A program made the translations under genes and the position numbers. Below, piece after piece: positions 1 to 64,000 of a DNA stretch of 64,000 nt (position 1 is the stretch's first letter; each line of letters starts with the position of its first letter). The stretch comes from Planctomycetia bacterium (GTDB lineage Bacteria > Planctomycetota > Planctomycetia > Gemmatales > HRBIN36), in contig JAEUIE010000006.1 of NCBI GenBank assembly GCA_016795155.1, positions 1-64,000 on the forward strand, written 5' to 3'. Under the pieces are notes generated by a model. It was not told where the DNA came from. It saw only the letters and a list, made by a program, of their open reading frames with translations, and searched no databases.

Positions 1-26
1 GGGGAGGCGGACTAACCTGCCTCCCC
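1..26. repeat. GC-rich inverted repeat (hairpin)
   Basis: Positions 1-8 and 19-26 are perfect 8-base complementary arms, with an additional GG/CC pair possible inside and a short loop. No T-tract follows on the + strand. On the minus strand the sequence after it lies outside the window, so a terminator reading leftward cannot be excluded. The rest of positions 27-228 shows no gene, RNA or repeat that I can recognise. Confidence 0.4.
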
Positions 27-228
27 GCCTGGGTACGCGGCCACCGACGCGTCCATCGTTTTGTGCAAGCCAAACTTGTCCTTACAGCACTCAAACGGCA
101 CGGACAATTAAGGACTTACGTTGCATGACGCAAAAAGCTCTCGCGTTCCGGGCTACCAGTTGCACGAGGGCTTTTCAAGATTTCACCATATTCAGGTCGA
201 GTACGACCAAACGTGGCACCCGTGAGAA

Positions 229-720
229 CTAACCCGCCAGCACGCCATCCAGCGCCTGGTAGCTCATCTCCATTCCCTCCGTCATACCGGTTGACATCGC
301 CGCATCGCGGTCCGCCCTAGAAGCATACTTGATCGAGGTTGTCACGTGCGTGATCCCATTGGTCTCGTTGAACGTGACCGTGATAATCGACGGCTCGCCT
401 CCCATCGATCCAAAGTCGCAGTCGCCCGGGTCGTAGTGTTGCGTATGCACGATCTTCGCATGCAACGCGACCTCCAGCATCTCCCCCATGAACCCAAACT
501 CCTGGCCAGTATCGCTATCTCGCCAGCGCCAGCGATACTTCCCCCCCACCTGCGTCGTCATCTCGCACACGGGCATCGTCCATCCGGGCATAGCCGTCAG
601 CCAACAGCGCATCAACGCAGGATCCGTATACGCCTGCCACACCAGATTGACCGGTGCATCAAAGCATCGTTTCACCAGTACTTCGCGATCTGACGGCGTA
701 CTCACTTCAGCAGGTTTCAT
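229..720 (-). CDS. SRPBCC/AHSA1-family protein
   Basis: About 163 residues. The opening (EVLVKRCFDAPVNLVWQAYTD), the central Trp- and Gly-rich strands (GGKYRWRW) and FGFMGEMLEV are typical of AHSA1-type SRPBCC proteins, which form a helix-grip hydrophobic cavity; the ligand is not known. A longer frame is open upstream, but the start at 720 is favoured by a good ribosome-binding site (AGGAGA) and because its ATG overlaps the TGA of the preceding ArsR gene (ATGA), a translational-coupling arrangement. ArsR plus AHSA1 pairs are a common bacterial two-gene unit in which the regulator controls the pair. No catalytic residues can be named, and the role (stress or small-molecule binding) is inference. 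Confidence 0.85.
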   Translation of the reverse strand: MKPAEVSTPSDREVLVKRCFDAPVNLVWQAYTDPALMRCWLTAMPGWTMPVCEMTTQVGGKYRWRWRDSDTGQEFGFMGEMLEVALHAKIVHTQHYDPGDCDFGSMGGEPSIITVTFNETNGITHVTTSIKYASRADRDAAMSTGMTEGMEMSYQALDGVLAG

Positions 721-1061
721 TTTTTTCTCTCCTGTTTGTCTTGTTGTTTTAACTCTGCCAGCAACGCATCGAGTTGCTTGTAGTTGCCTTCCATGAGTTC
801 CTGCACCTGCTCCAGCCAGTCGGTGACGGCCTTCAGCCGCTCCGGTACCAGTTTGCACGGCCGCAACTGGGCCAGTCGACTACGCGAAATCAGCCCGGCC
901 GATTCCAGCACCTTGAGGTGCGACGAAATCGTGGGCTGCGTCAACGTGAAACGGTCGACCAGTTCTGTGACCGAAGCCTCTCCACCACGGGCCAGATGTA
1001 GCACGATTCCTCGTCGGGTGGGATCCGCCAGGGCGGCAAAAGCTTGGTCAAGTTGATTCAT
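717..1061 (-). CDS. ArsR-family winged-helix transcriptional regulator
   Basis: 114 residues, usual size for ArsR regulators. It shows the DPTRRGIVLHLARG helix and the recognition helix (LTQPTISSHLKVLESAGLI), followed by the wing. The Cys metal site of ArsR/SmtB (ELCVCDL-like) is absent; the equivalent stretch reads ASVTELVDRF, so metal sensing is unlikely. The AHSA1-linked subgroup is usually of this kind. The first gene of a coupled pair with the SRPBCC protein downstream (4-base overlap). No Shine-Dalgarno precedes the ATG. The promoter lies so close that the transcript is probably leaderless, and inverted repeats overlapping the promoter suggest autoregulation. Confidence 0.9.
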   Translation of the reverse strand: MNQLDQAFAALADPTRRGIVLHLARGGEASVTELVDRFTLTQPTISSHLKVLESAGLISRSRLAQLRPCKLVPERLKAVTDWLEQVQELMEGNYKQLDALLAELKQQDKQERKK

Positions 1062-1083
1062 ATAGATAGATTACGGTCTATAT
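1060..1083. promoter_or_regulatory. Inverted repeat over the ArsR start and -10 region
   Basis: Seven-base arms ATATAGA (1060-1066) and TCTATAT (1077-1083) flank the -10 element of the ArsR gene and touch its start codon. A repressor bound here would block the promoter. It could be a half of a composite operator with the neighbouring repeat at 1079-1100. Confidence 0.45.
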
Positions 1084-1096
1084 TGATAGTTGTCAA
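1068..1096 (-). promoter_or_regulatory. Sigma70-type promoter of the ArsR-SRPBCC operon
   Basis: On the minus strand TTGACA (1096-1091), a 17-base spacer and TAATCT (1073-1068) match the housekeeping consensus closely. Only six bases separate the -10 hexamer from the ATG at 1061, so the expected transcription start falls on the A of the ATG. This agrees with the missing Shine-Dalgarno and suggests a leaderless mRNA. Confidence 0.7.
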
Positions 1097-1100
1097 TATA
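1079..1100. promoter_or_regulatory. Perfect inverted repeat, probable ArsR operator
   Basis: TATATTGA (1079-1086) and TCAATATA (1093-1100) are perfect 8-base arms separated by 6 bases. The right arm overlaps the -35 hexamer of the ArsR promoter. Size and symmetry fit a dimeric winged-helix repressor; binding by this ArsR protein is inference. Confidence 0.55.
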
Positions 1101-1143
1101 ATTTCTTTGTCCCAATGCTTAACCTTACCATTTTTGATTGACG

Positions 1144-1662
1144 CTACTTGGATGATGCCGAACGTATGACCACCGATCCTCGGCCCAGGTTGGCGAACGG
1201 CACTTTATTGCAGGCGATGGCCTGGTCGATCAGGCTTGTGACCCCGGGGCGCGTGAGCGTGGATGTGCCCTCCACGAGAATCCAGCGGGCGTTGGCGGAT
1301 CCCTGTAACAGTTTCTCAGGATCGGGCAATTGCCTGCCTTGAGTGAAGTAGAGTTTCAAGCCGTCTGCATCCGCCCGGACTGCAAGAACGCCCTCGTAAC
1401 CCTGCCCGCTTGGCGAAAAGCTGATGACCACGGCACCTTGGTTGCGATATTCGTACACCACTTCATGGGCCGTGGGTAGTCGCTTTCGCAGCGACCGTCG
1501 GATGGCAGTGATGAGTTTGAAATGCGCAGGCGCGTACTGGCCGATCAGTTTAGTCACCTGGGCTTCTGCCGATCGACTCTCTGCCGCAGACTGAGAACTG
1601 GCGGCGACTTTAACTTTGGTTTGAGCGGAATGTCGACTGGATGTTTTTCTCTTCACATTCAT
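1144..1662 (-). CDS. DUF1801 domain protein
   Basis: 172 residues. After a basic, Ser/Ala-rich N-terminal extension of about 35 residues, the body resembles the DUF1801 (YdhG-like, iron-chaperone/frataxin-like fold) family: LIxAIRRSLRKRLP, EVVYEYRNQGAVVISFSP, LYFTQGRQLPDPEKLL and the C-terminal LIDQAIA helix. Biochemical function in this family is not established. Such genes are often found near AHSA1/ArsR pairs, as here. A weak GAGAA precedes the ATG. No signal peptide, so the protein is probably cytoplasmic. Confidence 0.8.
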   Translation of the reverse strand: MNVKRKTSSRHSAQTKVKVAASSQSAAESRSAEAQVTKLIGQYAPAHFKLITAIRRSLRKRLPTAHEVVYEYRNQGAVVISFSPSGQGYEGVLAVRADADGLKLYFTQGRQLPDPEKLLQGSANARWILVEGTSTLTRPGVTSLIDQAIACNKVPFANLGRGSVVIRSASSK

Positions 1663-1780
1663 GATCGTTCTCTGGAATCAGATTTCTACAGTAGTGTTTG
1701 TACCCCGCTGGCCTGGAAAAGTACACGAATTCCAGGTTCGGATTCAATGTTTTGCTTCGAAACGAGTCGTCAGACTGGCA

Positions 1781-1808
1781 TTGTCTGTTTTCGAGACGCG
1801 GTTATAAT
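1781..1808 (+). promoter_or_regulatory. Candidate promoter of the metal-efflux operon
   Basis: TTGTCT (1781-1786), a 16-base spacer and a perfect TATAAT (1803-1808) lie just upstream of the small Cys/His-rich gene. Predicted transcription starts near 1815, a few bases before the ATG at 1824. No other promoter of similar quality is obvious before the RND genes, so it may serve the whole + strand operon. Confidence 0.6.
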
Positions 1809-1823
1809 TTGCCATTGATCGGA

Positions 1824-2243
1824 ATGAAGATGTTTAAGTATTTCATAGCCTGGTATTTGATATTTTCGGCTATTTTGGGGCCGGGATTGTGCTGTTGTAC
1901 TGTCGCAGCAAGGTCACACGATACAAAAGAAGAGACTGCATTAGTCGCAGACGAAGATAGCCACCATTCCTGTTGCCAACAAAACCAGCACGAACCAGGG
2001 CAAAAACAGCCTCATTTACCTGCACCATTTTGCCCATGCAAACAGCATTATTCCTCGACTGCGATGCTACTACCATCATCAGATATTACCCAACACTATT
2101 CACATCCAAGCGAATGGTCACTGGATTATTCTTCACTTACAGGTAATTTTGCATCCTGTAGCATTTCAATCTGCTTGCACCAGAAGTATCTGCATTTCAG
2201 CACAGATAATTTACTTTGCATTTCGAACAACCTGCGCTGTTAG
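1824..2243 (+). CDS. Small secreted Cys/His-rich protein, efflux-linked
   Basis: About 139 residues; a second ATG at 1830 is equally plausible. An N-terminal hydrophobic segment (FIAWYLIFSAILGPGLCCC) looks like a signal peptide or membrane anchor. It is followed by Cys/His clusters (SHHSCCQQNQHE, FCPCKQHY) suited to binding soft metals. The frame is open further upstream, but the promoter TATAAT lies inside that extension, so the later start is chosen. No family is recognised. As first gene of a run with an RND heavy-metal exporter it could be a periplasmic metal buffer or chaperone (inference). A leader-type regulatory ORF is the alternative. Confidence 0.6.
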   Translation: MKMFKYFIAWYLIFSAILGPGLCCCTVAARSHDTKEETALVADEDSHHSCCQQNQHEPGQKQPHLPAPFCPCKQHYSSTAMLLPSSDITQHYSHPSEWSLDYSSLTGNFASCSISICLHQKYLHFSTDNLLCISNNLRC

Positions 2244-2322
2244 TCCATCTCCTTCTGCACAATCCTGCACCTTTTCACGCATGGTTGATGTGATCTAATC
2301 TGTTTGACTACACCATTTTTCA

Positions 2323-2339
2323 AGTTCTTGCTGAGAACT
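2323..2339 (+). promoter_or_regulatory. Hairpin covering the adaptor gene's ribosome-binding site
   Basis: AGTTCT (2323-2328) and AGAACT (2334-2339) form a six-base stem with a five-base loop ending three bases before the ATG at 2343. The only Shine-Dalgarno-like GAGAA (2333-2337) lies in the right arm, so folding would hide it. It may tune translation of the adaptor; the small size makes chance possible. Confidence 0.3.
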
Positions 2340-2342
2340 GTC

Positions 2343-3689
2343 ATGCAATCATTGATGTCAGTATTACGCTGGCTGATTTCTCTTACTGTAATTGCAGGTA
2401 TCCTCATTGGTGGGTGGATCACACGCGATACCTGGAAAAGCTGGATCCTTCGAGAACAAGCTGGCCAAAAGGCACCGGAAGAAGCACACGACGATCACGC
2501 CAGTCCAGATCGGCTGAAGCTCAGTAATCAGGCAAAAGCCAACCTGCAGCTAAAAACGGCTGCTCTGCAACTGACCACTTACTGGCGAACCACGCAGATG
2601 CCCGGCACCATCATTGAACGGCCTGGCCTCAGCAATCGAGGCATCTCAACTACGCTTGCTGGTATTGTGACCAAAATTCAAGTGTTGCCCGGCCAGTTAG
2701 TGCGCCCCGGCGATGAACTTTTTCACTTAAGGCTTGTCAGCGATTATCTGCAAAACACCCAGGCACAACTCTATAAGACCTCCCGCGATCTTCAGATCAA
2801 TGCTGATGAGCAGCAGCGGTTGAAAGGCGTTTCTGACAGTCAATCGCTATTCAAAGGCAAGCTGCTCGATCTGGGTTACGAAGAACGAAGATTGCTGGCA
2901 GCACTGGATACTTATCGTCAGGACCTGCTGACGCGTGGCCTGACGCTGGAAGACATTAACCAGGTTATCGCCGGTAAGTTTCTTTCTGAATTTGTTGTGC
3001 GTGTGCCCCGCAAGGAGAATGACGACAAACTGATTTATGAAATGGAAGAATTGAAAGTACAACTGGGTGAACTTGTTCAAGCCGGTCAAGTACTGGGCTA
3101 TCTTGCCAACCACCAGGCTTTGGATGTCGAAGGCAAAGCATTTGAACAGGAATCAGCTCTTCTCCACCGTGCTGCCCGCGAGAATTGGCCGATTCAAATG
3201 GTGCTGCTGGAAAATGCTTCCGAATGGCCAGCTACTCCCACGACACTTTCAATACGCTTTATCGCGAACCATGTTGATGCAGCCACACGCATGCTTTCCT
3301 TCTATCTACCAGTTGAGAACCCCCTGCGGGAGATCAGGGAAGCTGGCGGCGCTATTCGTCGCGTCTGGCGGTATCGCCCCGGTCAGCGAGTCAGACTAGG
3401 CGTTCCCATTGAGAAACATGATCAAGTATTCGTCATTCCTCGCGAAGCGGTAGTTCATGAAGGGCCGGAAGCTTATGTCTTCAGGCAAAATGGAAACCTG
3501 CTGGAACGGAAGCCGGTTTATGTCCGCTACCTTGATCAGGATCATGCAGTGCTCGCCAACGATGGCAGTGTTACTGCAGGAAATATCATCGCCATGAATG
3601 CCGCTGTGCAATTGAACCGCGCCTTGAAAGCACAGGCTGAAGGCGATTCTGGTGGCCATGGCCACGACCATCATGGTCATTCCCACTAG
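2343..3689 (+). CDS. RND efflux periplasmic adaptor (CusB/CzcB-like)
   Basis: About 448 residues from the ATG at 2343; an in-frame TTG at 2304 would add 13. The N-terminal membrane segment (LISLTVIAGILIGGWI) anchors the protein in the inner membrane. Next come a barrel-sandwich lipoyl half (STTLAGIVTKIQVLPGQLVRPGDELFHL), an alpha-helical hairpin, the second lipoyl half (LGELVQAGQVLGYLA) and beta-barrel/MP domains with RPGQRVRLGVPI and VFVIPREAVV. These are hallmarks of membrane-fusion adaptors linking an RND pump to a TolC channel. A His/Asp cluster follows the membrane segment, and the last 15 residues are a His/Gly-rich metal-binding tail. The RND gene follows after six bases, so cotranscription is near certain. 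Metal substrate (Cu, Zn, Co, Ag) is not determinable. Confidence 0.9.
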   Translation: MQSLMSVLRWLISLTVIAGILIGGWITRDTWKSWILREQAGQKAPEEAHDDHASPDRLKLSNQAKANLQLKTAALQLTTYWRTTQMPGTIIERPGLSNRGISTTLAGIVTKIQVLPGQLVRPGDELFHLRLVSDYLQNTQAQLYKTSRDLQINADEQQRLKGVSDSQSLFKGKLLDLGYEERRLLAALDTYRQDLLTRGLTLEDINQVIAGKFLSEFVVRVPRKENDDKLIYEMEELKVQLGELVQAGQVLGYLANHQALDVEGKAFEQESALLHRAARENWPIQMVLLENASEWPATPTTLSIRFIANHVDAATRMLSFYLPVENPLREIREAGGAIRRVWRYRPGQRVRLGVPIEKHDQVFVIPREAVVHEGPEAYVFRQNGNLLERKPVYVRYLDQDHAVLANDGSVTAGNIIAMNAAVQLNRALKAQAEGDSGGHGHDHHGHSH

Positions 3690-3695
3690 GAGAAC

Positions 3696-6600
3696 ATGAC
3701 CGTGAATGCACTGATACGGTTTGCATTGAAATATCGCCTGCTGATCGTTTTCCTCAGCCTGGCTGCCTTTCTCTACGGCAGTTATGTGACAGCGACTCTA
3801 CCTATTGATGTTTTCCCCGATCTGGACCGACCTCGTGTCACCATCATGACAGAAGCGCCGGGTCTTGCTCCGGAAGAAGTAGAAACGCTGATCAGCTTTC
3901 CTCTCGAATCCGCCTTGCTGGGTGCAACTGGTGTTCAGGCTGTTCGCAGTCAATCTGCGATGGGACTATCTGTCGTATATGCCGAGTTCGACTGGAACAC
4001 CAATATCTATCTGGCCCGACAGACGGTTCAGGAGCGCCTCAGCACTGCTGCTGATTCTCTGCCTGTCGGCATCAAACCGCAAATGTCCCCCATCAGTTCC
4101 ATCATGGGACAGATCATGCATCTTGGACTGGTGAGGCGAAACGACCAGACCGATGTTAAGCAATCCATGGAATTGCGAAGCATTGCAGATTGGATCATAC
4201 GACCACGACTACTGAAGATTCCGGGTGTGGCTCAGGTGGTCGTTATGGGTGGCGGGCGCAAACAGTATCAGATTTTGATCGATCCACAATTAATGGTAGA
4301 GCAGTCTGTCACACTGAAGGAAATTGAAGAAGCGGTTCGTAACAACAATCTGAATGCCAGTGGTGGATACCTCATCAATTCAGAAGGAGAACAAAGCATT
4401 CGGGTACTAGGGCGACTCGGACCTCAGCCTGAACGCGTCATCGACGAACTGAGTAGCATTCCCATCAGATTTGCAGGCGGACGTTCCGTTCAAATTCGGC
4501 ATGTCGCCAAAATAGTGGAAGCACCGCAACTCAAGCGCGGTGATGCCAGTGTTAATGGAAAAGACGCCGTTATTTTGACGATAACCAAGCAGCCCCATGT
4601 TGATACGCGACGATTGACCGATGAGATTAAATCTGCGTTGAAAGATCTGGAACCCAGCCTCTCCAAAAGCATCGAAATTAATACAGGCCTTTTTCAGTTG
4701 AAGACTTTCATCGATACAGGCATTTACAATGTAGCGGAAGCGCTGGTGATTGGAGCCGGCCTGGTACTGATCATTCTCTTTCTTTTCCTGCTCAACGTTC
4801 GAACCACATTCATTTCTCTGACTGCCATACCATTGTCTCTGGTCATGACCGGTCTGTCGTTCAAACTCATCAGCTGGCTGACAGGCACGCCGTTAAGCAT
4901 CAACGTCATGACACTGGGGGGAATCGCTGTTGCTCTGGGTGAGTTGGTGGATGATTCCATTGTCGATGTCGAGAACATTTTCAGACGCTTAAAGGAGAAT
5001 TCGAGTCTCGAACAACCAAGACCCGTTTTGAAAGTGATTTACGAGGCAAGCGTGGAAATCAGAAGCGCCATCGTTTACGGAACAGCCATGGTGATTATGG
5101 TCTTTATTCCCTTGTTTGCGTTATCAGGAATTGAAGGCAGGCTGTTCACCCCGTTAGGTGTTGCCTACATCGTATCTATTTTATCATCACTGATTGTTTC
5201 ACTAACTGTTACACCCGTTCTATCGTATTACCTGCTCAGCAGGACCAAATCCACTCATCGGGAACATGATAGCCCTTTGTTGCGATTGCTGAAATGGCTT
5301 GCTGGTTATGTCATTCGCTTCAGCATGCGATTGGCAGGCACCTTACTCATCGTGACATGGATACTGGTAGGCTTTTCAGCCTACATCCTTACACATCTAG
5401 GAGCTGATTTCCTGCCACCGTTTGACGAAGGCAGTGTGCAAGTCAATCTCTCCCTGCCGCCAGGTTCCTCACTGCAGGATTCCACCAGTATTGGCAAAGT
5501 TGCTGATGCGATGTTTCGAAAGATGCAGAAGTCAGCATCTCAACCCGATGGTCCCATTGTCAGCTTTACTCGCAGAACCGGTCGTGCTGAGTTGGACGAG
5601 CATGCAGAACCAGTCAGCAGTACTGAGTACATTCTGACCATGAATCAGCATGTGCATCAACAACGAGAGGAGTTGATCAAAAGCATTCTGGACGATTTAA
5701 AAGACGGCTTGCCTGGAGTGCAGGTCGAGGTGGAACAACCTCTCGCACATTTGATCAGTCACATGCTTTCAGGAGTTACTGCTCAAATTGCCATCAAAGT
5801 GTATGGCGATGATCTCGACGAACTTCGGCGACTTGCCGAGAGAATCAAAGCAGGCATCAGTGACGTACCAGGAGTGTCATCACTGGCTATCGAAGCCCAG
5901 AAGCAAATCAATGAAGTTCATATTCGGTTGAAACCGGAACAACTAACTTATTATGGACTTGATCGAGCCACGGTCGCTGAGTTCATCAGCACAGCTCTTC
6001 GAGGTGAAGCCTTAAGCCAGGTGCTGGAAGGGCAACGACGATTTGACATCGTAGTCTGGATGGAAGAAGCAATCCGCAACCAGCCAGAGAATATCGGCAA
6101 ACTGCGAATGGAATTGCCAGGTGGTCGTGGGCAAGTGCCTCTCTACGAACTAGCAGTGATTGAGGCTGGTGCCGGACCAAACACCATTAACCGTGAGAAT
6201 GCCAGAAGGCGAATTGTCATACGGAGCAATGCCCTGGGCCGAGATCTGGCAGGTGTTGTGAATGATATTCGTGAACGAATAACGGTTCTGCAAGCCGGCA
6301 GTAACTGGCCTGCAGGATATTTTGTCGAGTATGCAGGGCAATTTGAAAGCCAGCAGCGAGCCACTCAGTTAATCGCAGTGTTAGCAGGTGTAAGCCTGGT
6401 TGGCATGTTCCTGGTTCTGTACATGTTGTACCCATCAGCTCGTGTAGTACTGCAAATTCTCAATGCTCTGCCCGCGGCATTTATTGGTGGAGTGATCGCC
6501 TTGGCGCTCACTGGCCAGACACTGACCGTAGCCAGCCTGGTAGGTTTTATTTCTCTGGGCGGAATCGCTGCACGGAATGGCATTTTGCTGGTATCACATT

Positions 6601-6944
6601 ACTTCCATTTGATGAAATATGAGAAGGAATCTTTCTCGGAAGCGATGATCCTGCGAGGCAGCCTGGAAAGACTTGCACCGGTATTGATGACCGCATTGAC
6701 TGCTGGTATAGGCCTGTTGCCATTGGTAGTAGAAGGACAAAAGCCAGGACGGGAGATTCTATACCCTGTTGCAACGGTCATTCTGGGCGGATTGATCACT
6801 TCCACACTCTGCGAATATCTGTTACACCCCGGATTGTTCTTGCGTTTCAGTGGCAAAGACGCTGAACGCATTGCTCATGAGATGGAATCGGAATTGGATA
6901 AGCATGTTCAAGCTACGAAAGGAGACGATCATGCCGTTACTTAA
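3696..6944 (+). CDS. CusA/CzcA-family heavy-metal RND efflux pump
   Basis: 1082 residues, normal length for HME-RND transporters. TM1 is followed by the family motif LPIDVFPDLDRPRVTI, two large periplasmic loops, and the TM4 region GELVDDSIVDVENIFRRL near residue 413, containing the acidic residues of the proton relay characteristic of HME-RND proteins. The porter-domain stretch VQVNLSLPPGSSL and C-terminal membrane block (GFISLGGIAARNGILLVSHY) are also typical. It works as a proton-driven trimer in the inner membrane, extruding metal ions through the adaptor and TolC partner. AGGAGA lies just before the ATG. Its 3' end overlaps the lipoprotein start by 14 bases. Whether it exports monovalent (Cu/Ag) or divalent (Co/Zn/Cd/Ni) ions cannot be settled here. 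Confidence 0.93.
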   Translation: MTVNALIRFALKYRLLIVFLSLAAFLYGSYVTATLPIDVFPDLDRPRVTIMTEAPGLAPEEVETLISFPLESALLGATGVQAVRSQSAMGLSVVYAEFDWNTNIYLARQTVQERLSTAADSLPVGIKPQMSPISSIMGQIMHLGLVRRNDQTDVKQSMELRSIADWIIRPRLLKIPGVAQVVVMGGGRKQYQILIDPQLMVEQSVTLKEIEEAVRNNNLNASGGYLINSEGEQSIRVLGRLGPQPERVIDELSSIPIRFAGGRSVQIRHVAKIVEAPQLKRGDASVNGKDAVILTITKQPHVDTRRLTDEIKSALKDLEPSLSKSIEINTGLFQLKTFIDTGIYNVAEALVIGAGLVLIILFLFLLNVRTTFISLTAIPLSLVMTGLSFKLISWLTGTPLSINVMTLGGIAVALGELVDDSIVDVENIFRRLKENSSLEQPRPVLKVIYEASVEIRSAIVYGTAMVIMVFIPLFALSGIEGRLFTPLGVAYIVSILSSLIVSLTVTPVLSYYLLSRTKSTHREHDSPLLRLLKWLAGYVIRFSMRLAGTLLIVTWILVGFSAYILTHLGADFLPPFDEGSVQVNLSLPPGSSLQDSTSIGKVADAMFRKMQKSASQPDGPIVSFTRRTGRAELDEHAEPVSSTEYILTMNQHVHQQREELIKSILDDLKDGLPGVQVEVEQPLAHLISHMLSGVTAQIAIKVYGDDLDELRRLAERIKAGISDVPGVSSLAIEAQKQINEVHIRLKPEQLTYYGLDRATVAEFISTALRGEALSQVLEGQRRFDIVVWMEEAIRNQPENIGKLRMELPGGRGQVPLYELAVIEAGAGPNTINRENARRRIVIRSNALGRDLAGVVNDIRERITVLQAGSNWPAGYFVEYAGQFESQQRATQLIAVLAGVSLVGMFLVLYMLYPSARVVLQILNALPAAFIGGVIALALTGQTLTVASLVGFISLGGIAARNGILLVSHYFHLMKYEKESFSEAMILRGSLERLAPVLMTALTAGIGLLPLVVEGQKPGREILYPVATVILGGLITSTLCEYLLHPGLFLRFSGKDAERIAHEMESELDKHVQATKGDDHAVT

Positions 6945-8178
6945 ATACACTTTCAGATGCGCGGCCTTGGTAGCAGCATTCATTCTGCCTGTTGGTTGCC
7001 AGAAGTCTGAACAGGCTTCGAAACCTGCCTCGGCAGCCAAGACCAAAGACAAACATGATCACGACCATGATCATCCTGAAGAAGGACCACACGGTGGCAG
7101 CCTGGTGGAATGGGGTGAGCATGAGTTTCATGCTGAGTTCACGGTAGATCACAAAACCAAAACTGCAGTGATCTATGTGCTCGATACCTCAGCGAAAAAG
7201 GCACCCAAGGTAGAGCCAGCAAAGATCACCAAGGTCATGCTGACCATTACCAGTGTTACCCCACCGGTATCACTTGAATTGAAACATGATCCGGCCAGGA
7301 CAGATGCCAAAGGCATTGCCTTCGTCGGAACGCATGATGTTCTCGGCAAAGATGCGGAACTCAAAGGCAATGTCAGCGGCACAGTGGATGGACTTCATTA
7401 CACGGGTGATTTTGAAGACAAACACGATCATGAACACGATAAGAAGAAAACAGGACATTTACTTGAACAACATCCCGGTGGCGTGCATGTAGCATTTGCA
7501 CAAGGCAGATACTACGCAGAAGCCATCATGCATAAGGGCGGTTCCGTTCATTTGTTTCTGTTCGGAAAAGACCTCAGCAAAATAGTAGAAACAGAATCTC
7601 ATCAGATTACTGCTTATGTCCGAAAAATTGGCGATAAGGAATTCACGACATTTGAATTGAAACCCGATCCGCTGGCAAGCGACACTAAAGGATACACCTC
7701 CCGCTTCGCTGGAGACATACCCACTGAATTAGTCAATCAGGAACTGGAAGTTACAATACCGGCGCTTAAGCTGGGAAACGAGCGTTATCATCTTGCGTTT
7801 CAAACTACCATTAAACCTCATGAAGGAGATAGTCACGCTAAGGATGCAACCATGCCCGCTGGGCAGGATGACATGGCAGAAGAACGCAAACTCTATCTGA
7901 CTGCTGCCGGTGTCTACACTTCAGAAGATATCAAGGCAAATGGCAATACGATAGGTTCTGAAAAGTTCAAAAACTTCAAGGCAAACCATGACATTAGACC
8001 TAAACCCGGTGACAAGATCTGCCCGGTCACACTTACCAAGGCCAATCCTGATTGCACGTGGATCATCGCGGGAAAGAAGTATGAATTCTGCTGCCCACCC
8101 TGCGTCGATGAATTCGTCAAATTAGCCAAGGAAGAACCGAATGCGGTAAAACCACCCGAAGAGTATGTCAAACGTTGA
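6931..8178 (+). CDS. Metal-binding lipoprotein with two His-rich modules and YHS-like tail
   Basis: About 415 residues; start chosen because of AGGAG before the ATG at 6931, inside the end of the RND gene. A signal peptide ends in LPVGC, a slightly atypical lipobox (Pro at -3). Two similar modules follow: each has a His/Asp-rich run (near residues 41 and 165), then an HGG/HPGG turn and a beta region (EHEFHAEF... and GRYYAEAI...). This looks like an internal duplication. The C-terminus (residues about 363-405) contains CPVT...CTW...YEFCCPPCVDEF, the layout of a YHS/TRASH heavy-metal-binding finger. Sitting between RND pump and TolC genes, it most likely binds the exported metal in the periplasm or at the outer membrane (inference). 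Confidence 0.75.
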   Translation: MPLLKYTFRCAALVAAFILPVGCQKSEQASKPASAAKTKDKHDHDHDHPEEGPHGGSLVEWGEHEFHAEFTVDHKTKTAVIYVLDTSAKKAPKVEPAKITKVMLTITSVTPPVSLELKHDPARTDAKGIAFVGTHDVLGKDAELKGNVSGTVDGLHYTGDFEDKHDHEHDKKKTGHLLEQHPGGVHVAFAQGRYYAEAIMHKGGSVHLFLFGKDLSKIVETESHQITAYVRKIGDKEFTTFELKPDPLASDTKGYTSRFAGDIPTELVNQELEVTIPALKLGNERYHLAFQTTIKPHEGDSHAKDATMPAGQDDMAEERKLYLTAAGVYTSEDIKANGNTIGSEKFKNFKANHDIRPKPGDKICPVTLTKANPDCTWIIAGKKYEFCCPPCVDEFVKLAKEEPNAVKPPEEYVKR

Positions 8179-8248
8179 AACCTGTACGGGTGATGTTTCA
8201 AATGAAGCATATTCTCCCTGAACGTCGATAAAGATGCGGGGGAGCAGC

Positions 8249-9601
8249 ATGACAGTGAGAAGATGTGGCATTTGGCGAAGATGGCGAACTCCATTGATAG
8301 GCATTGCATGCCTGTCAGCAGGATGCGTGTCCTCATCAACCACGCATGAGTTATCTGTTCCGCCTCCACCGGTAGAACTGCTTGGGCCGATTGAAACGCG
8401 TTCTGCCAATCTACCTGTAGAAGAAATAGCGATACCATCACCACTAACGCTAGACCAATCCCTGGGGATTGCGCTGCAAAAGCACCCTGAATTGGCAGCA
8501 GTTTCCAGCCTGATTCAATCTGCACAAGGGCAAGTAGTACAAGCGGGACTCTATCCCAATCCATTGGTTGGCTATCGAGGCGACCAAGTTGGCAGCCGGG
8601 GAGCACCCGGTGGCCAGCAGGGACCGTTCATTTCACAGGAACTCGTCACAGGCGGAAAACTTCAGGTTGCGCAATCCGCTGCGATGGATGCGATGACTGC
8701 TACGCAGTGGCAAGCCATCACCACACGATTTAATTTGGAAGCAAAAGTTCGCAGCGCCTTTTATGAAGTGCTCACCGCTCAGCGGGAAGTCAGCGAAAAC
8801 GAAGCCATCGTCAAGATCGCTGAAGAAAACCTGGAAGCATCACGAAAGATTGAACAGGCAGGACGAGGCAGTCTGCCTGATGTATTGCGGGCACGAGTTG
8901 AACTGGAATCAAACAAGAATCGTTTAATTGCTGCCAGGAAACGACTGGAAGCAGCCTGGCCACTGTTGATCAACGCGATGGGACTGACAGGCGTAGCTCT
9001 GGTTCCTGTTGAAGGCAATCTGGAAAGTACGAAGCCTCAATACGATCTAAATTCACTTCAACGCCAAATTGCTGAGAATCACTCCGAAATCAAACAATTG
9101 CAGGCAAGCGTCGCAGAAGCTGAGAAACTGTTATCGCGAGCCAGATTGGAGAATGTGCCAAACCTGGATCTACAGGTGCAGCCTCTCTACGATTACACCG
9201 AAAGTGTTGGACAGGTTTCGTTCGAAGTAGGTATGAAATTGCCCATCTGGAACAAAAACCAGGGTAACATTCAATCAGCAGAAGCTGAACATCTTCGACG
9301 CATTCATGAACTGGAGAATACGAGACTCAAATTGAATGAGCGCACCATACAAGCTTATCAAAGATATGTAACTGCCAGAGAACAGGCCGGAAAGTTTGAG
9401 AAAGACCTGATTCCGCAAGCCAAGGAAGCACTCCGACTGACCAAAGCCGCTTTTGAAAGTGGCGATGCCAAGTATGATTACACCGCACTGCTCGATGCCC
9501 AGCGAACACTGGCACAAGCACGATTAAACTATGTTCAAACCCTGGGTGAATTCTGGAAGGCAACCGCTGAAATCAAAGGCCTGTTACAACAGATTCCTTG
9601 A
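8249..9601 (+). CDS. TolC/CusC-family outer-membrane efflux lipoprotein
   Basis: About 450 residues. The ATG at 8249 is preferred over 8234 because GGGGGAG lies at ideal distance. A short leader ends in LSAGC, a good lipobox, so the protein is probably lipid-anchored like CusC and OprM. Two OEP repeats are visible: the first with LTLDQSLGIALQKHPELAAV and GLYPNPLVGYRGD, the second with LENVPNLDLQVQPLYDYTES and a long helical segment ending in FWKATAEIKGLL. It forms the trimeric channel through which the RND pump and adaptor discharge metal ions. Last gene of the + strand efflux run. Confidence 0.9.
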   Translation: MTVRRCGIWRRWRTPLIGIACLSAGCVSSSTTHELSVPPPPVELLGPIETRSANLPVEEIAIPSPLTLDQSLGIALQKHPELAAVSSLIQSAQGQVVQAGLYPNPLVGYRGDQVGSRGAPGGQQGPFISQELVTGGKLQVAQSAAMDAMTATQWQAITTRFNLEAKVRSAFYEVLTAQREVSENEAIVKIAEENLEASRKIEQAGRGSLPDVLRARVELESNKNRLIAARKRLEAAWPLLINAMGLTGVALVPVEGNLESTKPQYDLNSLQRQIAENHSEIKQLQASVAEAEKLLSRARLENVPNLDLQVQPLYDYTESVGQVSFEVGMKLPIWNKNQGNIQSAEAEHLRRIHELENTRLKLNERTIQAYQRYVTAREQAGKFEKDLIPQAKEALRLTKAAFESGDAKYDYTALLDAQRTLAQARLNYVQTLGEFWKATAEIKGLLQQIP

Positions 9602-9700
9602 TGTGATGTCTTCCACCTCTCGTACAACAAATGATTGAATAACTGATGCATCCTGTTGGGGAAACGAGTATGCTACAGTCCCTCCCAGGACTTTTCATAG

Positions 9701-12700
9701 ATGTATCGTGTAGCCTTCCTGCTTCATTTTTTGCTTTTATCTACCGTTGTATATGCACAGGGGCTTTCACCTGCTGAATCCCTGCAGCGGATGAGGCCTG
9801 CTGATGGTTTGAAAGTTCAATTGGTTGCAGCAGAACCACTGATCAGGCAACCTGTCACGATGACGTTCGATTCGCAAGGCAGGCTCTGGGTAATTCAATA
9901 TCTGCAGTACCCTGCTCCTGCTGGCTTAAAGCCAGTTGAAGTCGATCAGTATCTGAGAACCCGATATGACCGTGTTCCAGAACCACCGCCTCACGGCCCA
10001 CGCGGACTAGATCGCGTTACTATTCTGTTTGATCCGGACAAAAAGGGACGCTTTCAGCAAGCCAAAGAATTCGTGACCGGACTCAATCTGGCAAGTGGAT
10101 TAGCACTTGGCAACGAAGGTGCTTACGTACTCCAAGCGCCTTACCTGCTCTTTTATCCAGATCGAAACAAGGATGACATACCGGATGGTAATCCTGAAGT
10201 GCTGTTGAAAGGATTCGGTATCGAAGATGCTCATGCAGTAGGTAACTCTCTGATATTTGGTCCCGATGGCTGGCTGTACGGTGCGCAAGGCAGCACAGTT
10301 ACTGCCCGTATTGCTGATCCATTAACAGGAAAAGTATTCGAATTCCAGCAAGGAATCTGGCGTTATCATCCGCGAACGCGACAGTTCGAACTGTTTGCTG
10401 AAGGTGGAGGCAACACCTGGGGCCTGGATTTTGACCGTAACGGTCAATTGATTGCGGGCACCAACTGGTCCAATGTCGCTGCGCTCCACATGGTTCAAGG
10501 TGGATACTATGTAAAAGGTTTCTCCAAACATGGTCCCTTGCATCATCCTCATGCGTATGGCTACTTCGAGCATATGCCCTGCGAGGGATTTCGTGGCGGA
10601 CATGTAACCTGTGGCGGAATTGTCTATCAGGGGAATCTGCTGCCTGGCAGGTTCAAAAACATGTATCTGGGCTGCAATCTGCTCGATCACAATCTCTTTT
10701 GGTACAGCTTTCAGCGCAATGGCAGCACATTCAGTATGAAACATGAGGGAACGCTGCTTCACGGTAACGATACCTGGTTTCGACCCATAGATTTGCTCAC
10801 AGGGCCTGATGGTGCGGTATACGTGTGCGATTGGCACGACAAGCGCGCCAACCATGTTGATCCTATTGATAACTGGGACAAATCTAACGGAAGAATCTAC
10901 AAACTCGTGTCATCACAGGATTCGCAAACCAAACCTGCAATAATCGATCTAACCAATGCTTCTGCTACAGAACTCATTGCCTTGCTCAATCATCCAAATA
11001 GCTGGCAACGATCCGAAGCTCGGCGATTGTTAATTGAAAAACAAGACACTGAAATCAGAAGACAACTCAAGGAATCATTGACCAGCCATTACGCAGATTT
11101 TTCACTGGATACCTTATGGGCACTCTATGGTTGTAAGGGGCTTGACATATCACTGACAGCAAAACTCTTGTCTCATCCTCGAGGTGAAGTTCGCTGCTGG
11201 GTCATTCGCATGATAACTGATCATGCCACTCCAGAAGGTATGCAGCAGTGGATTCCCGTGTTACCCACCCTGGCAACTGTTGCCGAGATTGAAACTAGTC
11301 CCCTGGTATTGTCGCAACTTGCATCTACTCTCCGTCGTCTGGTGCAATCGAAAACGGAGAAGGCAGTATGTATTTCGCTGCTCCAATCATTATTGAATAA
11401 TAAGCACTGGAACGATGATAGCCTTGGCCCACTGCTATTATGGTGGGCTATCGAAGAAATCCTTTCGCAATCGATCCTGCAATTTGATTGTAGTCTGTTC
11501 GGAGTTCAGAAAGACTCAACAACACCAAATACTGAACTGAAAAGGTTCCTTCTGGAACGTATCAGCCGTCGTTTTATGAGTGCTGAAACTCAGGCTGGTT
11601 ACCTGAGTCAGGCCAGGTTGCTGGAGTATTGTTCATCGCATGCAGCCCCGAATAGCTGGTTAAACAGTGTTCTAACGGGTATGGAAACTGAACTGTCAGC
11701 TAAACCATTGAAGAATATGCCTGCAGATTTGCAACGTGCGCTTAAGCGATTGCCTGCCGATAATGCTGTACTTCGTATCCAACTGCTGGCTGGTGAACCT
11801 TCCGCAATACGATGGGCGCATGGAAAATTGATCGAAGAGAATACCAATGAAAGTGAAAAGGCTCTGCTACTGCAATGTTTGATCAAACAATCCCGCATTG
11901 CACCTGTGCTGGATTTGCAGAAACTTTTCTCATCCGCAAAAACGGACCCGTATCGGCTGGTGTTGCTGGAAGCTGTAGCCCTTGTGCCTACTGCAGATAA
12001 CATTCAGTTTCTCATCAGGCAATACACCAACTGTTCATCAACAGTACGCAGGAATATCATCAGTCTGCTGATTTCAAGGCCTGCAACCTCAGTATCCTTG
12101 TGCGAAGCAATTGAACATCAGCAAATTTCCAGCAAGGAGATTCAACTCGATCAAGTTCAGCAGATGCGACGCTACCAGAATGTAACGGTAGATCGAATTA
12201 TCACCAAATATTGGGGAAGCGTAAAACCTGTTACGAGTGGGGATAAGCAGGCTCGCATCCGCAGCATTGTGCACATGCTGAACCAGGGGCAGGGTACACC
12301 TGACATGGGAAAAGCATTGTTCACCCAGCATTGTGCAACCTGTCATCAACTTTTTGGCGAAGGGGGAAAAGTCGGACCTGATTTAACCGGCGCGGATCGA
12401 TCGAATCGGGAATTCCTGGCAACCCACATTATTGATCCTCATCTGGTCATACGTCCAGAATACTCTGCGTACACTGTTGTCACGACCGATGGCCGAACTC
12501 TGACTGGGTTAATCACTGAAGAAACTACCCAGGAAATCAAACTGCTTGATGCCCAGGCAAATACGATTCAGCTTACTCGCGACCGTATTGATTCACTCTC
12601 AGCAAGTCGTCAGTCGCTTATGCCGGAGGGCATTCTCGATCCACTGGATGATCAGCAAATCCGTCACCTGTTTGCCTACCTGCAGCAACCTAACGATAAG

Positions 12701-14926
12701 CCTGCGCAGGAATTACCAAACACCGCACCCATGCAGGCACCTCCTTCCTTTGATTTTGCAGACAAGATGGTGACAGGCATCGATCGCATGCTGGATCGTT
12801 TGACACAGGAGTCTATTTCCAGACGAGCATCACTCTGGAAACGGGATAACGATTCCCTGGAAACGCTCATCAAATCAGTTGAACCCAACAGGCAAAGATT
12901 GAAAAGTATCCTGGGGGTTGTGGAAGAGAAACCCGAAAAATCGAATACAGGTTTTCCCAAGTGGCCCACCATTTCCTCGCTGCTGGGACGCAATGACTAT
13001 TACCAGGTGTTAAACGTCCGCTGGCGTGCATTTGGCAATGTCGAGGCTGAAGGACTACTTTTGTTGCCTACCGGTAAGTGTGTCGCAGATGTCGTCGTAT
13101 TGCCTGATGCAGATCAAACTCCGGAACAACTCATCGGGCTGGTTCCCGGTTTACCTCTTCACCAGCAGACTGCCCGCATACTGGCTGAACAAGGCTGCAG
13201 AGTGCTCATCCCTGTGTTAATTGATCGTGCTGATACTTACTCAGGCATACCGGGAATCCGTATGACCAATCAGCCCCACCGCGAGTGGATCTACAGGCAG
13301 GCATATGAAGTGGGCAGGCATATCATTGGATACGAAATCCTGAAAGTGCAAGCTGGGATTGATTGGTTCCAATCAACGTCGACCGCATCGCGACCCCTGG
13401 GTGTAATAGGTTACGCTGAAGGCGGGTTGATCGCATTTCATACAGGAGCTATCGATACACGCATCAAAGTAACTGCAGTCGATGGCTATTTTGGCGTACG
13501 GGAGAATCTCTGGCAGGAACCCATCTATCGCAATGTCTGGAGGCAACTGACAGAGTTTGGCGATGCTGAAATAGCTCAGCTATTTCCACCACGACAACTG
13601 CTCCTGGGCATTCAGAATCCCCCGAAGGTCAACGGACCACCTGCTGTGCGCAGTGGAAGAAGCGGAGCAGCCCCAGGTAAGCTGGAAACAACCCAGCACA
13701 AGGCGGAATGGAAACGCCTGGAACCGTTTCGATTGAAATATTCAACGGCTATACAGCTTGATGAACAATCGGGGGCAACAATACATTCTCGATTTTTCCA
13801 GGCTCTGACTGGTCAGCCATTTCAGGTCAGCAAGGAGCAGGTTATCACTCCGACAGCAGCATTACCTGATTCTTCTGAACGCATGAAACGACAGGTTGAA
13901 AGTCTATCCAATCATATACAGGAGCTGCGTCGCAAGAGTGAACCTTATCGTGACAAACATTTCTGGGCTAAATTGAATCCTTCCAGTCTGGACAACTACC
14001 TGGCTTCTGTTGCTCCATTTCGGCAACAATTCGAACATGAGGTGATCGGCAAGATTGATCTGCCACTCTCAGCGAACAAAGCTAGAAGTCGATTGATTAA
14101 CGAACAGCCTGGCTATGTAACGTACGAAGTGGAAATGGATGTCATCGCCCCTGACCTCATAGCCTACGGCTGGCTGTTGGTGCCTCGAAACATCAAACCT
14201 GGCGAGCGAAGACCTGTTGTCGTTTGTCAACATGGATTGGAAGGAAGACCTGCTGATTTGGCTGATCCCAAAATTGATCACCCCGCCTATCATCGCTATG
14301 CATGCAGGCTGGCGGAAAGAGGGTTTATTGTTTTTGCACCACAGAACCCATACCTGTTTAATGATCGATTCCGCTTGCTGCAACGCAAAGCCAACCCACT
14401 GGGATTATCCCTGTTCTCCTTCATCGTTGCACAACATCGGCAGATCACCGAATGGCTCGCCAGATTAAGCATGGTCGATCCTGATCGCATTGGCTTTTAT
14501 GGCCTTTCCTATGGCGGAAAAACAGCTATGCGGGTCCCTGCCCTGGTGCCTCGATACTGTCTTTCGATTTGCTCTGCTGATTTCAATGAATGGATCTGGA
14601 AGAATATTTCAAACGACAATCGCTACACGTATATGACTACCAACGAATGGGAGATGGTGGAGTGGAACTTGGGGCACACTTTTAACTACGCGGAAATGGC
14701 TGCGCTCATCGCACCTCGCCCATTTATGGTTGAACGTGGTCATCGGGATGGCGTGGCTCCCGATGAACAGGTGGCTTACGAGTATGCCAAAGTGCGAAGA
14801 CATTACGCTGACCTGAAAATTCCAGATCGCACAGCCATTGAGTTTTTTGATGGGCCTCATACCATTCATGGCCAGGGAACTTTCGAGTTCCTGCATCGAC
14901 ATTTGAAATGGCCTGAACCGAAATGA
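9701..14926 (+). CDS. PVC-type haem-binding dehydrogenase fused to two alpha/beta hydrolases
   Basis: 1741 residues, almost twice the usual length of the family. In order: signal peptide ending VVYAQ; a six-bladed-propeller, quinoprotein-dehydrogenase-like domain (about 30-400, e.g. EPLIRQPVTMTFDSQGRLWV); a HEAT-like helical region (about 420-850); a cytochrome c domain with CATCH near residue 878 and VGPDLTG; then two hydrolase domains. The first (about 1100-1310) has GYAEGG near 1238, with Ala where the nucleophile Ser should be. The second (about 1470-1741) has an intact GLSYGG near 1603, a candidate Asp in GHRDG and a His in GPHTIHG. The protein probably acts outside the cytoplasm, coupling oxidation of a substrate to cytochrome c; an added esterase activity is inferred. 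A -10-like TATGCT lies at 9669-9674, and AGGA ten bases before the ATG. Confidence 0.85.
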   Translation: MYRVAFLLHFLLLSTVVYAQGLSPAESLQRMRPADGLKVQLVAAEPLIRQPVTMTFDSQGRLWVIQYLQYPAPAGLKPVEVDQYLRTRYDRVPEPPPHGPRGLDRVTILFDPDKKGRFQQAKEFVTGLNLASGLALGNEGAYVLQAPYLLFYPDRNKDDIPDGNPEVLLKGFGIEDAHAVGNSLIFGPDGWLYGAQGSTVTARIADPLTGKVFEFQQGIWRYHPRTRQFELFAEGGGNTWGLDFDRNGQLIAGTNWSNVAALHMVQGGYYVKGFSKHGPLHHPHAYGYFEHMPCEGFRGGHVTCGGIVYQGNLLPGRFKNMYLGCNLLDHNLFWYSFQRNGSTFSMKHEGTLLHGNDTWFRPIDLLTGPDGAVYVCDWHDKRANHVDPIDNWDKSNGRIYKLVSSQDSQTKPAIIDLTNASATELIALLNHPNSWQRSEARRLLIEKQDTEIRRQLKESLTSHYADFSLDTLWALYGCKGLDISLTAKLLSHPRGEVRCWVIRMITDHATPEGMQQWIPVLPTLATVAEIETSPLVLSQLASTLRRLVQSKTEKAVCISLLQSLLNNKHWNDDSLGPLLLWWAIEEILSQSILQFDCSLFGVQKDSTTPNTELKRFLLERISRRFMSAETQAGYLSQARLLEYCSSHAAPNSWLNSVLTGMETELSAKPLKNMPADLQRALKRLPADNAVLRIQLLAGEPSAIRWAHGKLIEENTNESEKALLLQCLIKQSRIAPVLDLQKLFSSAKTDPYRLVLLEAVALVPTADNIQFLIRQYTNCSSTVRRNIISLLISRPATSVSLCEAIEHQQISSKEIQLDQVQQMRRYQNVTVDRIITKYWGSVKPVTSGDKQARIRSIVHMLNQGQGTPDMGKALFTQHCATCHQLFGEGGKVGPDLTGADRSNREFLATHIIDPHLVIRPEYSAYTVVTTDGRTLTGLITEETTQEIKLLDAQANTIQLTRDRIDSLSASRQSLMPEGILDPLDDQQIRHLFAYLQQPNDKPAQELPNTAPMQAPPSFDFADKMVTGIDRMLDRLTQESISRRASLWKRDNDSLETLIKSVEPNRQRLKSILGVVEEKPEKSNTGFPKWPTISSLLGRNDYYQVLNVRWRAFGNVEAEGLLLLPTGKCVADVVVLPDADQTPEQLIGLVPGLPLHQQTARILAEQGCRVLIPVLIDRADTYSGIPGIRMTNQPHREWIYRQAYEVGRHIIGYEILKVQAGIDWFQSTSTASRPLGVIGYAEGGLIAFHTGAIDTRIKVTAVDGYFGVRENLWQEPIYRNVWRQLTEFGDAEIAQLFPPRQLLLGIQNPPKVNGPPAVRSGRSGAAPGKLETTQHKAEWKRLEPFRLKYSTAIQLDEQSGATIHSRFFQALTGQPFQVSKEQVITPTAALPDSSERMKRQVESLSNHIQELRRKSEPYRDKHFWAKLNPSSLDNYLASVAPFRQQFEHEVIGKIDLPLSANKARSRLINEQPGYVTYEVEMDVIAPDLIAYGWLLVPRNIKPGERRPVVVCQHGLEGRPADLADPKIDHPAYHRYACRLAERGFIVFAPQNPYLFNDRFRLLQRKANPLGLSLFSFIVAQHRQITEWLARLSMVDPDRIGFYGLSYGGKTAMRVPALVPRYCLSICSADFNEWIWKNISNDNRYTYMTTNEWEMVEWNLGHTFNYAEMAALIAPRPFMVERGHRDGVAPDEQVAYEYAKVRRHYADLKIPDRTAIEFFDGPHTIHGQGTFEFLHRHLKWPEPK

Positions 14927-14927
14927 C

Positions 14928-17423
14928 CTATTTGCAGGAAATCAGAAAGGCAAACAAGTCGCGTGCGTCTTTGGTTGATAACTGTCGCAACAACCCTTGA
15001 GGCATCAATGATTGACTGGATGCCTTCGTTTCTGCAATGTCATGGGTTTTAACAGTAAATGTTTTTCCCTGTTGATCCAGATAGGTGTACTCATCCAGAT
15101 AAGTACGGATGAGCATTCCGTGTAATGTTCTGCCATCATGCATGGACAGCGTCCAGTTTTGAAAATGTGGCGCTACGGTGGCACTGGGTTGCAGCAATGA
15201 TTCCAGAATTCTTTTTGGTTCCATACGTCCAATGGTTGACAAATCTGGCCCAGATACACTGCCTCGTCCATTGACGGAATGACAACGGAAACAGCCTGCC
15301 TTTTGTGGATGGTAAAAAACTTGCCAGCCTGCTTCATGGTTTCCACCAGAACCAATAAGCTTTTGCCAGGCATCGATATCAGTATCGCCTGGCAGGTTCT
15401 TGTTTTCTACTGTTTGAGTTAATGTTGTTTGTTCGAGTAACCCCTGTGATGCCCAAGCTCGGACTTCGGATGAATATTCTGTATTTTTAGCAATTCTTTT
15501 AAGCACTGCATTTCTGTCCTTGCTGGGATGCAGACAGAGAGTCAAGGCAATCTCGTGCTTCATACTGTTGTCAGAACTATTAATGAGTTGTTCGAGAAAC
15601 GCGATAGACAAGGGTGGATGCGAAGGTGGAATCAGCCTGAGAGCCTGCAGCTTTTGATCAGGCGATGATTCCGGACGTTTCAGGATTTCAAACAGATGAT
15701 CGGCAAGCTGTGATTCAGTCACTTCCTTACCCTGCAGCCTGGAGAGCGTAGTCGCCAAAGCCAAGGATAAGCGACTGGTTCGTGAAGGCTGCGACATCTT
15801 TTGCTGAACCTGTGGTTCATATTCCTTCAGTGCTTTATCTGAAATCCATTTCAAAGCTTGGAACTGAATTTCCTCATCGGAATCGTGCAGAAAATCAGGA
15901 AGGTTCTTGTGAAAGCGGCTGAGATTCGATGCTTGTTGTGCTAACAGCACCGCCAATCTGGTTGTTGAATTCAGTTTGCTTTGTTGAATTTTATCCAACA
16001 GTTCTGGAGTCTTCGCTAAATGTTGCCGGGCGGCCTGCTGCATAAATGGATCAGAGTGTGTCAAGAATTCCAACAACACAGGTAAATCATCCTGCCGATT
16101 CAATGAGGGTATCGCTTCCAGGATGACATACGGTGATTGCAGTTTGTTGAGATATTCGGAAACCGATTGCCCATTCTGCCGTTTCTTTCTCACTTTCTGG
16201 GCTTCAACTAGCTCACGATTTTTCTGCAAATCCAATTGCTGTAATTCGTTAACTGATTTCTGTTCATAACTAAGGGGCTTTACAGGTCTAACCTGCCAGA
16301 TCGCACCTTTGCCATGCAGGGTATAGTCAGATTTGACCCAATCTCCCATGAATAGCGATCCATCGGGTGCAACTGCAAGTCCGGTAGGACGAAAATCACC
16401 GCTGCCCAGAACAACAATTTTCTGATCAGCTGAGTATGAAGCTCCTTGAGGCTTGAGGTCGTATCGTTCCAGACGATGATCCGCCCAGCTGGTCACCAGA
16501 TATGAACCATAGTATTCCGCAGGCAACGCTGAATGCTCATAACGAATAATCTCGCAGGGTGCTTCACCGGTTCCTGCGATCATTGGCAATGTGCCTGGCA
16601 GTTGTCCATTCCATGCCTGAAACGGATGTTTTCCCGATCTGCCGTAGCGAAATTGATAGCCGTAGTCACCACCTTCAACAACATGCAATAATCGGCAGGG
16701 AGGCGTCGAATCCGGGTCATTATCGATAGCCAGTATCCTGCCAAACGAATCAACATGAATGCCAAATGGATTCCAAAAGCCCGTTGCAACTCGTCTGAGT
16801 TTTTTCCCGTCTTTAGTGCACCAGAAGATATTGCCGCCCTCACCACCGTCAGCATGAACGACGCCATCGCTGCCGATCAAGCGATAGTTCGCACCAAGAT
16901 TTTCTCCCATTCCAAAGTACAGGTTTCCATCTGGATCGAACGCCAATCCCGACAGACCGTTATGAGGGTAATCACCTCGTGTTTCGAGAAACATCACACG
17001 TTCCTGAGCATCAGCCTTCCCATCGCCATCCGTATCTCGCAACCGGAGAATTTCTTTGCGTGTAGCGAGGTATACTGAACCATCGGGATGTACCGCGATG
17101 TCCATACTCGCAGAGGTACCTTCGAAGAATGTGGTGAATTTGTCGGCTCTCCCATCACCATCGGTGTCTTCCAGAACTCGAATCCGGTCATGCTTTGGGC
17201 CGACATAGTTGGCCGGTCTGAAATGGGTATGGCTTTCAATTACCAGCAACCTGTTTTGATGATCAAAGGTCAGCGCTACTGGATGCACAATATCAGGTTG
17301 CTGCGCAAATAACCTGACTTCCAGCCTCGGATCAACGGAGCGTGGGCCTCCGCTGACATGTTCATTTGCCGGCAACACAACCAGGCAACAAACACTCAAA
17401 CACCAGATTATGATGGATTTCAT
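14928..17423 (-). CDS. PVC-type haem-binding dehydrogenase (propeller-HEAT-cytochrome c)
   Basis: 831 residues. A signal peptide is followed by a beta-propeller with repeated calcium-like DTDGDGRAD and DTDGDGKAD loops and conserved NGLSGLAFDPDGNLYFGMG and GFWNPFGIHVD, then HEAT-like helices, and a C-terminal cytochrome c domain with CFRCH near residue 709 and SGPDLSTIG. The ending (SLMPQGLL...DLFAFL) matches the same part of the convergent 1741-residue protein. Family members are secreted or membrane-associated putative glucose/sorbosone-dehydrogenase-like oxidoreductases, with no assigned substrate. It lies 14 bases downstream of the DUF1501 gene, so the two are probably cotranscribed. Its stop codon is one base from that of its convergent paralogue, leaving no room for a terminator between them. 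Confidence 0.88.
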   Translation of the reverse strand: MKSIIIWCLSVCCLVVLPANEHVSGGPRSVDPRLEVRLFAQQPDIVHPVALTFDHQNRLLVIESHTHFRPANYVGPKHDRIRVLEDTDGDGRADKFTTFFEGTSASMDIAVHPDGSVYLATRKEILRLRDTDGDGKADAQERVMFLETRGDYPHNGLSGLAFDPDGNLYFGMGENLGANYRLIGSDGVVHADGGEGGNIFWCTKDGKKLRRVATGFWNPFGIHVDSFGRILAIDNDPDSTPPCRLLHVVEGGDYGYQFRYGRSGKHPFQAWNGQLPGTLPMIAGTGEAPCEIIRYEHSALPAEYYGSYLVTSWADHRLERYDLKPQGASYSADQKIVVLGSGDFRPTGLAVAPDGSLFMGDWVKSDYTLHGKGAIWQVRPVKPLSYEQKSVNELQQLDLQKNRELVEAQKVRKKRQNGQSVSEYLNKLQSPYVILEAIPSLNRQDDLPVLLEFLTHSDPFMQQAARQHLAKTPELLDKIQQSKLNSTTRLAVLLAQQASNLSRFHKNLPDFLHDSDEEIQFQALKWISDKALKEYEPQVQQKMSQPSRTSRLSLALATTLSRLQGKEVTESQLADHLFEILKRPESSPDQKLQALRLIPPSHPPLSIAFLEQLINSSDNSMKHEIALTLCLHPSKDRNAVLKRIAKNTEYSSEVRAWASQGLLEQTTLTQTVENKNLPGDTDIDAWQKLIGSGGNHEAGWQVFYHPQKAGCFRCHSVNGRGSVSGPDLSTIGRMEPKRILESLLQPSATVAPHFQNWTLSMHDGRTLHGMLIRTYLDEYTYLDQQGKTFTVKTHDIAETKASSQSLMPQGLLRQLSTKDARDLFAFLISCK

Positions 17424-17437
17424 ATCAACTCTTGAGA

Positions 17438-18829
17438 TTAGAATAGTTCCGTCAACGGTTTGCCGTCAGGCAACAACTGCATCGGGCGACCTTCCCGATC
17501 AGTCCATTCAAGGTTCTCTATGCCCATGGCATGATAGACTGTATGAGCAATATCGCTGGGTGTTAGTTTCTTCTCGTACGGATAAGCAGCTACTCTGTCT
17601 GACTGGCCATAACTTTGCCCGCCCCGAACGCCGCCACCGGCCAGAAGAACACTCATGCAGTTGGTCCAGTGATCCCGTCCGCCACCATAAATTCCTCCCG
17701 AACGTTGATCGCCAATGCGGGGTTGCCTGCCCATTTCACTGTTTACCTGTACAAGTGTTTGCGCGAGCAAACCCCGTTCATGCATGTCGGCCAGCAGAGC
17801 GCTAAAGCAACGATCAAATTCAGGCAGAAGATGATCCTTCAAGCAACCGAAATTGTTGCCATGCGTATCCCAGCCACCACCACTTTTACACAGGTCATTC
17901 AGTTTGAGATCTTCCATCCAGTAAACTGCAACAAAAGGCACACCCGCTTCCACCAGGCGTCTGGCCATCAGCATGCTCGTCCCGTTGAGTGTCTTCCCAT
18001 AACGTTCCAGTGTCGAAGTTGATTCCTGCGAGAGATCAAACGCACTCTTGGTTGGGGATGCAGTCAGCAATGAAAATGCCTTGTGCTGCATCCGCGTATA
18101 GCCAACAGAAGATTCAAGTGTCCGCGATGCAGTATCGAGTGCCGATAGTAATGATTTGCGATCCTGCAATCTGTCTCCGCTAATTGCTCCGTGGAGCGAA
18201 AGTGTTGGAGCTACAAAATCCATCGGTTTTTCGAGTTTGCCCAGCAGGTAAAAGGGATCATACTCATAGCCAAGGCGTGCAGAGAATTGCCCTGGACGAG
18301 TGTATTCAGGGAATCCCGGTTTCTGCGGTAAAGCTATGAGTGAAGGAAGTTGTGCATGGGTGGGCCTTTTTGCAGCAACTACTGAGCCAACAAATGGCCA
18401 GTCGGTGGGATACGGTTTTCGATTATTGCCCTGCTGCCTGAATGTCTCATCCGGTGGATGACCTGTCAAATTGTAATAGTATCCTGCATGATGATCGCCG
18501 GTACCGTGTCCATCGTGCCCCAGCGATTTGATGATTGCCAGATGATGGGCCTGCCTCGCCAGCAAAGGCAGATGTTCACACAGTTGAATCTCAGGGGCAC
18601 TTGTCGAGATCGGCTTGAACACACCTCGATATTCAGCCGGGGCAGAGGGCTTCATATCCCAGGTATCAATGTGCGAAGCTCCACCACTCAACCAGATCAA
18701 GATAGTCGACTTGGCTGATGCACGAGATGCACTGTTCGCACCTGCACTAGTAGCGATTGCACCAGCACAGGCAGTTAGAAAAGTTCTGCGTGACAAGTAT
18801 GGATGAGCTAAACCAAGTCCCGTGAGCAT
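17438..18829 (-). CDS. DUF1501 secreted protein (first copy)
   Basis: About 463 residues from the ATG at 18829; a GTG at 18841 would add four. The leader contains SRRTFLTACAGAIAT, a twin-arginine-type signal, so the protein is probably folded before export. The body shows DUF1501 marks: ILIWLSGGASHIDTWDMKP, KSLGHDGHGTGDHHAGYYYNLTG, RRLVEAGVPFVAVYW, a C-terminal GGGRDHW and AHTVYHAMGI. DUF1501 is related in fold to alkaline phosphatase/sulfatase-type enzymes and is expanded in planctomycetes; activity is unproven. It precedes the haem-binding dehydrogenase gene by 14 bases. In the 100 bases upstream I see only a weak 6-base inverted repeat. Confidence 0.88.
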   Translation of the reverse strand: MLTGLGLAHPYLSRRTFLTACAGAIATSAGANSASRASAKSTILIWLSGGASHIDTWDMKPSAPAEYRGVFKPISTSAPEIQLCEHLPLLARQAHHLAIIKSLGHDGHGTGDHHAGYYYNLTGHPPDETFRQQGNNRKPYPTDWPFVGSVVAAKRPTHAQLPSLIALPQKPGFPEYTRPGQFSARLGYEYDPFYLLGKLEKPMDFVAPTLSLHGAISGDRLQDRKSLLSALDTASRTLESSVGYTRMQHKAFSLLTASPTKSAFDLSQESTSTLERYGKTLNGTSMLMARRLVEAGVPFVAVYWMEDLKLNDLCKSGGGWDTHGNNFGCLKDHLLPEFDRCFSALLADMHERGLLAQTLVQVNSEMGRQPRIGDQRSGGIYGGGRDHWTNCMSVLLAGGGVRGGQSYGQSDRVAAYPYEKKLTPSDIAHTVYHAMGIENLEWTDREGRPMQLLPDGKPLTELF

Positions 18830-18931
18830 ATGCAATTCCACACGGCAATTCGGAGCATGAGTACTGGTAGTAACAGTACCCTACCCTATTTGGCCGATGA
18901 ATTACAGCCGCAAAATGAAATTATCTGCATC

Positions 18932-20338
18932 TCAACGAGACGCGGTTTGAATCATGTCCTTCAGCTTGTCTTTATCAAGCCAGTTCCCACCAATTGAAAC
19001 ACCCTCGATCTGCGTAGTGTTTCGAATGTTATCCAGCGGGTTGGCAGAAAGAAGAACCAGATCAGCACGCTTGCCCTTTTCAATGGTTCCCCACTCCGTT
19101 TTGGCATGGAGAAATTCAGCAGCATTGCACGTTGCTGCGGACAACGCCTGATATGGCGTCAAACCTGCATTCACCAGACTTTCCAATTCTCGATGAAGAG
19201 TAAATCCATATCCAAAAAACCACTCAGGAGTATCAGAACCAGCAACGATTTTTCCGCCAGCTGCTGCTATCTCTTTGACTAGCTGGTTTCTTACTTCCAC
19301 CCAGCGTTTACGACGTGCTTCACTGGGTGGGTTTTTCCAGTAGCGTTCATGAGCCGCTAGATACATATCACGATGTTTCTGAGGCTGCAGCAGCCAATCG
19401 GGTCGTGAACGTATTTCCTCCAGCGATTGTCCTTGAGCAAATGCTTTCTTGAATATCGTCAAAGTTGGACACGTCCAGGTACGGGAATCTGCAGTGGCTT
19501 TCGCCAGTATTTTGATTTTCTTGTCGTCTATGTAGTCAATGCTCTCCCAGTTTTTGGGACGGAATACGCCGCGATCAGATACCGATTCTTTCATCGGCGC
19601 ATCATCCTTCAGAATCGATTCAAGGTAATTATCAAGATGCTCGATATGTTGCCCAGCAGCCAGCGACTTCACCACACCTACGCGTGGATCAACATGCCCG
19701 ACCAGTCGAATCCCCTGCCTGGCACCTTCACTGGAAATACCTTCAAACACTTCAGGTGTTATAAACAATGTTAATTTGATGAAATCGTATCCTGCATCAG
19801 CACATTCCTTGACTGCGTTCTGAGCTTCCAAGGGGGTTGTAACTACTTTCGCATTGGTGTCTTTACGACCTGTGAACTGTGGACTGGCAATCCACATCTG
19901 CGGCCCAAGCACTTTACCTTCCTGAATCGAACGACGCAGTTGTAAATGATCGGGCGTACCGATCATCATTCTGACTGTAGTTACACCGTTTGCCACGATC
20001 ACGCCCAGTTCATCCGGCGCCTTGCTCTTGGGAGCAACATCATCGGAGTAGAGGTGGACGTGCATATCTGCCAAACCGGGAATCAGGAATTTTCCCGATC
20101 CATCAATAATAATGCGAGTACCATCCGGTATGGTGATATTTGTTCCTAACTCGGCAATTCTACCTTCTCGAATCAGTATTGTTGTTTTCGGTTGGATCTG
20201 ATCGTTCGTCATCGAGATCAGATTAACATTGGTAATAGCAAATGTTTCTTTCGACAAAGCAGTGCGCGAAGCCTGTCCAAAAACAGGCTCCATGCAGATC
20301 AGTAACAAAACACAACCAATGGAGTGCCAATGCATCAT
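18932..20338 (-). CDS. Secreted metal-dependent amidohydrolase
   Basis: 468 residues. A signal peptide ends near PVFGQ. The amidohydrolase-superfamily core is complete: beta-sandwich start (ILIREGRIAELG), GKFLIPGLADMHVHL with the HxH metal pair, a Lys in FIKLTLF, His ligands in GHVD and HIEHLD, and the Asp in GSDTPEW. The C-terminal part returns to the sandwich (GKRADLVLLSANPLDNI). This is the imidazolonepropionase/prolidase-like subgroup, exported in many planctomycetes; substrate (dipeptide, cyclic amide or lactone) is unknown. It follows the S41 peptidase gene by 12 bases with AAGGG before its ATG, so the pair is an operon and may handle peptide products together (inference). Confidence 0.88.
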   Translation of the reverse strand: MMHWHSIGCVLLLICMEPVFGQASRTALSKETFAITNVNLISMTNDQIQPKTTILIREGRIAELGTNITIPDGTRIIIDGSGKFLIPGLADMHVHLYSDDVAPKSKAPDELGVIVANGVTTVRMMIGTPDHLQLRRSIQEGKVLGPQMWIASPQFTGRKDTNAKVVTTPLEAQNAVKECADAGYDFIKLTLFITPEVFEGISSEGARQGIRLVGHVDPRVGVVKSLAAGQHIEHLDNYLESILKDDAPMKESVSDRGVFRPKNWESIDYIDDKKIKILAKATADSRTWTCPTLTIFKKAFAQGQSLEEIRSRPDWLLQPQKHRDMYLAAHERYWKNPPSEARRKRWVEVRNQLVKEIAAAGGKIVAGSDTPEWFFGYGFTLHRELESLVNAGLTPYQALSAATCNAAEFLHAKTEWGTIEKGKRADLVLLSANPLDNIRNTTQIEGVSIGGNWLDKDKLKDMIQTASR

Positions 20339-20350
20339 GAATACCCTTGG

Positions 20351-21481
20351 TTATTGCTTCGTTTTGGCCTGTCGATCCTTCAGATTGGCTTGCCTGCGTT
20401 CCGCGATCCGTTTACTGCGATTGGCTGCTGAATCGACATCCTGTTGTACCCGTTCCCGGATTTTACTGTCCGAAGATTTGAGCAACGTTTTGATGGCGTG
20501 GGCATGTGCCGTTTCCAGTGCTTTATCAGCATCCACTTCGATGTCAGGCTTCACACCAACACCTTCCCAGTTGGTATTGGTGATGGGGTTGATGGCACGG
20601 CCAGTAGGGATGAAAATCGAATAATGGTTTGCTACTGGAACCATGCCACCGGGATGAGCGCCGCCACCAGTGATTTCACCAACCAGTGTTGCTCGTTTCT
20701 GTGTCTGAAAATTGTAAGCACACTCTTCTGCACCTGAAAAAGTAAATGCACTGGTAAGGATGTAGACATCCTTATTGAGATAGCGTGGGCCTGGTACTTC
20801 CTTGTTGGTCCAGAACTCTTCCTTGCGATTGTCTTTTCGAAAGTACATCTGGTTAAGGAGTATGGGTGTTTCCCCAAAGAAATAGCTACAGAGATCGCGA
20901 ACCATCAACGGTGTACCCCCGCCATTTTGTCTCAGGTCAAGAATCAGTGCATCCGTATTTTTCAAAAAGGTCATAGCTGCAGTTAACGGCTCGCGGCCAG
21001 CTTCCGGATCCATGAATCCATTCAACTTGATATAGCCGATGTTACCGGTCAGTCGTTCAACCTTCTCGAAGCCAGCGTTGTTGATTCGCATTTCCTCCCG
21101 GTATTTTTTCAATTCCTCAGCAGAAGGAGCCATGCGTCGTTCGATCTGTTTGGGATAAGGCTTAGTGCTACATAATACACGTACATGCTTATCTTTTGTT
21201 ATTTCCTGAATTTGCCTGGTCATTTCAGCTGCCAACTCCTGGCCGGTCTGAATGTTATCGAAGTCTTTATTCTTCATTCTGCTTGTGATTGTTTCTTTTA
21301 CCTTTAAAGCAACATCAGGAAAAACATACCTGTCGTTGAACTCTTTGAGCATGGCCTCAACAGCATGTTCTCGCTGTTTGGCATCAATAGTTAATGGTGC
21401 CTCTGGTTTCGATGCGCTCTGAGCCTGTACACCTGCTACAGCCAATAAGATAATTACCAGACTCTTGATGTACTGATTCAT
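20351..21481 (-). CDS. S41-family (IRBP-like) secreted peptidase
   Basis: 376 residues. A signal peptide ends near GVQAQ. An N-terminal helical domain (about 30-110: EAMLKEFNDRYVFPDVA) is the Peptidase_S41_N/IRBP type. The catalytic core has GNIGYIKLNGF, LILDLRQNGGGTPLMV, TSAFTFSGAEE with the expected nucleophile Ser, and GEITGGGAHPGG. There is no PDZ domain, in line with the IRBP-like subgroup and unlike C-terminal processing proteases. The ATG is preceded by GGGG. The amidohydrolase gene follows after 12 bases. Probably a periplasmic or secreted serine peptidase; substrate unknown. Confidence 0.88.
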   Translation of the reverse strand: MNQYIKSLVIILLAVAGVQAQSASKPEAPLTIDAKQREHAVEAMLKEFNDRYVFPDVALKVKETITSRMKNKDFDNIQTGQELAAEMTRQIQEITKDKHVRVLCSTKPYPKQIERRMAPSAEELKKYREEMRINNAGFEKVERLTGNIGYIKLNGFMDPEAGREPLTAAMTFLKNTDALILDLRQNGGGTPLMVRDLCSYFFGETPILLNQMYFRKDNRKEEFWTNKEVPGPRYLNKDVYILTSAFTFSGAEECAYNFQTQKRATLVGEITGGGAHPGGMVPVANHYSIFIPTGRAINPITNTNWEGVGVKPDIEVDADKALETAHAHAIKTLLKSSDSKIRERVQQDVDSAANRSKRIAERRQANLKDRQAKTKQ

Positions 21482-21589
21482 GACGATATCCCCAGTTTTG
21501 GAGCAATCACCCTACACTCCACCATTTTGCCTGTGGTATACAGATAAATCTTGAATGAAATGTAGTTTCTGGAAGCAGAAATTGGAAAA

Positions 21590-22402
21590 CTAAACTCGAT
21601 GGGTAGCTCGATAACGTGCCGGGGTAACTCCCAAGAATTGCTTAAACCAGCGAGTGAGATGGCTTTGATCAGCGAATCCAGCCAGTAATGCTATTTCAGA
21701 AAGGCTCAATGTGGATTTCGACAACTTGTCCCTGGCCCATTCAACACGCAATCGTCGCTGATAGTGCCCAGGGGTGCAGTGAAAATGCCGCCGAAAACAC
21801 TGTACCAGGTAAACAGGGTGGATACCTGCCTCAATAGCCAACTCTTCCAGCGAAAGTGGTGATTGAAAGCGATCCTGCAATAGATCGCGAATGCGCTTCA
21901 GCCAAATCGGAACTGTATCGCGGGGCCGCTGACTGCGCAAAAGCCCTGCCAGCAGTTCCAGCGTGAGCCCTTCTACCGCCAGAGGTGAAACTGCATCATG
22001 CAGACTGAATTCTTGCTGCAACCGCATGGCCAGATGAGCCATGGATTTATCCATACATTCCTGTGATTTCATAGGAACCGCGCAGGCCTGCCCGGCATGT
22101 TCCAGTACTCCTGTTTCAATCTCGATATTGAACGAACAAGAAACCGGTGACTCAATTTTCTCCGAATGGAGTTCTTCAGGCGGATGAAAGGTCAGCATCA
22201 TCGGTTTGCAGAGACGTTCCTGTTGCCCATATCGCTCCACAAACTGCCCGCGACGCACCAGGCAGAAGTATGCATTCTGATGTGCATGCACCGGCAACCA
22301 GTCTCGCTGATGGTGACGGGTTTCTGTCAGCACAATGCCTTGGTAAGCACGGCGGCTCAGCACAGTTCCCAGGAAACAACCACTGGCCAGTTTGGAAATC
22401 AT
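21590..22402 (-). CDS. AraC-family transcriptional regulator
   Basis: About 270 residues from the ATG at 22402; a GTG at 22420 would add six. The N-terminal half is a cupin-like effector domain (HHQRDWLPVHAHQNAYFCLVRRG, LTFHPPEELHSEKI). The C-terminal half carries two helix-turn-helices (LSLEELAIEAGIHPVYLVQCFRRHF and LSLSEIALLAGFADQSHLTRWFKQFLGVTPARYR), the standard AraC pair. A TATGAT -10-like element lies upstream at 22432-22437, so it may have its own promoter even though the Gfo/Idh gene ends 57 bases before it. Likely targets are the flanking secreted-enzyme operons (inference). Confidence 0.9.
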   Translation of the reverse strand: MISKLASGCFLGTVLSRRAYQGIVLTETRHHQRDWLPVHAHQNAYFCLVRRGQFVERYGQQERLCKPMMLTFHPPEELHSEKIESPVSCSFNIEIETGVLEHAGQACAVPMKSQECMDKSMAHLAMRLQQEFSLHDAVSPLAVEGLTLELLAGLLRSQRPRDTVPIWLKRIRDLLQDRFQSPLSLEELAIEAGIHPVYLVQCFRRHFHCTPGHYQRRLRVEWARDKLSKSTLSLSEIALLAGFADQSHLTRWFKQFLGVTPARYRATHRV

Positions 22403-22459
22403 GTCAGACTCGAAGTACACAGGCTGATACTATCATACTTCGTCTGGAACTAATTGGAA

Positions 22460-23737
22460 TTAGAAGGTTTTCCATTCTTCCCGATAAGCGGGATTAACCA
22501 ACGCTTGTGCTTCCTCGTTATTCATAAAGCGTTCACTTTTTGGATCCCATTTGAGCGGTTTTCTCAGTTGATAACCAATATTTGCCAGGTGGCAGACTGT
22601 TGCAGAACGATGACCAATCTCAGCAGTACAGATGCACTGTTTTTTCTGCCTGATCGAGTCGATCCAATTCCGATGATGATTGGTGGAATAATAGACTTCT
22701 TTTCTGTCATCATTGATCTTGGCGTTCATCAACGATTCAGGAGTTGTCTTGAATTCACCGCGATCCACGTAAAGCGTGCCTTCGGTACCTTCGAAGGTAC
22801 ATCCGCTCGGTCCGCCGTGAATCATGATGGTTCCATCAGCATAAGTGAATTTCAGACCCGAGTTACTGGTTCCAGGTGGCTCGATGGATACCGGGCCAGA
22901 ATCATCCATGTTGAGTGCCCATTGTGCGATATCAAAATGATGAGCACCCATATCTGCCAGCCCGCCACCCGCATACTCCCGATAATTTCTCCACAGGGGG
23001 AAATGCTGATGATTACCCTTGGGACAAAGTATTTCGTTGTACCCACGCATGGCAGCAGGGCCAACCCATCGATCCCAATCCGTTCCATCGGGTACAGCTT
23101 GCGTTGGAAGATCACAGGGTATTGCCGGATCGCCAACGCCAATTCGAATAGTCTTTATTTTTCCCAAGAGTCCCTGGCGTACCATGAGCACTGCTTTGCG
23201 AAAGCGATGGCCAAATTCACTGCGTTGCTGGCTACCTGTCTGAAAAACTACATTGGCTTTTGCCACTTCATCCATGATACGCCGACCTTCTCCAATGGTA
23301 CGGGTCAACGGCTTTTCGCAATAGATATGTTTACCCGCACGGGCCGCCAGAATACAAGGTATCGTATGCCAATGATCCGGCGTACTGATTACGACTGCAT
23401 CAATATCCTTGCGCGCGAGCATCTCACGAAAATCATGGTACTGTTCAACACTTTTATAACTGGCCTGCTGCTTCTGCGTAGCATAGCGTTTCGAGGCCAT
23501 TTCTGCTGCATGTTCACTTCTTTCTTTCACTACATCGCTAACGGCCAGCACCTGCACATCCACTTGTCCCAGGAAACCTGACAGGTGGCCACGACCCATG
23601 ATGCCAACGCCGATGAAGCCCAAAGTAATGCGGTCATTGGGTCCAACTGCCTTGCATGTACCAGATGTGTAGACGGCATACACCCCTGCACTGGTGAAGA
23701 CTGTCTTCACCAGAAAGATGCGACGATGCATTTTCAT
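22460..23737 (-). CDS. Gfo/Idh/MocA-family oxidoreductase with export leader
   Basis: 425 residues. A leader with HRRIFLVKTVFTSAG resembles a twin-arginine signal, common on planctomycete Gfo/Idh/MocA enzymes, which are exported with bound NAD(P). The Rossmann fold begins ITLGFIGVGIMGRGH; IDAVVISTPDHWH and CEKPLTRT give the cofactor and catalytic-Lys motifs, and the C-terminal half holds YAGGGLADMGAHHFDIAQWAL. These enzymes oxidise or reduce sugars and inositols, and some family members act as glycosidases. The gene lies 10 bases after the second DUF1501 gene with AAGGA before its ATG, so it belongs to the operon starting with the 1700-residue protein. Confidence 0.9.
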   Translation of the reverse strand: MKMHRRIFLVKTVFTSAGVYAVYTSGTCKAVGPNDRITLGFIGVGIMGRGHLSGFLGQVDVQVLAVSDVVKERSEHAAEMASKRYATQKQQASYKSVEQYHDFREMLARKDIDAVVISTPDHWHTIPCILAARAGKHIYCEKPLTRTIGEGRRIMDEVAKANVVFQTGSQQRSEFGHRFRKAVLMVRQGLLGKIKTIRIGVGDPAIPCDLPTQAVPDGTDWDRWVGPAAMRGYNEILCPKGNHQHFPLWRNYREYAGGGLADMGAHHFDIAQWALNMDDSGPVSIEPPGTSNSGLKFTYADGTIMIHGGPSGCTFEGTEGTLYVDRGEFKTTPESLMNAKINDDRKEVYYSTNHHRNWIDSIRQKKQCICTAEIGHRSATVCHLANIGYQLRKPLKWDPKSERFMNNEEAQALVNPAYREEWKTF

Positions 23738-23747
23738 GGATCATTCC

Positions 23748-25220
23748 TTAAGCAAACAACGCACTGGCAGGTTGTGCCTGCACCAGTTCCCGAGGCTGGT
23801 TCAGATGATTGTAAACCAGGGTGTGTGGATCAATACCGAACGCATGGTAGATCGTCGCCAGGATTTCGATGGGGTGAACCGGATCTTTCTTGGGGCTGCT
23901 GGCCGTCTTGTCCGACTCGCCATGCACATAGCCTCGCTTGATTCCTGCTCCAGCAACGATGGCGGTGTAGCAGTATGGCCAGTGATCGCGACCATCAGCG
24001 CTGTTCCCGTTACCACTGGTGCTGACGCCCTTCTGTGGACTTCTTCCAAACTCACCGATCACCACGACCATGGTATCGTTAAGCATGCCTCTCTCATCAA
24101 GGTCTGTAAACAATGCTGACAAGCCGGCATCCAGCATAGGCCCCGATTGTGTTTTCATGCGTTTAGTAAGTTCAACGTGATGATCCCACGAATGGTTATC
24201 TGAGTTGGCAACCTTGGGCCAGATTACTTCCACCACGCGGGTGCCTGCTTCTACCAGCCTTCGTGCGAGCAGCAGGCTTTGACCGAAGGTATTTCTGCCA
24301 AAACTGTCCCGGGTCTTGGCAGATTCCTGGCTCAGATCGAAGGCATCGCGTGCTTTACCCGACAACACCAGGCTCAAAGCCTTATCGTAATATGGTCCCA
24401 GGTTGTATTCCTGAACCGCTTTGTCTACATCTGGCATGCCTGCATTGATGATGTCACGCAACTTGGCACGACGTTGCAGACGAGTAGCAAAAACTTCCGG
24501 ACGGAGCTTCAAATCATCCACACGAATACGTTCCATCTTGGACATATCCATGTCATCCCCATCGGGATAAAGAGTGTATGGATCATAGGCACGACCCAGG
24601 AAGCCTGCTGTGCCGCCTTTGCCTACCACATTGGATTCCTGCAAAGGTCTGGGTAGCATGACGAAAGGCAACATCGGTGTTTCAGGCGGTCTGAGCTTGG
24701 CGATGTTTGAACCGAAGTTTGGGAAATCCTTGGGATCGGGTGGCTCCAACTGACCTGATGGGCTGACTTTGTCAGTCGTGTATCCCGTCATGAGCTGGTA
24801 GATCGCAGCAGTATGATTGAACAATCCATTGGGCGTATAGCTCATGGAGCGAATCATCGTGAACTTGTCGTTCACCTCGGCTAATTTCGGCAGAATCTCA
24901 GTGAATTGCGTACCAGGCAGCTTGGTCTTAATTGGTTTGAACTGACTACGAACATTGTCAGGCACGTTTTCCTTTGGATCCCAAAGATCGATATGACTGG
25001 GACCACCCTGAAGGTAAACCATGATCACACTTTTCGCTTTGCCGAAGCCCTTTCCACCTTTTGGTGTTTTTTCACTGGCTGAGGCAGACTGCAAACGAAA
25101 GAGTGTGCCCAAGCTGATGCCGAGCAGGCCTGAACCGCCCACGCGAAGGACATCTCGACGACTGTATCCCAACTGACGATCGCACAGGTCTTTTCCAGCA
25201 TGACCAGGAACAATAATCAT
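23748..25220 (-). CDS. DUF1501 secreted protein (second copy)
   Basis: 490 residues. The leader [20 protein letters not shown] is twin-arginine-like. DUF1501 signatures run through the protein: [95 protein letters not shown] and [16 protein letters not shown]. It is paralogous to the copy at 17.4-18.8 kb but closer to the canonical form (GEFGRSP instead of SEMGRQP). It sits 19 bases after the DUF1549/DUF1553 giant, the usual partner of DUF1501 in planctomycetes, and just before the Gfo/Idh gene. GGAG lies before the ATG. Confidence 0.92.
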
Positions 25221-25239
25221 CTTTAGCTCCGCTAGGCGA

Positions 25240-28200
25240 TTAGTGATTGAAGAGGAACGCAGGACTGTTAATCAGGGCCCAGGCCAGATCCTGTGCCGCC
25301 GTCAGTCGAGGGTTGGATATCTGTGAAGTGCTCATTTGAGCGTCATGTCTGAGTTGCACGAGCCTGTTATCCAGCGGAACAGGCTTGCTGACTTCCGCCA
25401 GCAGATTCCGCAATTCATTTAGCTTAGGATCGACAGGAAGTGGCATCCGGGCTGCTGCCAGCATTTGCTGTTTCTTCTGCAGTTCAGGATCAGCATAACG
25501 GTAATACTTGAGCAGAGCATCCTTCTGCTTGGCGTTTTGATATTTAATCGGCTGTTCAAGAATCGTTCGATACTCGTCTACCAAGCCATTTATCACAGTT
25601 GCTTTCGGAGCTGTCGTTGCAGATAGTCTGAATCGACCCAGAGTATGATCGACCTGGTTGAACCTCTGCAGCAACTTGAAGGTAATGACCGTACCGCCTT
25701 CGTGAGCGATTGGCTCCTTGAGTTGAAAGATCACCCAATGTGAGATGCCTGTCTGAGGCACCACAGCCCAGCCTCGCTGATCATTGGTTTTACCATCTAT
25801 TAGCTGGCTTGCTGCAAATTCACCCTGAGCAAAGTCAGCGGTAGCTGATGCGAAGTCCACCTTTTTCGACTTGGTTGGATCATTTCTGGGAGCAGCGGTC
25901 ACTTCAAACTCTGATAAGACGAAATTGCCATTCGGTGCACGGCCTGGCCCTGTGCCTGGCAGTTTCTCATCCATTAACACTTCCAGCCGCAGTGCCGAAA
26001 TGCCTTTAACATCGGTAGCAACAGTTACGGTATAGTCCGATTTTTTTAATTCGCCGGATGCCAGCAATGACAAGTCATCAAGCTTGTCCAGCCGTGATCC
26101 ATTGGATGCTGTAAAGGTTGACGGGTTCAATCGGAACCAATCCGTCAAACTCGCTTTGGACTTCTGATGTTCTTCAGCCTTCCTGGCAAGAAGCACGTTT
26201 TCCATTCCTGCGATTTCGGCTTCCAGTCGCTTTACCGTTTCCAGTCGTTCTTTCTCTTTCCTTGCCAACTCCGGGGCGATGGCTTTTTCATGATTTTCGA
26301 GGTTGGATTTAGCTTTATTGATGGCATCCAGTCGTTCCTTTTCCTTGTTGGCAAAGACAGGCTTCCACCATTGCTCTCGTTCATTCAGTTCCTTCATCAG
26401 CAATGCATGATCCTTGTTGACTTCAGTAAATGTTGCTAGTGCTTTGTTCAACTCATCTGCAGAAGCAGGTCTGTTCAATATTCGCAAGAACAACTGATTG
26501 ACCAGTGCTGCATTATCCTTTTCCTGCTGAACGAGTTTCACAATCGCGTTATTGGTATCGTTGATTGCATCCGCCACTGTCTGGCCATTCACCAGTGCCA
26601 TAACCGGACCCAGTTGCAACCCGGAACTACGTTCACATTCACAGGCGCTTTCTCGTACCGGCCTGCCCAGTGCTGCCAGGAAGCCTGTTGGAAGTTCTAC
26701 CCCTACATCGGGCAATGCAGCTGCACGAGTACCAGCAGGCACACCCGGGATATTAGTTACTGAACCAGTTACCTTGTAGACCGAGTCGTAGAGCACTTCG
26801 GCAGGTAGTCTTTTTGGCGTAGCATGTGAGAAATTCAATTTGTCATCTGCATTCCAGCGGTGACTGGATACTGAAAGTTGATACGTTCTGGATTTGGCAA
26901 TCAGGGATATCATTGCCCGAACATTAAAGCCACTTTTAATAAATTCCTGAGTCAGAAAATCGAGCAACTCAGGATTGGATGGAGGATTGCCAGCACGGAT
27001 GTCATCAAGTGGCTCAATCAGGCCAACGCCCATCAGGTATCCCCAGATGCGGTTGACATAACTTCTAGCAAAGTACTGATTATCTTTAGCTGTAATCCAA
27101 TGTGCCAACTGGTCACGCCGTGAAGCAGGTGAGGTAGCCGATGTTGTTGCCTTGTAAGGAAATTGAGGCTGCGTTATCTGCTGTGTCCGTTCGTGCTTGA
27201 TCTCACCGTTTGGCGTGTCTTCCACGATTTCATAAAAGGGCTTAGGTCTTTCTACATCGGTGCCACCAATGGTTCGATTGTTGCTGGCTGGATCAGTTTT
27301 CAATTGAACCTGAGCAAAGTAAGCTGCAGTCTGATAGTAGTTATCCTGTGTCCATCGTTCAAAGGGGTGATCGTGACACTTGTTGCAATTGAACCTTACC
27401 CCGAGGAACAAGTGCGTGGTGTTTTCCATCATGCTGGTAGAATCACGCAGAATTTTGTAATACGATGCTGCAGGATTATTCTTGTTTGAGCCCTTCGCGG
27501 TCAGAATTTTGCGCACGAATTGATCGTACGGAGTATTCTTGTCCACTTCTTCACGAATCCACTGACGAAACGATGCTGCTCCTTCCTGTGCAAGGAACTT
27601 GCGATTCACTTGAAGCAAATCAGCCCATTTGTTAGTCCAGTAGTCAATAAATTCTGTTGAACCAATCAGCTTATCAATCAACGCTTCTCGCTTGTTCTTG
27701 CTACCCGTGTTCTCGTTCAAGAAAGACTGGATTGCTTCTGGTGTCGGAGGCAAACCGGTAAGATCGAGATAAGCTCTACGAATGAATTCAAGATCGGTGC
27801 AAAGCTCCGAAGGCAGAATTTTCAACCGTTGCCATTTGGCAGCGACTAACTCATCGATTCGATTGTACGATGGTGGCTGTTTCCAGGTGAAGCTTGTTCG
27901 ATCGCCCATTACTGTTAGTGTTGTAGCAGCATAGGCACCTTCAAAGCGAGCCAGGATGGGTGCTTCCCCTCGGCGTACTGCAGTTAATAAGGCAGCTTTA
28001 TTGTGAGTAGCTACTTCAGTGTTGCCACTTTCTACAATCGCTTCCTGACTGACATCTTTCTGAGTTCCATCTGCATATCTGGCAATGATTCTGAACTGCT
28101 GCTTGTTGCCTTCCCGTTGAATGATCGGATTCCTGGGGAAGATTTCGATCTCCGCTACTCGAGGCGAATTGTGCTTGAGAATTGCGCCTTGGCCGATCCA

Positions 28201-30342
28201 CTTCTTGATTATCTCATAATAAGCCTCTCCTGGTTTGGTGAGTTGACCTCCGACGTGTGGAACTGCGGCAGAGGCTTTCAGGAGCATCAAACTATTGTCG
28301 GGTGAAGCGACATTGGTTCGGCGGGAAGCTAATTCATCAGTAAATGCCCGAACATCGAAGATTGGATCGTATCCCCGCAAACTTAATTTGAATCCAGCCT
28401 TGCCGGCCTGCGCTCCATGGCATGTACCGGCATTACATCCCATTTTGGATAAGACTGGCATGACATCCTGAACGTAATCAATCGACTCGGTTTGATTCTG
28501 CTTGCATTCCACTTGAATATATCCACGCTGGTTGCCAAGCGCAAACTGGACTCTTGCCTGCCCTGCACCGGTTGATCGAATCAGGCCTGTTGGTTCGATA
28601 ACCAGTAGATTTGAATCGGCCTTGTACTTGGCCTGTCTGGTAACATCAACAACATCAGTGCTGCCATCTTTTTGTCGTATGGTGCCGAAAATCAAAACCT
28701 GGGCATAGTCATAGGGCCCTTGTAATGCAATCGTCTGATCAACAGGACTCAGGCTGATCAATTCCGTGCCGGCTGGCAGTGCTTCCTGTTCGTTCTTTGA
28801 TTGTGGTCGATCTGCACGAACTACGGTTTGTGTTGCATCCTGATTCACCTTGGGGGCAACTGGAACTGCCTTCAGGATTTTGCCAGTGGATGTCTCAACA
28901 ATTCGCAGTAGCCCATCAGAACCAGCTGTTGCAACTTGCTCGCCATGCGGATGACACGCTACCGCGAACAATGCCGAGTTATCTATCTTCACCTGGGCTA
29001 TCTGCTTCACACCTTCTTTGTGATAACTCTCCAGTTTTTTCTTTTCTTCCGCATTGCGGCCAAATACTTCCTTGGCCATGATCTTACGCAACTCTTCGGG
29101 GAGCTTGGTGTCGAATTCGTAGCCATATACTCCCAGTGTGCCTGACATATCCAGACTGCTGACAGCAGCAATCCGTTTCCCATCACGAGAAACAGCAACA
29201 CCATTAATCCGACCAGGTATGCCAGGCAATTCGCGAACGAGATTGGAATCATCACCAATTTTGCGTTCTACATCACGGAAGATGCGATAGACCTTGGGAA
29301 TGCCATCCGAACCACCCACGACGATTTCATCTCGTGATGGATGGCTCGCAACGCTGTTAATGCCGCCGCGTAAAGCACCGGGAGTGATAGAGGTGATATT
29401 GTCGACGAACCGCTGAGTCGCCACTTCCGTGAGTTTGGAAGTCATATCCCTGCTGACAGAGACGAGATGAGTTCCCTTGGGATTGAAACTGGTATCGAGT
29501 GGCCAATCGCTATGTGAGCCCTGCTGAAGAACCTGTTTGCCAGTTTTAGCATCAATGGCCCGGACAGTATTATCAGAACAGCCGAACGCTATCTTGCTGC
29601 CGTCTGGCGACCAACTGATTCCATACAGCGTATCAAATCCGAAAGATGCTGATATCACAAGTTTTCTATCAGCCAGCTTCCAGACTTGTATTTCACCCAT
29701 CCGTGCTGGCAACCCGCCGGCAGCAGCAAGATATTGACCATCTGGCGAAAACTTTACCGACTGGATGCGCTCCGACATGCCAATCAAACGCGCTTCCAAC
29801 TGACTCATATCGGATCGGTAGAGAAGAATTTCGTGAAACCCGGCAATGGCAAGCCATTTACCATCTGGCGAGTAATCAATGGAAGTTACGACTGGCTGTC
29901 TTGAATACACCGGAGGGTGAGCCTGATCATAGAAACTGGCAACAGTTGCCGAATCGTTCTTCGCACCCTGAGCAATCCATTTCCTGATGAGTTCAATTTC
30001 TGAATCAGATAGTGGTGGTCGGCCATCTGGTGGCATGGCTGCTTTGCCTTCATGAGGTGTTATTTCCTCCACGAGGTAACTGGCTTCAGGCTTGCCTGGA
30101 ACAATCGCTTTTTTGCCCGATTCGCCACCGGCCAGTAACTTCTCAAAGCTAGTCATTACATAATCAGACTTGGCTTTGGCAGGTTGATGACACCCCTGAC
30201 AATGCGCCTGCAGTATCGGCTTGATTTGCTTTTCAAAACTAACCGCAACAGGTTGTGTTGTCTCTTGCGCAAGGGTTGAAACAACAATCAAGTCAAACCA
30301 GACAATCAACAGCAAGCCGCTGGAGAGAGTACGACACAACAT
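25240..30342 (-). CDS. PSCyt1-WD40-DUF1549-DUF1553 giant secreted protein
   Basis: 1700 residues. In order: signal peptide; planctomycete cytochrome C1 domain with CQGCH at 48-52; WD40-type propeller (about 120-480, e.g. [17 protein letters not shown]); an Ig-like stretch with [16 protein letters not shown]; a second cysteine site CNAGTCHG near 637; DUF1549 from about 850 ([17 protein letters not shown]) with [10 protein letters not shown] near 989; DUF1553 from about 1090 ([17 protein letters not shown]). DUF1553 is interrupted after about 1310 by a charged coiled coil (about 1320-1390) and a beta-rich, discoidin-like region, and closes at the C-terminus with [14 protein letters not shown]. 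It heads the operon with DUF1501 and Gfo/Idh genes. AGGAAG precedes the ATG. Probable periplasmic multi-haem oxidoreductase; substrate unknown. Confidence 0.9.
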
Positions 30343-30480
30343 TGAATCTTCCTGTGAACAATACTTCCATCAGGCAGGGTAAACCGGCAGTAGGTATAGT
30401 CTAACCTCTCTGAATCCTGCTGCAATCATAACTTCTGGGAAGTTTTCACAAAAAATATAATTATCGACTTACAACAGGGA

Positions 30481-32034
30481 TTACTTTCCCATTAATGCAG
30501 CTTTCATTTTCTCCCACCGACTGGTACGTTCAGTCTCCAGCACTGAAATTCGCTTGCTGATCCATGTATGAGAGTGCTTCGAGTCTTCGACTGGAGATGT
30601 GGCAGGCTGAATGGCAGGCGGCTGAGGTTTCTGTTTGAATACTTTGGTTGCCGAAGGTTCCTTCTCTGTTTTATCATCCTTTATTGCAATTTCTGGAGCA
30701 GCAGGCAAAGTTGGTTGTGTCAAAGGTTGACTGACAACTGCTGCTGTTGCCAGACTCTGCTTCAGCTGCATGAGTTCCAGATTGATCCTGCCGAGTTCTG
30801 CCAGTTCTTCACGTATCATCTGCATCTGCTGCTTTTGCATTGTGCCCATGAACTCAGCCATCATTTCCATGTTCATGCGCATCTGATCATACATGTCTTT
30901 CTGCATTTGTTTCATCTGCGTCATCATTTGAGACAGCACATGCTCTTCAGGCATAGCGAGCCACGATTCGTGTTCAGACGCTGTCTCTGACAGATCAGTT
31001 TTCTTCCTGGCTACAGGAACTGATGCCAGCGCAGAGCGCTTTGCCTTGACCAGTGATGCCTGCGGCACTGCAACTCGAGATGATTCGATTGTCTTGATTG
31101 GAGTTGGCTTTTTAACTACTAAATCGGACTTTGGCTGAACGGTTTGAGGTATCACCACATCTGGCGTCGAGTCAATTGATTCAACGATCACGTTATTCGC
31201 AGGCAGTTCCAGTTCAGAAATGGTCGGCAACGAAGTTTCATCTGAATCATCTTCGTTGATTTCGTCATCGTATTCGTTCAGAAAAACGTGTGATGGTTCA
31301 TCTTTGGAATTTGTTTCATGGTTAATATCGGTTTGCAGCATCTGGAACGCAATCAGATAGGGACCAACGCTGATCAAGTCATTATCGTTTAGTAGTGCTG
31401 TATGGCACATCTGCTGATTTACTTTCACACCTGTTCGACTGATGAGATCAATCAACCAGTAATTGCCATCAGATGTTCGTATCACGCTCGCATGAAATCT
31501 GGAGACATCTTCATCATCCAGTTCCAGGTTGCTGTACTTGCTGCGCCCAATAATGGTTACTTGGCTGGTGAGAGGTAATTCGACTGCGTCACCCACCATC
31601 AACAGTGCTTCTGCTCCTTCCTTGACGTTGTATCTGGCAAGAAAAGGGGCTGTATTGCGTCTTTCTTTTGCGGGAGGATGATCCTCGCCTACCTTCTGCT
31701 CCAGAGTAATGCGATAAGGACCGATCTGTATCCATTCGTCCTGATCAAGCCAGCCGTACAAACGCGGATGATCTTTCCAGAAGATACCAGTGCGACTTGC
31801 CTGATCAATGCAAAACAACCTGCCATCGAGTACCTGCAGGTATGCATGCTGTTTGGTAACCGATTCGTCATTTAAGACGATGTCGCATCCTGCATTTCTG
31901 CCAATGATCAGATAGGGTTTGGAAACAACAACTTTGTTGATCTTGCGAGTATTGAGATTGCAAACCTGCAAGGAAATGGGACGAATCTGCCCGCAACTGT
32001 CAGACAGGAGTTTATCGATAGCCTGCGTCATCAT
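30481..32034 (-). CDS. Tandem-FHA protein with Met-rich coiled coil
   Basis: 517 residues. Two FHA domains, about 25-110 (YLIIGRNAGCDIVLND...TKQHAYL) and 130-230 (VTIIGRSKYSNLELDDEDVSRFHA), carry the GR and H residues of phosphothreonine-binding FHA folds. A low-complexity linker (about 240-355) rich in acidic and proline residues follows, then a Met/Gln-rich helical stretch (about 360-435: QMMTQMKQMQKDMYDQMRMN) likely to form a coiled coil, and a basic tail. No membrane segment or signal peptide: cytoplasmic. It probably scaffolds Ser/Thr-kinase signalling, though no kinase is nearby. There is no clear Shine-Dalgarno, and flanking gaps suggest monocistronic transcription. Confidence 0.85.
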   Translation of the reverse strand: MMTQAIDKLLSDSCGQIRPISLQVCNLNTRKINKVVVSKPYLIIGRNAGCDIVLNDESVTKQHAYLQVLDGRLFCIDQASRTGIFWKDHPRLYGWLDQDEWIQIGPYRITLEQKVGEDHPPAKERRNTAPFLARYNVKEGAEALLMVGDAVELPLTSQVTIIGRSKYSNLELDDEDVSRFHASVIRTSDGNYWLIDLISRTGVKVNQQMCHTALLNDNDLISVGPYLIAFQMLQTDINHETNSKDEPSHVFLNEYDDEINEDDSDETSLPTISELELPANNVIVESIDSTPDVVIPQTVQPKSDLVVKKPTPIKTIESSRVAVPQASLVKAKRSALASVPVARKKTDLSETASEHESWLAMPEEHVLSQMMTQMKQMQKDMYDQMRMNMEMMAEFMGTMQKQQMQMIREELAELGRINLELMQLKQSLATAAVVSQPLTQPTLPAAPEIAIKDDKTEKEPSATKVFKQKPQPPAIQPATSPVEDSKHSHTWISKRISVLETERTSRWEKMKAALMGK

Positions 32035-32074
32035 GGTGATTCATGCAATTTCGGTGGATATAAAAGGATAAACG

Positions 32075-32108
32075 AAAAAGTGCGATGAAATCAAGTGTTT
32101 CATCGCAC
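32075..32108 (-). terminator. Intrinsic terminator after the PEP-CTERM gene
   Basis: Arms 32098-32108 and 32080-32090 form a perfect 11-base stem with a 7-base loop. On the minus strand the hairpin is followed immediately by five Ts (plus-strand A-run at 32075-32079). It begins 30 bases after the stop of the PEP-CTERM gene and separates it from the FHA gene. Confidence 0.85.
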
Positions 32109-32137
32109 CAAATAGCAAGTTCTGGCTGTTTTACCAA

Positions 32138-32917
32138 TTAAGCAGTCATAATTGTCTTCCGACGACGCAGATAGTTGACACCAGTGAGACAGAAGATGCC
32201 GATTCCACTCAGAACGACACCAGCTGGGACTGGAACAATGTTTCCGCCACCTTCCTGATATTGCTCAGGATTAACCAAAACAATCTGATCTTGATTGCTG
32301 GAATTGGTTATTCCCAAAAAATACTTGAGTGGATTGGTTGTCGAAAATGTACTTACTGCAGTTAGTAACGCATTCACATTTGCAGCGACGAGAGTTCCGC
32401 CTGGATTAGCAATGGCAAAGCTTCCACCGGTACCATTCCATATATCTGCAACATTAGCTTCAAAAACAATATTCCAGATTGCAGCCTGTACTTCAGGTGC
32501 ATCGTACAATCCACCCATCACAAATTGACTTGGATTGGCACCAATATAAGCAGCCAGTTTTTGCAAAGCTGCTGCCCTGACTGGTCCCATTCCACCCGGA
32601 ACGGATGATTGTGGCAAAGAAGCAAGATTAGATGTTATCGTGTAATTATAAGAACCTCCAGAAGAGATATTCTCTCCAATTTCGATACAGAATGAATAAG
32701 CTTTGTCACCTGTCGCACCAAAAACAGCTGTTCCAACAGGTGAAAGGTTACTTACATGATTCCATGTAAATAAACCTGCACCACCATGAAATGAATTTCC
32801 CGCACCAGTGACACCATCCCACTGGCGTACACCATCAAATTGCAATCTCACATCTGCTGCATTCACCTGCGTGAATCCAACTAAAATAAGAGAGGCAATA
32901 ACAAGCAAGCGTCGCAT
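32138..32917 (-). CDS. PEP-CTERM-like surface protein with thioester-domain-like motifs
   Basis: About 259 residues; the ATG at 32917 is chosen over 32947 because GGGGG precedes it and the signal peptide then starts directly (MRRLLVIASLILVGFTQVNA). The C-terminus reads VPVPAG, a hydrophobic helix (VVLSGIGIFCLTGVNYL) and RRRK, the tripartite PEP-CTERM sorting signal recognised by exosortases, with a slightly long tail. The mature body has FCIE (Cys77), VQAAIW (Gln144) and YQ (220-221), resembling the three motifs of Cys-Gln thioester adhesin domains. Beside an exosortase-type polysaccharide locus it is the obvious candidate cargo. Terminator downstream, possible promoter upstream. Confidence 0.75.
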   Translation of the reverse strand: MRRLLVIASLILVGFTQVNAADVRLQFDGVRQWDGVTGAGNSFHGGAGLFTWNHVSNLSPVGTAVFGATGDKAYSFCIEIGENISSGGSYNYTITSNLASLPQSSVPGGMGPVRAAALQKLAAYIGANPSQFVMGGLYDAPEVQAAIWNIVFEANVADIWNGTGGSFAIANPGGTLVAANVNALLTAVSTFSTTNPLKYFLGITNSSNQDQIVLVNPEQYQEGGGNIVPVPAGVVLSGIGIFCLTGVNYLRRRKTIMTA

Positions 32918-32995
32918 AGCAAACCCCCTGACGAATTTCCTGAACATGATGAATATTCAGATAAGAGGAACTTCTCCGTTCGGGCGATATGTCAA

Positions 32996-33024
32996 TTTTT
33001 AAACTTTACCTCAGTCTTCGTCAA
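32996..33024 (-). promoter_or_regulatory. Candidate promoter of the PEP-CTERM gene
   Basis: On the minus strand TTGACG (33024-33019), a 17-base spacer and TAAAAA (33001-32996) fit a sigma70 promoter moderately. It lies in the gap after the TPR gene, about 80 bases upstream of the PEP-CTERM ATG. The rest of this 154-base gap shows no convincing terminator for the TPR gene. Confidence 0.35.
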
Positions 33025-33071
33025 GCAATTTCCACAAAAATATTTGACATTCATCAATTGTGAACTATGAG

Positions 33072-36000
33072 TCAAGGCTTGATACTCTGAAACTGCTTGC
33101 TTATTTCCTGGTAGAGTTTACGGTCTGAGACTGACAAAGTCTCTGGATCAAGCTTGGAAGCGAGAACTTTTTTCCAATATCTTTCAGCCTCAAATCGATT
33201 ACCCGACTTGTCCTGAATAAAGGCCATATGCAGCAAATGTGTTGCAGTTGGCGATTTATCAACCGCCTCCGAGATATCCTTGAGAGCTTCTCGTTGTTTA
33301 TTGTTAATGCATAGAATCATTCCACGAGTGTCGAGAAGTGCCCCGTCAGGTCCTGCCTGTTCTATAGCCTTGTCGATCAATTGCATTGCTTCATCAAATG
33401 CATCAGGCTTCTCGCGGAGGTGCCAGGCCAAGTTGTTCAATGCAACTGGATTCTTCGGATTGATCTCGAGTACTTTTCTGTACAGTTTTTCAGCATGTGC
33501 AGGTTGGTTTTGCAAACTATGCAAATCTGCCAGTGCCAGTAGGACACCAATATCAGATTTTCCTGAATTCAAGGTTGCTGTCAGTTTTTGTTCTACACGG
33601 CCCATCTGTTCCTTGGTTGCTTTGCCTGTATTCAAGGCTGCAACACATGCCATAGCAACATTTCCAACTGGAAGCTTGTTCCAGTATTCTTCGCACAATG
33701 AAATGGCATCTGTAATTCGGCCCTGTCTTGCCCAATAGGCCACTTGAGCCAGTATTGCATTGTCATTTTTTCGAGATCCTTCCGTGACGTAACGTTTGAT
33801 CATTTTCTCAGCTGCTTGAGGCTCTTTGACCTGCTCGAGCAGACCAGCTGCAGACATGTAGACGGAGGCATCTTTCTTCTCACCATAAATACGCTCAACC
33901 TCTTTTTCGAGGTATTCAACTGCTTCGCGATTCTTACTCTGTGCGAATAACAGTCGTGTCTTGGCTTCGAGCAACTCAGAAGGTTTGGTTGATTTTTCCT
34001 CCAATTGGGTCATTAATTCACTGGCTTTTTTCACATCATTATTTCGAATGAGCGCCATGATGTAATAGGCAAGGTATTGCGGAGCTTTACCTTCGTTTTC
34101 TTTCAGCATTTCATTCAGAATACTGTTTGCTTTATTCCAATCGCCTTCATCTTCGTAGAGATGAGCAAGCAGAATTGCTTCATTAGGTTTAGGCTTCAAG
34201 TTCGTAAACGATGATTCGAGATCTTTGATAATTTCCTTTCTTGAACCAGGTCTGGTAGCCTTGATCAGGGCACGCGTACGCAAATCTTCAGGCGAAATCG
34301 AGTTGGTCTTGAGATTGCCTTCAACAAGATCCAGTGCCTCTTTATACTGTGCATAATCTCCCTTAGCCGCCAGCGTCAAGGCGTAAGTTCGACGAGCCCA
34401 AGCCAAGGTAGTAGCATCGACTTTTGCTGATTCGATGTATTTCTTCAGAAGTGTTTCCGCTTTCACCATCTGCCCCTGACGGAAATAAAAACCTATCAGA
34501 CTCTGGAACAGTGGCGCATCATTTGGACGACTTTCTACCAGTTTGACAAAGTAGCTTTCCGCTTTGTCGAATTCTTCGAGTGATTCGTAATAAGGAACTA
34601 ATGCATAGTTGGCTTTCTCCTTCAATAGAGCTTCAGCACGTTTGAGTTCCTGAGCAGCTTCTGGTTTTCGGTCCATTCTTACCAGATATACCAGCCAGGT
34701 AGCCCAGGCATCCGGTTCATCCTGGGCCAGGGCGATGGCCTTCCTGAAAGACTCTTCAGCACCTTTTCGGTCTTGAGCCGCCCAGTGAACATTACCCAAC
34801 CAAAGGTGGTCACGATAATCCTTGGAATCTGAACGAATCGCCTGCCTGGCCTGCGCCAGGACTTTTTCCATTTGCTTTGAATCCGCTTCACTGAGTGTCA
34901 GTTCAGCTTCCAGCTTGCTGAAAGCCGAAGTACCTGATGATTGACTCATTGCCTGTGCGAGAATCTGTCTGGCTTCATTTGGCCGTCTTCGAGCGGTCAA
35001 CAGCTGAACTGTGCGTTTGATGATTTCCGGATTGCGTTCGCCTAATTCCACTGCAAGTTTGTACTGATCGATGGCCTGATCAATCTGCCCTGTCAGTTCC
35101 AGCAATCGCCCCTGAACATAGGCAGTTTTAAACCAGCCTGGACGACTTGAATTCAGTTTTTTAACAAGATCATCCGTGTCTACCAGTTGACTTCGATCGC
35201 CGTTCTGGAGTTTCTCAAACATTCGGTTTAAACTGCTCAATTTCCATCGAAACCCTTCTTCTCCTTCGACTTCGCGCATCGACTTAAGTAATCGTTTGGC
35301 TTCATCCTCGTTTTTCTCCAAGTTGGCTATTTCGATCAATCTCTCAAGTGAAGCAAGATGCAATGGATCGAGCTTGTTACATGTTTCCAGCAATCGTTTA
35401 GCATCTTTGTAAAGTCCCATTGAGATATAGAAATCTGCAAGTCCGGATAGAAGCGTTACTTTTTGAGGCATACTGAATGCATCGGTATTGCTTTCACAAC
35501 GGCCCAGGATAGACAACGCATCTGCTCGTGATTTGGAAAGAGCTGTTGCCGCACGTGCAAGTCGCAATTCTACTGCATCACCAACTGCCTTTTCCGCTTC
35601 TGACAATACTGCTTCAATCGCACGAGATTGAGACTCTGCTTCCTGACCAGCTTTTCTTCTTGCCAGATTCATTTTAGTCAGCCAATAAATCACCTCTTTG
35701 GGCTGACTGGAAATGGCATTATCAACGGCTGATTCCAGTTCACTGATCTTTCCCATATTAGCTAGTAACTGAAATTGCAGAAGGCGGTAATCACGGGTCG
35801 CCTTGACTTCAGCCGAGCATTGTTCAAGCTCATTCTCAATGGACGTCCATTTTCTCTGATCAGCAGGTTTTCTGGATTCCATAATGATCAACTGCCGAAC
35901 ATAACCCAGACGTGCAACAGGAAAGTCTTTGACAAACCTTTGATAAATGGCTTCCGCTTCTTTATTCTTACCCAGGGCAGCCAAGCAATCAGCTTTACCG

Positions 36001-37376
36001 AGTTGTGCTTCACGGATACTTGCATCCTGTCTGATAATGCGTTCGTAAGCAGCCAACTGCCGTTCAGGATTGCCTAACTGTTGATAAAGAGAAGCGAGAA
36101 AAAAGTCTGATTCTATTGCAAGTTTGGGTTCATTACTCAAACCATCCTTGATACGTTCTAATATCGATACTGCTTCCCCAGGTTTGCCATCATTTTTCAG
36201 TATGCGCGACTGCAAGTATTCGATAACAGGTGTTTTACCAAATTTATTACGCAAGCTATCTACAAGTTTAACGGCTTCTGTTTGATCACCAGCATCAAGC
36301 AAAAGTTTAGCCACATACCACTGATGTTTTAGATTTTCACCAACGAGGGGAATAGCTAGCTTGATGGTACTTAACGCTGCTTCGCGCCCTTTTTTGCCAT
36401 CTTGAAATTCCAGTTGTGCCTTCAAGATTAGAAATCGAACATCAGTGGGAAATTGCTGAATCCCTTTATTGATCAGTGCCAAGGCATCTTCCTGATTCTT
36501 TTTCCTTACCTTCTGATCAGTGGAATTATCAGCCATAAGAAGTTCGGCTGAACTCAAAAGAATTTGCGCCTGACTTTTTTCATCAACAGGTTTCTGTTGT
36601 GCGATTGCTAATTCCTGAGACGCTTCCTGGTTGCGTCCCATTTCTCTCAAATATGTACTATGAATCAGTCGTACTTCAGCTGAGTCAGGGTTATACTGCA
36701 CCATCTTGGAAAGTACTTGATTCAACTTGCCCTGTTCTTTTCGCTCAAGGTAGTATCTGGCAATTTCTTTGAATGCATCAATATTGGCTCGATCCTTCTC
36801 GATTATTCCTTCGCATACCTTGATCGCAAGGTCCGGATCGCGGAGACCAAATTTAACTTTGGCTAATGATTCCCAATATGGAACTTGTTGAGACTCCATT
36901 TTCTGCAATTGCTTTTCCAATGGTTCGTTGGTTAATCTCAACAAGTGCTTTTCCAAATGCTCTTCGGCATCTTTAAATCGCTGGAGCTCAATGGCGCGTT
37001 TCGCTGCCCGGAAATGAAGTTCATCGGGCACCTGCCTGGCATCTGCAGTATTATCTGAAGCGACATATTGTCTTATTGCCTTTTCGAGCGTCAGATAGGC
37101 TCGCGTTTTCTCTGCATAATTATTGGCAGTACTATCCACCAGAATCGCGTAGCGATCCATATTCTTGCGATCGTTCGGCGTCATCAGGATATAGCGTTCA
37201 AGGTACTGCCTGGCATTAGCCAGGTCTTTTGTTGCTTCCGCTTCATCTGCCTTCTGCAGAAAAAATTTAACCTGGCTTTTCACCTGATATTGTTGCAGGA
37301 AATACAGCCCGGCTCCGGTAATGCCAACGACCAGCAGCACAATCAGCAGTACCTTAACATTCAGCTTGCGGTTCAT
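33072..37376 (-). CDS. Giant TPR-repeat protein of the exosortase locus
   Basis: 1434 residues. A single N-terminal membrane segment (VLLIVLLVVGITGAGLYFL) is followed by tetratricopeptide-like repeats over nearly the full length, e.g. AEKLYRKVLEINPKNPVALNNLAWHLRE near the C-terminus and repeated LGKADCLAALGKNKEAEAIY units. It resembles the large PEP-CTERM-system TPR proteins found with exosortases, although those are usually lipoproteins and no lipobox Cys is present here. Probably periplasmic and membrane-anchored, scaffolding polysaccharide assembly or export (inference). AGGAG precedes the ATG; the FemAB-like gene ends only 13 bases upstream, so it is the last gene of the 44.4-33.1 kb operon. 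Confidence 0.85.
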   Translation of the reverse strand: MNRKLNVKVLLIVLLVVGITGAGLYFLQQYQVKSQVKFFLQKADEAEATKDLANARQYLERYILMTPNDRKNMDRYAILVDSTANNYAEKTRAYLTLEKAIRQYVASDNTADARQVPDELHFRAAKRAIELQRFKDAEEHLEKHLLRLTNEPLEKQLQKMESQQVPYWESLAKVKFGLRDPDLAIKVCEGIIEKDRANIDAFKEIARYYLERKEQGKLNQVLSKMVQYNPDSAEVRLIHSTYLREMGRNQEASQELAIAQQKPVDEKSQAQILLSSAELLMADNSTDQKVRKKNQEDALALINKGIQQFPTDVRFLILKAQLEFQDGKKGREAALSTIKLAIPLVGENLKHQWYVAKLLLDAGDQTEAVKLVDSLRNKFGKTPVIEYLQSRILKNDGKPGEAVSILERIKDGLSNEPKLAIESDFFLASLYQQLGNPERQLAAYERIIRQDASIREAQLGKADCLAALGKNKEAEAIYQRFVKDFPVARLGYVRQLIIMESRKPADQRKWTSIENELEQCSAEVKATRDYRLLQFQLLANMGKISELESAVDNAISSQPKEVIYWLTKMNLARRKAGQEAESQSRAIEAVLSEAEKAVGDAVELRLARAATALSKSRADALSILGRCESNTDAFSMPQKVTLLSGLADFYISMGLYKDAKRLLETCNKLDPLHLASLERLIEIANLEKNEDEAKRLLKSMREVEGEEGFRWKLSSLNRMFEKLQNGDRSQLVDTDDLVKKLNSSRPGWFKTAYVQGRLLELTGQIDQAIDQYKLAVELGERNPEIIKRTVQLLTARRRPNEARQILAQAMSQSSGTSAFSKLEAELTLSEADSKQMEKVLAQARQAIRSDSKDYRDHLWLGNVHWAAQDRKGAEESFRKAIALAQDEPDAWATWLVYLVRMDRKPEAAQELKRAEALLKEKANYALVPYYESLEEFDKAESYFVKLVESRPNDAPLFQSLIGFYFRQGQMVKAETLLKKYIESAKVDATTLAWARRTYALTLAAKGDYAQYKEALDLVEGNLKTNSISPEDLRTRALIKATRPGSRKEIIKDLESSFTNLKPKPNEAILLAHLYEDEGDWNKANSILNEMLKENEGKAPQYLAYYIMALIRNNDVKKASELMTQLEEKSTKPSELLEAKTRLLFAQSKNREAVEYLEKEVERIYGEKKDASVYMSAAGLLEQVKEPQAAEKMIKRYVTEGSRKNDNAILAQVAYWARQGRITDAISLCEEYWNKLPVGNVAMACVAALNTGKATKEQMGRVEQKLTATLNSGKSDIGVLLALADLHSLQNQPAHAEKLYRKVLEINPKNPVALNNLAWHLREKPDAFDEAMQLIDKAIEQAGPDGALLDTRGMILCINNKQREALKDISEAVDKSPTATHLLHMAFIQDKSGNRFEAERYWKKVLASKLDPETLSVSDRKLYQEISKQFQSIKP

Positions 37377-37389
37377 GGTGATGACTCCT

Positions 37390-38475
37390 TTATGGAATCA
37401 CTCTGGCAATAGGCGGACCTATCCATCGAGTGAGCCAGAGCGGCAATTTCTTCCAGGTGTTGATCAGCAATCGAAATCTGGGGTTATCGGGCCGTAAGTC
37501 TGAAGTCGAACCTCCTCGCAGATAATACTGCCAGGCTGCAGCTTCAGCTTGAGCGCCCCATTGTTTCTTGAACTGGTAAGTTGGACTATCAGGCGAACTT
37601 CTACCAAAATCAAACACTCGCTGTTTTCGTTCGACTGCGCGTTTGAGCATATTCCAGTACATAAGCATGTTGGCACAGGTTGAATTATACTCACGCAGTG
37701 ATGACGCACTGGGAACTTCAGTCACCCCATGACCGTGAAGCAGTAATCCGGAAGCAACAGGATTCATTCCCTTGTACACGGTACACAGTTCAGCTGCATC
37801 TGGAAAAGTTGAAAGAATGCGGCTGAACATCTTCCGACTGAATACCGGCGTTCCAAGATCACGCATGTTCGTCGAGAAAACCTGATAAAAGGCAGGCAGT
37901 TCTTCCAAGGCACCCCAACGCACTGTTAATTCATTTTTCTCAGCCTTGCGAATCTGATTCCGTACTTTCGGATTAAATGCTTTCCAGAGTGTTTCAGTTT
38001 CAGCCGGTAAACTTAATCGCATATGCACTTTTTGAGTCGCAGGTTGTGTCAGGTCCGTTACATCTACCAGTTCTTCATTTCGTAGTTCGAGAGATTTGAC
38101 CCTGAGTCGATCCGCAAGTTCCATGGCTTGCTGAACCAGTAGTTGCTGCAATTCAGGAATTCTTGTCAACACACCAGCAGTGTTGACATACGGAAGACTT
38201 ACCAGCCTGTTGCCAAATAACCAGCTTTTCATCAACACTAAAGGCAAAAAGCCAACTATCTCCTGCTGTATGGTCGCAGTCAGTAGAAAGACTCGATGCT
38301 TCATTGCATCACGAAAAATCAATAACCAGCGTGGATCGCGTGTTAACGAAGAAGTTTGAGACGCAACAAGTAGTTGATTGACTGCATCTAAACGAACATC
38401 GAGTTCAGGGCCTTCTATCAGGCTGACCTGGGGCAACTGGCAACCCATTTCTATTCGATGGTGAAGAGCGCTCAT
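37390..38475 (-). CDS. FemAB-like protein, exosortase-system associated
   Basis: About 361 residues from the ATG at 38475, two bases after the stop of the epimerase gene; the frame is open to 38577 but that would overlap the epimerase. The body resembles the FemAB/GNAT-fold proteins linked to exosortase loci: LFGNRLVSLPYVNTAGVLTR, ETLWKAFNPKVRNQIRKAEKN, FYQVFSTNMRDLGTPVFSRKMF, NMLMYWNMLKRAVERKQRVFDFGRSSPDSPTYQFKKQWGA. The superfamily transfers aminoacyl groups from tRNA to cell-envelope precursors; the substrate of the exosortase subgroup is unknown. Cotranscribed with the epimerase and TPR genes. Confidence 0.85.
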   Translation of the reverse strand: MSALHHRIEMGCQLPQVSLIEGPELDVRLDAVNQLLVASQTSSLTRDPRWLLIFRDAMKHRVFLLTATIQQEIVGFLPLVLMKSWLFGNRLVSLPYVNTAGVLTRIPELQQLLVQQAMELADRLRVKSLELRNEELVDVTDLTQPATQKVHMRLSLPAETETLWKAFNPKVRNQIRKAEKNELTVRWGALEELPAFYQVFSTNMRDLGTPVFSRKMFSRILSTFPDAAELCTVYKGMNPVASGLLLHGHGVTEVPSASSLREYNSTCANMLMYWNMLKRAVERKQRVFDFGRSSPDSPTYQFKKQWGAQAEAAAWQYYLRGGSTSDLRPDNPRFRLLINTWKKLPLWLTRWIGPPIARVIP

Positions 38476-38477
38476 GT

Positions 38478-39413
38478 TTACAAGTTGTTTTGAAGATGCC
38501 AGTTCCACTGTTGTGTCAGCCCGTCCGTAAGCGATATCTGCGGTTGCCAGCGAAGATGCCTGCCTGCTTTGCTGCAATCAGCAAAGGTATGCCGTTGGTC
38601 GCCAGGTCGTTCTGGGCGTATGACAATTTCAGGATCGATTCCTGTAATACCTTTCAATTTCTGAATGATGTCCCACACATTCGCCATCTCCATCCCACCT
38701 ATATTAAACACTTCATGAACGGGTGCATCAACTGCTGCGATAGTGGCTGCTACACAATCTGATACAAATGTGTTGCCTCTGACCTGAAGACCATCACCGT
38801 AAATATGAACTGCCTGCTTACGAGAAAAGGCTTCGATAAATCGCTGATAACCCATATCAGGTCGTTGTCGCGGACCGTAAACCGAAAAATATCGAAGAAT
38901 GACAATGGGTAATTTCCATGCTTCTGCAAACGACCAGCACAGGTTTTCCGCTGCCAGTTTTGTGACACCATATGGCGAAATGGGCCGCGTAGCTAACATC
39001 TCATCACCTGAAGCAAACTTGCCATAGACAGATGAAGTGGAAACGTGAATGAATCGATGCAGCTTCGGACAACTTTTTCTGACAGCTTCCAGTAATTGCC
39101 TGGTGGCAAGGGCATTGCATGTCCAGTAATTCTCAAAATCAACCCAGCTTTGAGTTAGACCTGGCATGGCTGCCAGATGGAAAATCACTTCAACATTCTT
39201 CACCAGGTGGTCTAACTGGTCTGTCCGAAGATCCAGTTCATTAAATTGGTAATCTGCATGTCGTTTGCATACGCTCAAATTTCTTTCTTTGATACGTCGA
39301 TCATAATAGGGATTAAAGGAATCTATCCCTGTCACGTGATGACCGAGTGCAAGTAATCGCTCAGACAAGTGTGATCCAATGAAGCCGGCAGCACCGGTAA
39401 CCAGACAATTCAT
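38478..39413 (-). CDS. NAD-dependent nucleotide-sugar epimerase/dehydratase
   Basis: 311 residues, extended SDR. The Rossmann motif GAAGFIGSHL is at residues 7-16, the catalytic STSSVYG and YGVTK (YxxxK) follow, and the substrate region includes YGPRQRPDMGYQRFI. The pattern is closest to UDP-glucuronate 4-epimerases or related nucleotide-sugar epimerases (GIDSFNPYYDRRIKERNL near the N-terminus is typical of that group). It would supply an activated uronic acid or hexose for the exopolysaccharide. The ATG overlaps the TGA of the upstream glycosyltransferase (ATGA), indicating translational coupling. Confidence 0.88.
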   Translation of the reverse strand: MNCLVTGAAGFIGSHLSERLLALGHHVTGIDSFNPYYDRRIKERNLSVCKRHADYQFNELDLRTDQLDHLVKNVEVIFHLAAMPGLTQSWVDFENYWTCNALATRQLLEAVRKSCPKLHRFIHVSTSSVYGKFASGDEMLATRPISPYGVTKLAAENLCWSFAEAWKLPIVILRYFSVYGPRQRPDMGYQRFIEAFSRKQAVHIYGDGLQVRGNTFVSDCVAATIAAVDAPVHEVFNIGGMEMANVWDIIQKLKGITGIDPEIVIRPERPGDQRHTFADCSKAGRHLRWQPQISLTDGLTQQWNWHLQNNL

Positions 39414-40570
39414 GAACAGGCTCCTGCTAGACGAGGTGCATTTGCCTGCATACTGTCGTACACATCCACCAGCCTAGACATCCGATTGCTGAAGCTGAAA
39501 CGGGATTCAACCGTAACTCGACCGTTCCTGCTGAATCGCTCCCTGCGTTCTGCATCGTGGTAGAGTATGCGTAAACCATCAGTCAGAGCATCTGTCGATC
39601 CAGGATCGATGATGTAGCCATTCACATCGTGTTCCATTAACTTTGGAATGCCAGCGACACGGGTAGAGAGCACTGGCACTCCCAATGCCATCGCTTCCAA
39701 CACCACATTTGGAAGACCTTCTCGCATGCTGCTTAAAACAAAAAGATCCATGGCTTCGTAGAAGGGTCGAAGGTCAGATTGAAAACCCATCAATTGAATC
39801 TGGCCGCCGTAACCACTTTCATCAATTTTTCTCTGAAGCAAAGACTCTTCTTTGCCTTCACCGAAAATCATCAATTGTAAAGGCAGTTTCTGATCGATCA
39901 GCGATTTGACACTTTCAATCAGCAAGTCGAAACCCTTTTCTGACGAAAGCCTACCTACTGCACCGATTAGAAATCTATCCTGTTCTATCCCTAATTCTGT
40001 TTTTGCCTGTGAAGTATATTTGAATCTCTGATACTCTGATAAATCAATTCCATTCCTCAACAGGATGCACCGGCTGCGAGGCACACCGGATTGACGGCAA
40101 ATCTGAAAAAGATCATCCGATACGCAGAAGACCTTTTCATAAAAGCGAAGTGTACACCGATCAATGAGATAATATAACGGTGTGCGTTGCGTTTGCTCGA
40201 CCCATCCATGAACCGTGGTTACCAATCGCATAGGCCAGAATGGGTAAACCAATAAGCCCAATAAGTTCGTTTTATAATCGTGACCATGCCAAATGGTCAC
40301 GTTTCTCTCTCGGCACAATTTCAAAGTTTGAGAAATAACCTTGTAATCCAACGGCCCATGATCTGGGATCGAAATGAGTTCAACTCCCTTGGCGTGAGCT
40401 TTTTCTCTCAGCTTGGGAAAACCCACATCATCTGGATGATGCAGATAGACGCAGAGCATCTCATAACCCCGCTCTGCCAGATATCGAGGCGAGTTTATGA
40501 TTGTCTTATCTGGTCCACCACCAGAACCTTTTATCACCCGCAGATCAAGAACTACAGTCATAACATTCAA
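39410..40570 (-). CDS. GT4-family glycosyltransferase
   Basis: 386 residues, GT-B fold. The N-terminal domain has a Gly-rich acceptor loop (KGSGGGPDKTIINSPRYLAERGY) and WHGHDYKTNLLG. The C-terminal donor domain has FLIGAVGRLSSEKGFDLLIES, LMIFGEGKEE and the signature REGLPNVVLEAMALGVPVLSTRVAGIPKLM. The E...E pair binds the donor nucleotide. Acceptor and sugar are unknown; a cytoplasmic-face enzyme of exopolysaccharide repeat-unit synthesis is likely. It overlaps both neighbours by 4 bases (ATGA at 40567-40570 and 39410-39413). Confidence 0.9.
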   Translation of the reverse strand: MNVMTVVLDLRVIKGSGGGPDKTIINSPRYLAERGYEMLCVYLHHPDDVGFPKLREKAHAKGVELISIPDHGPLDYKVISQTLKLCRERNVTIWHGHDYKTNLLGLLVYPFWPMRLVTTVHGWVEQTQRTPLYYLIDRCTLRFYEKVFCVSDDLFQICRQSGVPRSRCILLRNGIDLSEYQRFKYTSQAKTELGIEQDRFLIGAVGRLSSEKGFDLLIESVKSLIDQKLPLQLMIFGEGKEESLLQRKIDESGYGGQIQLMGFQSDLRPFYEAMDLFVLSSMREGLPNVVLEAMALGVPVLSTRVAGIPKLMEHDVNGYIIDPGSTDALTDGLRILYHDAERRERFSRNGRVTVESRFSFSNRMSRLVDVYDSMQANAPRLAGACS

Positions 40571-41745
40571 TTCGAGGCTGAACTTTGTGAGCTAGGCGAG
40601 ACACTATTCTTATCGTGAGAGAGCCAGTGTGCAAACAATTCTGCCTTAGATTTCCAAGATTCATGCGACAGACGAACTCGCGCTTTTTTTTGTTGATCAG
40701 ATATGCCTTTCTGGATTCTCCATTTTACCTTCTCAACGAACTCATCTTGTGATCGAGCAATATCTAAACAATCTTGCCACTCCAGATTCGCTGGCAAATT
40801 ACTGGCAACTACTGGCTTTCCAGTCGCCAGATACTCTTTCAGTTTCAAAGGCTGCATCGCTCGAGTGACTGGTAAATCAGCATACGGCATCATCAACACT
40901 GCTGCCTCGTTCGCGAGTATTGGTAATTGAGACAACTTGAGGGATCCGACACTGTAAACATTCTTCAATGCTTGAAGCTTGGAGTCAGGCTCGTCTGCTG
41001 GACCAGCGAGTATAATCGATCCGGTTTGGAGACTACAGGACAGGTGCTGCACATATTCTACATCCATCCGTCGATCAACAACTCCCCAGAAAACTACCCA
41101 GGGTTTTTCAAAGCTAAACAATTTCATCACAGTCTGATCAGTTTTGGTGTACGTCCAGAAATCCAAATCCACGCCATGCGTTAATAATTTTGATGGATAG
41201 CCAAGTGCAAGTAATCGCTGTTGCAGATGCTCGGAAGCTGAGATGATGGTATCCGCCAGCGGCAACATCTCAGTTTCCATGGCTCCAAGCGTGGTACCAT
41301 CCAATCCAGGCCAGACACTGAAATCGTCAACGCAATAGTAAGCAAATGACTGCCTCGGCAATTCTTTAATTATGTCAGCAACTATCGGTATCGTGCTGAC
41401 TACAATTGATGGCGTTGACAGTCTTTGAATCACTGGCATCAATTGACGAAAAAGCAGTTTACAGTTCAGTTTCCGTTGCCAGGCGTTGGAGAATCCAGGC
41501 CACATGCGTGGATTCAGGACAGTTAAATTTGGATGAAGCTCACTTGCTTCTCGATTCTTATTGCTCCACTGTCTCAGTTTTCCCCATGCACGTTTGACAG
41601 TTGCCAGATTCAATCTGGGTGGACGTGTGCCTATCGTGTTTACCCAGATAACTTTTCTGGTTGGTAGAAGTTCCCGAATCAGGTACTGGCAACTTGAAGG
41701 ATGACGCCCCCAATCATCAGAAAATATGAGTAATGGTTCATCCAT
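40567..41745 (-). CDS. GT-B glycosyltransferase (TuaH/GT1-like)
   Basis: About 392 residues from the ATG at 41745, 11 bases after the desulfurase stop; an upstream ATG at 41802 would overlap that gene. It opens LLIFSDDWGRHPSSCQYLIRELL and contains FAYYCVDDFSVWPG, ADTIISASEHLQQRLLALGYPSKLLTHGVD and a donor-site region MQPLKLKEYLATGKPVVASNLP. This pattern matches glycosyltransferases of the TuaH-like group used in teichuronic acid and exopolysaccharide synthesis. No Shine-Dalgarno is evident, so translation may rely on the preceding gene. Donor sugar unknown. Confidence 0.82.
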   Translation of the reverse strand: MDEPLLIFSDDWGRHPSSCQYLIRELLPTRKVIWVNTIGTRPPRLNLATVKRAWGKLRQWSNKNREASELHPNLTVLNPRMWPGFSNAWQRKLNCKLLFRQLMPVIQRLSTPSIVVSTIPIVADIIKELPRQSFAYYCVDDFSVWPGLDGTTLGAMETEMLPLADTIISASEHLQQRLLALGYPSKLLTHGVDLDFWTYTKTDQTVMKLFSFEKPWVVFWGVVDRRMDVEYVQHLSCSLQTGSIILAGPADEPDSKLQALKNVYSVGSLKLSQLPILANEAAVLMMPYADLPVTRAMQPLKLKEYLATGKPVVASNLPANLEWQDCLDIARSQDEFVEKVKWRIQKGISDQQKKARVRLSHESWKSKAELFAHWLSHDKNSVSPSSQSSASN

Positions 41746-41756
41746 GTTGATCAAAA

Positions 41757-42956
41757 TCAGCGAGGACTGTTTCTTGTAATTTCCTGTAATGCTTCCATAC
41801 ACCGATTGATTTCTTCCACTGTGTTATACAAGCCAAATGAGATTCGCAAGCTTGGAGGAATACTCAGCGAATCATGAAACGGCTGGGTACAGTGAAACCC
41901 AGATCGAATACAAATACCATACCTGTCACTCAGTGTTCTTGCTACGACGTGAGAGGATTCTGATCTGAGGAAAAAACTGATTACTCCAGCAGGTGTATGC
42001 GAACTGTCGCGTACTATGAGTTGGCACTTCTTGATTTCACCTAGCCTTTGCAAAGCGTATTGCGTAAGTTCCTTTTCATATTTCTCGACAACATCCATGC
42101 CCAAGTTTTGCAGATAGTCTATGGCTGCTCCAAGTCCAATGGCAGATTCAATAGCTGGTGTGCCTGCTTCAAAACACCATGGTGGTTTTCTTAGTTCTAA
42201 TCGTTCGTCAAAAACTTTCTCAACGGTGCCACCTCCAAGATTCTGAATCTGAAGTCGATGTAGATGTTCAGATTTTCCGTAGAGAATGCCGATACCCGAC
42301 GGCCCGTACATTTTGTGCCCGCTGCATACGAGAAAATCACAATCGAGTTCAGAAACATCTATAGAGATTCTGCCTGCAGACTGTGCTGCATCCACCACGA
42401 GCACTGCACCATATTGATGAACCAGTTGTGCAACTTTTTTAACATTGGTTTGCAATCCAGTAACATTGTTGACATGTGATATGGAAACCAGTGAGACATC
42501 ACCCTTTTTCAATTCCTGACTGAGTAATTCCAGATACTGAGATTCATTGAACAGTGGATCAATCTGTCTAAAAGCTGATTTTCGCCAGGGTAATAGGTTG
42601 GAATGGTGCTCACTGATTGAAACGATAGATACTCCGTTCCTCGGGTATCCACTGGCAATCAAATTAATTCCTTCGGTGGCGTTTCGGAGAAACACCACTT
42701 CATGTTCCATTGCTCCGAAAAAGCTGGCGACTTTGCGTCGAGACTGTTCATAGAGTTCTGTTGTGATATCGCCTAATTCATACACAGAACGATGTACATT
42801 GGTGCTGTGATTGGTTAAGGCATGAGTAACGGCATGAATTACAGCTTTGGGTTTTAGCGTTGTCGCTGCACTGTCCAGATAAATCCATGGCTCAGCATTG
42901 GCATGCATTTGAAGGAGAAACGGAAAATCATCAGTTGCTGGAAGTGAGTTGTTCAT
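41757..42956 (-). CDS. SufS-like cysteine desulfurase (class V aminotransferase fold)
   Basis: 399 residues, full family length. Features match group-II (SufS/CsdA) desulfurases: WIYLDSAATTLKP at the N-terminus, STNVHRSVYEL, SEHHSNLLPW with the cofactor-stacking His, VVDAAQSAG with the PLP Asp, SGHKMYGPSGIG with the Schiff-base Lys at 215, FEAGTP, and IRSGFHCTQP with a Cys at about 356 where SufS carries its persulfide. It should remove sulfur from cysteine. No SufE/SufU, SufBCD or other Fe-S gene is nearby; instead it overlaps a PaaK-like gene by 4 bases inside a glycan operon. A specialised role is likely but unproven; a selenocysteine-lyase or other class V activity is possible. Confidence 0.85.
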   Translation of the reverse strand: MNNSLPATDDFPFLLQMHANAEPWIYLDSAATTLKPKAVIHAVTHALTNHSTNVHRSVYELGDITTELYEQSRRKVASFFGAMEHEVVFLRNATEGINLIASGYPRNGVSIVSISEHHSNLLPWRKSAFRQIDPLFNESQYLELLSQELKKGDVSLVSISHVNNVTGLQTNVKKVAQLVHQYGAVLVVDAAQSAGRISIDVSELDCDFLVCSGHKMYGPSGIGILYGKSEHLHRLQIQNLGGGTVEKVFDERLELRKPPWCFEAGTPAIESAIGLGAAIDYLQNLGMDVVEKYEKELTQYALQRLGEIKKCQLIVRDSSHTPAGVISFFLRSESSHVVARTLSDRYGICIRSGFHCTQPFHDSLSIPPSLRISFGLYNTVEEINRCMEALQEITRNSPR

Positions 42957-44395
42957 GCTGTGAACATTAACTTTGAACGATTGGCGAATGGGCGATGCAT
43001 CAGATATTTTCCACTCGATTCTGGGACAATATAGGGGATAAATCTACTTTTCAATCTCTTGAGTCGTTTGCCAAGTAGTTTACGAAAACGATGTTCCCAT
43101 GCATCGAGATCAGGTTTATGCTCAGAGCCTGGCATTGCAACGATGTAGGCCTCAAAGCAGCCTGATGAAACCTCGTCAACTCGACCATTGGCAATGGCCA
43201 TATCTTCAAACATACAATCTGCGATTTGACTGGCAGTTATAAGCTGATTATCACTTATCAAACATTCTTGCAGTCGACCCTGGATATGCAGTCTAGGGGA
43301 TTTTCTGCCACAAGGGCAAGCATCGTATTCAAGCTTGCCGACATCCCCAACCTGATAATTGATCAGTGGCATCACGGTATTCGATAAATCAGTCAGCAAC
43401 AACAATCCATTTGATTCATGTGGCACAACCTGTTCGACTCTTGCAAGAAAAAGATCATCAAAAACATGCATACCCTCACTTTGACCACAGGAGGCTGCTA
43501 TTATTCCCAGTTCACTGGTTCCATAAACATTGCGGAATGCTGCACGAAAACCGGTCTCTACCCTATTGATCATTTTTGGAGATGCCAGACCACCATAGGG
43601 AATGATGCACTGAATAGACGGGAATCGCATGCATAACTGTTTGGCTCGATCAGCTAACCACATAAGGTAAAGCGGATATGCCCGAAGAATGCGTGGGCCA
43701 ATTCGGGCAATCACATCCAGATGATGATCCAGTGTTCTGAGAAATGCAGAGTCTATCCCCGGTTCGATCGGAGCAAGAGTTTGTTTTCGTAATACCCACT
43801 GTCTTTCAATGACGCCGCGTAGATTAATTAGACCTTGTTGATTGAAGAGACTGTTATTCCTAATCGACTGCTTGAGAAATTCCTTAAATGTCACTGGGGC
43901 TCGATCCGCGATACCACACACAACATTGCACGCATTGGGAGGTATTTCTATTGTTTCAACTGCAATGGATGCGCCGTTAGCGATAATCAAGGCATGGAAT
44001 TCACAGGACCGCCTGTAGTCCCTTTTCTGAAAATCTGAGATCACTGATAATCGATCTGTTGTGCCCGACGTTGATAAATATCTCCAGTCTGATTTGGGGG
44101 ATGATGAACAAATTCCTGACGGGTAATGTAACCGTATTTCTGATTTGGTTAATGGGATTAGATAGTCAAGCTCTTCAATTGCAACGTTATGGTTCTTAAA
44201 TCTAGTTCGATACACCTCAGTATTCCTCGCTGAATGGCATAACAGTTGCCATTTTCGCTGCTGGTTTCGCAGCCTGGATTCGGAACTGGCGAATTGATGC
44301 TGAATGGATCTCCGAAGGTAACTGGAGCAGTTTGAACCGGACAATACGTCCAACGCTGCGAATGACAGACTCTGGATCAATTGATCTGTAATCAT
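42953..44395 (-). CDS. PaaK/CapK-like AMP-forming adenylating enzyme
   Basis: 480 residues. The phenylacetate-CoA-ligase family (CapK group of capsule clusters) is indicated by YLSTSGTTDRLSVISD (nucleotide-binding loop), YGTSELGIIAASC, INYQVGDVGKLEYDACPCGRKSPRLHIQGR with a zinc-like CxC motif, and a C-terminal cap domain. Such enzymes activate a carboxylate as an acyl-adenylate, then transfer it to CoA or another acceptor. In polysaccharide clusters the substrate is usually unknown. It is first in the minus-strand unit and overlaps the SufS-like gene by 4 bases. Only about 56 bases separate it from the divergent lyase-like gene, so the two probably share a control region. Confidence 0.82.
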   Translation of the reverse strand: MITDQLIQSLSFAALDVLSGSNCSSYLRRSIQHQFASSESRLRNQQRKWQLLCHSARNTEVYRTRFKNHNVAIEELDYLIPLTKSEIRLHYPSGICSSSPKSDWRYLSTSGTTDRLSVISDFQKRDYRRSCEFHALIIANGASIAVETIEIPPNACNVVCGIADRAPVTFKEFLKQSIRNNSLFNQQGLINLRGVIERQWVLRKQTLAPIEPGIDSAFLRTLDHHLDVIARIGPRILRAYPLYLMWLADRAKQLCMRFPSIQCIIPYGGLASPKMINRVETGFRAAFRNVYGTSELGIIAASCGQSEGMHVFDDLFLARVEQVVPHESNGLLLLTDLSNTVMPLINYQVGDVGKLEYDACPCGRKSPRLHIQGRLQECLISDNQLITASQIADCMFEDMAIANGRVDEVSSGCFEAYIVAMPGSEHKPDLDAWEHRFRKLLGKRLKRLKSRFIPYIVPESSGKYLMHRPFANRSKLMFTA

Positions 44396-44451
44396 ATTGC
44401 TTCAGAATTCATAACGTAAAGCAGGACATTACACATTTGACGATACCGACT

Positions 44452-47061
44452 ATGAGCAGCAGCGAATTTTGGCAGACCATTGGACTCAATGTTGAAGCTA
44501 ATGATCCTTCGAAAAGGAAGAATGAACCTCTAACCTGTGGAATACCAATCCCTCGTGGAACGCTCTTTGATCCCCAAAGCCTGAAACTGGTTCAACGAGA
44601 AGTTCAGATTCCATTACAAACCACCATTCTTGATACTTGGCAAGATGGGTCAATTCGTTGGTTATTGCTCGATTGGCAGGCAACATATCAGGGTAATTCC
44701 ACGTTTCAGATCAAGAGGCACACATCTCAATCCCAATTAGCCATTCAGGGCATTGTAACTTCTCAAAGTAATAATCAACTTCGAGTTGATACTGGCAACG
44801 GTGTCTTTACTCTCAATTCAATTCGCGGCAATCCTATTCTCACCTACATAAAGAATAATAGTCCGCAGCAACATCCTGTGATTGGCAATCTTTCGGTTCT
44901 AGATGAGCAACGCCAACTTTATCATCCTATCATTAGTCAGATAGAGATTGAATTATCGGGATTACTTCGCACTGTCTGCAGCTTTCGAGGACATCTAGTA
45001 GATAGTGAGAACAGAGTACTATGTGACCTAACTCTTCGATTTCACTTTTATGCTGGATCGAGCACGACTCGTACAGAAATTACTCTGACAAATTCTCGCA
45101 AAGCGGAACACCCCGGTGGGCTCTGGGATCTGGGTAATGGCGGATCGATTTATCTACGCGATGCATCGTTACAGATTTCAATATCCAGCAATTCGGGTCA
45201 GTGGAATGGATCTATCTCGCCAGAGCACGGCCAAACTCAGCATTTCACTTCGCATATGGAACTTTATCAGGAATCAAGCGGAGGAGAAAACTGGAACAGT
45301 AGTAACCATGTAAATCGATTTGGCGAAGTACCACTGCGATTTCGAGGTTATCAATTAAAATACGACAAGATTTCAACCCAGGGGTTGCGGGCGACACCAA
45401 GTCTGGTAATGCATCATGAAGAGAAATCGCTTGGACTGACAGTTCCTGAATTCTGGCAGAGGTTTCCACAAGCTGTGGAAGCAAAGCCAGGGGAATTGAC
45501 TTACAGGTTTATTCCCAGGCAAACTGCCGATGTTCTTGAGCTACAGGGTGGGGAACAGATAACTCACTGTTGTTATCTTGCATTCGATCGCGATACCGTT
45601 ACAGAAACTCATCTCGATTGGTGCAGATCACCAGGTCACGCTGCTGCTACTCCTGAATGGTATGCAAGTTGTCAGGTGGTACCCTGCTTAACCCCGCGGA
45701 AGGATGACCCACATACTGAATATCTAACTCTTGTCGATGCGGCGCTGGATGGACCCGATACACTTCAAACTAAACGAGAAGCTATTGATGAATATGGCTG
45801 GAGGCACTTTGGTGATATCTATGGTGATCACGAAGCAGTGTTTCACCAGGGACCTGCTCCCCTGATTTCACATTACAACAATCAGTACGATGCGGTGGCG
45901 GGTTTAGGATATCAGTACCTGCGTTCTACAGACTCTCGCTGGTTACATGAGATGAAATATCTTGTCAGGCACGTCATTGACATCGATATCTATCACACCG
46001 ATCAGGATAAATCAGCTTACAACCATGGCCTTTTCTGGCACACGTTTCACTATGTCGATGCTCATACCGGAACACATCGAAGCTACCCTAAAGATGCCCG
46101 AGTACCGCCTCATGGCAACCCTGTTCCTGGTGGTGGGCCTGCTAATGAACAGAATTATGCTGCAGGTTTGATGCTTCATTTTTTCCTGACTGGCGACCAA
46201 GCTTCCCGCCGTGCAGCGCTGGGTCTGGCTCAGTGGGTGATCGATATGGATGATGGTAACAAAACTGTCTTTCGCTGGCTCAGCAGAGCCGATACCGGAT
46301 TGGCGAGCAAAAGTAGAACACCTGAGTATCACGGACCGGGTCGCGGTGCTGCTAACAGCATTTCAGTACTCCTGGATGGACATCGACTTTCACGTTCACA
46401 GAACTTTCTTGATAAAGCCGAACAGCTTATTCGTCGGTGTATTCATCCAGAAGATACAATTGAAAAACATCAACTTCTGGATGCTGAGAACCGCTGGTTC
46501 TACACCATGTTTTTGCAATCTTTAGGGAAATACCTGGCGTATAAGCAGGAACTGAATCAGATTGACAAGATGTATGCTTACGCACGCGCTAGCTTACTCC
46601 ACTATGTTCGCTGGATGGTTCTGCACGAATATCCATACCTTGAGAAGCCTGAAATTCTTGAATATCCAACAGAAACCTGGGCTGCCCAAGACATGAGAAA
46701 ATGCGAGATATTCAATCTTGCTTCTCTATATTGCAGTGATGAAAAGGAAGCAGAACTGTTCAGAAGTAAGGCTGACTTTTTCTTTCGCTATTCCACTTCA
46801 ACATTACTGGCGATGCCCACTCGAACCCTCTGTCGACCTGTTGTTCTGATGCTGAATTTTGGTTTTTCACATAACTGGTACAGAATGAATACTACTATTA
46901 AAGCTCCCGAACCTTCAGGAAATCATGCTTTTGGAAACCCCTTGCGTTTTGTTCCACAGAAGGTTATTGCCCTGAAACGAGCAAAATTGATAGTAGCTAC
47001 TGTTGGATTCACTTTCCTCATTTTGATTGCAATGGTTATTTATTGGCTGTTTCGATGTTGA
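44452..47061 (+). CDS. Membrane-anchored exo-rhamnogalacturonan-lyase-like protein
   Basis: About 869 residues from the ATG at 44452; a TTG at 44437, ten bases after AGGA, would add five. The N-terminal region (CGIPIPRGTLFDPQSLKLV, VPLQ-like IPLQTTILDTWQDGSIRW) resembles the first domain of exo-rhamnogalacturonan-lyase/YetA-like proteins. The centre has the expected toroid-like stretches (YGDHEAVFHQ, AYNHGLFWHTFHYVDAHTG, GGPANEQNYAAGLMLHFFLTG). The C-terminus ends in a hydrophobic helix (LIVATVGFTFLILIAMVIYWL) and a single Arg-Cys. No N-terminal signal peptide is visible, so topology is uncertain. It is the only + strand gene in the polysaccharide locus and overlaps the next gene's end by 22 bases. 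A lyase or hydrolase trimming the cluster's own polysaccharide is a reasonable guess. Confidence 0.65.
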   Translation: MSSSEFWQTIGLNVEANDPSKRKNEPLTCGIPIPRGTLFDPQSLKLVQREVQIPLQTTILDTWQDGSIRWLLLDWQATYQGNSTFQIKRHTSQSQLAIQGIVTSQSNNQLRVDTGNGVFTLNSIRGNPILTYIKNNSPQQHPVIGNLSVLDEQRQLYHPIISQIEIELSGLLRTVCSFRGHLVDSENRVLCDLTLRFHFYAGSSTTRTEITLTNSRKAEHPGGLWDLGNGGSIYLRDASLQISISSNSGQWNGSISPEHGQTQHFTSHMELYQESSGGENWNSSNHVNRFGEVPLRFRGYQLKYDKISTQGLRATPSLVMHHEEKSLGLTVPEFWQRFPQAVEAKPGELTYRFIPRQTADVLELQGGEQITHCCYLAFDRDTVTETHLDWCRSPGHAAATPEWYASCQVVPCLTPRKDDPHTEYLTLVDAALDGPDTLQTKREAIDEYGWRHFGDIYGDHEAVFHQGPAPLISHYNNQYDAVAGLGYQYLRSTDSRWLHEMKYLVRHVIDIDIYHTDQDKSAYNHGLFWHTFHYVDAHTGTHRSYPKDARVPPHGNPVPGGGPANEQNYAAGLMLHFFLTGDQASRRAALGLAQWVIDMDDGNKTVFRWLSRADTGLASKSRTPEYHGPGRGAANSISVLLDGHRLSRSQNFLDKAEQLIRRCIHPEDTIEKHQLLDAENRWFYTMFLQSLGKYLAYKQELNQIDKMYAYARASLLHYVRWMVLHEYPYLEKPEILEYPTETWAAQDMRKCEIFNLASLYCSDEKEAELFRSKADFFFRYSTSTLLAMPTRTLCRPVVLMLNFGFSHNWYRMNTTIKAPEPSGNHAFGNPLRFVPQKVIALKRAKLIVATVGFTFLILIAMVIYWLFRC

Positions 47062-47639
47062 ATGCGATGCTGAACTACTCTTGCAGGCACCCCCACTGAA
47101 ATAACGTTATCGGGGACTGCTTTGGTCACCACAGCACCTGCTCCTACCACTGAATTGCGCCCTACATCAGCCATGACAATGGCAGCACTTCCTATCCATG
47201 ATCTTTCACCGATGGTAACCAACGTCAGAACACCTTGCTGTTCACGGATGGGTTTACTTACATCGCTGAATCCATGCGTTTGTGCACCGCTCGTGATGTG
47301 AACTCCTGATCCAATCAACACATCCTTTTGAAGATGTACTAAGCCCAGAAAACAGCCCGGACCGACATAGACATTTTCATCGATGCGGGCATTAGTTTTG
47401 GAAAACACTGTGCCGAATGAGATGGTCGCAGTTGGGTGACATGCCTGTATGGTCCATGATAAAAATGCGTTTCTTAAATATTGACCAAATATTCCCGGCA
47501 ATAAGCTCAACCATTCACTTGATCCTTGTAAACATCTGTCTCTGCCCAGCAGCGGTACCCAGAGCCAATGCCACAACAATACTGGAAATATGATAATGTG
47601 TGCGATAGCTCTCGAGACCAGCTTTGTAATGTTCCGCAT
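47040..47639 (-). CDS. Left-handed beta-helix (hexapeptide) acyltransferase
   Basis: 199 residues. An N-terminal hydrophobic stretch (AHIIIFPVLLWHWLWVPLL) precedes hexapeptide repeats (ARIDENVYVGPGCFLG, DVLIGSGVHITSG) and the typical closing IGERSWIGSAAIVMADVGRNSVVGAGAVVTKAVPDNVISVGVPARVV. Similar to WcaF/maltose-O-acetyltransferase-like enzymes, using acetyl-CoA or another acyl-CoA to decorate a sugar. Last gene of the upstream minus unit, 22 bases after a GT4 gene. Its 3' end overlaps the 3' end of the convergent lyase-like gene by 22 bases. Confidence 0.87.
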   Translation of the reverse strand: MRNITKLVSRAIAHIIIFPVLLWHWLWVPLLGRDRCLQGSSEWLSLLPGIFGQYLRNAFLSWTIQACHPTATISFGTVFSKTNARIDENVYVGPGCFLGLVHLQKDVLIGSGVHITSGAQTHGFSDVSKPIREQQGVLTLVTIGERSWIGSAAIVMADVGRNSVVGAGAVVTKAVPDNVISVGVPARVVQHRIQHRNSQ

Positions 47640-47661
47640 TTTATTTGTTAGCTTCCTTACT

Positions 47662-48828
47662 TCATGCCAATTGTGCCTGCATGCTCGCAGTTAGGCCATG
47701 CGTGGATAGTTGTCGATACAGTTGATAGTAACGATCAATAGTTCCACTTAATGAGTAATGCTTCTGGACACGGTTTTTACCTGCCTGCCCCATGGTAAGT
47801 GCAAGATCAGGTTGATGAAGCAGCTTTTTTAATGCTGAGGCAATAGCCTGCACGTCTTGACGGGGTGTAAGGAATCCTTCGATGCCATCTCTGACCATCT
47901 CAGGGTTACCACCTACATCAGTAATCACAACAGGTAAACCGGAAGCCATGGCTTCAAGTACTGTCAATGATGCGGCTTCACATAATGATGTCAGTGAAAA
48001 AATATCTACAGCTTGAAGAATTTCTGCGACATCGGATCGTATTCCCAGGAATTGAACGCGATCACTGATCTTTAATTCTGAACAAAGTTGCGTTAACGAT
48101 TCTCGCAACTCACCATCCCCGATCAGGAGCAATTCAACATCTGAAATGTCATCTGCTAAATTAGCAAATGACTTGATCAGTGTGAAATGATCTTTTACAG
48201 GATGAAACCGGGCAACACAGGCAATATACCGTTTTTCAGGCGCGAGACCTAACTTGAGTTTGCTTGCGTATTTATTAACTGATGATTGGTATCTTTGAAA
48301 ATCTATACCATTTTCAATCACATCTACTGGTTTGCATGAAAAGCCGTCCTTGACAGCCAGCGCATTTGCACTGAAGCCACAACAGGCGTTAATGACATCA
48401 GCGTATCTGGATAGAATCATTCGGTTCACATTTCGCCTGACTGCACCAACATGATCTGGATAGTGCCTGCCATGCTCTGTGAATATTAATCGATAATCGG
48501 TATTGTTGAAGATTCGACTTAATGCTGCATAAAAGAACGGTGTGTACTGATGCGCATGCATGACATCAATATTCTCTGCTTTGGAAGCATCTGCAAGTCG
48601 TTTACTCAAACTCCAATCACGCCCTGGTTTTCGGTGTAGACAGATTACTGTTGTACCTTCTCTTCGCAGTTGTTCCCCAATCGCTCCAATGGCATCAAGA
48701 CAAAAAACTGTGGCATTAATCTCCCTTCGTAATCTTCTAATCGTCTCGGCGACTAAAACTTCAGCACCAGCGACCTGCATGACATGAAGAACAAAACCTA
48801 CTTTGATTTGTCTGTTACTTAAGGTCAT
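47662..48828 (-). CDS. GT4-family glycosyltransferase
   Basis: About 388 residues from the ATG at 48828, seven bases after the upstream stop; ATGs at 48864 and 48891 are alternatives. It starts IKVGFVLHVMQVAGAEVLVAETIRRL and has VMHAHQYTPFFYAAL, the donor-domain opening KRYIACVARFHPVKDHFTLIKSF, LLLIGDGELRESL and the terminal signature LTVLEAMASGLPVVITDVGGNPEMV. GT-B fold, retaining enzyme acting at the cytoplasmic face, sugar unknown. In operon with the O-antigen-ligase-like gene upstream and the acyltransferase downstream. Confidence 0.88.
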   Translation of the reverse strand: MTLSNRQIKVGFVLHVMQVAGAEVLVAETIRRLRREINATVFCLDAIGAIGEQLRREGTTVICLHRKPGRDWSLSKRLADASKAENIDVMHAHQYTPFFYAALSRIFNNTDYRLIFTEHGRHYPDHVGAVRRNVNRMILSRYADVINACCGFSANALAVKDGFSCKPVDVIENGIDFQRYQSSVNKYASKLKLGLAPEKRYIACVARFHPVKDHFTLIKSFANLADDISDVELLLIGDGELRESLTQLCSELKISDRVQFLGIRSDVAEILQAVDIFSLTSLCEAASLTVLEAMASGLPVVITDVGGNPEMVRDGIEGFLTPRQDVQAIASALKKLLHQPDLALTMGQAGKNRVQKHYSLSGTIDRYYQLYRQLSTHGLTASMQAQLA

Positions 48829-48835
48829 TTGAATA

Positions 48836-50155
48836 TCAATGCTGTTCACACTGTGATTGTTCATCAATTGCCTGACCTGCCTGACCAGCATCAGTGAATG
48901 AGTTAGTTGCCTGGCAAATTGACCAGATTTGTGCTGCTAAAAGAAAAAGGATGTAAGGTAATTCAAAATTCTCCAATGATAAGAATGTGGCTCCAATGGC
49001 GAAAAGGACTAAGGCTCCTTCGCACCCGTTAACGATTATTCTGGCACGCCTGGCATCGTAGTCATCCCGTTTTCCAAGCGCTTTACGTACTCGTCGGCAA
49101 CAAAGATACATCCCGACATAACATACTAAGTACAGTCCTAGTGCAACATATCCACTGTCAGCAGCTGTCTGAAGCCATTGCGAATGAATGGTTCGACCCT
49201 CCATATCAGCACCGTATGCATAGGTATAAAGATTTGAATTACGAATACCAAAACCAACAATGGGCGATTCAGTCGCCATCTGTATTGCAATTGACCAACT
49301 CTTCCTTCTGCTATTAGCGCTTTCATCAATATCATGTTGCTGTATTGAAAAAAAACGTTCCTGAATTTCCTTACCAGCTAGAAAAGGCATAATTGCCGCA
49401 ATCCCAAGCAGAATGATGGCCAATTGCTTTTTACTTCTGCATCGCATGTAAAACAATGGAATGCATAGTACGGTAGCGAGCATTGCCCCTCTGGAATAAG
49501 ATGTCAGCACTGCATGAATAATAACGGGAATGAACAACAAGAACCCCCATCGTACCCAGTGTCTTATCCCATCCCATGCATACAGGCAGAGCGGAACTCC
49601 CATGGCCAGCATCAATGCAGCGCCGTTATTATCCAGCCCACCGTATCCTCGACGATAAACATATAAGTAACCTAACGATAAGTAAATTTCGTTTACTTCA
49701 TAAGCAATGTAACACAATGTTATTGTAATCGATAAATAGATAAACCATACATGCTGTAAATATGCTATTGCATATCGTGCAACAATAAACATGGTAAACA
49801 TCTTCAGGTATTCAATGAAAAACGGATATGAAACTTCTGGATGCCTCGCGGTAAAGTACGTCAAGCTGATCCACGTTGCAAAGGCAAAAACCGAATAGTG
49901 TCCTATATTGTTCGATAGCTTGTTCTCATCACCATCAAAATCAAGAATGCCTATTCGCCAGGCGATAGTGGCTAAGATGGCACAGAGTGAAACATAAAAA
50001 GACCAGGCCACCAACGGCAATGACCATTGCCAGATAAATTGCGGCCTGAGAACTGCATACAAATAATAAATCAACACACCCTGATAAGGGTGTGAGAAAA
50101 AACTTCCCAAAGTCCCAATTGCCATGGTTGGGACCATGAAAAACATCTGCTTCAT
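48836..50155 (-). CDS. O-antigen ligase/polymerase-like membrane protein
   Basis: 439 residues with about ten hydrophobic helices. The opening (FFSHPYQGVLIYYLYAVLRPQFI) resembles the exosortase-associated putative O-glycosylation ligase group. A periplasmic loop contains YSRGAMLA and later ESPIVGFGIRNSN with HSQWLQTAADSGYVALGLYL, the pattern of Wzy_C/O-antigen ligase proteins where Arg and His are catalytically important. It would polymerise or transfer lipid-linked glycan outside the inner membrane, possibly onto PEP-CTERM proteins. Its ATG overlaps the TGA of the preceding glycosyltransferase (ATGA). Confidence 0.85.
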   Translation of the reverse strand: MKQMFFMVPTMAIGTLGSFFSHPYQGVLIYYLYAVLRPQFIWQWSLPLVAWSFYVSLCAILATIAWRIGILDFDGDENKLSNNIGHYSVFAFATWISLTYFTARHPEVSYPFFIEYLKMFTMFIVARYAIAYLQHVWFIYLSITITLCYIAYEVNEIYLSLGYLYVYRRGYGGLDNNGAALMLAMGVPLCLYAWDGIRHWVRWGFLLFIPVIIHAVLTSYSRGAMLATVLCIPLFYMRCRSKKQLAIILLGIAAIMPFLAGKEIQERFFSIQQHDIDESANSRRKSWSIAIQMATESPIVGFGIRNSNLYTYAYGADMEGRTIHSQWLQTAADSGYVALGLYLVCYVGMYLCCRRVRKALGKRDDYDARRARIIVNGCEGALVLFAIGATFLSLENFELPYILFLLAAQIWSICQATNSFTDAGQAGQAIDEQSQCEQH

Positions 50156-51330
50156 GCTGACTTACGCATCCTGATCGATTCTTCGATCCCCTGCACTGCT
50201 TTGCTTGCAACTGCATCCCACGTGTGTTCCTGCTTCACCCAACGACGCGCTTCCTGTCCCAAATGGTTACGTTCAGCTGAACTATTCCATAACGACTGAA
50301 TGACCTGCAACCATTCTTGCGGCGTTGATGCAATACGTACGGAAGATCCTGTACTCAATCCTTCCGTTGTTCGAGGCGTACAGACGATTGCCTTCCCCAT
50401 CGCACTGGCTTCCAGCAATTTATTCTTAATGCCACCCCCGCTGACAAAAGGCAACACTACCAGTTCATGTTTTGCGATCTCTTCACGTAGATCAGGCAGA
50501 TCGGCTTTTAACTCAATTCCCTGTGCAGCAATTACCAGTCGCTTAACAGGATCAGTTGGCATGAAACCATAGATAGTAAAGTTCGCATCTTTGACTGCCT
50601 GCCTGACTGCAGGCCAGATTTTTTGACAAAACCATTCCAATGCCTGAATGTTCGGCCCGAAATCCAGTCTGCCCCAGAAGGTACACGAGCGTGGCTGTTG
50701 TGGAACATCCATTGGCTTGAAATGATCCGTATCCACACCGTTGGGCAGCACATCAACCGCTTTGATTTTTGCAATGCGATGAATGGCCTTCTCATCAGCC
50801 TGTGAAACCATCCAGGCACGATCAAGGAATGGTGCATATGCACGTTCATACAATCCTTTCACCAGTGCCTGCTTGAGTTCTCCCCAGGTGGAGGGACGTA
50901 ACCATTTCACTTGCGAGAGATGATGCCAAACCCACTCATCACCGGCATACCAGATTCGCAATGCCTGATCCACAGCTCCCAAATAAGGCAATACATTTAA
51001 CCCGACGACCACCACTGCATCCGTCTGAAACTCTTTCGCAATCTCACCAATGCGAACAATGTTCTTCTTTTCAATCCCCCAGTAGTTGCGGAATTTCTCC
51101 TGCGATGCATTCAACAGCAGTGGAGAATCTTTGGTCAATTGCTCCTTGTTGAGACACCATGTTTCAGCTAAGCCACATCCTGCAATTGCCTGCGGATTGA
51201 TTTCTCGAAGTGTAACCAGTCCAACAACATGGCCCTGTTTCACCAGGGCCTGCATGCTGTAATAGGAATGCACATCATGGCCGCTGGAACGAGGCCACGA
51301 CATCTGTTCCTTAACGAAGAGCAGTCGCAC
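50152..51330 (-). CDS. GT4-like glycosyltransferase, stp1-related
   Basis: 392 residues. Opening MRLLFVKEQMSWPRSSGHDVHSYYSMQAL, then WMVSQADEKAIHRI, VLPNGVDTDHFKP, FWGRLDFGPNIQALEWFCQKIWPAV and GGGIKNKLLEASAMGKAIVCTPRTTEGL. The layout, including the PNIQALEWF segment, parallels the glycosyltransferase at 59.8-61.1 kb, so the two are probably diverged paralogues of the exosortase-associated stp1 group. GT-B fold; sugar unknown. The 5' end overlaps the preceding GT2 gene by 20 bases, and the 3' end overlaps the ligase-like gene by 4. Confidence 0.83.
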   Translation of the reverse strand: MRLLFVKEQMSWPRSSGHDVHSYYSMQALVKQGHVVGLVTLREINPQAIAGCGLAETWCLNKEQLTKDSPLLLNASQEKFRNYWGIEKKNIVRIGEIAKEFQTDAVVVVGLNVLPYLGAVDQALRIWYAGDEWVWHHLSQVKWLRPSTWGELKQALVKGLYERAYAPFLDRAWMVSQADEKAIHRIAKIKAVDVLPNGVDTDHFKPMDVPQQPRSCTFWGRLDFGPNIQALEWFCQKIWPAVRQAVKDANFTIYGFMPTDPVKRLVIAAQGIELKADLPDLREEIAKHELVVLPFVSGGGIKNKLLEASAMGKAIVCTPRTTEGLSTGSSVRIASTPQEWLQVIQSLWNSSAERNHLGQEARRWVKQEHTWDAVASKAVQGIEESIRMRKSA

Positions 51331-52336
51331 TGCTGGGTGACTCCTTCACGCTTGGCGACAGCCAGCCTGTCACGGCCCGTCGAAACTCAAATAGACACTT
51401 CAAAATGCTGATGCCCCAACGCCTGCGTTTCACCTGATATGGCCCATATCGGCCAGTAAGCCCATCATATAAGCCATCCAACACCGCGGATGCAGCTTCA
51501 TGACTACCATTTTCGCATTCCAGATCATAGCGGTAGTACAGATAATTGAAATAGTGACGATAGGAACTCAGAGTTCCACGCCCTTCGCGATGCTTGCCCA
51601 GGTGTTTCCGAAGCAACAGCCGCAGATTGCGTGAGTCGTAATACCGCTGGGTTCGCTGCCCCGTACGCTTAAAGCTGCTGGAACCTTTGTGCAGTACCAG
51701 CGAACGATTAAAGACACCACATTTATACCCCGCTTCGCGTGCCCGCAAACAGAAATCTGATTCTTCATGGATGAGGAAAAACGATTCATCCACCAGCCCG
51801 ATCTTCTCACATACTGCATGGGAAACTGCCAGACAACAACCGTTGACAATATCTACTTCGGTCATCTGCAAAGGCGCCTGTGCATCAACAGGAACCTCCA
51901 AACGCTGGAAAAAGCCGGGACAACCCGGCCGATTGAACCGACAGCCATCGGTCATTACTTCATCAGGCTGATGCATGTGATTAATCACCGGCCCGATGAT
52001 GCCATATTCAGGATTCTCTCGAATCGCCTGCTGCAGTTGATTAATAATCCTTGCATCAACCGTGGTATCATTATTCAGCAACACCACCCATTGAGCGTCA
52101 CGCTCCAATGCATATTTCAATCCAGCATTATTTCCCCCGGCCCAGCCGCCATTCTCTGCCTCACGCACAACATGGCACCATGGAAACTGCTTCCGCATCT
52201 CGTCACAACGATCGTCATTGGAGGCATTGTCCACCAGCACTGTCTGACACTGCGAAATCAATGGCTCCACTGAATGAAGACACTTGATGGTATCTTCCCA
52301 GCCGTTGTAATTGACGATGACGAGCCAGGGTTGCAT
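51311..52336 (-). CDS. GT2-family glycosyltransferase (rhamnosyltransferase-like)
   Basis: 341 residues, GT-A fold. It begins WLVIVNYNGWEDTIKCLHS, with VLVDNASNDD, ENGGWAGGNNAGLKYAL, VVLLNNDTTVD (the metal-binding acidic motif), DIVNGCCLAVSH and FFLIHEESDFCLRAREAGY. This is the WcaA/RfbF-like branch that includes rhamnosyltransferases; the actual sugar is unknown. It follows another GT2 gene by a TAATG stop-start overlap at 52336 and overlaps the next gene by 20 bases. Confidence 0.9.
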   Translation of the reverse strand: MQPWLVIVNYNGWEDTIKCLHSVEPLISQCQTVLVDNASNDDRCDEMRKQFPWCHVVREAENGGWAGGNNAGLKYALERDAQWVVLLNNDTTVDARIINQLQQAIRENPEYGIIGPVINHMHQPDEVMTDGCRFNRPGCPGFFQRLEVPVDAQAPLQMTEVDIVNGCCLAVSHAVCEKIGLVDESFFLIHEESDFCLRAREAGYKCGVFNRSLVLHKGSSSFKRTGQRTQRYYDSRNLRLLLRKHLGKHREGRGTLSSYRHYFNYLYYRYDLECENGSHEAASAVLDGLYDGLTGRYGPYQVKRRRWGISILKCLFEFRRAVTGWLSPSVKESPSSATALR

Positions 52337-53313
52337 TACGAGACTTTTCTCTTGATGTTTCTCAATCGCGATACAGCCCAGGCAGGCAGCATGCAGGTCG
52401 TGGCCAGTGCCAGCGTTCGGGGGCTCCAGTCGCCTGCATGAATCGCCTGGCGAAAGCGTTTCCGTGCTTCCCTCGTATCGCCTCGATCATACGCCATATA
52501 AGCATAACCAAACCGGTGATGCAGCAATCGCTGACGAATATGCTCTCGATCCTCTTTTTCCAATGAATCCAGAGCCAGCGTGTTGGCTAATGCATCGCAA
52601 AACTCTTCGCTCATGTGATCCATATTACTCGACATGTTGTCATCGTGCCTGGTATAGATCGCCATAGGCTCACTCATAAACCCATAGGTGTGCCGCGTTG
52701 CCAGCCGCAGCCATAAATCCCAGTCTGCTGCTCCGCGCAAGCGAGGCAGAAAGCCTCCACTCTTTTCAAAGACTTCTCGGCGAAGTATGCAGGCGCCGAT
52801 GAAAACAGGGTTACGAACTGCCATTCGCCGTAGTAAAGGCCGTCGCTCCAGAATGCGAAACCCCGATTCCGGTTCACGATGAGGCAAATCGAAAAAGGCC
52901 TGCTGCCCTGCTTCCTCAATCCAGGAAACAAAACCCTGTGTCAGGTTCCCCATCTTTGCATCTGCAAACAGAATATCTACTTCGGGATAGCGCTCAAGTA
53001 ATTCCACTGCTTTTCGTGGGGCATCGGGAAGCCAGCCATCATCACAATCAAGAAACGCTACATACTTTCCAGTGCTTAAGGTAAATCCAGCATTGCGGGC
53101 TGTCGAAGGTGTGCCCGTATTGGCCTGCCAGTGATATTTCGCACGGGGATCAACCCGGCTCACCACTTCCCGCGTGTCATCCGTTGAACCATCATCAGCA
53201 ACAATGATTTCCAGATCAGCAACCCCACTTCGCTGCAACGCCGTCATGCAATCGAGCACATAACAGGCTCGATTGTAGGTGGGGATAATGACGGAGAGCA
53301 TTGTCGAACTCAT
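52336..53313 (-). CDS. GT2-family glycosyltransferase
   Basis: 325 residues. GT-A motifs: LSVIIPTYNRACYVLDCMTAL, IIVADDGSTDDT, NTGTPSTARNAGFTLSTGKYVAFLDCDDGWLPD (DxD-like), then GAADWDLWLRLATRH with the catalytic-base region. The C-terminal 90 residues are helical (DREHIRQRLLHHRFGYAYMAYDRGDTREARKRF) and resemble a short TPR-like tail. Inverting transfer of an unknown sugar. The stop overlaps the next ATG by one base (TAATG), and the methyltransferase gene ends two bases upstream, so the genes form a tight operon. Confidence 0.9.
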   Translation of the reverse strand: MSSTMLSVIIPTYNRACYVLDCMTALQRSGVADLEIIVADDGSTDDTREVVSRVDPRAKYHWQANTGTPSTARNAGFTLSTGKYVAFLDCDDGWLPDAPRKAVELLERYPEVDILFADAKMGNLTQGFVSWIEEAGQQAFFDLPHREPESGFRILERRPLLRRMAVRNPVFIGACILRREVFEKSGGFLPRLRGAADWDLWLRLATRHTYGFMSEPMAIYTRHDDNMSSNMDHMSEEFCDALANTLALDSLEKEDREHIRQRLLHHRFGYAYMAYDRGDTREARKRFRQAIHAGDWSPRTLALATTCMLPAWAVSRLRNIKRKVS

Positions 53314-53315
53314 GA

Positions 53316-54050
53316 TTAACTTAAACCAATCATTCTTTTTGTTTTCTTCCAGGCTCGCAACAAGGTACTGTCTGCTGTCATATCCTGTAATAGTGTCGTT
53401 TTTATCAATGTTAATTCCGAATACTTATCTTCAACAACCGATTCACTAATCAGCTTGTGATGATGCTTCGGGTCGACGTATAAGAACAAGTTCTGTTGAT
53501 AATAGAAGGCTACCTTCGGATTGTGCCAAATTCGATGGCGAAACGGATCAAGTCGTACATAACCCTGCTTTTCGAAGAGAGACTTCCAATACCAGGGCCA
53601 TTGCTCATTCACATGATTGACTCCACCCTGCCCCGGCAATGCTGCTGAGAAAACGACGGCTGGAGCAAGACGGGTCAGAGAATTCACATACTCTTGAGAT
53701 ATATTCTCCGGCAGATGTTCTCCCACCTCCAAAGATATGGCCAAGCTGTATTTTTGATTCGTGGAATAACTCTTCGATAAGTCAAATTGCTGAAATTTAT
53801 CTTTCGGGATCAGCAACTGAGTTTCCTGAATATGCGGACCATCTACACCAAATATCTCCACACCTGTCTTTGCGAACTCAGAGAGCCATTCGCCTTGCCC
53901 ACAGCCGATGTCAATAACACTGGAAGGAGCAAGCAACTCCATAATCAATGGGACAATCACCTGCGCAGATGACTGAGAATGTCTGTTTTCCTTCTGGTAA
54001 AAATCTGAGCCATAATGTTGTGATAGCTCCTGCTTCCTGTCCGAATTCAA
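53316..54050 (-). CDS. Class I SAM-dependent methyltransferase
   Basis: 244 residues starting from a TTG at 54050, supported by AGGAG six bases upstream. The SAM-binding motif SVIDIGCGQGEWLSEF is at about residues 44-59, followed by the acidic strand end EIFGVDGPHI, and motif SLEVGEHLPE. The C-terminal half has QWPWYWKSLFEKQGYVRLDPFRHRIWHN. Likely methylates a sugar or lipid-linked glycan, given its place among glycosyltransferases; substrate unknown. The second methyltransferase gene ends 36 bases upstream. Confidence 0.85.
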   Translation of the reverse strand: MNSDRKQELSQHYGSDFYQKENRHSQSSAQVIVPLIMELLAPSSVIDIGCGQGEWLSEFAKTGVEIFGVDGPHIQETQLLIPKDKFQQFDLSKSYSTNQKYSLAISLEVGEHLPENISQEYVNSLTRLAPAVVFSAALPGQGGVNHVNEQWPWYWKSLFEKQGYVRLDPFRHRIWHNPKVAFYYQQNLFLYVDPKHHHKLISESVVEDKYSELTLIKTTLLQDMTADSTLLRAWKKTKRMIGLS

Positions 54051-54086
54051 CGATTACTCCTGTCCGCTTTGGAATGATGATTGAGT

Positions 54087-54713
54087 TTATCTTCGTGCCA
54101 AGGCCCAAACGACTACCGGATAATCTGGTTCATTTTGCAGTGAATGGCGCTGAGGCTGATAAATCTGCCAATGATCAAGGTTCGCCTTGATGCAGGCGCG
54201 ATTTCCCCATGAACCAGTTTCAATTTTATCTAATTCAAATCCAGCCTCTGCCAGGAAGTGCTTGAGACCAGTCTCAGTCCAGCGGCTACAATCTACCGGG
54301 TGATGGTGGATACGAATTAAGAAAGGCGTACTTATAAAAAATGCCCCACCTTCGTTTAACATTTGAAAGACATTCTTTGCAGCCCGATAAGGCCACAACA
54401 GATGTTCAAACACTTGCTCAGCGATGATCAGATCAAACTGCTCGTCGAGAACATCCTTCGTAATGTCAAACTCCGGATACTCCACTGATCGGTATTCTTT
54501 GAAGTACCCCGGTCTGTTCCAATTCTCACCCGAAATCTCTAGTGCCTTTAGTTTCCCAGGCTCCAGTGAGTCAACGATGCGTTGTGTTTCCTTGTTGAGA
54601 ACGATTCTTAACCATTGATTATCAGGTGAGCCGGCCAGAACGTAAGGCCCCAGAACAGGTTTGAGAAACTGCCATCGGGGACTATGCAATAGCTTTTTGA
54701 CGTAGTTACGCAT
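54087..54713 (-). CDS. SAM-dependent methyltransferase-like protein
   Basis: 208 residues. LKALEISGENWNRPGYFKEYRSVEYPEFDIT corresponds to the SAM-binding strand region, though the Gly-rich loop is degenerate, and FDLIIAEQVFEHLLWPYRAAKNVFQMLNEGGAFFISTPFLIRIH is the standard motif II-III segment. Members of this group sit in exopolysaccharide clusters and are annotated as methyltransferases without known substrate. The glycosyltransferase gene upstream ends eight bases before its ATG. No clear Shine-Dalgarno. Confidence 0.8.
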   Translation of the reverse strand: MRNYVKKLLHSPRWQFLKPVLGPYVLAGSPDNQWLRIVLNKETQRIVDSLEPGKLKALEISGENWNRPGYFKEYRSVEYPEFDITKDVLDEQFDLIIAEQVFEHLLWPYRAAKNVFQMLNEGGAFFISTPFLIRIHHHPVDCSRWTETGLKHFLAEAGFELDKIETGSWGNRACIKANLDHWQIYQPQRHSLQNEPDYPVVVWALARR

Positions 54714-54721
54714 TACATTTT

Positions 54722-55717
54722 CTAGCTTGCTGGACCTTGCTTAACTGGCTTGGGACTTCTGCTGATCCTGTGAGCAGCCACTCGTAACGGAAGTATCAGT
54801 AAGGTTCGCAATGCAACCATCGTATCAAATGGCCAGTATAGCCATGATTGCCAGTATTCCTGCCAGGCATCTGAAGGGCTCTCCTGCAAGTGATCATCAC
54901 CCAGTGCCTTGTGATGGCCTCCCAGAGTCTTGCGTAGCGATATCACTGCACGGAAATCTGCCCACCCCGCAAGAACAAGTTGCCGTCTCGCTGCTTCCAT
55001 CTGTCCCTGCCGCTGACGCGGATCAGTGGTAAGATGAGGCCTTCCCGGCTCTGCATACTGATGTCCAATGAGTTCATTCGTTAAGGCCACCGGATACTTG
55101 CGAGTAATTCGCAGATATAAGTCCCAATCATCTGCCGAGACTAATCCTGATTGAAAGCCCCCCACCTCTAGATAAATATCACGATAAAACATCCACGGCT
55201 GCTGAATCAGATTTCCCTTGAGCATGGCATAGTAGAGATTCTTTCCAAAGAGCTTTGCTCGTGCCTGCGATTTCAGAGGCGTTATCCTGGCCAGTTTCTC
55301 AGACAATGCAGGTATGTCGCGATTATTTCGTTCGCGATGTTCACCCGTTCCCAGGTGAGTGAAACTGTTATCACCGTGTGCAGCTCGGGCTTCAGGGAAA
55401 GTTGTCAGGGTCTCATAAAGTAGCTTCAGCCCTTCAGGACGCAGCGTGTCATCATCGTCAATCAGTGCAACGATGGCATTACGGGCAGCCTTCACGCCGG
55501 TGTTTCTCGCAATGGCTGCTCCACCGTGCGCGATATCCAGAACAGTTACTTTTGGAAAATGTTCATGAACGTACTGGGTGGTTTCGAAAAAGCCACCATC
55601 GTTGACAACGATGACCTCGTCGGGCTGCAATGCTTGCGCTTCGATAGATCGAAGCGTCTTCTCGATCTTCGCCCCGCGACGAAAGCTTGGTATAACAATT
55701 GAAATCATGACGTTCAC
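54722..55717 (-). CDS. GT2-family glycosyltransferase
   Basis: 331 residues from a GTG at 55717 with AGG at usual distance; an ATG three codons later is the alternative. Motifs: ISIVIPSFRRGAKIEKTLRSI, VIVVNDGG, GGAAIARNTGVKAARNAIVALIDDDDTLRPEGL with an extended acidic metal site, and SADDWDLYLRITRKYPVAL. The C-terminal region ends in a hydrophobic/basic helix (TMVALRTLLILPLRVAAHRI) that could associate with the membrane. Sugar unknown. It follows the next GT2 gene by ten bases. Confidence 0.88.
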   Translation of the reverse strand: MNVMISIVIPSFRRGAKIEKTLRSIEAQALQPDEVIVVNDGGFFETTQYVHEHFPKVTVLDIAHGGAAIARNTGVKAARNAIVALIDDDDTLRPEGLKLLYETLTTFPEARAAHGDNSFTHLGTGEHRERNNRDIPALSEKLARITPLKSQARAKLFGKNLYYAMLKGNLIQQPWMFYRDIYLEVGGFQSGLVSADDWDLYLRITRKYPVALTNELIGHQYAEPGRPHLTTDPRQRQGQMEAARRQLVLAGWADFRAVISLRKTLGGHHKALGDDHLQESPSDAWQEYWQSWLYWPFDTMVALRTLLILPLRVAAHRISRSPKPVKQGPAS

Positions 55718-55727
55718 AGCTTGCCTG

Positions 55728-56654
55728 TTAATTAGCTATTTGTGATGGTTTTGAACGTCTATCAAACATATCTTTCAACTGATAAATCCATGGAGGAAGA
55801 ATAATCTCCCTGCACACAGGATTTGACTTCTTGTCATTATCAATTGATTCGAGATGTCTTCTCACCTGCCAATAACCTTCCCAGTTTCGTTTATACTTCA
55901 ATGCCTGAGCTCTCTCGGTCAGTACTGTAATGATCTGTTTTTCGCATTCCGATAGATCATCTTGGGAAAGCAACGGATTCTGTTTCAGCCACTTCAACAT
56001 CGAATTCGTTCCATCGACTACAAAACGCGTCTGACTTGTTTGTTGCGTTGAATGTTTGCGATAGCCTACCAGATTCTCGGGCAGAAATTCCATTGCCCCT
56101 GGATATCGGAGTAGAATATCGATCATAAAAATTCTATCTTCACCATGTTTGGTCCATGTAGGAAATCGGGTTTCGATGCCATTTTTTACCAATGCTGATG
56201 ACATGTTCAGCACATAATTAAAAAGCAAATCGCTAATCCTGATCTGCTTCTGCAGTTGAGCAGGATGGATATCTGGCACCCCATTCTGTGCACCAAAATA
56301 ATGGAACCATGTTACAGATACTCTTGCGTCCGTTCGGGTTATGGCCTCAAGCTGTTTTCTATTCTTATCTGGTAACCAAGTATCATCCGCATCGAGAAAT
56401 GCTATCCAATCCCCTATAGCTTCGTCAATTCCCCGGTTGCGGGCTACGGATTCTCCCTGGTTGGGTTGGCGGATCACACGGATGGGTGAACCATACGACT
56501 CGGCAATCGCGGCGGAATCATCTGTTGAGCCATCGTCGATCACCAGTACTTCCAGTACCGGATAGGTCTGGGCCAAGACAGAGTCGAGCGTTTCGCGCAG
56601 AAACTTCGCTCCGTTATAACAGGGGATGACGACTGAGACGGTGGGATTAGACAT
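55728..56654 (-). CDS. GT2-family glycosyltransferase
   Basis: 308 residues. Motifs: VSVVIPCYNGAKFLRETLDSVLAQTY, VLVIDDGSTDDSAAIAESY, NQGESVARNRGIDEAIGDWIAFLDADDTWLPDKN (DxD), and TKHGEDRIFMIDILLRYP in the acceptor part. Very similar in layout to the GT2 protein at 52.3-53.3 kb, suggesting paralogy within the cluster. The enzyme probably adds one sugar of the repeat unit at the cytoplasmic face. The SAM-like gene upstream ends 12 bases before its ATG. Confidence 0.9.
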   Translation of the reverse strand: MSNPTVSVVIPCYNGAKFLRETLDSVLAQTYPVLEVLVIDDGSTDDSAAIAESYGSPIRVIRQPNQGESVARNRGIDEAIGDWIAFLDADDTWLPDKNRKQLEAITRTDARVSVTWFHYFGAQNGVPDIHPAQLQKQIRISDLLFNYVLNMSSALVKNGIETRFPTWTKHGEDRIFMIDILLRYPGAMEFLPENLVGYRKHSTQQTSQTRFVVDGTNSMLKWLKQNPLLSQDDLSECEKQIITVLTERAQALKYKRNWEGYWQVRRHLESIDNDKKSNPVCREIILPPWIYQLKDMFDRRSKPSQIAN

Positions 56655-56666
56655 GGGGTAACTTGA

Positions 56667-57479
56667 TCAGGCTAGTTGCCATTGAAAATCAATCATGCCG
56701 CGAATTGTTGGGCGGCCACGCACTTGTGACATGAAACCTGAGTACTCATTCATCCACAGATCGACAGCGGCAATTTCACCCGGGCGACGTGCATCATCCA
56801 GGAAGATACGCGCACCAGACGCAAGATGATTCGATAAACGAGGTAATGTACCAGACCTGCCAACATCTTTGGGCGGGCCGTCGATCATGAAGAAGTCTAT
56901 CGATCTGTCCAGTTCAATGAGGATTCCAGATGGAATTTCATAACAGGTATCTGGGTGGCCATTCCAGGTAAAAGGAGACAACGGAGCATACGTAAGTTTA
57001 ACGAATTGATTCAGTCCACATTCCTTCAGCCTGTTTTCGGTCAAGTGCAGCCAGTGTTCATCATGATCGAAAGAATAAATGCGGGGAACATCTCTGCCCT
57101 TGAGTTCCTGTTGTTTTGCGAAGAACGAAAAGAGCCGTGTTGATACGCCTGAGCCCATTTCGACAATGGTTTTGGGCTGTTTGAGCTGTAACTGTCTCCA
57201 GATAAACAGAATGGTTGCAGGTGAAGCAGCCCATGCATTTTCCAGATCTACTCTGGTTATGATGTTTTGCAAAACATGCCTGTTCTGAATTTCCTCAGCG
57301 GCCAGGTTTTCACCTGGTTGGATCAGGTGATGATCGAGGCTGTACCAGAAATCTCTACTCAGTTTTTTCCAGGCAGTCCAACTGAAGGATGGAAGATTAC
57401 CTTTGCAGAAGCGAGACATCATCCATGGCTTGACTACCGGCTTAATGCCACGCCAGACTATGCCCTGAATGGATGGCAT
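56667..57479 (-). CDS. SAM-methyltransferase-fold protein of the glycan cluster
   Basis: About 270 residues from the ATG at 57479, four bases after the Wzt stop; longer in-frame starts would overlap Wzt deeply. The motif KTIVEMGSGVSTRLFSFFAKQ is a SAM-binding-like loop, IYSFDHDEHWLHLTENRL fits the ribose-binding acidic region, and IDFFMIDGPPKDVGRSGTLPRL fits motif IV. It resembles methyltransferases acting on glycan or small-molecule substrates, but full catalytic assignment is not possible. The N-terminal 100 residues (GIVWRGIKPVVKPW...) show no known domain. Confidence 0.75.
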   Translation of the reverse strand: MPSIQGIVWRGIKPVVKPWMMSRFCKGNLPSFSWTAWKKLSRDFWYSLDHHLIQPGENLAAEEIQNRHVLQNIITRVDLENAWAASPATILFIWRQLQLKQPKTIVEMGSGVSTRLFSFFAKQQELKGRDVPRIYSFDHDEHWLHLTENRLKECGLNQFVKLTYAPLSPFTWNGHPDTCYEIPSGILIELDRSIDFFMIDGPPKDVGRSGTLPRLSNHLASGARIFLDDARRPGEIAAVDLWMNEYSGFMSQVRGRPTIRGMIDFQWQLA

Positions 57480-57483
57480 CAAA

Positions 57484-58755
57484 TTAATTACCTGAAGGTT
57501 TAACGGACCACACGGATGGTGCGATACACACGCCGCGATGAAACACCCTGCCCTCGCCAAACTGTTCAGCATCCTGAACGGTAAACAGCATGGCATGCTC
57601 GACTGCATCGACCTCGCAGTTGCGATCGGTCAAAGCCAGTTTCATTGAATAATCGCCCGGCGCGAGAGGGAAATTCGGAATCTCGCAAACTACCGCACAT
57701 TTGCTTTGTATCGTACTGGTGACATCCTGCGAAGCAGGGGTGTGCACCGTCAACAGCCTTTGTCCCAACATATCGTCGATGCCGATTCCCACTTTGGGAG
57801 ATTCGAGCTTTCCTTTCGGATCGATATGTATTTTAATCCGCAGCGTATCACCCAAAGCGATGGATTCCACGGCTTGCTGTTGATCATTCAGCAGATATAC
57901 CGATTGGAAAAGGATGCGCTCACGCCGATCTGTTTCAATCTCCCGCAAATCGGTGGTTTGTTCTGCGTACTCTGTTCGATTCAGTCGTTGATAGTGGTCA
58001 ATGACATTTTTTGCATCCCCACTGAATGCCACTCTGCCTTTTTTGAAGCAGATAGCTTTGGTACAGAGATGTTTGAGTGATGCCATCTGGTGACTGACGA
58101 TGACCACGGTACGACCATCGCGACTGATATCACGCATGCGGCCAAGGCATTTGTTCTGAAACGATTGATCCCCAACTGCCAGCACTTCATCGACAATGAG
58201 AATCTCAGGTTCCAGGTGGGCTGCAACCGAAAAGGCCAATCGCACATACATGCCGCTGGAATAGCGTTTGACCGGAGTATCGAGGAACTTTTCGACCTCC
58301 GCAAAGGCAACGATCTCATCGAACTTACGGGTGATCTCTTCTCGCTTCATTCCCAGAATGGCACCGTTCAAATAGATGTTCTCCCGACCAGTCAGTTCTG
58401 GGTGGAAGCCGGTGCCAACTTCGAGGAGTGAACCCATGCGGCCACGGATATCGGCATAGCCTGCGGTGGGTTCGACTATGTGGCTAAGAACTTTCAGAAG
58501 TGTACTTTTGCCTGCACCATTGCGGCCGATGATGCCTACGACTTCGCCGGGCATGACATCGAAGGAGACGTCTTTCAGTGCCCAGAATGATTCTTCCTGC
58601 CGAATGGCCCGCTTGGGTGTAGCCAGTCGGCGAACTTTGTCCCAGGCATTGCGTGCCATCAGGCGCATGTTCTCGGTCAGGTTGTTATCCTTGCTGGGAG
58701 CCAGCCCGAGACGATACTGTTTCGAGATGTTATGGACGGAGATCGCAGGTTTCAT
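57484..58755 (-). CDS. wzt: ABC transporter ATPase of polysaccharide export (Wzt-like)
   Basis: 423 residues. Walker A GRNGAGKST at 77-85, signature RYSSGMYVRLAF at about 164-175, Walker B ILIVDEVLAVGD at 185-196, and the switch His in VSHQM. Beyond residue 250 is a beta-sandwich extension like the Wzt C-terminal carbohydrate-binding domain (SIALGDTLRIKIHIDP, LAPGDYSMKLALTD), which in characterised systems recognises the glycan's terminal modification before export. The ATG overlaps the permease TAA (TAATG), giving coupled expression. The methyltransferase-like gene follows immediately, fitting a link between chain-end modification and export (inference). Confidence 0.92.
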   Translation of the reverse strand: MKPAISVHNISKQYRLGLAPSKDNNLTENMRLMARNAWDKVRRLATPKRAIRQEESFWALKDVSFDVMPGEVVGIIGRNGAGKSTLLKVLSHIVEPTAGYADIRGRMGSLLEVGTGFHPELTGRENIYLNGAILGMKREEITRKFDEIVAFAEVEKFLDTPVKRYSSGMYVRLAFSVAAHLEPEILIVDEVLAVGDQSFQNKCLGRMRDISRDGRTVVIVSHQMASLKHLCTKAICFKKGRVAFSGDAKNVIDHYQRLNRTEYAEQTTDLREIETDRRERILFQSVYLLNDQQQAVESIALGDTLRIKIHIDPKGKLESPKVGIGIDDMLGQRLLTVHTPASQDVTSTIQSKCAVVCEIPNFPLAPGDYSMKLALTDRNCEVDAVEHAMLFTVQDAEQFGEGRVFHRGVCIAPSVWSVKPSGN

Positions 58756-59672
58756 TAGATGACGTCAGCAAAGGTTCGTTCGACGCGGCGGAAGTAGAAG
58801 AGCCCGATGATCAGCATGATAATGCTGACCGCAGACGAGGTACCCAGGGCATACCAGTCGATGGTGCCGTTAAGCAGTGTCGCCCGGATGTTGAGAATGA
58901 GGCCATAGGCAGGATTCAGCGGAAGCCAGTTGGAAGCGAGTGGACCGAAAATATTGGGACTGAGGTAAATGCAAGGAGTTGCAAACATCCATAGCTGTAC
59001 ACCGAAGTTCAGCACGAATTTGAAATCACGCTGGGCAACGATGAGGGCGCTGAGGAATAAGCCTACACCCGTTGCAGCCACGGTGAGCATGAAAACAAGA
59101 AAGGGGAATAGGAGCAGATTCCAACCGGGAGCCACCTGGTACCAGAACATGAGCACCACGAGGAGCCCGATGGAGACGAGGAAATCGAAAAAAGGCGCCA
59201 TCATGGAGGAGAGAGGTACTAGCAGTCGCGGAAAATAGATCTTGGTGATCAGTCGTTCGTTGCCTACGACACTGTTGCCCGCGGCGATGATGGCGTTGGA
59301 GAAAAATGTCCAGGGCATGACGCCTGCGAAAACGAAAAGTGCATAATCCTGAATACCGGTGTTCAGGCCGCCAAGTCTGCCCAGGAAAGCTGCAAAGACC
59401 AGCATGGTGGACAGGGGCTGAATGATGGCCCACATGACGCCGAGTACAGACTGCTTGTATCGTACCGCGACGTCGCGCCAGCCCAGGAAGAACCAGAGTT
59501 CGCGATAGCGCCAGAGTTGAACCAGATCACGCAGACTGAAACCGTGGCTGGGTTCAATGCGGGTAATCACCAATTGATCGCTTGGATTGCTTTCAAGCGG
59601 TTTCGGCGGGGCTTCTACCCTTGGCGTGAAAGGCACCGAACTATCAGAATGTGTAGCGAACGTTGAGCTCAT
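58755..59672 (-). CDS. wzm: ABC transporter permease of polysaccharide export (Wzm-like)
   Basis: About 305 residues from the ATG at 59672; a TTG at 59696 would add eight. After a cytoplasmic N-terminus, the ABC-2 permease core starts LVQLWRYRELWFFLGWRDVAVRYKQSVLGVMWAIIQPL, the Wzm/TagG/RfbA signature, and has six hydrophobic helices, including MPWTFFSNAIIAAGNSVVGN and a C-terminal IIMLIIGLFYFRRVERTFADVI. It forms the inner-membrane channel with Wzt for undecaprenyl-linked polysaccharide. A 128-base gap separates it from the upstream glycosyltransferase; I see no terminator and only weak promoter-like sequences there. Confidence 0.92.
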   Translation of the reverse strand: MSSTFATHSDSSVPFTPRVEAPPKPLESNPSDQLVITRIEPSHGFSLRDLVQLWRYRELWFFLGWRDVAVRYKQSVLGVMWAIIQPLSTMLVFAAFLGRLGGLNTGIQDYALFVFAGVMPWTFFSNAIIAAGNSVVGNERLITKIYFPRLLVPLSSMMAPFFDFLVSIGLLVVLMFWYQVAPGWNLLLFPFLVFMLTVAATGVGLFLSALIVAQRDFKFVLNFGVQLWMFATPCIYLSPNIFGPLASNWLPLNPAYGLILNIRATLLNGTIDWYALGTSSAVSIIMLIIGLFYFRRVERTFADVI

Positions 59673-59800
59673 GCGTGTTGTGGTTTCGTGCTGCAAACTT
59701 CAAGGCCTGCCTGTGAGTATGAACACCTTGATGGATCGTCAGGTATCGTTTTTCTTTTCATGGAGATCGGATACCCGAGACATTTCAATGACAGGATAGC

Positions 59801-61054
59801 TTACGATGCAGGTGCACCAAGGCTTAATGGCTGTGTTTTTCCAGATTGCACAGGTTTTTGCATGATTTTCACAAAAAGTTCGTGTAAAGGCTGCAGACAG
59901 CGATCCCAGGAATACCAGGATTCCACATAATCCCGACCAGATTGTCCCAATTGTTGACAGAGGTCAGGTTTGTTGAATAATTGCAAAAGTCGGCTGACCC
60001 ATTCACTGTTCGTAGTGACACACTGTGCCGGGTTGGGAACATGCTGGTGTAAGCCAGCCAGGGCAGCGGGGCTGGAGAGCACTGGTTTTCCCATAGCCAT
60101 CGCTTCGAGCACCTTGTTCTGCAGGCCTCGGGCAATTCTTAGCGGTGCTATTACCACGGAAGACCGGTGCACATGCGGACGCACATCGGCAACCTGTCCT
60201 ACTACTTCGATACCCGCAATCGATGCAAGTGCCAGAACACGTGGTGCAGGTTTTCGCCCCACGATAGAGAAGGTTGCACCCGGGCATTTTCTTGTGACTT
60301 CAGGCCAAACCTCTTGAGCGAACCAGCATACCGCATCAATATTGGGAAGGTAATCCAGCGCCCCGACAAACACGCAGTGGTTTGGTCGAACTTCGTCATG
60401 GGAAGGATGAAAATACTCGAGGTCTACTCCGTTACTGATGGTGTGAACAGGTGCGTCAGGCACCAAGGATCGAAATAAATCACTTTCCGCATCGCTGACC
60501 AGCAAAAGTGCATCGGAGGTCTTGGCGAGCATTCTTTCGTATTGCCGTAACGCCTTCCCTTCACGTTGAAAAACAAAGCTTTTGGGAAAGAAGGAAGACA
60601 CTGCATAGTTGTTCCATTTTTCACTATCGACATCAACCAGATCAACCACACGCGGGGTGTTTCGCAATTCCGGGATCGCGATATAGGGCGCCATGGCTGA
60701 TGAGGAAACCAGGGTCAGATCAAATTCCAAGTTGTGCGACCAATGCTGAATGAGGGCTTGCAATACCTGGGAATGAAAAGCACTGATGGAAGTTACACCG
60801 CCTGTCAAAATAGACCAGCCCATACGCCCCCAGCGTTTGAAGCGGTCTGCCGGGATGATTGCAACCTGTTGACAAAGTGAATGCAAAACCTGTTGAGTAG
60901 AATCGGGGACTGGCTCATCAGCCAGGCATGCAAGAAGCACCTTATATCTGGTGGACAGATAGCGAAGCGTATGATAAGTGCGAATGCGATCGCCTTTATC
61001 AGGCGGGTAAGGTACCCGATGCGTCACATACAGGATGCTGGGAAGGTGAGGCAC
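59801..61054 (-). CDS. Exosortase-associated glycosyltransferase (stp1 type)
   Basis: 417 residues from a GTG at 61054, nine bases after the EpsI-like gene. The opening ILYVTHRVPYPPDKGDRIRTYHTLRYLS is diagnostic of the stp1 sugar-transferase group associated with PEP-CTERM/exosortase systems. Further features are VVDLVDVDSEKWNNYA, LLVSDAESDLFRSL, HTISNGVDLEYFHP, FVGALDYLPNIDAVCWFAQEVWPEV and GLQNKVLEAMAMGKPVLSSPAALAGL, all GT-B donor-site elements. Acceptor unknown. The paralogue at 50.2-51.3 kb is shorter at the N-terminal motif. Confidence 0.9.
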   Translation of the reverse strand: MPHLPSILYVTHRVPYPPDKGDRIRTYHTLRYLSTRYKVLLACLADEPVPDSTQQVLHSLCQQVAIIPADRFKRWGRMGWSILTGGVTSISAFHSQVLQALIQHWSHNLEFDLTLVSSSAMAPYIAIPELRNTPRVVDLVDVDSEKWNNYAVSSFFPKSFVFQREGKALRQYERMLAKTSDALLLVSDAESDLFRSLVPDAPVHTISNGVDLEYFHPSHDEVRPNHCVFVGALDYLPNIDAVCWFAQEVWPEVTRKCPGATFSIVGRKPAPRVLALASIAGIEVVGQVADVRPHVHRSSVVIAPLRIARGLQNKVLEAMAMGKPVLSSPAALAGLHQHVPNPAQCVTTNSEWVSRLLQLFNKPDLCQQLGQSGRDYVESWYSWDRCLQPLHELFVKIMQKPVQSGKTQPLSLGAPAS

Positions 61055-61063
61055 TGCTGTCGG

Positions 61064-61726
61064 TTACTGTTTGTCTGATTTCTCTGATTGACCATGCAGC
61101 GTCTTTTCCAAAGCAGGATAGAACTCTTTCAAGAACTGCTGCATCGTTTCATCCACGAGTGGCGCATCGAGAGATTTAGCTTCGCGGATGATGTAGAGCT
61201 TGTACAGGAATGGTTCGCGGTAGAAAACCAGCCTGGGAGAATCTGGTGCGATAAACAGGCCACCGGCACTCCAGGCCCACATGATATGCAGTGGTGCAGG
61301 AACAGGCTCTTTGGTGAACTTAGCAACCCAGAATTCCGGCGGGCGGCCCTCATGAACACCTGGAATCGCTTGTAATAGCCTGGTTCCCATCTTGTACCCG
61401 GCACCCTGATAACAGACATCAGGAGAATGTACTGCGATCGGCCCTGGCCTTCCACCAATTAGAAGTACGCTTACTTTTTCACCATTTTTCTTGTTCGTGT
61501 ACACTCGAGAAAGGTAACTGTTTACTTCAGCGATCTGCAATTGCTTGGCATTGAGTTCCATGGATTGACTGGACCAGTCACCTATAGTTTCTGGCAGTTG
61601 TGCGATTCTGGACATGCCTTTAGTCATTTCCTGGGATTCGCCCCATCGATTGACTAATTTGCCCTGATAGTAGCCTGCGCCGAGAATGATACCCGCCGCT
61701 AGGATTGTCAGAATGATGCGATACAT
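61064..61726 (-). CDS. EpsI-family exosortase-associated protein
   Basis: 220 residues. A membrane segment (IILTILAAGIILGAGYY) is followed by the EpsI/DUF3485 hallmarks LPETIGDW and the Cys motif HSPDVCYQGAGY, plus VSVLLIGGRPG. In other organisms EpsI is encoded beside or fused to the exosortase and is required for polysaccharide production, possibly as its accessory protein. Here it is separate and follows the BY-kinase gene by 22 bases, with AAAGG before the ATG. Its presence strongly implies an exosortase gene outside the window. Confidence 0.9.
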   Translation of the reverse strand: MYRIILTILAAGIILGAGYYQGKLVNRWGESQEMTKGMSRIAQLPETIGDWSSQSMELNAKQLQIAEVNSYLSRVYTNKKNGEKVSVLLIGGRPGPIAVHSPDVCYQGAGYKMGTRLLQAIPGVHEGRPPEFWVAKFTKEPVPAPLHIMWAWSAGGLFIAPDSPRLVFYREPFLYKLYIIREAKSLDAPLVDETMQQFLKEFYPALEKTLHGQSEKSDKQ

Positions 61727-61748
61727 GGAATGCCTTTCTTCCGTTAAA

Positions 61749-63932
61749 TCAATTATTTAAATTGCGGTACGCATATTTGCGTTGACTATAGCCGCGATAG
61801 GCTTGTGTTCCGTTCATGACTGCACCTAGAGTGTGGATATTTAGAGCATTCAGTTTATCTATTGCTTCCCTGACTGAACTGATACGACTGACCTGATGCA
61901 TCATCGAGAAGATCACACCGTCAGCATGCTGAGCGACCAGCAAGGGATCAGCAACGGGAAGGATGGGACTGGTGTCAACGATGATAAAATCAAACTCCGC
62001 TCTCAGTTCACTAAAGATGTTGGTCATCACTTCCTGAGCGAGCAACTCGATGACACGAGTATTGCATTTTCCAGCGGGGAGCAACCAAAGCCCAGGTGAA
62101 GTCGTTCGGTGAAGTGAATCTTGAACAGGCACCAGTTCACGGATTAATTCACTCAGTCCTGGCTCAAGGGGCATTTCAAATAATTCATGAGCCGTAGGGT
62201 TACGTAAATCAGCATCGACTAATAGCGTCTTCTGTCCGGAACGAGCCAGGGAAAGTGCCAGGTGACAGGCCAAGGAAGTTTTTCCTTCGCCACTATCTGC
62301 ACTGCAGACCATGATGATCTGCAATGAGTTCTTCTTGGCAGTATGAATCAATTGAGTCCTGAATGAATCGACTGATTCTGTGAGAATCGTTTGCCAGACT
62401 TCTTCATCATCTTCTTTAGGCTTAAATCCCAAGCTCAGTCGCTTTGGCGGTGCGGGAACCATGCCTACCACATTCATTCCAAAATGATCTTCAATTTCAT
62501 CAGGGGAAGATACTCGATGCGTCCGGCTTTCCAGGAATGCGATAAGAAGTAACCCTAGCCCAAAAGCAATAACTGACCCAAGAATGGAGAAACGTATTTT
62601 ATTTGAATACCGATCTGCTGTGGAGATCATTGGATCCCCCATTTTCCTGATTCGTTCCGGTGTATCAAGTTCCGCCTTGAGATTTTCCACAGTAGCTGAC
62701 AACTTTGCTCGAATTGATTCCAAGGTTCCTATTTTCTGTTTATCTTCTTCAACATTGACAGAATTCGTATTTAATTCCATTGAAACCTTGACATATTCAG
62801 CCAGATCTGCTCGCAGGGTTTTTAATGCTTCCTCCAGCTGTTTTATTTTGAATTTGATATTATCGAGTATTGCAGTTCGCTCTGCCTGTGTCTTTGACTG
62901 AATCTCTGTCACCAAGGATGGTCGAAGCTGTGTTTTTTTCTCATCAATCTGCTTTTGTATGGAAACCAATTCATCCTGCAGTTGTTTAACTCGAATATTC
63001 GTAGGTGCGGCTTTAATAGTTCGATCAAGTAATTCCTGCAAATTGGCTTGCTGTTGTTTAAGTGGCATGAGCTGAGGATGGTTGTTAAGAACTTCATCGA
63101 AGTACTTGCTCGAAGTATCCAGTGCCTGCTGTTTGTTATCGGAGAAGATTTTTAAATCATTTCGATAATGCCTTAATTCTGACTCTGCTCTTATTATTTC
63201 CTTCTTGGTAGCTTCCTGCAATTCGAGAGTTAGCTTTTGCCTAAGTAACACTGTTTCGGTGTTTACATCTTTGCCTGCATCTGCATTTTTTCGCATTTTT
63301 TCTCTAAGCACGTCAATTTCTGTTTTGGCCATATCGTCAAATCGAGTTAATCTGGTTAGTCGATCCATTCTCTCTTTTTTTGTTTCGCTACCAAAATCAC
63401 GTAAATACACTTCTCGAATGTTATTAACCAGAATTTTCAGTTCATGTGGTTTATCGCCCGACATCGAAAATTGCATAACTTCCGGACCGAATGGAAATTC
63501 CACTTTTAACTCTTTCATCAACCAGTCTTCGGGGTCTGGTTGCTCTTTGATGACCGAAAGTTTAGCTACATCCGAGTTTTTAAGTACTGAACTCATGAAC
63601 ACTGGATTTTTAATCAATGCGACCTGGGTTTGCCTCTGTAATGGTGGATCTGGATGTTCCTGCCAGCTTCCACCTACTCGATCCAGAATCCTGATTCGAG
63701 CATAAACGGATGGTTGCGTATAGGGGACTACGAACCAGAGAATCGTAGCTGCGAGCACAGCGAGTAAGATGGCAACCACACCTGCCTGAAACCATCTTCT
63801 CTTTAAAGCCTGCAGCAATATCCAGACATTTACTTTTTTGGAGTTACGCTTGAGTTTGCTGTTTTGGAAAGTACTATTTCCGTTAACAGATTGAACTGTA
63901 GTTATCGGCGATGTATTGGATGTGTTGGCCAT
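61749..63932 (-). CDS. Wzz-domain tyrosine autokinase (BY-kinase, Wzc-like)
   Basis: 727 residues. Membrane segments near residues 50-70 (VVAILLAVLAATILWFV) and about 450 (FSILGSVIAFGLGLLLIAFL) enclose a long periplasmic coiled coil of about 350 residues. The kinase domain follows: Walker A SADSGEGKTS near 547, Walker A' TLLVDADLRNP, Walker B FIIVDTSP, and a C-terminal tyrosine cluster (YRGYSQRKYAYRN) for autophosphorylation. It controls chain length and assembly of exopolysaccharide through cycles of phosphorylation. AGGAAGTGAG precedes the ATG. A gene ending at 63969 may lie just upstream. Confidence 0.92.
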   Translation of the reverse strand: MANTSNTSPITTVQSVNGNSTFQNSKLKRNSKKVNVWILLQALKRRWFQAGVVAILLAVLAATILWFVVPYTQPSVYARIRILDRVGGSWQEHPDPPLQRQTQVALIKNPVFMSSVLKNSDVAKLSVIKEQPDPEDWLMKELKVEFPFGPEVMQFSMSGDKPHELKILVNNIREVYLRDFGSETKKERMDRLTRLTRFDDMAKTEIDVLREKMRKNADAGKDVNTETVLLRQKLTLELQEATKKEIIRAESELRHYRNDLKIFSDNKQQALDTSSKYFDEVLNNHPQLMPLKQQQANLQELLDRTIKAAPTNIRVKQLQDELVSIQKQIDEKKTQLRPSLVTEIQSKTQAERTAILDNIKFKIKQLEEALKTLRADLAEYVKVSMELNTNSVNVEEDKQKIGTLESIRAKLSATVENLKAELDTPERIRKMGDPMISTADRYSNKIRFSILGSVIAFGLGLLLIAFLESRTHRVSSPDEIEDHFGMNVVGMVPAPPKRLSLGFKPKEDDEEVWQTILTESVDSFRTQLIHTAKKNSLQIIMVCSADSGEGKTSLACHLALSLARSGQKTLLVDADLRNPTAHELFEMPLEPGLSELIRELVPVQDSLHRTTSPGLWLLPAGKCNTRVIELLAQEVMTNIFSELRAEFDFIIVDTSPILPVADPLLVAQHADGVIFSMMHQVSRISSVREAIDKLNALNIHTLGAVMNGTQAYRGYSQRKYAYRNLNN

Positions 63933-63968
63933 AAGATGCTATCTCACTTCCTGATGATTACTTCATGA

Positions 63969-64000
63969 CTACTTCGATACAGTCACAATTAAGTCCATCA
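63969..64000 (-). CDS. Possible 3' end of an upstream gene
   Basis: On the minus strand an open frame entering from the right edge ends with DLIVTVSK and TAG at 63971-63969, 36 bases before the BY-kinase ATG. A short hydrophobic ending of this kind would fit a polysaccharide-export (Wza-like) or other cluster protein, but eight residues cannot identify it and the frame choice is uncertain. Confidence 0.25.
   Translation of the reverse strand, partial: MDLIVTVSK

Follow-up and report, generated by a model that had tools for sequence, protein, structure and literature searches.

We found that a gene for a SufS-like cysteine desulfurase and a gene for a PaaK-like adenylate-forming enzyme comprise a genuine conserved gene module, which in the genome of Planctomycetia bacterium (GCA_016795155.1) lies within the first 64,000 nucleotides of contig JAEUIE010000006.1 (forward-strand positions 1 to 64,000; hereafter the window). 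We propose that the two genes encode a dedicated module for carboxylate thiolation, in which the desulfurase persulfide would pass through a Cys-x3-Cys motif of the PaaK-like protein to an acyl-adenylate and yield a thiocarboxylate, a reading to which we assign a little less than an even chance. The first-pass annotation of the window had described both ORFs, a four-base overlap between them and the retained PLP lysine, histidine and persulfide cysteine of the desulfurase; each of these points was borne out, and catalytic residues are present in both proteins:

41757..42956, minus strand: SufS-like type II cysteine desulfurase (P0001, 399 aa), with H117/H118, K215, R351, C356 and R371 conserved
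42953..44395, minus strand: PaaK-like adenylate-forming enzyme (P0002, 480 aa), with SGTT (A3), YGTSE (A5), GR (A8) and SGK with Lys463 (A10)
42953..42956, minus strand: ATGA stop/start overlap of 4 bases between the P0002 and P0001 genes
43916..43930, minus strand: P0002 codons for Cys156-Asn-Val-Val-Cys160, the invariant Cys-x3-Cys (position derived by counting from the ORF start, 44395)

The conservation of the pair was evaluated through its PaaK-like member. In one search, an alignment of six PaaK-like proteins was compared with approximately 85,000 species genomes, from which 80 loci were kept. All 13 of the best P0002-like loci featured a SufS-like ORF adjoining the PaaK-like gene in the same direction, and none of the 67 loci of weaker PaaK relatives featured an adjacent SufS-like gene; a class V gene was located 2 kb away on the opposite strand at one of these 67. 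In the other search, a profile of 14 PaaK-like sequences was run against 398 genomes of the class (E<=1e-60) and matched in nine, in each of which a SufS-like gene was beside the PaaK-like gene (9/9), with four of the loci being new (L163 to L166). One PaaK-like search pattern included the cysteine motif, which biases toward finding that motif; L052, L053 and L163-L165 are not exact matches to it. In total, the pair occurs at 18 loci, directly adjacent in 17, within several lineages of Planctomycetota, Krumholzibacteriota and Armatimonadota (Zipacnadia included), and the distance between stop and start runs from 4- to approximately 20-base overlaps up to gaps of <50 bases. This recurrence rules out chance adjacency, and it answers the synteny check proposed in the first-pass annotation, where lack of conservation in related loci was named as counting against a sulfur-transfer role. 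Two loci depart from the simple arrangement. At L165, the PaaK-like and SufS-like genes are separated by a 1.4-kb interval, approximately 1 kb of which is masked (L165:7584-8626), and an in-frame stop interrupts the PaaK-like match, features that may reflect an insertion or a decaying copy. At L052, tandem PaaK-like genes (8144-9703 and 9925-11271), both encoding Cys-x3-Cys, precede a single SufS-like gene.

Protein distances among the P0001-type members correlated with those among the P0002-type members (r 0.83, Mantel p <0.001), and the correlation persisted once the canonical-SufS signal was removed (partial r 0.73), which points to co-inheritance of the two proteins. Relatives of the pair were not found among IMG/VR viral contigs or PLSDB plasmids at the sensitivity used. 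In the open-access literature searched, we found no prior description of a desulfurase associated with an exosortase, PaaK or polysaccharide thiolation.

P0001 resembles type II desulfurases of the SufS family (TIGR01979) in its fold (TM 0.90 to E. coli SufS), PLP lysine, catalytic histidine, short-loop persulfide cysteine and beta-hairpin. Its K215, H117/H118 and C356 align with K226, H123/H124 and C364 of E. coli SufS (EcSufS), and its R351 and R371 with R359 and R379. Because the catalytic residues EcSufS H123, H124, D200, Q203, K226, R359, C364 and R379 are kept in 14/14 aligned paired proteins, their sequences lead us to expect cysteine desulfurase chemistry. The type II features are likewise general: K215, H117 and C356, the persulfide cysteine on its short loop, are invariant in all 14, and the beta-hairpin (EcSufS 256-266) aligns in the paired proteins, one residue shorter in 13 of 14. 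P0001 differs from SufS in its score (401.3 bits to TIGR01979, below the curated cut-off of 475.1), in two five-residue deletions and in having a PaaK-like genomic partner instead of a nearby SufE/SufU. The residues deleted are exactly EcSufS 110-114 and 131-135, on either side of the catalytic His-His; they are missing in 14/14 paired proteins and present in 11 canonical SufS of the same genomes and in EcSufS itself, and the held-out SufS-like sequences of L163 to L165 show equally short spacing ahead of His-His. Canonical SufS formed their own group in a tree (98/100) with the paired copies outside, and the paired copies were not recovered as a single clade in that tree. Counting paired-type SufS in the 398 genomes by the A3 profile alone was rejected, as the scores of held-out paired copies fall among those of canonical SufS. 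A defence-type DndA/SspA role for P0001 was also discarded, as the PADLOC matches merely reflect class V aminotransferase kinship.

P0002 has no match in Pfam, and in NCBIfam it is matched best, though weakly, by PaaK-type models, including TIGR02155 (PaaK phenylacetate-CoA ligase) at 55.1 bits against a cut-off of 646.3. Its AlphaFold model (mean pLDDT 84.9) is of PaaK type across most of its length (PaaK1, 2y27: Z 30.2, rmsd 3.3 over 380 residues), and P0002 shares with PaaK/CapK-type ANL enzymes the fold, the A3, A5 and A8 motifs and the A10 catalytic lysine. Within 14 aligned paired proteins, the adenylation residues G111, T112, Y291, G292, G373, R374 and K463 are invariant. P0002 differs from PaaK in having only ~18% identity and in its middle segment after A3, which corresponds to YGYGLFTGG in PaaK, is unrelated to it by sequence and interrupts the PDB profile match. 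This segment carries the motif IPP-x-x-C-x3-C (IPPNAC156NVVC160G in P0002; an IPA variant in L051). A profile alignment places the C156/C160 stretch after the strand preceding YGYGLFTGG in E. coli PaaK, a residue-level placement that is indicative only. We take the YGYGLFTGG segment to line the acyl pocket of PaaK.

The paired PaaK-like proteins form a single clade (100/100) relative to other PaaK relatives, and Cys156 and Cys160 are the sole invariant cysteines among the 14 aligned. Both were conserved in 19/19 proteins (the 14 aligned, L163-L166 and the second L052 copy) and in none of the 67 non-paired PaaK relatives. PaaK relatives carry a zinc site; most of its usual ligands are gone in L047 and L051, which retain the equivalents of Cys156 and Cys160. 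In the P0002 model, residues 157-164 have pLDDT <50, and the Cys-x3-Cys region is accordingly predicted to be flexible, like a mobile loop. The clade-specific motif would suit a persulfide acceptor, and P0002 thereby combines the two features sought in an adenylate/persulfide thiolase, namely an adenylating site and invariant candidate acceptor cysteines.

Contig C33 of the genome encodes a second SufS immediately next to SufB and SufD, which indicates that P0001 is not the Fe-S enzyme. This other SufS is a SufS-SufE fusion, a single 599-residue ORF with a C-terminal SufE domain (L138; G000:C33:1114-2775). Its SufE domain is the only one found in the genome, a draft of 68 contigs that is ~97% complete and could hold an unseen SufE. 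P0001 contains no SufE domain, no NifU_N/SufU domain was found in the genome, and the ThiS and rhodanese domains are all on contigs other than that of the window; P0001 is thus a predicted type II enzyme with no dedicated SufE or SufU transpersulfurase found for it. The first-pass annotation had noted no SufE/U or Fe-S assembly gene near the pair, which stands, and had regarded P0001 being the genome's only SufS as counting against its reading, which the fusion beside SufB/SufD shows not to be the case.

In type II desulfurases the persulfide sits on a short loop, and they depend on an acceptor, normally SufE or SufU, whose cysteine lies on a flexible loop (PMC10011822). Because SufE/SufU are not nearby and the co-inherited protein has an invariant Cys-x3-Cys in a region of predicted flexibility, the PaaK-like enzyme would most economically be read as both acceptor and thiolase. 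In the proposed mechanism, the SufS-like protein would take sulfur from L-cysteine through PLP on Lys215 and store it as a persulfide on Cys356. The Cys156-x3-Cys160 loop would then act as a built-in persulfide acceptor that replaces SufE/SufU. The PaaK-like enzyme would activate a carboxylic acid to an acyl-AMP, the persulfide on one of the two P0002 cysteines would attack this acyl-adenylate, and the second cysteine would resolve the intermediate to release a thiocarboxylate. The acid could be a glycan component or a group added to a glycan, e.g., a uronic acid, as suggested by the glycosyltransferase, FemAB and exosortase genes that recur around the pair. We infer in this way the transfer of sulfur from SufS-like to PaaK-like protein, the substrate, the thiocarboxylate product and the exopolysaccharide destination.

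The adenylation and the persulfide attack proposed for the pair each have precedents in known systems. MnmA/ThiI with IscS also adenylate a target that is attacked by an enzyme persulfide charged by a desulfurase, and MnmA features two conserved cysteines and obtains sulfur from IscS (PMC3980101). However, those enzymes have the fold of PP-loop ATP pyrophosphatases rather than ANL/PaaK, act on RNA and rely on a desulfurase that is not encoded as a partner. LarE converts carboxylic to thiocarboxylic acids through adenylation, and the Thermotoga enzyme can be fed by IscS persulfide (PMC9283937). LarE, which functions in nickel-pincer cofactor synthesis, differs from the pair by its unrelated fold, its sacrificial cysteine or [4Fe-4S] cluster and its substrate. 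With its PaaK-type model, P0002 lacks the PP-loop fold of MnmA, ThiI and LarE. By its anatomy, the pair appears adenylate/persulfide thiolase-like, outside MnmA/LarE by fold and outside the strict curated models of PaaK and SufS.

The first-pass annotation had also assigned the pair to an exosortase-linked glycan operon, and the genes on either side agree with that setting:

37390..38577, minus strand: FemAB family XrtA/PEP-CTERM-associated protein (above cut-off; L049, L050, L051 and L163 have homologues close to the pair)
38478..39413, minus strand: NAD-dependent sugar epimerase/dehydratase
39410..40570, minus strand: glycosyltransferase (weak match to the PEP-CTERM/XrtA glycosyltransferase family TIGR03088; same position in L163)
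40567..41745, minus strand: TuaH-like glycosyltransferase, third gene of the conserved run (adjoins the pair in L163, L164 and L165)
44437..47061, plus strand: PcRGLX-like (rhamnogalacturonan-lyase-like) protein, divergent from the pair (homologues adjoin the pair in L041, L163 and L164, more weakly in L046)
47040..47639, minus strand: hexapeptide-repeat acyltransferase (homologue in L041)
48836..50155, minus strand: O-antigen-ligase-type protein of the exosortase A system-associated family (below cut-off)
contig C6:63998-64948: exosortase (TIGR02602, over cut-off), with the gene end in the last bases of the window

For the TuaH-like gene, we favor as start codon the ATG at 41745, located 11 bp past the desulfurase stop, over the GTG at 41802. 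Past the end of the window are genes for an UpxY/RfaH-like antiterminator and an XrtA polysaccharide deacetylase, the latter over its cut-off. The presence of FemAB, exosortase, antiterminator, XrtA deacetylase, glycosyltransferases and epimerase indicates that the locus is of the exosortase exopolysaccharide type. We also observed a secreted protein (window 32138-32947) with a VPVPAG-hydrophobic-RRRK tail that resembles an exosortase sorting signal, and a hydrophobic C-terminal segment in the PcRGLX-like protein, which may process the same polymer.

Glycan or exosortase genes accompany the pair at 10 of the 18 loci (the window, L041, L046, L049, L050, L051, L053, L163, L164 and L165), with L046 counted on a lyase-like fragment only. 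The arrangement is closest at L163, which repeats the run of lyase-like gene, PaaK, SufS, TuaH-like glycosyltransferase, glycosyltransferase and FemAB. No such genes were found in the stretches examined at L043, L044, L045, L047, L048 and L052; approximately 7 of the 18 loci are without visible glycan/exosortase context, L166 grouping by sequence with L043/L044 and the stretch at L042 being short. Given the context at 10/18 loci, the pair may plausibly place sulfur in the exopolysaccharide. A single common glycan substrate is doubtful because of the ~7/18 loci lacking visible glycan/exosortase genes; the acid acted on by the pair may differ among hosts, in some of which the product may be something other than an exopolysaccharide.

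We offer more tentatively, at clearly less than even confidence, the broader proposal that the pair represents a new family of thiocarboxylate synthetases across several phyla, in which a PaaK-fold enzyme carries a Cys-x3-Cys loop that also acts as transpersulfurase for a type II desulfurase of its own, and which in many hosts places a thioacid or its derivative onto an exosortase-linked exopolysaccharide. If so, the PaaK/ANL scaffold would have given rise to a form of carboxylate thiolation that has a desulfurase of its own and dispenses with SufE, SufU, ThiS and rhodanese carriers. Bacterial envelope polymers might then bear a reactive sulfur group with roles in metal binding, cross-linking or redox chemistry, and such sulfur would escape standard glycan analysis.

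The strongest alternative to carboxylate thiolation, which we consider possible if rather unlikely, is that the PaaK-like protein decorates a glycan through acyl-CoA or acyl-carrier ligase activity, while the SufS-like protein serves the same pathway as a PLP lyase or aminotransferase acting on a small molecule, with a sulfur-free product. The PaaK fold is consistent with this role, as the closest solved relatives of P0002 are CoA or amide ligases, and exosortase-A loci are known for an AMP-forming ligase that neighbors a PLP enzyme (acyl-CoA ligase TIGR03098 and PLP decarboxylase TIGR03099). Those two proteins belong to other families, and both kinds of pair stand side by side in L053, a locus of another phylum where relatives of the exosortase-A hydrolases, the acyl-CoA ligase and the PLP decarboxylase follow right after our pair, all below cut-offs. 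However, a PLP lyase or aminotransferase would have no use for the Cys356, short cysteine loop and beta-hairpin that every member keeps, and ligase activity leaves the Cys-x3-Cys of the partner unexplained.

The evidence for sulfur transfer is shared by a second alternative, in which sulfur reaches the PaaK-like cysteines and does not end up in a free thiocarboxylate. The product might instead be a thioamide, a carrier linked by a thioester, a cysteinyl or polysulfide group, or a small thio-metabolite unrelated to the polymer. Loci without glycan genes fit this alternative, including L043, L044 and L048, where a PAP2/haloperoxidase-like gene neighbors the pair, and L047, which has glycolate-oxidase-like genes. 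We judge it unlikely, as the simplest known outcome of an adenylate and a persulfide is a thiocarboxylate or thiocarbonyl.

Less probable again is that Cys156 and Cys160 bind metal or form a structural disulfide, with the desulfurase feeding a site or cluster rather than a substrate. Cysteines three residues apart can be metal ligands, and those of Thermotoga LarE hold a [4Fe-4S] cluster that is used for sulfur transfer (PMC9283937). Yet only two cysteines are invariant across the family, the zinc site of PaaK is a different one and has mostly disappeared in two members, and the low confidence predicted for the surrounding loop resembles that of a mobile loop. Finally, although P0001 shares the family and fold of SufS, we reject as highly improbable that it serves Fe-S assembly, in a housekeeping or spare capacity, and lies in the operon by accident, given the separate SufS-SufE fusion with SufB and SufD, the same PaaK-like partner kept across phyla and the two specific deletions.

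Two other genes were observed near the pair at more than one locus. A PAP2/vanadium-haloperoxidase-like gene directly follows it at four loci from at least two lineages (L041:12721-14586, L043:12707-14563, L044 and L048). At L049, the upstream side of the pair has a lactate-racemase (LarA)-like gene (L049:3214-4455), with a related gene in the same place in L050; the LarA family uses a nickel cofactor that contains thiocarboxylate.
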